Source: a bacterium
GTDB taxonomy: Bacteria > Chloroflexota > Chloroflexia > Chloroflexales > Kallotenuaceae
Length of the DNA stretch: 32,773 bases
Assembly (NCBI GenBank): GCA_016781505.1
Contig: JADDQF010000124.1
Span: 6,909 to 39,681 of the forward strand
Direction: 5' to 3'
Both the position numbers and the translations under genes were made by a program. Below, one piece after another: positions 1-32,773 of this stretch. Every line of letters starts with the position of its first letter. The first letter of the stretch is position 1. The notes under the pieces were generated by a model. It had not been told where the DNA came from. It saw only the letters and a list, made by a program, of their open reading frames with translations, and did not search any database.

Positions 1-949
1 TTCCCGCAAGACCTGTTGTGCCTAAGCCTGAGGTTGAGCCAGTCGTAGCGCCGGATGTGCCCATGCCGCCGGTCGTGCCGGTATTGCCGAGTCCGGTGGT
101 CGTGCCCGTGCTGCCTAGCCCACTCGTCGTACCGGATGTGCCCATGCTTCCGGTGGTGCCAGTGCTGCCAAGGCCGCCGGTTGTGCCCGTGCTGCCCAGA
201 CCGCTTGAACCATAGGTTGCACCGCCGGTGGTCCCGATTGTGCCGGCGCCACCCATGCCGGTCGCGCCGCCGGTCGTGCCGCTGCCATAGGCTGTGCTGC
301 CACCATAGTTTGTGCTACCGCTGTAACCGCGGCCATAGTTCGTCGAGCCGCCCTGGTAGCCGCCGTACACTTGAGTACGTGTGGCGTTGCGTGAGGAGCG
401 GCTGGAGCTCTTAAGGAAGCGAGCGGCCGCCAACCCAAGTGCAAAGGCACCGCCCAGGAACAAGGTAGGCTGCCGGCGAGCGAAGCGCTCGAAATCGTCA
501 AGCAAATCGCCGACGTCGGTATGTTGCAGGTAGCCGGAGAAGCGCTCGAGCTGGTTTGCGGCGCTATCGACATAATCAGTTACGCCGGCCTGGTCTTGTT
601 GCCGCAGCTGCTGGCTGGTCTGGCGTAGCGCACCGGCTACGTTGTGCAGATTTGCAGCCGCGCGTCCTTTTTGATCCGACACGCGAGAAGCTACAACGCC
701 GCGCGCCTGGTCCGCAACCTGACCGACTTTTTGCTGCGCCTGGTCGGCAACCTGGCCGGCGGTTTGCCTGACCTGATCGACTGTGCCCTGGTTTCCCGAC
801 GTGCTGGATTGGTTGTACGAGCTGCCATACGAAGCACCTGGCGTAGTCGCTCCGCCGGTACTGCCTAAATCAACCGTTTCAAACCCGCTGCCGGAGCCTG
901 AAGCCGATGCCGAAAACTGGTCGCCGCTCGATGTGGGTCGTTGTGTCAT
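1..949 (-). CDS. Gly/Ser/Thr-repeat membrane-anchored stress-type protein (3' end cut by window)
   Basis: Function not established. The open frame runs from ATG at 949 to the window edge without a stop (316 codons visible). The start is supported by an AGGAAGG ribosome-binding site a few bases upstream. Residues about 1-55 are Ser/Gly-rich and disordered. Residues about 56-100 hold a near-repeat (GQVADQAQQK, GQVADQARG) typical of amphipathic LEA-like or YqjD/DUF883-style stress proteins. A single hydrophobic segment (PTLFLGGAFALGLAAARFL) follows the motif DLLDDFERFARRQ and probably anchors the protein in the membrane. After it comes a Tyr/Gly/Ser/Thr low-complexity tail that turns into a 9-residue repeat reaching the edge. 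Known relatives with this layout (amphipathic region, one TM, variable tail) are membrane-associated stress or nutrient-deprivation proteins; the specific role here is inference. Confidence 0.75.
   Translation of the reverse strand, partial: MTQRPTSSGDQFSASASGSGSGFETVDLGSTGGATTPGASYGSSYNQSSTSGNQGTVDQVRQTAGQVADQAQQKVGQVADQARGVVASRVSDQKGRAAANLHNVAGALRQTSQQLRQQDQAGVTDYVDSAANQLERFSGYLQHTDVGDLLDDFERFARRQPTLFLGGAFALGLAAARFLKSSSRSSRNATRTQVYGGYQGGSTNYGRGYSGSTNYGGSTAYGSGTTGGATGMGGAGTIGTTGGATYGSSGLGSTGTTGGLGSTGTTGSMGTSGTTSGLGSTGTTTGLGNTGTTGGMGTSGATTGSTSGLGTTGLAG
41..202 (-). repeat. 27-bp tandem repeat coding for nonapeptide GLGSTGTTG
   Basis: Six degenerate 27-bp units in frame inside the truncated gene encode GLGSTGTTG, GLGSTGTTG, SMGTSGTTS, GLGSTGTTT, GLGNTGTTG and GMGTSGATT. 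Variation is mostly single substitutions, so this is an in-frame protein repeat that could expand or contract without frameshift. The array probably continues past the window edge, since a partial unit (GLGTTGLAG) follows a short GSTS break. Confidence 0.85.
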
Positions 950-1205
950 AGTAGCCTTCCTCCATCAAATCCTTGCCACACGGCCTCCCGGTGGCTGTGT
1001 AGCAACATGCCGCATGAGTTCTGAAGCCCGTTTGATGCAACAACTGTGCCACGCAGCTTCGCAATGCCCTGTCCATAATGTTCTATCCATGATGGCATAT
1101 TGAAGGTGCCAACCAAGCTGCCTTGCATGACCGCATACCCTAAAAACTCCCTGGCAAATGCCAGAAAGTTGTTCGCACGTCTATGTTCAGGCAGTGGATT
1201 TGAGC

Positions 1206-2447
1206 CTACAGCGGTGAGCGTGGGGGCTCCGCAATGTACCTGGGCCGAGCCAATGCCAGCGGCGCGTACCAGGCAAGCGCGAGGGCTGTGGCTAAGGCAA
1301 CCGCGGCAAAGGCGGTCGTGTAGGCAATGGGTGGATACTGGCCGAGCGCATCTCGTGGCCAAGCTCCGACGATTACGCCCATCCACCACTGGATCAGCGC
1401 AGTGCCGGCGAAGCCAAACAAGTTAACCGCCGTAACAGCTCGGCCGCTCATATACGGGGGAAATAAGGCGCGAATTTGAGCCAGCAGCACAATGTTGAAG
1501 GCTCCAGCGAAACCAAAGGCAATGAAGATGCCGTAGCGTAGCGCCAACGGCAGCTGGCCAGACAGCACAAAGCTGAGCTGACAAACCAGAAAGACCAGCA
1601 TACCCACGAACACGGCCCGCTGCGAGCCAAAGCGATCCGCGAGCCACCCGCACGCAAAGTAGCCGCCGACAACACCGCCACCCATCGCCAGCAACAAATT
1701 GCCGGCCGCGATCGGGGAAAATCCCAGCACATCGATCAAATACGGCCCGCCCCACAAGCCCTGCACGGCCTGCGCCGTGCCCAACAAAAAGAAATTCAGC
1801 GGAGCGATGCGCCAAAAGCGGATATCACGCATGATGTGCCCTAAGCTACCTGTCTGCTGGCCTGCTCCCGCCTGAGTTACACCCGGAGGGGTATTGCGCG
1901 TCCAAACCACAATCGCCAGAGCGCTCAGCAAGGTGAGCGGCGCCGCGCCAAGAAAAATTGCGCGCCAGCCGATGAGCTCGTTCAGCCAGGCCAGGGGTGT
2001 TGCGGCGGCCAAGCCGCCCGATGCGCCGATCCCGACCATGAAGCCCGAGATCGTGGCAACGTGCTGCTGGGGATACCATTGGCCAAATGCCTTAAACGCG
2101 CCCATCAGCACGCCCGCCATACCCAAGCCAATCAGCGCGCGGCCTAGCGCCAGCATCGTAAACGATTGAGCCGCAGCAAAAAGGAGGCACCCGCACACAG
2201 TTGCCAGCATCAGGCTAGGCGTTACCCACCGCGAGCCGTAGCGATCAAGCGCCGCGCCAAGTGGCAGCTGAATTAATGCGAAACTGGCGTAAAACAAGCT
2301 GGTCATCAGGCCCAACTGCGCGGCAGTCAGGCCGAGATCGCGTGAAAGATCGCCCGCAATAACTGCATTGGCCGAGCGGAAAAAGTACGACAAAAAGTAG
2401 GCCAGGGCAAAAGTCGTAAACAGCGTGACCCGCGGCGAAATCGCCAT
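1206..2447 (-). CDS. Major facilitator superfamily (MFS) transporter
   Basis: 413-residue polytopic membrane protein with about 12 hydrophobic segments, the usual length and layout for MFS. The first half shows the family's loop 2-3 motif in the form LPLGAALDRYGSR, following FLSYFFRSANAVIAGDLSRDLGLTAAQ, a style seen in organic-anion/sugar-acid MFS carriers. ATG 2447 is chosen because GGGAG lies eight bases upstream; the longest frame would start at 2522 and overlap the end of the upstream cytochrome gene. It is the last gene of a minus-strand set with a cytochrome c and a PQQ-dehydrogenase-like protein 61 bases upstream. It may import or export a substrate or product of that oxidation, but no specificity can be read from the sequence. 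Confidence 0.88.
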   Translation of the reverse strand: MAISPRVTLFTTFALAYFLSYFFRSANAVIAGDLSRDLGLTAAQLGLMTSLFYASFALIQLPLGAALDRYGSRWVTPSLMLATVCGCLLFAAAQSFTMLALGRALIGLGMAGVLMGAFKAFGQWYPQQHVATISGFMVGIGASGGLAAATPLAWLNELIGWRAIFLGAAPLTLLSALAIVVWTRNTPPGVTQAGAGQQTGSLGHIMRDIRFWRIAPLNFFLLGTAQAVQGLWGGPYLIDVLGFSPIAAGNLLLAMGGGVVGGYFACGWLADRFGSQRAVFVGMLVFLVCQLSFVLSGQLPLALRYGIFIAFGFAGAFNIVLLAQIRALFPPYMSGRAVTAVNLFGFAGTALIQWWMGVIVGAWPRDALGQYPPIAYTTAFAAVALATALALAWYAPLALARPRYIAEPPRSPL

Positions 2448-2508
2448 CAATGCCGCTCCCTTGCGTTTGTGCTTGCTCACATACCCCGCTTCGCGTTGCC
2501 GCCGGTGG

Positions 2509-2913
2509 CTAATCCTGCCCACTTCGGAGTGTCAGCATGTACGCAACCAGATCATTGATCTGATCGTTGGTGAGCAGCTGTCCATAGGTGCGCGGATGAA
2601 TACCCTCTTGAAAGCCTGCGGCTAAGTAGGTATCCGGCTCAACTACCGAAGCGCGCAAATAGTCCGCGGCGGATTGTGCCGCAACTGTTGTCGCGGCCCG
2701 GTTGCCGACGTTGGACAGGTTCGGGCCGATCGCGGGCGGCTCGCCCGGCGTAACGGAGTGGCAGCCAATGCACGGTGTTGCGTCGCCTCCAGCCATCAAA
2801 AGCTCACCATGAAAGAGCTGTTGACCCTGCCCGGCATCACCACGCGGCGTTGTTCCGCCACACCCGATCAACAGGAGCAGGCCCGTCAGCCAAAACGTTG
2901 CACGGATACGCAT
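2509..2913 (-). CDS. Lipoprotein c-type cytochrome with CIGCH haem site
   Basis: 134-residue mono-haem cytochrome c, probably an electron acceptor on the outer face of the membrane. Residues 1-18 are a lipoprotein signal peptide (MRIRATFWLTGLLLLIGC) with lipobox Cys18. The haem-attachment motif is C48-I-G-C51-H52, followed by the class I-like IGPNLSNVG and the C-terminal helix DQINDLVAYMLTLR. In the segment that normally carries the distal methionine ligand (family pattern GxMPxxY) the sequence reads GIHPRTYGQ, with His106 in place of Met; Met126 is the nearest other candidate. The start at 2913 overlaps the stop of the upstream dehydrogenase-like gene (TAATG), which indicates translational coupling and supports a functional pair. 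The frame extends upstream but that part is a shadow of the dehydrogenase gene. Confidence 0.9.
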   Translation of the reverse strand: MRIRATFWLTGLLLLIGCGGTTPRGDAGQGQQLFHGELLMAGGDATPCIGCHSVTPGEPPAIGPNLSNVGNRAATTVAAQSAADYLRASVVEPDTYLAAGFQEGIHPRTYGQLLTNDQINDLVAYMLTLRSGQD

Positions 2914-4331
2914 TAGTTCCGCTGTCCGAGGTCTTTGTTGGCATTGTAGGTGATCCGGTATACCGCGCTGGTGCCGAAATCGGCCACATACAAGTTGCCG
3001 TCCGGCCCGGTGAGCACATCGATCGGATACAAAAAGCCGCTGCCGAAGGTGCTGGTGCGGCTCAAAAACTCGCCGCCGCTGGTCTCCGCGACCTCGACAT
3101 GCGCTACCTCTCCCCGGGCCCACAGCGCGATAAAGGCGCTGTCCCGGTAGTTGACGGGAAAGGTCGCACCGTTATAGAACGTCACACCCGTAGGCGCTGA
3201 GTGGGGCGGAAAGTTGGCCAATGCGCCGCGTGTGCCGCCGTTGTCGGGCGGATCGCCGAAAAAGTAAGGAAAGCCGTAGTGCTCGCCTTCCACGATGTGG
3301 TTGAACTCGTCAGGATAGTCTTCGCCTGCAACTCCCCCACTGGGACTATTGTCGCCCGCAAACAGGTCGCCGCTGGCACTGAACGCAACGTCGAAGCTGT
3401 TGCCCAAGCCACGCGCAAAGACTTGGAGATCGCTTCCGTCGGGATTAATCGAAAGGATGGCGGCGGCATGTTCTTCGCGCTCAACCTGGCCATCGGTTGT
3501 GCTGCCAACGCCAAAGTACAGCCGTCCATCCGGCCCAAATGCCAGGCCATTGTTGGAGTGCGGCATCAGCACCATCGAGGGCAACCCGTCAACTACCAGC
3601 CGGCGTTGATCGGCTTGGCCATCGCCATTGCTGTCGCGCAACGCCTCGATTTTGCCCGAGCTCGCCGCGTACAGCTCGTCGTCGCGCCAGGCTAGCCCGA
3701 CCAGCAGGCGAAACCCGTCAGCCCAGCCCTTCATGCTTTCGGCTTGGCCATTTTGATCCCCATCGGCTGCGGCCCAGATCGCGCCACTAATATCCCCGAT
3801 ATACAAGGTTCCATCCGGTGCAAAGGTGATGGTCGTGGGATTATCCATCGTGCCTTGAACAAATACCGTCGATTCAAAGCCGGAGTTAAGGGTAATTTGG
3901 CGCTTAAGGGGATCCCGCTCACGTTCACGTAGGGGTAAGCTGATCCGCATCATGCCGTACATGCCCAAAGCCGACACAACCGGTAAAGCCAGCAACAGGC
4001 CAGCCGCAGCCCTCCGCCCACGCGCTCGCGGCAAAGCTTGGCCAAGCCAATGTCTGCCAACATATACCGCCGCAGCGGCACCACCGATCGCGGCAAGGCT
4101 CAGCAGGGCTTGAGTTAGCAGCGCTCGCAGCGGCACACGGATCAGCGGCTCGCCAATGCCAAACGGCACGGTCGACAGGGCAATCTGGGCTGCCAGCAGG
4201 AGCACCGCCTCGACAACCAGAATTCCGCCGACCAGCCGCCAGCCATTGCGCTTGCGGAGCAGCTGCACTCCGACCACGCCGAGGCTCACATACAGGGTTA
4301 ATGCAACCAGCGTAGCAGCGGTCAACACCAT
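2913..4331 (-). CDS. Membrane-anchored PQQ-dependent sugar dehydrogenase-like beta-propeller
   Basis: 472 residues. About residues 1-135 hold four hydrophobic segments; the rest is a soluble beta-propeller of the glucose/sorbosone dehydrogenase (GSDH, PQQ-dependent) type. Visible family features are TTITFAPDGTLYIGD, HSNNGLAFGPDGRLYFGVGS with its His, ILSINPDGSDLQVFARGLGNSFD, GEHYGFPYFFGDPP and the last-blade motif PIDVLTGPDGNLYVADF. Two Asp/Asn/Gly-rich loops (DGDQNGQAE, DSNGDGQAD) look like calcium sites. The family oxidises sugars or aldehydes using PQQ and passes electrons on; a cytochrome c is encoded immediately downstream with a one-base stop/start overlap. The four-helix N-terminal membrane domain is unusual, since many relatives are periplasmic or soluble. 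Substrate unknown, and true PQQ binding is not proven. Confidence 0.82.
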   Translation of the reverse strand: MVLTAATLVALTLYVSLGVVGVQLLRKRNGWRLVGGILVVEAVLLLAAQIALSTVPFGIGEPLIRVPLRALLTQALLSLAAIGGAAAAVYVGRHWLGQALPRARGRRAAAGLLLALPVVSALGMYGMMRISLPLRERERDPLKRQITLNSGFESTVFVQGTMDNPTTITFAPDGTLYIGDISGAIWAAADGDQNGQAESMKGWADGFRLLVGLAWRDDELYAASSGKIEALRDSNGDGQADQRRLVVDGLPSMVLMPHSNNGLAFGPDGRLYFGVGSTTDGQVEREEHAAAILSINPDGSDLQVFARGLGNSFDVAFSASGDLFAGDNSPSGGVAGEDYPDEFNHIVEGEHYGFPYFFGDPPDNGGTRGALANFPPHSAPTGVTFYNGATFPVNYRDSAFIALWARGEVAHVEVAETSGGEFLSRTSTFGSGFLYPIDVLTGPDGNLYVADFGTSAVYRITYNANKDLGQRN

Positions 4332-4384
4332 CCGACACGTTCTCCATCGTAACAGGCCGTTGCGGCCCCTCGCCTGCGCGTAAA

Positions 4385-4390
4385 ATTATA
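4385..4390 (-). promoter_or_regulatory. -10 box (TATAAT) for the dehydrogenase-cytochrome-MFS operon
   Basis: On the minus strand a perfect TATAAT lies about 55 bases before ATG 4331, preceded by CTG. No good -35 is visible at 16-18 bases. The predicted leader contains a small hairpin (GGCCG-CAA-CGGCC, 4355-4367). No strong ribosome-binding site precedes the ATG. Confidence 0.5.
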
Positions 4391-4472
4391 CAGGATCTGG
4401 TAGGCTGAAGCTGGCTTTGCTTTCCACGCCGATCGTGCAGCAGGGCTGCGTGGTACAGCTAGCCCCCGGCGT

Positions 4473-4490
4473 GGGTATAATGGGTATAAT
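4473..4490 (+). promoter_or_regulatory. Duplicated -10 element (GGGTATAAT twice)
   Basis: The nine bases GGGTATAAT occur twice back to back, giving two perfect TATAAT boxes (4476-4481 and 4485-4490) about 50 bases before the ATG of the small gene at 4541. No convincing -35 is seen for either. The two boxes could give two start sites nine bases apart. Confidence 0.55.
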
Positions 4491-4540
4491 GGAGCAGCGT
4501 GCCATCGGGGCGTACACCCTTGACAACCGGGAGAATTGCA

Positions 4541-4837
4541 ATGGATTACCGCACAGCTTCAATGGATCAACTGCGTACGGAGCGCGTACGTCTCGCCAAC
4601 ATGCTGCACGTCTTCCAGCAACGGCGCGACTCGTCGGTCGCGAATCGGGGTGGTCGTGACGCAGGCTACCGCCGCAACGCCACAACGCATCAGCAAGATC
4701 GTGAGTTGCAGCGGCTTTCCAGGCAGTTGGCTGATCTGGATGCCGAGCTGGTGCGGCGTGACGAGCGCGCCAAAACTGAGCAGGCAGCGGCGAACACAAC
4801 GCCCCCCACAACCAGCCAGACCACCAGCGACGCTTAA
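4541..4837 (+). CDS. Small charged coiled-coil protein, function unknown
   Basis: 98 residues, hydrophilic, no signal peptide or membrane segment. ATG 4541 is preferred over the upstream in-frame codon at 4499 because a GGGAG ribosome-binding site lies just before it. Residues about 8-27 (DQLRTERVRLANMLHVFQQR) and 53-80 (RELQRLSRQLADLDAELVRR) look like two helices with heptad-like Leu spacing, separated by an Arg/Gly-rich linker. The tail is Thr/Pro/Ser-rich. A double -10 element precedes it, so it is probably its own transcription unit. It converges on the small minus-strand gene at 4845, leaving only seven bases between stops. No family recognised. Confidence 0.7.
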   Translation: MDYRTASMDQLRTERVRLANMLHVFQQRRDSSVANRGGRDAGYRRNATTHQQDRELQRLSRQLADLDAELVRRDERAKTEQAAANTTPPTTSQTTSDA

Positions 4838-4844
4838 CCCATGA

Positions 4845-5078
4845 TCAGGTCCGGCGCGGGCGGCTGTACACGGTTTCGCCGCCCTCGGGACGAACCTTTT
4901 CGATCTCGCCTTGGTAGGCCAGCGCTTCTGCGCCGAGCTTTGCATCGTCCTCGGCGCAGCCCAGCTCCTGCGCCAGCTGGCCAATCGTATATTGCTCGTT
5001 TGGATGAGCTTGCAGAAATGCTAACAGCCGCTGCGCCTCGGGGCTGAGCTCCTTGCTTGAATGTGGAATTCCTGACAC
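4845..5078 (-). CDS. Small winged-helix-like protein
   Basis: 77 residues. The start is GTG at 5078, chosen for a GGAGG ribosome-binding site six bases upstream. Residues about 11-60 (LSPEAQRLLAFLQAHPNEQYTIGQLAQELGC followed by AEALAYQGEIEKVRPEGGETVYSR) have the pattern of a winged helix-turn-helix: helix, turn, recognition helix, then a beta-wing ending in VYSRP. This suggests DNA or RNA binding, perhaps as a small transcription regulator. The divergently oriented rRNA methyltransferase starts 95 bases away, so the two may share a control region. Regulatory target unknown. Confidence 0.72.
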   Translation of the reverse strand: MSGIPHSSKELSPEAQRLLAFLQAHPNEQYTIGQLAQELGCAEDDAKLGAEALAYQGEIEKVRPEGGETVYSRPRRT

Positions 5079-5137
5079 TAGGCACCTCCGGGAGCGATCA
5101 ACACGTGGAGCGGAAACAGCACACCCTATGCCAGTGC

Positions 5138-5166
5138 TTGACCTGCCCCTTGACCCGTGCTACAGT
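5138..5166 (+). promoter_or_regulatory. Sigma70-type promoter giving a leaderless mRNA for the rRNA methyltransferase
   Basis: TTGACC (5138-5143), a 17-base spacer and TACAGT (5161-5166) form a good promoter. Only six bases separate the -10 from ATG 5173, so transcription should start at or within a base of the A of the start codon. There is no ribosome-binding site, which fits leaderless translation. Confidence 0.65.
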
Positions 5167-5172
5167 CCGCCC

Positions 5173-6375
5173 ATGGCCTTTCATCTGACCCTTAAGCCCG
5201 GACGTGAACGTTCGGTGGTTCAACGTCATCCGTGGTTGTTCGAGAGCGCGATCGGCAACCTAAGCGCGCAGCCGCCCGATGGTGCGGTGGTGGACGTTCG
5301 CGGCAGCGACGGCACGTGGCTCGCTCGTGGTACCTGGAGCGGCAAGTCCCAAATTCGGGTGCGCCTGTGGACCTGGAACATCGAGGAGCACATCGACGCC
5401 GGCCTGATCCAGCAGCGCATTGCCACGGCGATTGCCGGGCGGCAAGCAATCGCGGCAGATGCGGGGACTACCGCCTACCGCCTTGTTTTTTCCGAGTCCG
5501 ACGGCTTACCAGGCGTGATCGCGGATCGCTACGGCGATTTTGTGGTGGTGCAGCTTTCTACCATCGGCGCCGCCCTCCGTGCGCAAGCGATTGTGGAAGC
5601 GCTCGTTGCCCAGCTTGCCCCCCGGGGCATTTATGAGCGCTCGGATGCCGAGGTGCGGGCCAAGGAAGGGCTGGAGCCAGCTGAGCGGCTGCTCTGGGGC
5701 GAGGGCGTGGATGGCCCAATCGAAATTCTTGAGAATGGCCAACGCTATAGCATCGATCTGGTCGGCGGACATAAGACCGGAGCCTACCTGGACCAACGGA
5801 CCAACCGGCGACGAGTGGCGGCGTATTGCGCAGGCGCGGATGTGTTGTCGTGCTTTTCCTACACCGGCGGCTTTGAGCTGGAAGCGGCTGCTGCGGGAGC
5901 GCAGCATATTACTGCCATCGATAGCTCGGCCGAGGTGCTGGCGCTTGCCGCCGAAAACGCCCGCCGCAATGGTGTCACGACGCCGATTGAGCACGTTACG
6001 GGCAATGTGTTCGGTGAGCTGCGCCGCTTTCGCGCCGAGGGCCGCACCTTTGACGTTATTGTGCTGGATCCGCCGAAGTTCGTGCATAGCCGCAACCAGA
6101 TCGACCGGGCGACGCGTGGCTACAAGGACATTAATCTGCTGGCAATGCAGCTGCTACGGCCCGGCGGTATTTTGGCAACTTTTAGCTGTTCCGGCCTGGT
6201 GTCGGCGGACCTGTTTCAAAAGGTTGTGTTTGGCGCCGCCGTCGATGCCAAGCGCGATGTTCAGATTCTGGAGCGTCTGACGCAAGCGCCCGATCACCCC
6301 GTGCTGCTCACGTTCCCTGAGGCTGAGTATCTGAAGGGATTGCTGTGCCGCGTAGCTGGCTCGACAAGCGACTAG
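5173..6375 (+). CDS. rlmI: 23S rRNA (cytosine-C5) methyltransferase, RlmI family
   Basis: 400 residues, close to the usual length of RlmI/YccW. Residues 1-75 form the N-terminal PUA-like RNA-binding domain (FHLTLKPGRERSVVQRHPWLF). Family signatures follow: SESDGLPGVIADRYGDF (107-123), GHKTGAYLDQRTNR (199-212), the SAM-binding loop LSCFSYTGGFELEA (225-238) and the catalytic motif LDPPKF (298-303). SCSGLV (338-343) carries Cys339, the conserved cysteine of this family. It should methylate a cytosine of 23S rRNA in the cytoplasm; the exact position is taken from the family, not from this sequence. ATG 5173 is chosen because homologous proteins begin at this point and a promoter fits exactly before it. 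ATG 5128 is an in-frame alternative. Confidence 0.88.
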   Translation: MAFHLTLKPGRERSVVQRHPWLFESAIGNLSAQPPDGAVVDVRGSDGTWLARGTWSGKSQIRVRLWTWNIEEHIDAGLIQQRIATAIAGRQAIAADAGTTAYRLVFSESDGLPGVIADRYGDFVVVQLSTIGAALRAQAIVEALVAQLAPRGIYERSDAEVRAKEGLEPAERLLWGEGVDGPIEILENGQRYSIDLVGGHKTGAYLDQRTNRRRVAAYCAGADVLSCFSYTGGFELEAAAAGAQHITAIDSSAEVLALAAENARRNGVTTPIEHVTGNVFGELRRFRAEGRTFDVIVLDPPKFVHSRNQIDRATRGYKDINLLAMQLLRPGGILATFSCSGLVSADLFQKVVFGAAVDAKRDVQILERLTQAPDHPVLLTFPEAEYLKGLLCRVAGSTSD

Positions 6376-6455
6376 GAGGACGCAGTTTCGGAGTCGCCGG
6401 TTGTTTAGAGCTGATTTTGTATCGCTAATGTGGCTTGCACAGGAATTGCCCATAG

Positions 6456-6490
6456 TTTGCATTGATTAAATGCAAAAACCATGCTATACT
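6456..6490 (+). promoter_or_regulatory. Promoter overlapped by a perfect inverted-repeat operator
   Basis: TTGATT (6462-6467), 17 bases, then TATACT (6485-6490) with an extended TGC before it form a plausible promoter. The -35 sits inside a perfect palindrome, TTTGCATT-GATTA-AATGCAAA (6456-6476), placed where a repressor would block it. The predicted start (about 6497) is the first base of the long hairpin that follows. No convincing downstream gene lies on this strand before the antisense gene at 6624. Confidence 0.55.
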
Positions 6491-6496
6491 ACAGAT

Positions 6497-6541
6497 TAAT
6501 GGCTCAGGTAGATGCTGCGGGGGCATCTGCTTGAGCCATTA
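6497..6541 (+). other. 45-nt strong hairpin, candidate small RNA or terminator
   Basis: TAATGGCTCA pairs perfectly with TGAGCCATTA. The inner AGATGC pairs with GCATCT, and the three bases between can pair in RNA (G-U, G-C, U-G), giving a roughly 19-bp stem with a seven-base loop. No U-run follows on either strand, so it is not a textbook intrinsic terminator. It lies 83 bases beyond the stop of the minus-strand stress gene and starts where the plus-strand promoter predicts the transcript start. Confidence 0.5.
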
Positions 6542-6623
6542 GCTTGTTCAGCTCAACGCTGCGCCATTATTGGCGGTCAGAAGCGCTGTTGATCGTGTTG
6601 GTACCGACTATCGACGGGCAGTG

Positions 6624-7178
6624 TTACTTAACGGGTTGCTGCGGGAAAACATCGATCTCGTCCGCCTGGTGCAGTGCCAGAACCTCGCGGCTCGTCATGA
6701 CTTGCTGTGCATTTGCCGCGGAAATGGCGACCACCACTTCGCCCGCCGCGATGGCTGACCCATAGCGGTCACTCCGTTCCTCGGGCAGCCCCAGCCCGCC
6801 GAAGTGTACCGCTCGCTCGCCGGCAGCGGAACCAAGTGCGGCTCCGCCCAGTGTGGTCGCCAGCACGCCGACGCCGAAGAGTGGGCCAAGGCCAGGAATA
6901 GAAAACATGGCCAACCCACCTAACAGCCCGGCCAAACCGCCGACGGTGCCTCCCAACGCAACCGCGGTGCCAGTCGCCTCCGCCTCTCGATCCATAGCCA
7001 CGGCCTCGGTCGGCGTAATTGAAACATCGTCATGCCGCAGCAAGACCGATAGCTGATCGTTGGCGAAGCCCTGCTGCTGAAGGGCTTGGACCGCTGCATG
7101 CGCCCGCTCCTGCTCCGCAAAAATTGCCATCACTAGCTGTGGCTGGTTTGGCTCAGGGATCATCGGCGTTGTATCCAT
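6624..7178 (-). CDS. YflT-like general stress protein with glycine-rich membrane segment
   Basis: 184 residues, preceded by an excellent ribosome-binding site (AAGGAGG) before ATG 7178. Residues about 15-50 (LVMAIFAEQERAHAAVQALQQQGFANDQLSVLLR) match the N-terminal fold of the heat-induced YflT / general stress protein 17M domain, in which a sensor-like alpha/beta unit precedes a Gly/Ala-rich hydrophobic stretch. That stretch (about 70-118; GGTVGGLAGLLGGLAMFSIPGLGPLFGVGVL) could form a membrane hairpin. The C-terminal part returns to a soluble beta-alpha unit (GEVVVAISAANAQQVMTSREVL). The family is associated with general stress responses, with no known biochemical activity. It is divergent from the nuclease gene at 7293, with about 115 bases between starts. 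Confidence 0.78.
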   Translation of the reverse strand: MDTTPMIPEPNQPQLVMAIFAEQERAHAAVQALQQQGFANDQLSVLLRHDDVSITPTEAVAMDREAEATGTAVALGGTVGGLAGLLGGLAMFSIPGLGPLFGVGVLATTLGGAALGSAAGERAVHFGGLGLPEERSDRYGSAIAAGEVVVAISAANAQQVMTSREVLALHQADEIDVFPQQPVK

Positions 7179-7242
7179 ATGTTTGTTCCTCCTTAATTTC
7201 GCTTGTTGCTTAAAGCAGCGCGGGCAAGGAATATGCCGCGCA

Positions 7243-7271
7243 TTGTGTTGCGCTTGTCAGCCGTGTATAAT
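7243..7271 (+). promoter_or_regulatory. Promoter of the nuclease-peptidase operon
   Basis: TTGTGT (7243-7248), a 17-base spacer and a perfect TATAAT (7266-7271). The expected start near 7278 gives a leader of about 15 bases that contains AGGGA just before ATG 7293. Confidence 0.65.
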
Positions 7272-7292
7272 CCCGCCAAGCACAGGGACATA

Positions 7293-10247
7293 ATGCCTCA
7301 ACGTCAGATCTTCACTGCCGCGTATCGCTGCGGAAAAACTCATAATCTCGCTCAAGCTGCACACGTTGCGCTCCAAGGTGGTTGTCCACTGGGCCGTACC
7401 CTCGGTCTAACGGTACACCGACCCGCCGCGCAGGTGCTCCGCGATGCGCTATCCCAAGCGACAAACATGAGTGTGCCGGTTACCACCGTCCGGCGGCGCG
7501 CCCTTACCGTGTTGGAAACGCATCCCGCAGCAGCCGGCCTGCCTCCTGGCTGGAATCAGACGGCACTTTTATCGGGCATTGATCGGCGGCTCCTGATTCG
7601 CAACGCGTGGCTGCGGGTAGGCCAGGTGCCCCACTCTTTGTACCATGAGCGAGTGGGCCAACCCGGCGCGTTGGACTGGGTAGTCTTGCTCTTCGACCGC
7701 TTCAGTCAGTGGTGTGGCACGAGCGACCCGGCGCGCTTGCCCATGCTTGAGCCGATCGATCCACGTGTAGCGGAGCTGTGGCAGGCGTATCGCGCGTATC
7801 TGCAGCTGTGTCGTCAACTCAAGGTTGTGGCGTTCAACGAGGTATTTAATCGGGCTGCGGACGTGCTGCGCTCCCCCCATGAACGACCTGAGTCGGAGCT
7901 GGCGCTGCTGCTGCTGGACGATCTGGACCTGTTTCAGCCGGCTGAGCTGCTGTTTGTGGCCGAGCTGATCGACCCCAACACCGTCGTTTTCGCGACCATG
8001 GAGGCCGCTCCGGCTCCAAACAGTCCGCTTGCGCTTGACGTCTTTCTGCAGCGCTGGCTGGCACGGTTTGGGCTGGGCCCTGCGCGAGCATCCAATCTGC
8101 AGCCACGCCAGCCTTCACTTGTCCCGGCCGAGTACCTCACACCCGACGACGAGGCACACGCGGTTGCGCAGCAGATCGCGGCTCTGGCTCATACAGTGCA
8201 GCGCTGGGATGAGTTCGCGATTGTGGCGTTTGATCAGCAGCTTGTGCCTTTGCTGCAGCGCACCTTGCCCTTGTATGGTGTACCGGTTGTCGGCCAGGAG
8301 GCGCGGGACGGCTACACGCTAGCGCTGGCTCCGATCGCCTATGCCGGCCTTAAGCTCATCGCCGGCGATCCCCTGACCGACGTCGAAACGATTGGTTTGC
8401 TGCGCCACCCGGGGCTGGGCTTGAGCGCCGCCGAGGCGCGTGCAGCCGTCGAGGCCGTGCAACATGAGCACTTCCAGCCCTTTGCCGAGGTTGGAGCAAA
8501 AAGCGTCCCGCGGTGGCCGGCTACCCTTGCCGCCGCTGGCCGGCTGCGGCTTCAAGCGGTCCATACAGCGACAGCAGCAGCGCGCGCGGCAGACGGACCA
8601 CCTAGCGAAATGCTGCACATCTGGCTGAGTCACCTTGGTCTGGATGAACGTTGCTGGGCGCAAACGGCAGCCGTGCTTGAGCCGTGGGCAGTTGCACTGG
8701 ATCGCCGCCATTGGGCGCGCTTGCTGGCGTTTTTACACCAATCCGAAGCGCTGCGTGCTGCGCTCGGTACGCCTCTCACTCCTGCCGAAGCTGCGGAGTT
8801 GCTGCGATCCGCCCAAGCGTTGATCCAACCCGAAGGCAAGCCGCAGCAGGCGGCCGTACCGATCTGGCCGCCTGCCGAGCTAGGAGGCTGCACAGCGCAG
8901 GTTGTGTTTGCGGTTGGGCTCCACGAGGCTGCCCTGCCCCAGCCCGAGCAGCCGCTGCCCTTGGCCGATGATGCCGCGCTGGCGGCTGCTTTCGGCCAGC
9001 TTCCGGGCTTTGTCGCGCCCGAAACAACGGATCGCGCTGCCGCCTGGCTGCGAGGTGAGCGCGCGCTCCAACGAACAGTGAGTCGTGCCAGTGAAGCGGT
9101 GTACCTGTCATATAGCATTGCCGACCGACAAGGCCGCAGACACTTGCCGTCGCCCATCCTTGCCGATCAACTAGGCACCTTTATCGACCGCCATGGCCGG
9201 CTCCATGGCGTCAATACCCAGAACATGGGGCGTCAAGCTGCGCTGGAAAGGCAGCAGCTACCGCAGCCTGCAATACTGGGCAATTTCGAGCCAGAACGCG
9301 AGCTGGCGAGCGTCCAGCCGGCTACTGCTGGTCAGCCGTTTGTGGTTACGCCCTCGGCCATCGAAGACTATTTCACCTGTCCGCGCCGCTGCTTCTTTGC
9401 CCGGGAGCTGGGCTTGTACGATGTGGCGTCGTCGCCGCGCCAAACGCTTGGCACGGTGGTGCATAACGCGCTCAATGCGTTGCTCAGCCAGGGGCGGGAC
9501 GTGCCCATCAGCGAGCATCGCGCTGGGCAGCTGCTTGCCGAGCATTGGGTTGCCGACGAGCTGCGCTGGGGCTCGCAGCTCAAGCAAGCCGTTTTCCGCC
9601 AGCTCGCCGAACAGGCGGTCGCACAGTTTGCCCGCTATGAGCACGACCATGGCAGCGCTGGTACGGCCTTTCTGGGTGCGGAGCTTGAGGTGCGCTGGAT
9701 GCTGCCCGCAACCGATGTTATGCTCAAAGGCCGCATTGATCGGATCGACCGAACTTCGGACGGCTTGCACGTGATCGACTACAAGCTGGGCCGGCAAAGC
9801 CCGTCGCTTGACAAGCTGCTGGCCGAATTTGTGCGTCCCGCCGCTGCCCCCGAAACATGGCGACCGGGCGATATTCAGCTGCCGGTGTACGTTCTGGCCG
9901 TCGAGCACGGCGAGATCGCTGGCGTGGAGCGCCTGCCGGAAGAGCGTGTGGCCAGCATCGCGCAGCTCTATCCCCTGGAGCTGTACACGCCAACTGGTCG
10001 GGTAAGCGCCAAAGGCTACCGTGTGATCGAGATTGTCGAGCATGAAAGCCCGTGTGGTGGCTGCGACGCGGCCGCCAAGCCGGGCAAAACCGCCAAGCTG
10101 TGTCGCGCGCAGCTAGCGGCGGTGCTCCATGAGGTTCGCCAGGCGATTGCTGGGATGCGGGCGGGAGCATGGCAGCCGGACCCACGTGAAGGCAGCACGA
10201 CCTGTGCAAGCTGCAATTTCCGCGCAATCTGCCCAACGCCCTTATGA
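7293..10247 (+). CDS. AddB-like PD-(D/E)XK exonuclease with Fe-S cluster cysteines
   Basis: 984 residues, shaped like the AddB subunit of AddAB helicase-nucleases (double-strand break end processing). The N-terminal P-loop is altered: AAYRCGKT (9-16) keeps Lys15 and Thr16 but lacks the usual GxxGSGKT. LLLDDLD (206-212) sits at a Walker B-like place. The C-terminal nuclease domain has GTVVH724, GRID816 and VID829YK831, the catalytic His/Asp/Asp/Lys set. Cys696 (FTCPRRC) and C971-X2-C974-X5-C980 match the 4Fe-4S ligand spacing known for AddB. An additional cluster, C921-X2-C924-X12-C937, lies shortly before them. ATG 7293 is chosen for AGGGA and the promoter; the frame opens at 7203. No AddA-like helicase is in the window. 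Its end overlaps the next gene (ATGA). Confidence 0.82.
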   Translation: MPQRQIFTAAYRCGKTHNLAQAAHVALQGGCPLGRTLGLTVHRPAAQVLRDALSQATNMSVPVTTVRRRALTVLETHPAAAGLPPGWNQTALLSGIDRRLLIRNAWLRVGQVPHSLYHERVGQPGALDWVVLLFDRFSQWCGTSDPARLPMLEPIDPRVAELWQAYRAYLQLCRQLKVVAFNEVFNRAADVLRSPHERPESELALLLLDDLDLFQPAELLFVAELIDPNTVVFATMEAAPAPNSPLALDVFLQRWLARFGLGPARASNLQPRQPSLVPAEYLTPDDEAHAVAQQIAALAHTVQRWDEFAIVAFDQQLVPLLQRTLPLYGVPVVGQEARDGYTLALAPIAYAGLKLIAGDPLTDVETIGLLRHPGLGLSAAEARAAVEAVQHEHFQPFAEVGAKSVPRWPATLAAAGRLRLQAVHTATAAARAADGPPSEMLHIWLSHLGLDERCWAQTAAVLEPWAVALDRRHWARLLAFLHQSEALRAALGTPLTPAEAAELLRSAQALIQPEGKPQQAAVPIWPPAELGGCTAQVVFAVGLHEAALPQPEQPLPLADDAALAAAFGQLPGFVAPETTDRAAAWLRGERALQRTVSRASEAVYLSYSIADRQGRRHLPSPILADQLGTFIDRHGRLHGVNTQNMGRQAALERQQLPQPAILGNFEPERELASVQPATAGQPFVVTPSAIEDYFTCPRRCFFARELGLYDVASSPRQTLGTVVHNALNALLSQGRDVPISEHRAGQLLAEHWVADELRWGSQLKQAVFRQLAEQAVAQFARYEHDHGSAGTAFLGAELEVRWMLPATDVMLKGRIDRIDRTSDGLHVIDYKLGRQSPSLDKLLAEFVRPAAAPETWRPGDIQLPVYVLAVEHGEIAGVERLPEERVASIAQLYPLELYTPTGRVSAKGYRVIEIVEHESPCGGCDAAAKPGKTAKLCRAQLAAVLHEVRQAIAGMRAGAWQPDPREGSTTCASCNFRAICPTPL

Positions 10248-11608
10248 TCGTTATGCGCCACAATTCGTCGCAGCTGAGAGCCAGACTTGCCGCCTTGAGC
10301 GTGGCACTTCTGCTGTGCTTGTTTGCCGGCCTGAGCCCGACCCTGGCGCAGCCAGGAGTGCCCGTGGTTGACCTCACCCTTGGCAGCTCCACCCAAGGCC
10401 GGCCGATCACCGCTATCCGCGTCGGCAGTGGGCCGCGCAAGGTGGTGCTGGTCGGCGCAACACATGGTTATCCCGAGCGCAACACCTATGCGCTTGTCAC
10501 GCAGCTCGCCGAGCACTTTCGGCGCGATCCCGCAGCCGTTCCCCCCGGCATTAGCCTGTATATCATCCCGCTGCTTAACCCGGATGGCCTGGAGCTGCAG
10601 TCGCGCTTCAACGCCAACGGTGTTGACCTTAACCGCAACATGGATACGGCCGCGGACGACTGCCCCCAAAACGATTGGCAGCCGATTGTGGCGGGTGCTT
10701 ACGGGTTAACTGCCGAGACCGGTGGCCCCTACAGCGACTCCGAGGTCGAAAGCCGGCTGATCCGCGACTTCTTGCTGGACGCCGACGCCGTGGTCTTTTT
10801 CCATTCCAACGCGGGCGTTGTTTTCCCGGCCTGCGCCCATCAGCCGTCAGCCGATCTGGCCCGCATCTACGCCGACGGCGCGGGCTACGTGTTCATCCCC
10901 CAGTGGGATCGCTATGTGATCACCGGCGGCATGAGTGATTGGGCCGGTGGCTTGGGCATCACAGCGCTTATTCCCGAGCTGGTGACCGGCGATCTGCCCG
11001 AGTTTGAGCAGAACCTTGGCGGTGTCCAGGCGACTTTGAACGCCGTCGAAAGCATCGTGCCGCCAGCGGAGCCACGGGTCGAAGGCGGCATCGAGGTGCA
11101 GCCGATCATTTGGCGAGCCTGGAAGGCGTGGGGTGGCCAAGCATTGTTTGGTCAGCCGCTCGGCCCAGCCGTGAAGACTGCCACCGGCTGGAGCCAGCGC
11201 TTTGAACGGGCACGTCTCGAATATCTGCCGGCCCAAACCACCACAACCGCTCCTGTTCAGAGCGCCCTGCTGGGCCGTGAGCTGTTTGGGCCTGAAGTGG
11301 ACGAGCCGGAAGCTCCCGCCGAAGGCGCGCGCTTCTTTCCCGAAACGCAGCATAATGTGCGGCAGCCGTTCGCGGACTTTTGGCAAATCAACGGCGGGCT
11401 GCCCATCTTTGGCTTGCCGCTTGGCCCCGAGCAGCAGACCAGCGACGACGTTGGCGCTCCGGTTGTGCGCCAGGTCTTTGAGCGCGCCGTCCTCGAACGA
11501 CCTGTGGCAGCTACCTCGATCTTTGAGGTATCGCTGGTGCCCCTGGGCCGAATTGAGTGGGCACAGATCGATGCCCGGTCGATCCAAACCGGCATCCAAG
11601 CCCGTTAA
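10244..11608 (+). CDS. Secreted M14 carboxypeptidase-like protein with two C-terminal FPETQH/FGLP modules
   Basis: 454 residues. Residues about 8-36 are a signal peptide (ALLLCLFAGLSPTLAQ). Residues 40-270 are a zinc carboxypeptidase (M14) domain. Likely zinc ligands are His74 and Glu78 in ATHGYPERNT and His187 in VVFFHSN. NPDGLELQSRFNANGVDLNRN (112-132) holds the substrate-binding Arg/Asn-Arg, and Glu245 in ALIPELVT is the probable catalytic glutamate. The His-to-Glu spacing is HxxxE rather than the classical HxxE. Residues about 290-440 carry two related modules, one starting IIWRAWKAWGGQALFGQPLG and the second RFFPETQHNVRQPFADFW then GGLPIFGLPLG, each ending in a FERA...LE element. The same module occurs in the propeller protein at 29455. 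ATG overlaps the nuclease stop by four bases, so the two are co-translated. Substrate unknown; peptidoglycan or surface peptides are possible. Confidence 0.85.
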   Translation: MIVMRHNSSQLRARLAALSVALLLCLFAGLSPTLAQPGVPVVDLTLGSSTQGRPITAIRVGSGPRKVVLVGATHGYPERNTYALVTQLAEHFRRDPAAVPPGISLYIIPLLNPDGLELQSRFNANGVDLNRNMDTAADDCPQNDWQPIVAGAYGLTAETGGPYSDSEVESRLIRDFLLDADAVVFFHSNAGVVFPACAHQPSADLARIYADGAGYVFIPQWDRYVITGGMSDWAGGLGITALIPELVTGDLPEFEQNLGGVQATLNAVESIVPPAEPRVEGGIEVQPIIWRAWKAWGGQALFGQPLGPAVKTATGWSQRFERARLEYLPAQTTTTAPVQSALLGRELFGPEVDEPEAPAEGARFFPETQHNVRQPFADFWQINGGLPIFGLPLGPEQQTSDDVGAPVVRQVFERAVLERPVAATSIFEVSLVPLGRIEWAQIDARSIQTGIQAR

Positions 11609-11710
11609 TCAAGGTCGCGGTGCTGTTTTCGAGGACGTGTAGCCACCTGCAATAGCTCCTTGCTGATTCTTCGCCTATCTAGCGGCATAGCTCTTGCGAA
11701 CTTCCGTCGT

Positions 11711-12373
11711 ATGGAACGCGAGTCCGAGCGGCAAACAATGATCGCGGAGCAGCTGCGGCGGCGAAATATCCGCGATGAGCGTGTGCTCCAAGTGATGGCG
11801 CGGGTGCAGCGGCATCGGTTTGTGCCCGAGGCGCTTACCGAGCAGGCCTACAGCGACAATGCGCTGCCGATAGCCGAGCAACAAACCATTTCGCAACCCT
11901 TTATCGTCGCGCTGACGGCTGAGGCGTTAATGCTGCAGGGCGACGAGCGCGTGCTGGAGATCGGCACAGGCTCGGGCTATGCCGCGGCCGTTTTGAGCTT
12001 GCTTACCCGCGAGGTTTGGACAATCGAGCGCTTCAGGTCGCTCGCCGAGACGGCAGCGGCGCGCCTCCACGCCGAAGGCTACACCAACGTGCATGTCGGC
12101 ATTGGCGACGGCACTGCTGGCTGGCCTGAGCACGCGCCCTACGATGCCATCGCCGTGGCCGCCGCAGGACCACATATTCCACAGTCATTAATCGAGCAGC
12201 TAGCCATGGGCGGCCGCCTGGTGATTCCCGTTGGTAGCCGCGAAGAGCAGCAGCTGGTGCGCATTGTTCGTATGCCAGACGGATTGCGCCAAGATCGGCT
12301 TGGCCCGGTGCGCTTCGTGCCGCTGGTTGGCCAGGAGGGCTGGGCCGGCGAGCCACCTGCTCAGCAAAGGTGA
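11711..12373 (+). CDS. pcm: Protein-L-isoaspartate O-methyltransferase
   Basis: 220 residues, the normal size for PCMT. It transfers methyl from SAM to L-isoaspartyl residues, starting repair of aged proteins in the cytoplasm. Motifs in order: RVQRHRFVPE (31-40), the active-site region AYSDNALPIAEQQTISQPFIVA (46-67), the SAM loop VLEIGTGSGYAAAVLS (81-96), an acidic residue in VWTIERF (102-108), YDAIAVAAAGPHIP (144-157) and LAMGGRLVIPVG (164-175). ATG 11711 gives the normal N-terminus; the frame opens further upstream at 11660. A gap of about 100 bases separates it from the peptidase gene. I see no clear ribosome-binding site before the ATG. Confidence 0.93.
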   Translation: MERESERQTMIAEQLRRRNIRDERVLQVMARVQRHRFVPEALTEQAYSDNALPIAEQQTISQPFIVALTAEALMLQGDERVLEIGTGSGYAAAVLSLLTREVWTIERFRSLAETAAARLHAEGYTNVHVGIGDGTAGWPEHAPYDAIAVAAAGPHIPQSLIEQLAMGGRLVIPVGSREEQQLVRIVRMPDGLRQDRLGPVRFVPLVGQEGWAGEPPAQQR

Positions 12374-12483
12374 TGTTCAAAGGGCGAGCATTATTCATTG
12401 CCGCCCCACTGGGTGTGAACCAAAGACGTGCTATGTTCGTACTGTCTAATAGAATGAATATTTGCTAGTGAAATGGATCGCTT

Positions 12484-13152
12484 GTGTTTCCTTCATTTTC
12501 ACCAGGCCAAGATGCGGGTGTCAGGCAGCGTAACGAAGTTGTCGAGTTTGCCAAAGCCTGGATTGGAACGGCTCTGGCCTTTGCCGTCCTGTTCAGCGCC
12601 GGCAGCCGCCGCGGCAGCTTGCAGTATTTTCTCAGCTCTGAGTTTGCCACTATTTTGCTGCTGGCCGCGCTCACAGCGGGCTTGGGCGTGATCTTGCATG
12701 AGCTGATGCACCGCGTGGTGGCGCGTTACTTCGGCGCGACCGCGCACTTTGTCGCCAACGACGGCATGCTGGTTGTGTCGATCCTGATAGCCTTTACCGG
12801 CTTCTTGTTTGCAGCGCCCGGCGCCGTCTGGCATACGGGCTACCTGACAAAACGGCAGGTCGGCTTGATCGCGGCAGCCGGGCCGATCACCAATATGGTG
12901 CTGGCGGTGCTGTTCCTGGGGGCGCTGGTCGCACTCCGGGCCACGGATATCTCGAACATGGTGCTCTTTGGTTTGTACATGGGCTTTCAGGTCAATGGTA
13001 TTCTTGGCGCGTTCAACATGCTGCCTTTCGGTCCGATCGATGGGGCGAAGGTGCTGAACTGGAGCGCTCCCGTATTTGGCGTCCTGGTGGCCATCGCAGT
13101 CGGTATCGCCTTTGGCCTGCCGCGGCTGGTCGGCATTCCCAGCGTCTTCTAA
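12484..13152 (+). CDS. M50-type membrane zinc metalloprotease (site-2 protease-like)
   Basis: 222 residues with about five or six hydrophobic segments. The zinc motif is H72-E-L-M-H76 inside the second hydrophobic segment (LGVILHELMHRVVARYFG), and the third ligand is Asp186 in N178MLPFGPIDG, the NxxPxxxxDG motif of M50. It is probably an intramembrane or membrane-linked protease, but many short M50 homologues have no known substrate. GTG 12484 is used because an in-frame stop lies at 12469-12471 and no other start codon follows before the first membrane segment. The ribosome-binding site is weak. A strong terminator closes the gene 26 bases after the stop. Confidence 0.83.
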   Translation: MFPSFSPGQDAGVRQRNEVVEFAKAWIGTALAFAVLFSAGSRRGSLQYFLSSEFATILLLAALTAGLGVILHELMHRVVARYFGATAHFVANDGMLVVSILIAFTGFLFAAPGAVWHTGYLTKRQVGLIAAAGPITNMVLAVLFLGALVALRATDISNMVLFGLYMGFQVNGILGAFNMLPFGPIDGAKVLNWSAPVFGVLVAIAVGIAFGLPRLVGIPSVF

Positions 13153-13178
13153 CAACTAACAACATTGCATTCGCTGCA

Positions 13179-13204
13179 GGGCAGGTTTCGTACCTGCCCT
13201 TTTT
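13179..13204 (+). terminator. Rho-independent terminator after the M50 protease gene
   Basis: Perfect 8-bp stem GGGCAGGT / ACCTGCCC with loop TTCGT, followed directly by five T. It separates the left-hand housekeeping genes from the glycan locus. Confidence 0.93.
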
Positions 13205-13268
13205 GCTTGCTTCCCAAGCCCTCTCAGCCTCCGTTCAGCCCCATGCTAGCCAGTAGCTGCGGCGAGGC

Positions 13269-13277
13269 TGGTATAAT
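13269..13277 (+). promoter_or_regulatory. Extended -10 (TGGTATAAT) for a leaderless transcript
   Basis: TGG plus a perfect TATAAT (13272-13277), with only CGCGCT between it and ATG 13284. The expected start base is the A of the ATG. No clear -35 is present, as is common with extended -10 promoters, and there is no ribosome-binding site. Confidence 0.65.
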
Positions 13278-13283
13278 CGCGCT

Positions 13284-16250
13284 ATGGAAGTGCTTGGGAT
13301 GTTGTTGCGAGCCCTGCTTGGCGTTCCGCTTTTTTTATATCTGCCGGGCTACATTGCTGAGCGCGTCTGGCTGGGCGAGCGCGTAGCGCTGTGCGGTATT
13401 GAACGCCAGATTGGCCGCTGTGTTGCCAGTGTGCTGGTGACAGGTTGGCTCGGGCTGCTGCTGGCGGAGCTTGGCTGGTTTAGCTACTGGCTTCTCGCCG
13501 GTCTGCTGTTGGTGGGCTGCCTGGTCGGCTGGTGGTTGCTGTTCCGCCAACGCGGGAAACATCCTGCCCGCCAACAGTTTGGTCCGCCACTTGGTCTGAT
13601 TGCCGGCCAACCGGCAACCTCGCGCGCTGGTGGCCTGCTTGGCGCGAGCCTACGTGCCCTCCAGTTCGATCATCTGCTGCTCGGCATCCTGCTGATCTTC
13701 GGGTTGCTGGTTGCGCGGCCATTTGAGATTATTCGCGGCGGTTTGGATGCCGGCGTGTATGCCAACACCGGGATTGCGATTGCTCGTACCGGCTCGATTG
13801 TGCAGCACGACACCATCGTCGCGGACATTGGGCAGCGCGTCGCGGCGGGTGATGGCTTAGCCGGCAACATCGAAACCAATATCCTGGGCACCCAGAACGG
13901 TCAGCGCTACCTGGCTACGCGCATCCGCGCGGCTGGATTTTTCATCAACTCGGGCGAGCTTCCTGAGGGTCGCGTTGTGCCGCAGTTCTTCCACCTGTGG
14001 CCAACCTGGATCGCCATTTTTGTGGCCATGCTCGGCCCAACGCTGGGGCTGGTCGCAACCGGAGCTGCGGGTACGCTGGGAGTGGCACTGCTCGGGCTGA
14101 TCGGACGGCGGATCGGTGGGCCGCTGGTGGGGCTGCTGGCAGCGCTCTTTTTGGCGTTGATGACCCCCCAGGTCTGGTTCAGCCGCATGTCTACCTCGGA
14201 AGCGCTGGCGCAAGCCCTGACGCTAGCAGGCTTCTGGGCCTGGACGCATTTTGCCGCTGCCAACGAGCGTCGGGGGCGGATCTGGTGGGGAATGCTCGTT
14301 GGCGGAGCCTTTGGCGCACTTGCCCTGACCCGCATCGACTTTTTTCTGGTAGTCGGGCCGACACTGGCACTGCTGCTGTATGTTGCTATCACGCGGCGCT
14401 GGCACAGTGGATACACCGCACTCGCGCTGACACTCGGCGGCCTGTTGCTTCATGCCGGCCTGCATACGCTCTTAATCGCGCGGGCCTACCTGATCGACAC
14501 AGGCATTCCCACGCTGCAAAAATATGCCCTGACGATCTACGCTAGCTGGCCACTGCTCAGCCCCGAGCTCAAGGCATACACCATTGCCCGACCCAACAGC
14601 CGCATCGGTGATTGGGGCCGTTTGGCGGCTGAGTTGGGACTACTCATTGCTGTTGTTGCCGGCGGTTTTTCGCTATGGCGCTGGCCCCGCCCGCTGCTAC
14701 AGATCGAGCGTCTCCTTCGTCGCCGGCGGCCCTGGCTGCTTGGTGCTGGCGTGTGTGGTCTGGCCCTGGTGGCCACCTATGCCTACCTGATCCGGCCCGA
14801 GATCATCAACGGTGACGTGCTGCGGCATCCGCTGCGGCCCGGCAATTGGCTCCGGCTGCAAGGCTACATCGGCGCGCCGATCGATGTGCCGATTGATAAA
14901 TACTGCCTCAACGGCATGGATCGCCAGACACCGACCAAGCAGTGCAAGGCGACCGAATTTATTGCGCTGGCGACAATGGTGCGCTTTGGCTGGTATGTGT
15001 CGCCATTGGGAATCTTGCTGGGCGTGACGGGACTGCTGCTGCTCTGGTATCGCGTTGATCGGAGCACATGGCTCCTGCTGCTGGTAGCCACCCTGTACAC
15101 GTTCTTCTACATCGTGTCGACGCAGGGCACGCAAGATCAGACCTATATCTATATTTTGCGGCGGTATGTACCGGTGGTGTATCCGGCGTTTGCCTTAGGC
15201 ATGGCCTACGCGATCCGCTGTTTAGCCCAGCAATCGAGCCACCACCGCCGCTTACGTGCCCTACGTTGGGGACTAGCCGGGCTCCTTGCCGCAAGTCTTG
15301 TGCTCTTCTTTGCGGTCACCGGACGAACAGTGTACGCCCATGTGGAGTATGCGGGTGCGCTGGCTCAATTTGAAGCGATCAGCGCCCAGCTACGCCCGAG
15401 CGATATCGTGCTGATGCGGGGCGGCGGGCCAAGCTACGCCGACGTGCGCGATACCTCCGAGCTTGTCGTGGCGCCCTTGACCTATGTGTATGGCCATCAT
15501 GCGCTGCCGGTCAAAGGCCGTGTGCCGGCCAAGTACAGCGTGGCGTTTGCGGACCAAGTAACCCGCTGGCGTGCTGAGGGACGGCGGGTTTTGTTGTTGC
15601 TGGGCGCGAGCGGAGGCGATCTTCTGTTTCCCGGCTATACGCCGCAGCCCGTCGAAACCTGGACGCTGCGGCTGAGTGAGTTTCAGCAGCTCAAGAACCA
15701 AAAGCCGAAGCTGTCGTATATCAACGCAGCGCCGTTCACACTGTACGAGCTTGTGCCCGAAGCAGACGCGGTAGCTGCTGCTGTGCTCGCCTACGACGAC
15801 ACCGCTGCGCAGGTGACGGGGTTTTACCGCAGTGAGCTGGTGGCGCAAAATCAACCTCGGGCGGCCTGGACCAACGGCGCGGGCGTGCTCCGGCTACCGG
15901 CATCCGCCCAGGGCCAGCTGTTGACACTTGAAGTTGCCGGCGGCAAGCGTCCGGCTGCAATTGGACTGGCCCAGCTCTGCGTCGATGTTGCGCCTGAGCC
16001 AACAACGTACAGCGATGCGGGCGTGACGGATTTGCCCTGGCGTGAGCTGCGCTGCGCGGAGCTACCGGAGCTAGCCACCTCGATATCACTGCCCCTGCCC
16101 GCGGTACAAGCCGATACCCCTATCCTGATTCGCCTTCGCTCACAGACATGGGTTCCGGCTCAAACTGCCGTGGCGGGCGAGGCGGCATCCGCGGACGAGC
16201 GCGGCCTGGGCGTTCGTTTCGTTCGTGCGAGCTGGAGCACGCAGCCGTAA
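13284..16250 (+). CDS. Large GT-C-like polytopic membrane glycosyltransferase candidate
   Basis: 988 residues. The first 660 or so contain roughly a dozen or more hydrophobic segments. FEIIRGGLDAGVYANTGIAIARTGSI (147-172) lies in the first large outer loop, with Asp155 in the place where GT-C enzymes (ArnT/PMT type) keep the catalytic acidic residue. After the last membrane span (LAASLVLFFAVTGRTVYAHV) there is a soluble region of about 300 residues, ending in a beta-rich domain with LRSQTWVP and D971ERGLGV977. A variant of that motif (DPRILGV) occurs in the neighbouring protein at 16480. It probably uses a lipid-linked sugar donor on the outer face of the membrane; donor and acceptor are unknown. 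It starts right at its promoter. Confidence 0.65.
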   Translation: MEVLGMLLRALLGVPLFLYLPGYIAERVWLGERVALCGIERQIGRCVASVLVTGWLGLLLAELGWFSYWLLAGLLLVGCLVGWWLLFRQRGKHPARQQFGPPLGLIAGQPATSRAGGLLGASLRALQFDHLLLGILLIFGLLVARPFEIIRGGLDAGVYANTGIAIARTGSIVQHDTIVADIGQRVAAGDGLAGNIETNILGTQNGQRYLATRIRAAGFFINSGELPEGRVVPQFFHLWPTWIAIFVAMLGPTLGLVATGAAGTLGVALLGLIGRRIGGPLVGLLAALFLALMTPQVWFSRMSTSEALAQALTLAGFWAWTHFAAANERRGRIWWGMLVGGAFGALALTRIDFFLVVGPTLALLLYVAITRRWHSGYTALALTLGGLLLHAGLHTLLIARAYLIDTGIPTLQKYALTIYASWPLLSPELKAYTIARPNSRIGDWGRLAAELGLLIAVVAGGFSLWRWPRPLLQIERLLRRRRPWLLGAGVCGLALVATYAYLIRPEIINGDVLRHPLRPGNWLRLQGYIGAPIDVPIDKYCLNGMDRQTPTKQCKATEFIALATMVRFGWYVSPLGILLGVTGLLLLWYRVDRSTWLLLLVATLYTFFYIVSTQGTQDQTYIYILRRYVPVVYPAFALGMAYAIRCLAQQSSHHRRLRALRWGLAGLLAASLVLFFAVTGRTVYAHVEYAGALAQFEAISAQLRPSDIVLMRGGGPSYADVRDTSELVVAPLTYVYGHHALPVKGRVPAKYSVAFADQVTRWRAEGRRVLLLLGASGGDLLFPGYTPQPVETWTLRLSEFQQLKNQKPKLSYINAAPFTLYELVPEADAVAAAVLAYDDTAAQVTGFYRSELVAQNQPRAAWTNGAGVLRLPASAQGQLLTLEVAGGKRPAAIGLAQLCVDVAPEPTTYSDAGVTDLPWRELRCAELPELATSISLPLPAVQADTPILIRLRSQTWVPAQTAVAGEAASADERGLGVRFVRASWSTQP

Positions 16251-16461
16251 CGGTCAGACTAATATCAGAAATACATCACAACGTTGCGCCCTCCGTCGCC
16301 GCCTTGCCCTGTCCCAAAAACCCTTAGGTAGCCGAGGACTTCAGCTCCACGACGACCACTGCGTAACTCCTTGCCGATACGAACAATCATGCCGCATGAC
16401 CGGTTGCCGGCCAACGTAGCAGCCACATATCAGCCGGCTATCAATTCCACGAAAGAGTTTC
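16251..16461 (+). other. Non-coding gap upstream of the second large membrane gene
   Basis: About 210 bases with lower coding character. Short open frames cross it but have no ribosome-binding site or recognisable protein. No terminator with a U-run is visible after the stop at 16250, so read-through into the next gene is possible in addition to its own promoter. Confidence 0.5.
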
Positions 16462-16470
16462 TGGTATAAT
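16462..16470 (+). promoter_or_regulatory. Extended -10 (TGGTATAAT) close to the start codon
   Basis: The same TGGTATAAT as at 13269, ending nine bases before ATG 16480. The predicted start leaves at most about three bases of leader. An in-frame TTG at 16471 lies too close to the -10 to be transcribed, which supports ATG 16480. Confidence 0.62.
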
Positions 16471-16479
16471 TTGCCCCCG

Positions 16480-18519
16480 ATGGCAACGACAACACTCGCA
16501 TCTTCCGCCGCCGAACGCCATACCCGCACCGGCGGCATTCATATATTTGGTCGGCCCAACCGTCTCCGTACGGATCTGCTGGCCCTGCTTGTGTTGCTCG
16601 GCGCGTGCCTCCTGAGCTTAGCCGTGGGCTATATGCAGCCGGCCCCGTTTGAGGTGGGGGTTGCAGGAAGGTACGCTACGCCGTATCTTCAGCAGTTCCA
16701 CGAGCCGGAAGCTCCAGCCGGCTCCCAAACACCAGCCTACCGTTGGACGCGCGAGCGCAGCAGCGTGTTGGCGCCGGGTTTCGGCCGCGGCGTGTGGCAG
16801 ACCAGCCTAACCCTGAGCAGTCCACAGCCGACTGGCCAGCCCAAACAGGTGGTGGTCGGCACGGATAGCCAACGCTGGGCGCTCCAGCTGCAGCCTGAGC
16901 CACGCGTGTATCAGCTGCTCACGCCGTCTGCCGGGGACCTTACCACGACCATTGAAGCACCCGGCGCTACCATTGGCAACGATCCGCGGATACTTGGCGT
17001 CGTTTTTGGCGGGATAGCCTTCGAGCCAGTGGTAACAGTCGCGTTTCCACCCTTGCTGTTGTTGCTGTACACCTCGGTAGCGCTCACGCTTGCCTTTGTG
17101 ACCCTGCGCCTGATTGGGCTGCCGGCTTGGCTGGCCGTGATCGGTCCGCTGTCCGGACTGCTTATTTTAGCCTCGGCGGTCGCTACGAACCGTGGGCCCA
17201 TGGGCTTGCTGATGCCCCGGCTGGCCATGTTGGCGATTTTCGGCCTGGTGTCCGTCTTTGCCCTGCAGTGGGTGTGGCGCTGGCTGGTGCAGTTGGGACG
17301 GCTGGCCCCGGAGCCGTGGCTGCTGCCCGCGCTGCTGGTTGCTTTTTATGTCGGCTTTTGGCTCAAATCCACCGGTCTGCTCTACCCGTACAGCTACACC
17401 AAAGATATTCCGTGGCATGTGCGCGACATCCAGCTCGTCTTGAGTGGCCGCTGGAGCGAGTTCTATCTGCCGAGCGCCTTCTCGTACGGCAAGATGCCGG
17501 TGCGTGAGTGGGGCAACAATCCACCGCTCTTGCCGTACTCGCCCTTCTTTCACCTTGTCGCTGCATCCTTGGCCGTCTTCCCCTGGGCGCTGGACCTCAG
17601 CGTCAACGTGTTTTCGGTTATCTTCGACGCCAACCGCGTTATTTTGATCGCGGCGCTGGCCTTGGCGCTTGGCCTCACGAGTCGGGGCGCGTTCCTGGCA
17701 GCGGCGTTGTACGCGGTCACGCCCTTTACCTTTATGCTGCATTCGTGGGGCAATGTGCCGACCACGTTTGGCATCTGGGTGACGCTGCTGGCGACCACAA
17801 TCCTCGTGCTGACCTTTGGCCGCTGGCATGAGCGTCGCGTCTTTGTGCTGCTGACGCTCGGCCTGCTGGCAGCGTTTCTGTTCTACTTCGTGATGGCCGT
17901 CTTTACCGGCTTCTTTGTGCTGTTTCTGGCGCTTGGCCTGCTGTGTGTGCCGCAAGCGCGGGCTCGGGCGGATCAGCCCGGGCAAATCCGGCCCTTGCTG
18001 GGCAGTGCCGCCTTGGCGCTCCTGTTGTCAATCGTGATCTACTACGGCTTCTTTATCCCTGAAATGATCGAGCGAACGCTGCCGTACGTAACCAGAACCG
18101 TCGCGCAGGGCCAGACCAACACGGGGCAGGATCAGCATATTTCGTTTGCGCAATACCTCGCCAATCACTACCGTCACATGGGCTACACCAGCTATCCCGT
18201 GCGGCATGGCGTTTGGCTGCCCGTTGTGCTTGCAGTGCCTGGGCTCTGGCTGCTGCGTAAACAACGCTTTGGGCTGCTGGCGATTGGCGCGTGGCTGCTG
18301 GTCGCCCTCGTTTTCTTTGTTGTGGGCCTCCGCGTCTCGATGGTTGACAAGTACATCTTTTACGCGGCGCCTGCGCTCGCCATTTGCACGGCGGCTCTGT
18401 TTGAGCGCTGGTGGGAACGTAGCCGGCTGGTGCCGATCGCGATCACGGCCGTGTATCTGCTGACCTTTGTTTCGGCGATGGATATTTGGATCCAGCGCTT
18501 GCAGCGGGTGACAGGATGA
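16480..18519 (+). CDS. Polytopic membrane protein, GT-C-like, with beta-domain after the first span
   Basis: 679 residues. One membrane span (about 32-51) is followed by an outer beta-rich domain (55-180), with VYQLLTPSAGDLTTTIEAPG and ND168PRILGV. About ten or more spans follow. YPYSYTKDIPWHVRDIQLVLSGRW in a large loop has an acidic residue followed by His/Arg, as in polyprenyl-sugar-using membrane transferases, and WGNNPPLLPYSPFFHL resembles the second loop of such enzymes. Function is inferred from fold style and neighbourhood only. Its stop overlaps the next start (ATGA), so the methyltransferase that follows is co-translated. Confidence 0.6.
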   Translation: MATTTLASSAAERHTRTGGIHIFGRPNRLRTDLLALLVLLGACLLSLAVGYMQPAPFEVGVAGRYATPYLQQFHEPEAPAGSQTPAYRWTRERSSVLAPGFGRGVWQTSLTLSSPQPTGQPKQVVVGTDSQRWALQLQPEPRVYQLLTPSAGDLTTTIEAPGATIGNDPRILGVVFGGIAFEPVVTVAFPPLLLLLYTSVALTLAFVTLRLIGLPAWLAVIGPLSGLLILASAVATNRGPMGLLMPRLAMLAIFGLVSVFALQWVWRWLVQLGRLAPEPWLLPALLVAFYVGFWLKSTGLLYPYSYTKDIPWHVRDIQLVLSGRWSEFYLPSAFSYGKMPVREWGNNPPLLPYSPFFHLVAASLAVFPWALDLSVNVFSVIFDANRVILIAALALALGLTSRGAFLAAALYAVTPFTFMLHSWGNVPTTFGIWVTLLATTILVLTFGRWHERRVFVLLTLGLLAAFLFYFVMAVFTGFFVLFLALGLLCVPQARARADQPGQIRPLLGSAALALLLSIVIYYGFFIPEMIERTLPYVTRTVAQGQTNTGQDQHISFAQYLANHYRHMGYTSYPVRHGVWLPVVLAVPGLWLLRKQRFGLLAIGAWLLVALVFFVVGLRVSMVDKYIFYAAPALAICTAALFERWWERSRLVPIAITAVYLLTFVSAMDIWIQRLQRVTG

Positions 18520-19400
18520 CCGACACAACTTTGGGTCAGCCATCTGGAGCCGCACTTGCCGAGCCAACTCTAGCAGCGCTGATCGACCCATGGCTGCAAC
18601 ACATGCGCTGGCGGGCTGATTTCGCCGACTGGCGGCACAAGCGGCTGCGGAGCGAGGAATTCCAAACCGAAGCGCTGGCGATGATCACGGAGGTTGCCGG
18701 TTCGCTGGCGGGACGACAGGTGCTTGACCTGGGCTGTGGCATGGGTGGTTTTGCTGTCGCTGCGGAGCTAGCCGGCGCCGATGTGACAGCACTGGATTAC
18801 AATCCGGCCTACTGTGCGATTACGGCTGTACGCGGCGATCAGTATGGGCTACACATGCCCGTTATGCGCGCTGCGGGCGAGGCGCTCCCATTGCCGAGTG
18901 CCGCCTACGATATTGTCACCGCATGGGATGTGATCGAGCATGTGCAGCAGCCGGCGCCGATGCTGGCCGAGATTGGCCGCGTGCTGCGACCGGGTGGCTT
19001 TGTCTTTATCACGGCGATCAACCGCTTTGCGTTCCGCGATCCGCACTACCACCTCCCGCTGATCAACTACTTGCCGCGTCCACTCGCCGAATTTTTGATC
19101 GCTGGCGTTGGCCGGTCCAAGCGCGCCACCGCCTTCCGTGATCGCCAGCGCCTCAGCGAGATGCATTACTACACCTATGTCGGCTTTGAGCGTTTGGCAG
19201 CGCAGTACGGCTTGACGACCCGCGATCTGGATGCTGAGCGTGTGCTGCGCGGCGACCTCGCACCCAAGCGCCAAGCGCGGCGCACAATCCTACAGGTGCT
19301 GGAGCGGCTGGGGCTTACGCTGCCGCTGTACCGGGTGTACCGGGCGCTGTATCAGGGCACGTACCGGCTGGTGCTGGTCAAGGATCGTTCCAATGGCTAA
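18516..19400 (+). CDS. Class I SAM-dependent methyltransferase (first of three)
   Basis: 294 residues. ATG 18516 overlaps the previous stop by four bases (ATGA). Motif I is VLDLGCGMGGF (69-79), followed by ADVTALDYNP for motif II, then LPLPSAAYDIVTAWDVIEHV and IGRVLRPGGFVFITAINR, a typical UbiE/type-11 methyltransferase order. The C-terminal 110 residues are basic (KRQARRTILQVLERLGL, VYRALYQGTYRLVLVKDRS), possibly a membrane-surface or acceptor-binding part. Placed between a GT-C-like protein and a flippase, it most likely methylates a sugar or lipid-linked glycan. The acceptor cannot be read from sequence. Confidence 0.87.
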   Translation: MTDTTLGQPSGAALAEPTLAALIDPWLQHMRWRADFADWRHKRLRSEEFQTEALAMITEVAGSLAGRQVLDLGCGMGGFAVAAELAGADVTALDYNPAYCAITAVRGDQYGLHMPVMRAAGEALPLPSAAYDIVTAWDVIEHVQQPAPMLAEIGRVLRPGGFVFITAINRFAFRDPHYHLPLINYLPRPLAEFLIAGVGRSKRATAFRDRQRLSEMHYYTYVGFERLAAQYGLTTRDLDAERVLRGDLAPKRQARRTILQVLERLGLTLPLYRVYRALYQGTYRLVLVKDRSNG

Positions 19401-21018
19401 AACCGTCCCGGCTGCGAAACCTGCGCTTGCCAAAGAGGCCGGCCAGGCTGTGCTGTGGAACATGGCCTTCCTGCCACTTAAGCTGCTAGCCGATATCGGC
19501 GTGACCCTGCTGCAGCTGAATCTGCTGCTGCCCGCGGCCTTTGGCGTGTTGGCGATTATTCGCGCTGGCGTTAGCCTCCTGGGTACCTGGATCGACCTCG
19601 GCATTGAGCGGGCGCTGCCCAAATTCATTCCTGAAGTTCAACGGGACAGCGGACGTGCTGGCGTCCGCTGGCTGCTCGGCCGGGTCATGCTGGTTAAGCT
19701 GGCGGTTCTGGTGATCGTGGCGCTGCTGCTTTGGCTGTTGAGCGATACCTTTTTGGCCTATCTCGCCGGGGAAGTGCTGACGGCCGACAAATTAACCGAC
19801 GCCGACCGGCAGCGCCTCCTGGCACAGCTCGATCCCAACGGCAACGGCTGGATCTTCGTTGCGGCCGTCGTTGTGCTGCTGGTGCTCGGCTCGGTCTATG
19901 ACGTGCTGATGGCCTATCTGATCAGCTACTTCAAGCAGCGCGCCTGGAACAGCATTGGCTTGGCCAATACGCTGGTGCAGCCACTGCTGATTGGTGCGGC
20001 GGTGCTGCTGGGCTGGGACATTACCGGCGTGGTGCTGGCGATGGTCTTTACCGCGGTCTTTGGCGTTGTGATGGCCGCATGGCAGGTTGGCCGCGTGGCA
20101 ATGGGGGATTCCCACCCGACCGATCTTGCAGCGCCGCCGCACACCATTATCCGGCGCTTCGTGCCCTACTCGTCGCTGTCATATCTTTTCAACCTGAGCG
20201 ATATCGCCGCCAGCTACGTGTTTGTGATCTTCTTTATGCAAGGTTTGGAGGAAGCGGCGATCCTGTCTGTCGCGGCCAACCTGGCCCGGCAGATCTTGAC
20301 CTACCTGTACACGCCGATGCAGGGCCTGCAAGTGCCGCTCTTTACGCGGGCTCGCTCGGGTGAAGGCGCGACGCTCCCGGGCGCCTACGCGGCGGTCTGC
20401 CGACTGCTGCTCCTGTTGTTGATCCCCGGCAGCATCGGGCTGATGAGTCTAGCCCGGCCGCTTGTGCTGGCGCAGTATCCGCAGTATGTCGCCGCCGTTT
20501 CCGCTATTGTGCTGCTTACTCCATTGCTCTTCGCCGAATCGCTGCTGGCAACCTCGCAGAATGCCCTCATGGTGTCGGAGCGTTACCTGCCGATTATTGT
20601 TTCGCGAGTGCTGGCCTTCACCAGCATCCCGCTGGCCGCCGTGCTCGTGCCGCGGTACGGCGTTCTGGGCGCCGCCGCGGCTATTGGTGGAGCGCGTGTA
20701 CTGGCGGGTCTGGTGGTCTTTGTGGCGGGGCGGCGGCTGCTGGAGCTTAAGTTTCCCTGGGCCTTTGCACTGCGGCTGGCTGTCGCGTCCGCGATCATGG
20801 CGCTCGTGCTGCTGCCACTGGCCGGCCTTCTGCCGACCTCGGTGACGACGCGTGGGGAGCAGCTTGGGCTCTTCGTAGCCACAATGAGCGTTGCCGCCGT
20901 GGGTGGAGCCGTCTTTTTGGTCAGTCTGCGGCTCCTGGGTGGCCTCGATCAGCGGGATCGGCAGCAGCTTGCGGCTACCCGTTTACCGCTCAAGGGCGTG
21001 CTGCTCAAGGTGTTGTAG
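19393..21018 (+). CDS. Polysaccharide / oligosaccharide flippase (Wzx/MurJ-like MOP superfamily)
   Basis: 541 residues with about 14 hydrophobic segments. The N-terminal part (QAVLWNMAFLPLKLLADIGVTLLQLNLLLPAAFGVLAI) follows the MOP-exporter pattern, and a middle segment (FVPYSSLSYLFNLSDIAASYVFVIFF) starts the second half, as in Wzx. Such proteins move undecaprenyl-linked sugars across the cytoplasmic membrane. A charged insertion (about 120-150; EVLTADKLTDADRQRLLAQLDPNGNG) between early spans is unusual. ATG 19393 lies inside the end of the methyltransferase gene (eight-base overlap), which fits tight co-expression; the frame opens earlier but that part is a shadow of the methyltransferase. 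Confidence 0.82.
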   Translation: MAKTVPAAKPALAKEAGQAVLWNMAFLPLKLLADIGVTLLQLNLLLPAAFGVLAIIRAGVSLLGTWIDLGIERALPKFIPEVQRDSGRAGVRWLLGRVMLVKLAVLVIVALLLWLLSDTFLAYLAGEVLTADKLTDADRQRLLAQLDPNGNGWIFVAAVVVLLVLGSVYDVLMAYLISYFKQRAWNSIGLANTLVQPLLIGAAVLLGWDITGVVLAMVFTAVFGVVMAAWQVGRVAMGDSHPTDLAAPPHTIIRRFVPYSSLSYLFNLSDIAASYVFVIFFMQGLEEAAILSVAANLARQILTYLYTPMQGLQVPLFTRARSGEGATLPGAYAAVCRLLLLLLIPGSIGLMSLARPLVLAQYPQYVAAVSAIVLLTPLLFAESLLATSQNALMVSERYLPIIVSRVLAFTSIPLAAVLVPRYGVLGAAAAIGGARVLAGLVVFVAGRRLLELKFPWAFALRLAVASAIMALVLLPLAGLLPTSVTTRGEQLGLFVATMSVAAVGGAVFLVSLRLLGGLDQRDRQQLAATRLPLKGVLLKVL

Positions 21019-21035
21019 CTGGATACCGCTGAGGC

Positions 21036-22583
21036 ATGAGTACACGAACGATTAATCCACCAACTCGGGCTGTGCGTTCCCAAGCACTGCCAATCACGGC
21101 CTGGATTGACCAGCACGTCCGTTTGTTGCTGACGGTGCTGATTGTTGGCTGGATCGCGGTGTTCGGCGTGGCGGCCGTGCGCAAGTTCCAGCAATATGAG
21201 ATGGGCTTCGACGTCGCGCTGATCCAGCAGATCATCTGGAATACCCTGGAGGGTCGGCCCTTTGAAACGCACGCCTACGATCACACCAAGAACATTTTGG
21301 GCACCGACTCGTTTCTGATCCATCTGATCTTCGTTCCGTTCTATGCCATCTTTCCCAACCCGGCTACGCTGTTGGTGGTGCAAACGGTCATTGTCGGCAC
21401 GAGCGCGCTGGCCGTGTACCTGCTCGCGCGCGAGCATCTCCGTCAGTCTTGGGCAGCTTTGGCCTTCGCGGCGGTGTATCTGGCGTATCAGCCCGTCATG
21501 TACGGCAACTTGTACGAGATTCGCGAGCGGGTGCTGGCGATGGCCTTTGTGCTTTGGATTTTGCTGTGTATCCAACGCCGCTGGTTCTGGCCGATGCTGA
21601 TTCCAATGGTGCTGGCGCTGTTGTGCCGGCTCGATACCACCATCGGGATTGCGCTCGTCGGTGTGTATGGCCTGCTGTTGCGCTGGAGGCGCCCTCAGAA
21701 CGTGGAGGCTAGTGCGCAACGCGTGGAGGAGCCAGTGCCTTGGCGTTTCGGGCTGACGTTGATCGGCAGTGCGGTGGTGTGGTACCTGTTCGTTACCAAG
21801 ATCATGGTGCCGCATTACACCGACCGGCCGGGCTACATGTTCTTGGAGCACTACCGCCAGTTCGGCGATACCATTGGCGAGATTGTTGTCAACATTATCG
21901 CCAATCCGTTCAACACGCTGAGCATTATGCTCACGTCTGCCAAGCTGTGGTTTTTGCTCGGTATGTTTTTGCCGCTGGCGTTTTTGTCGCTGCTGAACTG
22001 GCGTCTGCTGCTGGTGATGCTCCCTTTGTATGGCCTGAATCTGTTAGCGCCGCGCAAAATCCAGTGGGATGTGTACCACCATTACCAGGGCTTGATCGTG
22101 CCGCTGATGGTGCTGGCGGCGATTACCGGGCTGGCGTTCCTTGCGCGCCGCCGTGTGTTCGGCCAGCAGACGCTGCGCTGGGGCGTTGCCTCGCTGCTGC
22201 TAAGCACGCTTGCCAGCCAGGTGCTGTTTGATAATCCGCTGCCGGGTCTGCTGAGGCACTGGGCGCCGACCACGCGCGAAATTTCGGCGAACGAGCTGGT
22301 TGCGCAGCTGCCGGATGATGTTCCAGTCGCGGTCGGCAGTTTGCTGGCTCCCCACATCTCGCCCCGCCGTGATATTTATTTGGTGCCGGGCGGTGATTTC
22401 TTCTATGTCGCCGATCCGTTCGGCAAGGCCGAGTACGCGCTGGTCGACATGCAGAAGGAGCACGAACGCACCGCAACCGAGGCTGCCATCGGCAGTGGCG
22501 GCTGGTGTGTCGTCGATAGCAAAGCAAACTATCTTTTGTTAAGGAAGCAAACCGGCGCTCAAGGCGAGCGCTGCGGATTGTAA
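21036..22583 (+). CDS. DUF2079 membrane protein (copy 1)
   Basis: 515 residues with roughly ten membrane spans. Family features are KFQQYEMGFDVALIQQIIWNTLEGRPF (50-76), with Asp59 in the first outer loop. Next come the span pair around LLVVQTVIVGTSALAVYLLAREHL, the NLYEIRERVLAMAFVLW element and the late loop LAPRKIQWDVYHHYQGLIVP. The C-terminal soluble part (LPDDVPVAVGSLLAPHISPRRDIYLVPGG) is the usual end domain. DUF2079 proteins resemble GT-C transferases and sit in glycan clusters, but no activity is established. It begins 17 bases after the flippase stop with a weak ribosome-binding site, so it is probably in the same operon. A second copy lies at 25628. Confidence 0.82.
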   Translation: MSTRTINPPTRAVRSQALPITAWIDQHVRLLLTVLIVGWIAVFGVAAVRKFQQYEMGFDVALIQQIIWNTLEGRPFETHAYDHTKNILGTDSFLIHLIFVPFYAIFPNPATLLVVQTVIVGTSALAVYLLAREHLRQSWAALAFAAVYLAYQPVMYGNLYEIRERVLAMAFVLWILLCIQRRWFWPMLIPMVLALLCRLDTTIGIALVGVYGLLLRWRRPQNVEASAQRVEEPVPWRFGLTLIGSAVVWYLFVTKIMVPHYTDRPGYMFLEHYRQFGDTIGEIVVNIIANPFNTLSIMLTSAKLWFLLGMFLPLAFLSLLNWRLLLVMLPLYGLNLLAPRKIQWDVYHHYQGLIVPLMVLAAITGLAFLARRRVFGQQTLRWGVASLLLSTLASQVLFDNPLPGLLRHWAPTTREISANELVAQLPDDVPVAVGSLLAPHISPRRDIYLVPGGDFFYVADPFGKAEYALVDMQKEHERTATEAAIGSGGWCVVDSKANYLLLRKQTGAQGERCGL

Positions 22584-22608
22584 CCTGATGTTTTTGGAGG
22601 CTGCCTAG

Positions 22609-22649
22609 CTGGTCTTCGCCAGGATCGCCCAATGCGTTAGCGCATGGGC
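22609..22649 (+). other. Two adjacent hairpins in the methyltransferase leader
   Basis: CTGG-TCTTCG-CCAG (22609-22622) is followed by GCCC-A-ATGCG / CGCAT-GGGC with loop TTAG (22627-22649, one bulged A). The second ends 16 bases before ATG 22666. No U-run follows, so it may be a weak terminator for the upstream operon or a leader structure affecting the next gene. Confidence 0.4.
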
Positions 22650-22665
22650 CAAAGCAACTACCGAC

Positions 22666-23367
22666 ATGACTGACACACCCACAACTCTTGAAACACCCAC
22701 GGCCCACTACGACGACGCGTACTTCGCTGCGCAGCTCTCCAAGTCGTTGGATAAAGTGGCATGGCAGTACGGCCGCTTGCTCCGTTGGGCGGGCGTGCCG
22801 CGCCGGCCTAGCCTGCGCGTGCTGGACGCTGGCTGTGGCGCCGCGCCTGCCCTCCGCTATCTGACCCAGCTCGGCTACGACACCATTGGCACGGACCTGA
22901 TGCGCTATCCCCTGCAGCAGGCCACCGTCGTCGCGCCCGACGCTGCCGTCGCTTGTAACGATCTTGTCGAAGGAATGGCGCTCGTCGACGACTCAGTCGA
23001 CGTGGTGCTGGCGGCCGACGTTATTGAGCATCTGGTCGATGGCGCGGCGCTGCTGCGCGAATGTTTCCGGGTGCTGCGGCCCGGCGGCTACGTTATCGTT
23101 AGCTCGGTCAACGCCTGGGATCTGCGTCGCTGGACCCATCCACGGCTTGGCCGCGTATGGTCGGCGCTCACCGACCCGACACACGTGCATTTTTACTCGC
23201 CGCCGGAGCTCAAACGCGAGTTGCAAGCCGTTGGCTTCGAGCACGTTCGCACCTGGTCCGGCCTTAAGCCGGTCGCCTGGCTGCCGATCCGGCGGCCACG
23301 TATCGGCATTCCGTATCCACCACTGCTGGGCAACGGCCTGGCCGGAACCGGACGCAAACCTATGTAG
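22666..23367 (+). CDS. Class I SAM-dependent methyltransferase (second of three)
   Basis: 233 residues, type-11 methyltransferase order. Motif I is VLDAGCGAAPALRYL (52-66), then YDTIGTDLMRYPLQQA, DSVDVVLAADVIEHLVDG and CFRVLRPGGYVIVSSVNAW. Late motif THVHFYSPPELKRELQAVGF is common in methyltransferases acting on glycans or lipids and near O-antigen genes. It is not a copy of the two other methyltransferases here, as its motif I and C-terminus differ. The start is preceded by two hairpins and has no strong ribosome-binding site. Acceptor unknown. Confidence 0.86.
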   Translation: MTDTPTTLETPTAHYDDAYFAAQLSKSLDKVAWQYGRLLRWAGVPRRPSLRVLDAGCGAAPALRYLTQLGYDTIGTDLMRYPLQQATVVAPDAAVACNDLVEGMALVDDSVDVVLAADVIEHLVDGAALLRECFRVLRPGGYVIVSSVNAWDLRRWTHPRLGRVWSALTDPTHVHFYSPPELKRELQAVGFEHVRTWSGLKPVAWLPIRRPRIGIPYPPLLGNGLAGTGRKPM

Positions 23368-23394
23368 CTGATTGCTGATAGCTGACGGCTGACA
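23367..23394 (+). repeat. Four tandem heptamers GCTGAnn
   Basis: GCTGATT, GCTGATA, GCTGACG and GCTGACA stand in exact tandem, starting at the last base of the preceding stop codon and followed by GCTTA. They fill most of the 47-base gap between two methyltransferase genes. It looks like a small slippage-type or dispersed intergenic repeat. Confidence 0.7.
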
Positions 23395-23414
23395 GCTTAA
23401 AATCAAGGAAAGCA

Positions 23415-24230
23415 ATGCAACCCGTTAAACTTTCTGCACTACGCAGCATCATGTACGAAATCGCGATCAACGGCTGGAATGTGCTGGTTGAAACACGCAA
23501 CGACTTTAGCTTGTGGCGGCTGATCGAGTATCCCAAAATGACCGAGTATCTTGAGCTCAAGCCCGGCGACAGGGTTTTGGACATCGGCTCCGGCACCTCG
23601 TCGTATCCGCTGATGCTGACCCACGAAGGCGTTGACGTCGTGGTGGTGGAGCTGGACGCCGACCGTGTGCGCTGGCAGGAGGCCAAGGCCGCCGAGGGCA
23701 AGGCGGGCTCGGGGCGGCTCTTCGCGGTCGTGGGCGATGCCTCGTGCCTACCTCTGCGCGATGCCACCTTTGAGCGGGTCACATCCATCTCGGCGATAGA
23801 GCATATGCACGACGATGTTGCCGTGGGCGCCGAAATCAGCCGGGTGCTCGCTCCGGGCGGCCTTGGGGCGATCAGCGTGCCCTACACCAAGACCGAACGT
23901 TCGTCCTTTTTTGCCGGGCTCAAGCGCTTCCAAAAGATCAAGCGGAACGAGTTTGTCCAGGAAGGCAAAGGCACGCTGGTCCGTTTTTATACCGACGCCG
24001 ATGTCGAGCAGCGCTTTGGCTCGGGCGTGGGTTGCCGCATCACCAAACGCTCGTTCTTTGGCCGTAAGCTGCTCAACGATTGGTATCACGAGTCCCGGCT
24101 CAATCGCTACTGGCGCTCGTTTATCTTAAAAGACTGGCTGCTGGCTACCGTTGTCCATTCGCTCGAAGAGCGCTTGCTGGCGCATCAGGAACCGTTCGAC
24201 ATCATGTTCCAGGTGGAGCGCGTCGGTTGA
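23415..24230 (+). CDS. Class I SAM-dependent methyltransferase (third of three)
   Basis: 271 residues, preceded by AAGGAAA as ribosome-binding site. Motif I is VLDIGSGTSSYPLML (54-68), followed by VDVVVVELDADRVRWQEAKA, a motif II with Glu as the ribose-binding acid. LPLRDATFERVTSISAIEHMHDD and ISRVLAPGGLGAISVPYT complete the fold. The C-terminal extension (KRFQKIKRNEFVQEGKGTLVRFYTDADVEQRF, then WLLATVVHSLEERLLAHQEPFDIMFQ) is shared with sugar- or lipid-modifying methyltransferases of this size. The stop TGA overlaps the TTG start of the glycosyltransferase, which implies co-translation and a shared pathway. Confidence 0.85.
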   Translation: MQPVKLSALRSIMYEIAINGWNVLVETRNDFSLWRLIEYPKMTEYLELKPGDRVLDIGSGTSSYPLMLTHEGVDVVVVELDADRVRWQEAKAAEGKAGSGRLFAVVGDASCLPLRDATFERVTSISAIEHMHDDVAVGAEISRVLAPGGLGAISVPYTKTERSSFFAGLKRFQKIKRNEFVQEGKGTLVRFYTDADVEQRFGSGVGCRITKRSFFGRKLLNDWYHESRLNRYWRSFILKDWLLATVVHSLEERLLAHQEPFDIMFQVERVG

Positions 24231-25477
24231 AAATTTTGTACGTCGTCGGGGCGTACGGGCAGCGCTACTTGGCTAACGAAATCCATCGCGAGCTGGTGCA
24301 GGAGTATAGCCGCCGCGGTCATCGTTGCATCGTGTATGCTGGTGTTACGCCGGATGAGCTTGGCGACGAGCCCGTCTCGTACCAGGATGGCGCGGTTGAG
24401 GTTCGTCGTCAGCTCTGCGATACCCGTGGACGGCACCGCCTTGCCGCCGAGCTTGGCCGCCGAGTGCTCCATTACCCGCGCTTTTTGCCGCTGTTACAAG
24501 GCTTACGCGCACTGCTGGCCGAACATCCCGACATCGACGTGATCCATGCCGACGCTGTGTATCCGATTGGGGCGATTGTGGCTATGGCAGCACTGGGGCA
24601 TCCGGCTGCGGTCGTGCCCAGTATCCATGGCGGCGACCTGATTAACTATCCGGGCTATGGCTATGGCCGCTTTCCGTTAACCCGCCAGCTGATTCGCTGG
24701 ACCTTTGGCCGCTCCACACTGGTGCGCGTCAACTCGCAGTTGATGGCGGTGGAGGCGCGAGCGTTAGGCTGCGAGCCAGCCAAGCTGCGCCCGATTTTGG
24801 TCAACATCGGCGACCGATTTTTTGCCGAAACAGTGCCCCTGGCCACCCGCCGCGCTGCTGCTCGTGCACTGGTCTGTGAGCGGCATGGCTTTGACCCCGC
24901 GGCGCCGCTGCTGGTCAGCACTGGCCGGTTGTTGCCGCTGAAAGGCTTTCACGACCTTGTTGCCGCGGTCAAGCTTGTGGTTCAAGCGGCGCCGGGGCTG
25001 CGGCTGGTGATCGCAGGGCCGAATTTCGTGGATCCGGTCGACGGCGACCAACGCGCCGCGCTCCATCGGGCGATCGCTGCCCATGGCTTGCAGCAGCACA
25101 TTCATCTCCGCGACAGCCTGCACTACGAATCGGAGATGGCGCGCTACCTAGCGGCGGCCGACCTGATGGTGGCGGTGGCGCATATCGAGGGCTTGAATCG
25201 GGTTGTAGCCGAGGCTGGCAGCCAGGGCACGCCTTCGATTGTGTCGACCATGACCGGCGTCGCGCCGTTGGTTGCGCAGCTCGACGCCGGTGTAGTGGTG
25301 CCTCCGCGTGATCCGGCTGCGCTTGCCGCCGCGTTGGCACGGTTGCTCGACTCTGGTTCAACCCTTGCCCGTCATGCCGCTAATGCTCGTCGCCTCGCCC
25401 AGCGCTTTCGCTCGGTCGTGGTTGCCGACGAACTGTTGACGCTGTACACGGCAGCGAAGAACGCACGGCTCGGCTAA
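24227..25477 (+). CDS. GT4-family (GT-B fold) glycosyltransferase, TTG start
   Basis: 416 residues. The natural N-terminus MKILYVVGAYGQRYLANEIHREL begins at TTG 24227, which overlaps the methyltransferase stop (TTGA); the frame opens at 24080 but that region is shadow. The N-terminal domain ends near VVPSIHGGDLI. The C-terminal Rossmann domain carries VSTGRLLPLKGFHDLV (230-245), LVIAGPNF and the nucleotide-sugar motif E321GLNRVVAE329 (EX7E), followed by GTPSIVSTMTG. It transfers a sugar from an NDP donor to a growing glycan in the cytoplasm. Donor and linkage cannot be deduced. A GGTGGAG stretch upstream may serve as ribosome-binding site. Confidence 0.87.
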   Translation: MKILYVVGAYGQRYLANEIHRELVQEYSRRGHRCIVYAGVTPDELGDEPVSYQDGAVEVRRQLCDTRGRHRLAAELGRRVLHYPRFLPLLQGLRALLAEHPDIDVIHADAVYPIGAIVAMAALGHPAAVVPSIHGGDLINYPGYGYGRFPLTRQLIRWTFGRSTLVRVNSQLMAVEARALGCEPAKLRPILVNIGDRFFAETVPLATRRAAARALVCERHGFDPAAPLLVSTGRLLPLKGFHDLVAAVKLVVQAAPGLRLVIAGPNFVDPVDGDQRAALHRAIAAHGLQQHIHLRDSLHYESEMARYLAAADLMVAVAHIEGLNRVVAEAGSQGTPSIVSTMTGVAPLVAQLDAGVVVPPRDPAALAAALARLLDSGSTLARHAANARRLAQRFRSVVVADELLTLYTAAKNARLG

Positions 25478-25499
25478 CACCGCATCAGAATCTTGTCAG

Positions 25500-25528
25500 T
25501 TGACACTCATATAGAACCATGGTACTTT
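25500..25528 (+). promoter_or_regulatory. Promoter upstream of the second DUF2079 gene
   Basis: A perfect -35 TTGACA (25500-25505), a 17-base spacer and TACTTT (25523-25528). The expected start near 25535 would give a leader of about 90 bases before GTG 25628. Confidence 0.5.
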
Positions 25529-25627
25529 TTGGCTCACTACCCGGTACTGTCTCCTTCAGGACGGACACACCGAACCAATAACGGAACCGCACCGCGCGAA
25601 CGCTCCTAGCGAGAATCAGGCGAACCA

Positions 25628-27163
25628 GTGGGCAAAACCGACGCACAGCTTGCCGCTGCGGCAACTGTTGCCAGTAACTCAGCCTGCCAACCCAGCACAA
25701 CGCTTCCAGTCAGCGAACGGCCCAGGATTGGGTCGCGTTGGCATCTTTCCGAAACGGCATGCAAACGTCTGCTGGTAATGGTTGTGGTCGGCTACGCGGT
25801 GTTGTTTTCGCTGGCATCGTCGGCCAAGTATTGGCTGTTTGGCCAGGGACACGACCTGGTGCTCCACGAGCAGGCGATTTGGAACACCCTCCACGGCCGG
25901 ATCTTTGAAGTAACCGGCTTTGTGCATCCTTCGCGCCTGTTCGGTTACGATCCCTACTTGATCGAGCTGCTGGTCGTGCCGATCTACGCATTGGTGCCGT
26001 CGGTGCATACGTTGTTTGTGCTGCAGTCGGTTGTGCTCGCGCTGGGTGCCCCGGCGGTATGGCGCATCGCTCGGGGCGTGGGGCTGGAACCGGTCGTAGC
26101 ACTCATCGCAGCTGTGCTGTATCTGCTGTATCCCACGGTGCAGTACACCAACCTGGATGCCTTTCGTGAGCGCTCCTTCGGGTTGTGCTTTTTCCTGTGG
26201 GCCATGTGGGCATTCCGGGAAGATCGGTGGCGCACGTTTCTGGTCTTTCTGGTGCTCCTGATCATCTGCCGTCTGGAAGCAGCGCTGTTTGCGAGCTGTT
26301 TCGGACTGTATGCGCTGCTCACCCGGCGGCCCTGGCGGTACGTGGTTGTGCCTTTGGTCCTGGGCCTGGGCTATTTCTTTATCGGCAACTTCGTGTTTGT
26401 GCCGCTGGTTAACCAGGGCCAGCCCGTCTCGTATGTGTATGAGTATTTCGCGCCGCTGGGCAACACCATGGGCGAGGTGGTGACCACGGCCATCACGCGG
26501 CCGCTCTACACCCTGACGGAAACCTGGAGCAGTGCGAAAGCAACGTATCTCGTGTTGCTGGTGCTGCCCCTCGGCGGCTTATCGCTGCTGGCGCCGCGCG
26601 AGCTCGTCTTTATGTTGCCGGTCCTTGGCCTGAACCTACTCGCCACCAAGCCGGAGCTGTCGAATGTCCGCTACTGGTATTCGGCGCTGCTGGTCGGGCC
26701 ATTGATTGTTGGCGCGATCGAGGGATGGCGCCGGCTCCAAGAATGGTGGCCACGCACTCGCCAGCAGCCGTGGCTCATCGCCGCTCCCGTTTTGGCCTGT
26801 ATGATCGTGGCGCATCTGATCACCCCCAATCCGGTGCTCTCGCTGGCGCGTCACCACGAGCCACCGGCCCGGCGTGCTGTGGCCCACGCTATTATCGCCC
26901 AAATCCCCCCAGACGCCCGGGTAGCGGCCAGTGGTCGGCTGGCGCCGCATCTTCTGCGCCGTTACCTGTACTACTATCCACTGGCAGACCAGGCGGTTCT
27001 GCCACAGCTCGACTACATCGTTGCGGATGTGGCGTCGTCCTCGTTCGACGATCCCCCGAGCCGGGCGCAGCTCGAAGCGTTACGGCGCAGCGATGAATGG
27101 GAACTGGTCCTTGACCAGCAAGGGTTTCAGCTGTTTAAGCGTCGGCCGTCCAGTACTCACTAA
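25628..27163 (+). CDS. DUF2079 membrane protein (copy 2)
   Basis: 511 residues from GTG 25628. It is a paralogue of the protein at 21036, with the same order of elements: GQGHD76LVLHEQAIWNTLHGRIF, LLVVPIYALVPSVHTLFVLQSVVLALGAPAVW, NLDAFRERSFGLCFFLW and the end domain IPPDARVAASGRLAPHLL. The N-terminal 45 residues are poorly conserved and Ala/Ser-rich, so a later start is possible, but no better ribosome-binding site is seen. Sequence differs widely from copy 1, so the duplication is old or the copies came separately. The secreted propeller gene begins 13 bases after its stop. Confidence 0.8.
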   Translation: MGKTDAQLAAAATVASNSACQPSTTLPVSERPRIGSRWHLSETACKRLLVMVVVGYAVLFSLASSAKYWLFGQGHDLVLHEQAIWNTLHGRIFEVTGFVHPSRLFGYDPYLIELLVVPIYALVPSVHTLFVLQSVVLALGAPAVWRIARGVGLEPVVALIAAVLYLLYPTVQYTNLDAFRERSFGLCFFLWAMWAFREDRWRTFLVFLVLLIICRLEAALFASCFGLYALLTRRPWRYVVVPLVLGLGYFFIGNFVFVPLVNQGQPVSYVYEYFAPLGNTMGEVVTTAITRPLYTLTETWSSAKATYLVLLVLPLGGLSLLAPRELVFMLPVLGLNLLATKPELSNVRYWYSALLVGPLIVGAIEGWRRLQEWWPRTRQQPWLIAAPVLACMIVAHLITPNPVLSLARHHEPPARRAVAHAIIAQIPPDARVAASGRLAPHLLRRYLYYYPLADQAVLPQLDYIVADVASSSFDDPPSRAQLEALRRSDEWELVLDQQGFQLFKRRPSSTH

Positions 27164-27176
27164 GAAGGGATTAACC

Positions 27177-28364
27177 ATGTCGTTCGCATTCCCGTGGTCG
27201 AACATGCGCGCCGCACGCGTAACGTATAGCCTGGTCGTGATGTTGTTCATGACGGCGATTGTGGGGCTGACGGTTGTTAACGCCGCAGTCATCGGGCCGA
27301 CTCTGAACGTTTCCAATGATGAGGGTGGTTCAACTCGGCCCCGCGTTGCGCAAGATCCAAACGGCAACGTCCACGTGGTGTGGGATAGCGCCGAAGGCTC
27401 GCGTGTTGTGCGCTACGCTAAAGGCACCTGGAACGGCGCGACGTATGTGTTCGGCCCCAGCGTGGAAATTGCCAATGTCGGCGGTTTCCAGTATTCCACG
27501 CCCAACATTGCTGTTGCGCCGAACAACACCGTCATGGTTGTGTGGAGTGATGGCACAATTCGGCTCCGCACCTGGAGCGCAGCGGCGGCCGTCCCTGGCG
27601 GCACAGCCGTCGGTCTGACTGGTGGTATTCAGCCCTCGGTCTATCCCGATGCCAACAGCAATTTCCATATTGCTTGGAGCGGTGATTTCCGGCTGCAGTA
27701 TTGCCAATGGAGCGGCACGGCGTGCTCCAATCGCGCCGCGTTCGATGATACCGAGAACGTCGGCAACCGCCCCGATATCGCCGTAGACAGCAACAACAAT
27801 GTGCATATCGTGTGGGATACCGGCCAGACAGTGAATTATCGAACACGTGCTGCTGGCGCTGCGAACTTCAGCGGAATTCAACCTATTGGTGGTGGCAACA
27901 GCGCGCAGATCGCCGCCGACGGCAAGGGCAATGTTCATATTGTTCGCAGCCAAAACTTCGACATTTATTACTGCTCCAAGACGATTGCTACCGGCTGCGG
28001 CAATCAACACATTATGGACGGGCTGAACGATGTCGAGCCGTCGATCGGCGCAACCCGAGGCGGCAACGTCGCTGTGGTCTTCCGTAGCTCCAGCGATGTC
28101 TTCTACGATGCGCTTGAAAATGGCGTGTGGCAGACCACTCGGCCAGCTGGCAACGGCTTTACCGTCGATGTGTCGGCTCGGCCGTACACTGGGCGTTTGT
28201 CGGCGGTGTGGGGGCAGGACTTCGATATTCAGCACCGCGCCATCAACGTTGCCTGTGCCGGTGGTCAAGCTTTGAAAAGCGAATCGGTTGTTGCCAGCGC
28301 TGCTACCGTCAAGCTGTATCTGCCATTCGTCTTCAACCAGCCAGCAACACCGACCGAGTGCTAG
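27177..28364 (+). CDS. Secreted seven-bladed beta-propeller protein, copy A
   Basis: 395 residues, with AAGGGA before ATG 27177. Residues about 13-36 are a signal peptide or anchor (YSLVVMLFMTAIVGLTVVNAA). Seven repeats of about 45 residues follow, recognisable by DPNGNVHVVW-like strands near 60, 115, 160, 204, 248, 295 and 340, so a seven-bladed BNR-like propeller is expected. Cysteines 176/183 (blade 3, LQYCQWSGTAC) and 266/274 (blade 5, IYYCSKTIATGC) form two local pairs conserved in the two paralogues downstream. The C-terminus ends KLYLPFVFNQPATPTEC, resembling the 'YLPLV' tail frequent in Chloroflexota secreted proteins. No catalytic sialidase arginine triad or Asp-box series is evident, so the role is likely binding or structure. 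Function unknown. Confidence 0.8.
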   Translation: MSFAFPWSNMRAARVTYSLVVMLFMTAIVGLTVVNAAVIGPTLNVSNDEGGSTRPRVAQDPNGNVHVVWDSAEGSRVVRYAKGTWNGATYVFGPSVEIANVGGFQYSTPNIAVAPNNTVMVVWSDGTIRLRTWSAAAAVPGGTAVGLTGGIQPSVYPDANSNFHIAWSGDFRLQYCQWSGTACSNRAAFDDTENVGNRPDIAVDSNNNVHIVWDTGQTVNYRTRAAGAANFSGIQPIGGGNSAQIAADGKGNVHIVRSQNFDIYYCSKTIATGCGNQHIMDGLNDVEPSIGATRGGNVAVVFRSSSDVFYDALENGVWQTTRPAGNGFTVDVSARPYTGRLSAVWGQDFDIQHRAINVACAGGQALKSESVVASAATVKLYLPFVFNQPATPTEC

Positions 28365-28393
28365 CTCCACGCTCACATCACACGGTTCGTCTG

Positions 28394-28424
28394 CTCAACA
28401 CGGCTCCACTGGAGCCGTGTTGGG
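28394..28424 (+). terminator. Perfect hairpin after propeller copy A
   Basis: CAACACGGCTCC-ACT-GGAGCCGTGTTG forms a 12-bp perfect stem (28396-28422), extendable by a U-G and a C-G pair. It is followed by GTTGTC rather than a U-run. An almost identical hairpin follows propeller copy B. Most likely a transcription end or mRNA 3' stabiliser. Confidence 0.6.
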
Positions 28425-28442
28425 TTGTCAAGCTACTGTTGC

Positions 28443-28470
28443 TTGAGACAAAGCTAAAATATGGTATCGT
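28443..28470 (+). promoter_or_regulatory. Promoter of the GT2 glycosyltransferase gene
   Basis: TTGAGA (28443-28448), a 16-base spacer and TATCGT (28465-28470) with an extended TGG before it. It lies just after the hairpin that ends the previous unit and gives a leader of about 40 bases before ATG 28517. Confidence 0.55.
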
Positions 28471-28516
28471 AGAGCGGCTCATCGGCACAAACGCTGGTTG
28501 AAAGTGTGAGAAGCGC

Positions 28517-29302
28517 ATGTTACTGTCGGTTATTATCCCGTGCTACAACGAGGAGCGGACGATTCGGACGATTGTTGACCAGGTCCATTTGGTCCAGCTC
28601 GACAAGGAAATTATTATCGTCGACGATTGCTCGCGGGATCGTACGTTTGCGATCGCGAACGAGATTGCCGCCGACGTGCCCAATGTGCATGTGCTGCGCC
28701 ACCCTCGTAATCGCGGCAAAGGCGATGCAATCCGCACCGGTCTAGCCGTCGCCAAAGGCGAGATCGTGATCATTCAGGATGCCGACCTGGAGTACGATCC
28801 CAACGATTATTATGCGTTGGTGCGGCCGATTGTGGAGCGCAAAGTTGATGTTGTCTTTGGCTCGCGGTTTATGGGCAGCCACACCGGCATGTATTTTTGG
28901 AATGCAATTGGCAATAAATTCTTGACGTTTCTGAGCAACTTTTTGTATAACGCCTGGATCTCAGATATGGAGACCTGCTACAAAGTGATGCGGACCGATA
29001 TTTTGCGCAGCTTGGGGCTTCGAAGCAACGATTTTCGGATCGAGCCCGAGGTCACGGCCAAGGTCTTGCGTCTAGGCTACCGCATCTACGAAGTTCCGAT
29101 CTCGTATGTTGGCCGCACCTACGAGGAAGGCAAAAAGATTCGGAAGCGCGATGGGTTCAAGGCAATCGTTACCTTGTTTGCGTATCGTGCTTGGAAAGGG
29201 CATAAGCCGGAGCTTCAACCGATTGCGTCGGATGCTGCCGCAGATGCGCTCCAAAGCATGCGCAAGTACGCCGTACGCAATCTTAACCCGCTCTCTTTGT
29301 AA
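28517..29302 (+). CDS. GT2-family glycosyltransferase, DPM1-like (polyprenyl-phosphate sugar synthase)
   Basis: 261 residues, GT-A fold. Motifs are LSVIIPCYNEERTI (3-16), EIIIVDDCSRDRT (31-43) with the nucleotide-binding Asp36/37, NRGKGDAIRTGLAVAKGE (65-82), the metal-binding D88-A-D90 in IIQDADLEYDP, and VVFGSRF (112-118). The late element GRTYEEGKKI (199-208) is typical of dolichyl/polyprenyl-phosphate mannose or glucose synthases. No membrane spans follow, so it is the short soluble type. Such enzymes make the lipid-linked sugar that GT-C membrane transferases use, which fits the GT-C-like and DUF2079 proteins in the same locus. It sits between two propeller genes with its own promoter. 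Confidence 0.88.
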   Translation: MLLSVIIPCYNEERTIRTIVDQVHLVQLDKEIIIVDDCSRDRTFAIANEIAADVPNVHVLRHPRNRGKGDAIRTGLAVAKGEIVIIQDADLEYDPNDYYALVRPIVERKVDVVFGSRFMGSHTGMYFWNAIGNKFLTFLSNFLYNAWISDMETCYKVMRTDILRSLGLRSNDFRIEPEVTAKVLRLGYRIYEVPISYVGRTYEEGKKIRKRDGFKAIVTLFAYRAWKGHKPELQPIASDAAADALQSMRKYAVRNLNPLSL

Positions 29303-29348
29303 GCTGTCCGCGACCCCCTCGGCGGCGCTGTTAGGTTGCCGCTGCTGT

Positions 29349-29378
29349 TTGGTGCCGCATCGAGCTCATTGTTATACA
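29349..29378 (+). promoter_or_regulatory. Candidate promoter of propeller copy B
   Basis: TTGGTG (29349-29354), an 18-base spacer and TATACA (29373-29378), which would give a leader of about 70 bases before ATG 29455. Match to consensus is moderate. Confidence 0.4.
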
Positions 29379-29454
29379 GCGCCCTGTCTGGCTGCCTTGG
29401 TCCGCAACGCGCCCATCTGCGCTCGACACGTGCGCTAGAAAGAAATGTTCCCGC

Positions 29455-31164
29455 ATGAGGCTTCAACAAACTCGAGTCACGCGTGTGGTGGTTGCGCTGG
29501 TCATGCTGTCGCTCGTGCTGTCTTTCGTTGGCTCAACCGCCCGCGCGGCGACCTTTAGCAACGTTGGAAACGTATCCAGGGATCCCGGCCTTTCGATCCA
29601 GCCGCGCACAGCGCAAGATCCCGACGGCAACGTGCACGTGGTCTGGGATGAAGAAGGTGCGCGGCAGGTGCTGTATGCCAAGGGCGTGTGGAACGGCACC
29701 GAGTATGTCTTTGGCACGCCCTACCAGATCGCCAGTGTCGGCTCCTTCGGGTACGCCACGCCGAATGTGATCGTCGCGCCCAACGGCACGCTCATGGTCT
29801 CGTGGACCCAGCGCGCAGGCGATACCGAGGTGGGCTATGTGCAAGCCTGGAACTCCCGCGCCGCCCAGCCTGGGGGCTCACCCATTCCCCTGGGTATCGG
29901 TATTCAATCCTCGCTTGCGGTTGACAGTGCCAGCCGCTTCCACCTTGCCTGGAATGGACAATTTCAAATCCAGTATTGTCAATGGGATGGCGGCGGTGGT
30001 TGTACCAAGCGTGATGCGTTTGGCGGCGGCGGCTCGACCAACAATCTGCCCGATCTGGCCGTTGACAGCAGTGATAACGTCCACGTCGTCTGGTACGGAG
30101 CCGGTAACGTTGTGCTGTACCGGGCCCGGCCTGCCAACGGCGAGTGGGGCAATGTCGAGCAGATCGACGGCGGAAACCTCGCCCAAATCGCAGCGGACCG
30201 CGAGGGCAATGTACACCTCGCCTGGAGCCGGGATTTCAACATCCAGTATTGCCGCAAAACGTTGACGACTGGCTGCACGGATGTCCGTACGTTCGACTTT
30301 GGCAGCGATGTTCGGCCAACCATTGCCGCCGACCCGAGCAACAACGTGCTGCTGGTGTTTCAAGATCTGCAGGCTCGGCAGTTGGTTTATGCGGCTCGTG
30401 AGAACGGCCAATGGTCGGCGCCCCAGAACTTTGCAAATGGCCCAACCTACCCGGATGTGACGGCACGGCCCTATACCAATCGCTTTTCGGTGGTGTGGAG
30501 CCGAGACTACGATATTCAGCTGCTAACGGTCTCGCCCGGTGCACCAGTCGCACCGCCGCCTCCGGCAGCGCCCGCACCTCCAGCCCCGCCAGCGCCCCAG
30601 GTGCCGTCACGTGTGTTTCCCGAAACGGGCCAAACCGTAAGTGGCCGGCTGCTCGACTATTGGGACCGCAATGGCGCGTTGCCCGTGTTTGGCTTCCCGC
30701 TCAATGCCGAGGGAGAGCGCCGTACACTGGATGGTACCTACCGTATGCAGCTCTTCGAGCGCAACCGGCTGGAGTTGCATCCCGAGAACGCTGCGCCGTA
30801 TGATGTGCTCTTGGGACGGTTAGGCGGCGATGTTTTGTATCAGCAGGGCCGTCCTTGGGAAACGTTGCCGCGTGAACAACCGCGCGCTGGCTGCAAGTAC
30901 TTCCCGGAAACGCAACATAATCTGTGTGAGCCATTCCTGGGCTATTGGCGCTCGCACGGCCTTGAGCTTGGCGATCCCGGCATTAGCGAGCGTGAAAGCT
31001 TGGCGCTCTTTGGGCTGCCCTTGACGAGCACCAACTTCGAGACGAATGGCGATGGGTGGCGCGGCGAGACCCAATGGTTTGAGCGGGCACGCTTCGAGTT
31101 GCACACCGAAAACCAACCGCCCTACCGGATCTTGCTTGGCCGGCTAGGAGCGGAAGTTCGCTAG
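29455..31164 (+). CDS. Secreted seven-bladed beta-propeller with Pro-rich linker and two FPETG/FGxP modules, copy B
   Basis: 569 residues. Signal peptide 1-32 (VVVALVMLSLVLSFVGSTARAA). Residues 45-358 are a seven-bladed propeller closely related to copy A, with cysteine pairs 175/183 (IQYCQWDGGGGC) and 266/274 (IQYCRKTLTTGC) at matching places. A Pro/Ala linker (362-384) leads to two C-terminal modules. The first starts VFPETGQTVSG (387-397) and runs through GALPVFGFPLN to LFERNRLELHPENAAPY and VLLGRLGGDV. The second starts YFPETQHNLCEPFLGYW (482-498) and runs through LALFGLPLT to WFERARFELHTENQPPYRILLGRLGAEV. The same module occurs twice in the M14 peptidase at 10244. The pattern resembles LGFP-type wall-binding repeats, so the modules may attach the propeller to the cell surface; this is inference. 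Weak ribosome-binding site (AGAAAG). Confidence 0.82.
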   Translation: MRLQQTRVTRVVVALVMLSLVLSFVGSTARAATFSNVGNVSRDPGLSIQPRTAQDPDGNVHVVWDEEGARQVLYAKGVWNGTEYVFGTPYQIASVGSFGYATPNVIVAPNGTLMVSWTQRAGDTEVGYVQAWNSRAAQPGGSPIPLGIGIQSSLAVDSASRFHLAWNGQFQIQYCQWDGGGGCTKRDAFGGGGSTNNLPDLAVDSSDNVHVVWYGAGNVVLYRARPANGEWGNVEQIDGGNLAQIAADREGNVHLAWSRDFNIQYCRKTLTTGCTDVRTFDFGSDVRPTIAADPSNNVLLVFQDLQARQLVYAARENGQWSAPQNFANGPTYPDVTARPYTNRFSVVWSRDYDIQLLTVSPGAPVAPPPPAAPAPPAPPAPQVPSRVFPETGQTVSGRLLDYWDRNGALPVFGFPLNAEGERRTLDGTYRMQLFERNRLELHPENAAPYDVLLGRLGGDVLYQQGRPWETLPREQPRAGCKYFPETQHNLCEPFLGYWRSHGLELGDPGISERESLALFGLPLTSTNFETNGDGWRGETQWFERARFELHTENQPPYRILLGRLGAEVR

Positions 31165-31191
31165 CAACCGCTCACCCCCAAGCAACCTATG

Positions 31192-31226
31192 CACAAACAC
31201 GGCTCCCACTGGGAGCCGTGTTTGTG
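31192..31226 (+). terminator. Perfect 16-bp hairpin after propeller copy B
   Basis: The left arm CACAAACACGGCTCCC and right arm GGGAGCCGTGTTTGTG pair without mismatch around the loop ACT. It is nearly the same sequence as the hairpin at 28394, including core and loop. No long U-run follows (TGTCC). It lies 27 bases after the stop codon. Confidence 0.65.
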
Positions 31227-31564
31227 TGTCCCGGCGTATCTGGTCCAAGCGGGGGAGTGCAAACCGAACGATCTGGCTATTTCTTCGACCCAGCACCCCT
31301 CGTACCATTAAGACCATTGCGAGACAGCGAACCGTAGCGGGCGGTCTGCCTCAGGCACCACATGAAACAGCCTGATGCAGGCTGTGAGCAGCGTAAACGA
31401 CATCCCCCTGCTTTCCCGCAGCACGGTCGCTTCGACGCTACCTTCTGGCTTGGCAGTCCGGTCCGTCCACGCGCTCAGCTCGCTGATCGGTCACCGAAAC
31501 CCGCGCCCCAAGCCGAGCCCAGGTGCCTGGTGCTGCGTTTTGAAAAAGGGAAACAGTTTTGAGT
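31227..31564 (+). other. Non-coding region upstream of propeller copy C
   Basis: About 340 bases without a supported gene. It holds a small perfect hairpin (ACAGCCT-GATGC-AGGCTGT, 31367-31385) and a nearby palindrome TGCCTCAGGCA. Short open frames are present but lack ribosome-binding sites and plausible protein. I do not see a convincing -35/-10 pair. Confidence 0.5.
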
Positions 31565-32773
31565 ATGAGATTCCACTATCGGCCGGCGTTGCGTGCTCCA
31601 CTCACGTGTCTGTTGCTGCTGGGCTTGATCGGTGTGGGCGCTATCACCCGCGCCGCGAGCTTGAGCCCGAACCAGAATATCTCCAACGATCCTGCGAATT
31701 CGCTCCAGCCACGCATCGCGCAAGACCCCGACGGCAACGTGCACGCGGTGTGGGTTGAGGATGATGGCGGCCGTAAAGTGCGCTACAGCAAAGGTGTCTG
31801 GAATGGCACGGCCTATACATTTGGCGCGAGCAATGTCGGCAGCTTCCAGTACTCGTTGCCCAACGTTGCGGTCGCGCCCAATGGCACGATCATGGTGGCG
31901 TGGAGTAACGGCGCGTTGCAGGTTAGAACCTGGAGCTCAGGCAGCAGTCAACCGGGTGGCGGCGTGAGCCAGATCAGCAGCGGTATTCAGCCCTCCATCG
32001 CGGTCGATAGCGCCAGTCGCTTTCACCTGGCGTGGAGCGGCGACTCCCTGATCCAGTACTGTCAGTGGGAAGGCACCAGCTGTACCAAACGCGACACCAT
32101 CTCGGGCGAGGCAGCGAATCGACCGGATATTGCGGTTGATAGCAACAATGGCGTGCATGTGGTTTGGGATGGCGGTGGTATTAAGTACCGTGCTCGTGCT
32201 GACGGCGCCAATTGGGGCGCAGTGCAAACGCTCAGCAATGGTATCAAGGCGCAAATTGCCGCGGATGGCCAGGGCACGGTCCATATCGTCTACAGCAACG
32301 ACTACAATATCCAATATTGCCGCAAAACCTTGGCTGGTGGATGCTCCGAGGCGCATACCATCGACGCCGGCAACGATCTTGATCCATCGGTTGGTGTAAC
32401 GCCGGCCGGCAGCGTCGTCGTCGGCTTTCGCGATGCAACGGCGGGTCTGCTCCGTTATGTCAGCAGGGAAAAAGGAACGTGGGGCGGCTCGCAGCAGATC
32501 GGGGGCGGCATTACCATCGACGTTGCCGCGCGGCTGTATGTTGAACGAGCTTCGCTGGTTTGGAGCCAGAATTACGAGATTCAACATGCGGTGGTCACGC
32601 TCGTGGCACCACCTCGGTTTACGGGTACTCTCACAATCAATGGTGGGGCAGCTACAACCAACCGCGCGCAGGTCACCGTTAACATCACCAATACGTCGAG
32701 CGAGGGCGTGCCGACCAGCTATAGTCTTGCCGATGGTCGCGATCCCGGCACGCCCAACGTGCCATTCAGCAAT
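31565..32773 (+). CDS. Secreted seven-bladed beta-propeller, copy C (3' end cut by window)
   Basis: 403 codons visible from ATG 31565, open to the window edge. An AAGGGAAA stretch lies upstream. Signal peptide 1-31 (LTCLLLLGLIGVGAITRAA). The propeller spans about 46-346 with the same seven-repeat order as copies A and B (DPDGNVHAVW, KGVWNGTAYTFG, IQPSIAVDSASRFHLAW, DIAVDSNNGVHVVWD, QIAADGQGTVHIVY) and cysteine pairs 166/173 (IQYCQWEGTSC) and 252/260 (IQYCRKTLAGGC). After VTLVAPPRFTG a different domain begins, TLTINGGAATTNRAQVTVNITN, which looks like the first strands of an Ig-like repeat found in bacterial surface proteins. Sequence is closer to copy B than to copy A in the cysteine loops. 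The remaining domains lie outside the window. Confidence 0.8.
   Translation, partial: MRFHYRPALRAPLTCLLLLGLIGVGAITRAASLSPNQNISNDPANSLQPRIAQDPDGNVHAVWVEDDGGRKVRYSKGVWNGTAYTFGASNVGSFQYSLPNVAVAPNGTIMVAWSNGALQVRTWSSGSSQPGGGVSQISSGIQPSIAVDSASRFHLAWSGDSLIQYCQWEGTSCTKRDTISGEAANRPDIAVDSNNGVHVVWDGGGIKYRARADGANWGAVQTLSNGIKAQIAADGQGTVHIVYSNDYNIQYCRKTLAGGCSEAHTIDAGNDLDPSVGVTPAGSVVVGFRDATAGLLRYVSREKGTWGGSQQIGGGITIDVAARLYVERASLVWSQNYEIQHAVVTLVAPPRFTGTLTINGGAATTNRAQVTVNITNTSSEGVPTSYSLADGRDPGTPNVPFSN

Follow-up and report, generated by a model that had tools for sequence, protein, structure and literature searches.

At the end of the analyzed window, which comes from a Chloroflexales bacterium, three neighboring genes encode secreted paralogous proteins, A, B and C, each with a seven-repeat head and a tail of its own. 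These proteins may well act at the cell surface or in the matrix, where the head would bind a glycan, most probably the polysaccharide made by the neighboring gene cluster, and the tails (a short LPxV ending with a terminal cysteine, FPETG/LGFP-like modules and an Ig-like stack) would link this polymer to differing partners or sites, by analogy with Bap1 and RbmC of Vibrio cholerae; we put the probability of the whole explanation at roughly 0.5. We infer the glycan binding, the likely ligand and an anchoring role for each tail, and the glycan-binding reading draws on the lectins matched by a structural model of the B head, the synteny with glycan genes, the pattern of heads and tails among related loci, the Bap1/RbmC precedent and the lack of an invariant catalytic residue. 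The window comprises the final 32,773 bases of the 39,681-base contig C14 (also G000:C14) in a draft genome of 4.18 Mb. The features that bear on the argument are as follows.

13284–18519, + strand: two large polytopic membrane proteins (13284–16250, weak PMT_2 match; 16471–18519) with which the surface-glycan cluster starts; identity to the counterparts on contig C32 of the same genome is 71% and 38%.
19390–21018, + strand: polytopic flippase-like protein with no family match, 30–32% identical to its equivalents on C32 and in genome G003 of the same genus.
21036–22583, + strand: DUF2079 membrane protein, copy 1.
23415–24230, + strand: SAM methyltransferase of the MT_c type, which recurs adjoining GT4 in related loci.
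24080–25477, + strand: GT4 glycosyltransferase, true start probably later; a GT4 recurs beside the family elsewhere.
25628–27163, + strand: DUF2079 membrane protein (PF09852), copy 2.
27177–28364, + strand: protein A, 395 residues by open reading frame, with a signal peptide (approximately residues 1–36), a seven-blade head and the short tail LYLPFVFNQPATPTEC with a cysteine end.
28314–28361, + strand: LPxV-type C-terminal tail of A with the terminal cysteine.
28396–28422, + strand: perfect inverted repeat CAACACGGCTCC-ACT-GGAGCCGTGTTG 3′ of A, a possible terminator with no T run after it.
28517–29302, + strand: GT2 glycosyltransferase (PF00535) between A and B; in NCBIfam it comes closest to AglJ and polyprenyl-phosphate hexose synthases, with scores below the cut-offs.
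29455–31164, + strand: protein B, 569 residues by open reading frame, with a signal peptide, a head (to approximately residue 360), a Pro/Ala linker and two FPET modules.
30613–31161, + strand: FPETG/FPETQ module pair of B, with an LGFP-like pattern.
31192–31226, + strand: perfect 15-bp inverted repeat 3′ of B, whose arms have ACACGGCTCC in common with the repeat after A.
31565–32773, + strand: protein C, with a signal peptide, a head and the beginning of an Ig-like tail; the contig end cuts the reading frame.
32618–32773, + strand: beginning of the Ig-like tail of C, of which the first ~53 residues are visible before the contig end.

The heads of A, B and C are 50–54% identical in pairwise comparisons over approximately 310 residues, and a tree groups the three proteins with 99% support. 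All three have a Sec signal at the N-terminus, read from the sequence, and seven repeats in the head. The likeness is not a generic effect of the repeats, since an A/B/C profile run against 301 genomes of the phylum gave matches in this genome only at E ≤ 1e-15; a genome scan with C as the sole query returned no match. Blades 3 and 5 each bear a cysteine pair in the hairpin, namely C176/C183 and C266/C274 in A, C175/C183 and C266/C274 in B, and C166/C173 and C252/C260 in C. The initial annotation had described the proteins as three secreted paralogues with signal peptides, seven repeats and paired cysteines in these two blades, which agrees with the data; the cysteine loops do lie at equivalent places, although their wording varies from the motifs given there, reading LQYCQW and YYCSKT in A. 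Its observation of three different C-terminal ends also holds, except that the second module of B starts with FPETQ and not FPETG. In matched parts, the three genes are 64–68% identical at the DNA level, from which an old duplication and gene conversion cannot be told apart as the origin of the copies. Neither of the hairpins after A and B was reported by a terminator scan, and both are without T runs.

In Pfam and NCBIfam the heads match only weakly to BNR-type families (BNR_4, SBBP and PDIAV_lipo), and naming them on that basis was dropped. The head of B, the only one folded, was modelled with three sequences at a mean head pLDDT of ~82. A closed seven-blade ring had been set beforehand as a check on the propeller assignment, and the model of B is a complete closed ring; A and C presumably share this fold, judging from their ~50% identity. 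Of the solved structures matched over the whole ring, the model is most like the CylK propeller (Z 35 over 319 residues) and the PLL-type lectins (Z 29–30 over ~300 residues, TM to target ~0.70); the BP39L and CV39L lectins and sugar-active propellers match as well. Seven-blade WD40-type rings reach scores similar to those of the lectins, and therefore the fold alone says little on the function of the head.

The same fold serves enzymes too, which speaks against the glycan-binding reading. Besides CylK, the B model matches structures of GH145 BT3686, PL-type lyases and sialidases, so that the heads might instead be hydrolases or lyases of the sialidase, GH145 or PL kind that trim the polysaccharide of the cluster. 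An Asp-box-like motif in 27 of the 30 family members outside the window and a weak profile match to Sialidase B point in the same direction. However, of the marks of GH33 sialidases, neither Asp-boxes nor the FRIP motif are present in A, B or C, no catalytic residue stands out as invariant across the family apart from the positions of the blade motif, and the conserved polar residues are few and lie at repeated blade positions. The heads also diverge to 18–28% identity between loci, which would be unusual for one conserved activity, and an enzymatic role appears unlikely.

Beyond the window, A, B and C appear to be distant members, divergent and locally duplicated, of a Chloroflexales family that combines the head with an Ig-like region and a C-terminal YLPLVxR. 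A profile of 27 such proteins (736–836 residues, with YLPLVxR or near variants at the C-terminus, and including P0007 from the same genus) matches A, B and C at E 6e-18, 1.5e-24 and 2e-28, respectively. As for the tail features of the family, C shows the cut beginning of the Ig-like tail, A has an LPxV tail, and B has other modules. Contig C32 and genome G003 each have one short head protein ending in LPxI...C and one long head-Ig protein. The C32 locus (L012, 1–10973) holds the glycan cluster once more in diverged form and, like C14, ends within the Ig tail. A named scan found 34 loci, among them ones in Chloroploca, Oscillochloris, Viridilinea, Chloroflexus and Roseiflexaceae. One locus in a record labelled Singulisphaera (Planctomycetota; L156) resembles those of the Roseiflexaceae and is possibly mis-binned.

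The gene neighborhood of the family is strongly conserved. In 20 loci that were picked by the Ig tail alone and whose neighbors were read afterwards, a PMT_2-like GT-C membrane protein adjoins the family in 19, spread over 10 of 11 genera, while a LamG-like secreted protein is found in 16 and a GT4 in 13; the genera are related, and the counts are thus not independent. The named set, which partly overlaps with this one, has the PMT_2-like GT-C in 27 of 34 loci. Methyltransferase and flippase genes also adjoin the family across the Chloroflexales, and the cluster in the window is of similar make-up to the related loci, with large GT-C-like membrane proteins, methyltransferases, a flippase-like protein and a GT4. 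The expected site of the GT-C 3′ of C lies beyond the contig end, and a search of the rest of the genome gave only a 33% homologue. Many copies of the PMT_2-like GT-C near the family (in L047, L048, L049, L054 and others) have the cysteine of a conserved LLFxRCRLxxNxC end as the last residue. The link to adjacent glycan genes suggested in the initial annotation is therefore borne out in its general form, but not for the GT2 that it had singled out as the partner: the GT2 is absent from almost all related loci, a unit of GT2 and propeller was consequently rejected, and the conserved partner is the PMT_2-like GT-C.

The same neighbors could be read differently, with A, B and C as glycosylated coat proteins that are decorated by the PMT_2-like GT-C together with a polyprenyl-phosphate sugar synthase, the GT2, and whose heads are structural. 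The most constant neighbor of the family is indeed a PMT_2-type GT-C, and the DPM1/AglJ-like GT2 sits between A and B; however, PMT_2-type proteins modify lipids and glycans too, and the GT2 is not kept in related loci, which leaves the coat proposal doubtful.

The glycan-binding reading is also consistent with how heads and tails are distributed. The heads cluster by locus in the tree, with support of 99 for A, B and C, 99 for the C32 pair and 97 for the G003 pair. Head identity between loci is 18–28% (C is 28% identical to C32 and 19% to G003), whereas the Ig tails are 68–77% identical; the visible start of the Ig tail of C, with 36–47 residues compared, is 75% identical to that of C32 and 68% to that of G003. 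Between loci, the sequences thus have a constant Ig tail and a variable head. When the C14 cluster is compared with that of C32, identity is 71% for the first membrane protein and ~28–35% for the flippase, GT4 and heads, which fits a variable center with conserved flanks. C32 could stem from a related strain within the assembly. A recent tail conversion was considered from the ends of the C14 and C32 contigs, both of which lie inside the Ig tail, but is not borne out by them, as the last 128 aligned bases are diverged and only the closing 8 are identical.

An independent instance of one head on different tails is found in G041, which we take to be Chloroflexus aggregans, G026 presumably being C. 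aurantiacus. Tandem units of a LamG and a head gene in C. aggregans are 96.6% identical at the DNA level over 2142 bases (L048, 3300–10100). The two heads are 100% identical over 371 aligned residues, but the tails are mutually 37% identical and each is ~71–72% identical to its own C. aurantiacus orthologue. From the sequences, the most fitting interpretation of the pair is that gene conversion has affected the head, a natural head transfer. In three other Chloroflexus genomes a comparable tract covers the LamG gene alone (87–97.5% DNA identity). A constant propeller with changeable anchors, as first proposed for A, B and C, therefore describes the window and the C. aggregans pair, where one kind of head has different tails, and is reversed between loci, where it is the head that changes and the tail that stays the same. 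The head divergence between loci and the head transfer would also fit variable recognition of a target outside the cell, such as mat partner cells or other surfaces, with the cluster an incidental neighbor, but strong synteny with glycan genes over ten genera makes this very improbable.

Taken by themselves, the tails of A, B and C are nothing odd, the FPETG module and the LPLV tail both being ordinary in Chloroflexales. The tail layout of A recurs in the short copies of C32 (LFLPLIHKGC) and G003 (VYLPMITK...PPTC), and a cysteine is the very last residue after the LPxV/I/M motif in all three short head proteins (27177–28361 of the window; L012, 1707–2966; L013, 4529–5821). The sortase substrate motif LPxTG is absent from A, B and the C fragment. 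The FPETG module is found in all 60 of 60 Chloroflexales genomes, with 6–40 matches per genome and 26 in this one. A pair of FPETG/LGFP-like modules as in B is also borne by an M14 zinc carboxypeptidase at 10244–11608 of the window. The FGLPL...E pattern of the LGFP repeat (PF08310) occurs in the modules of B as well; PF08310 gave no match to these modules and reached E 0.025 and 15.3 bits with the carboxypeptidase copy, below the Pfam cut-off of 22. A sequence search for a solved relative of the B modules found none, and an AF2 model of the modules alone with the M14 copy was unusable (pLDDT 36).

A strict DNA pattern for YLPLVxR followed by a stop, run on 41 genomes, matched 55 times, compared with a single match for the reversed control, and 28 of the 30 inspected matches lie at the ends of open frames. 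The ending is seen on many long, apparently secreted Chloroflexales proteins, for example L102 in this genome (C35:1100–1123). With a loose pattern for LP-type tails, a 330-kb sample of this genome gave 6 tails with 5 expected, which is not significant. YLPLVxR is possibly a C-terminal sorting signal that has had no name so far. PEP-CTERM and other exopolysaccharide-linked C-terminal sorting signals are likewise short motifs shared by many secreted proteins, and YLPLVxR, too, occurs here near glycan loci; it differs in closing the protein, with no hydrophobic helix or basic run after it.

A broader scheme may be drawn as well, in which an order-wide Chloroflexales system would match a variable glycan-reading propeller to a variable polysaccharide cluster, gene conversion would shift heads between conserved tails, and the GT-C and the YLPLVxR signal would handle attachment; we regard this extension as speculative and rather improbable. 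The cell surface and matrix of the Chloroflexales are poorly known. While this kind of protein is already known, a search of a limited literature collection found no paper on Chloroflexi surface propellers or O-mannosylation and no description of the head-Ig family and its synteny. The results tie a secreted protein family without a name to a surface-glycan locus that recurs among the filamentous, mat-forming Chloroflexales. With its one head on two tails, the C. aggregans pair lends itself readily to testing whether binding is determined by the head and location by the tail. The endings YLPLVxR and FPETG provide handles on protein attachment to the Chloroflexales surface.

Among known systems, the PLL-type lectins (Photorhabdus PLL, PLL2–5 and PHL; BP39L and CV39L) have the seven-blade fold in common with the heads, with Z 28–30 over ~300 residues, although the likeness is by the predicted fold of B and the identity to A, B and C is 10–16%. 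These lectins have no tails like those of A, B and C, and the hairpin cysteine pairs are a feature of the latter; sugar binding in PLL lectins takes place at conserved tryptophan-bearing H and P sites (PMC12203525). The C-terminal propeller of CylK, GH145 BT3686, PL-type lyases and sialidases share the fold of the B head as well, but are enzymes. The closest parallel in function would be Bap1 and RbmC, which differ in having eight blades, a beta-prism and mucin-binding domains, whereas A, B and C have seven repeats and match seven-blade propellers; the comparison concerns how the proteins may work and not their sequences. We know of no GT-C partner of Bap1 or RbmC. The initial statement that no described system has such a layout is nevertheless not quite right, as the two V. 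cholerae matrix adhesins are, like A, B and C, secreted paralogues with a propeller in common and differing other domains, and their propeller binds the organism's own matrix polysaccharide (PMC10102183).
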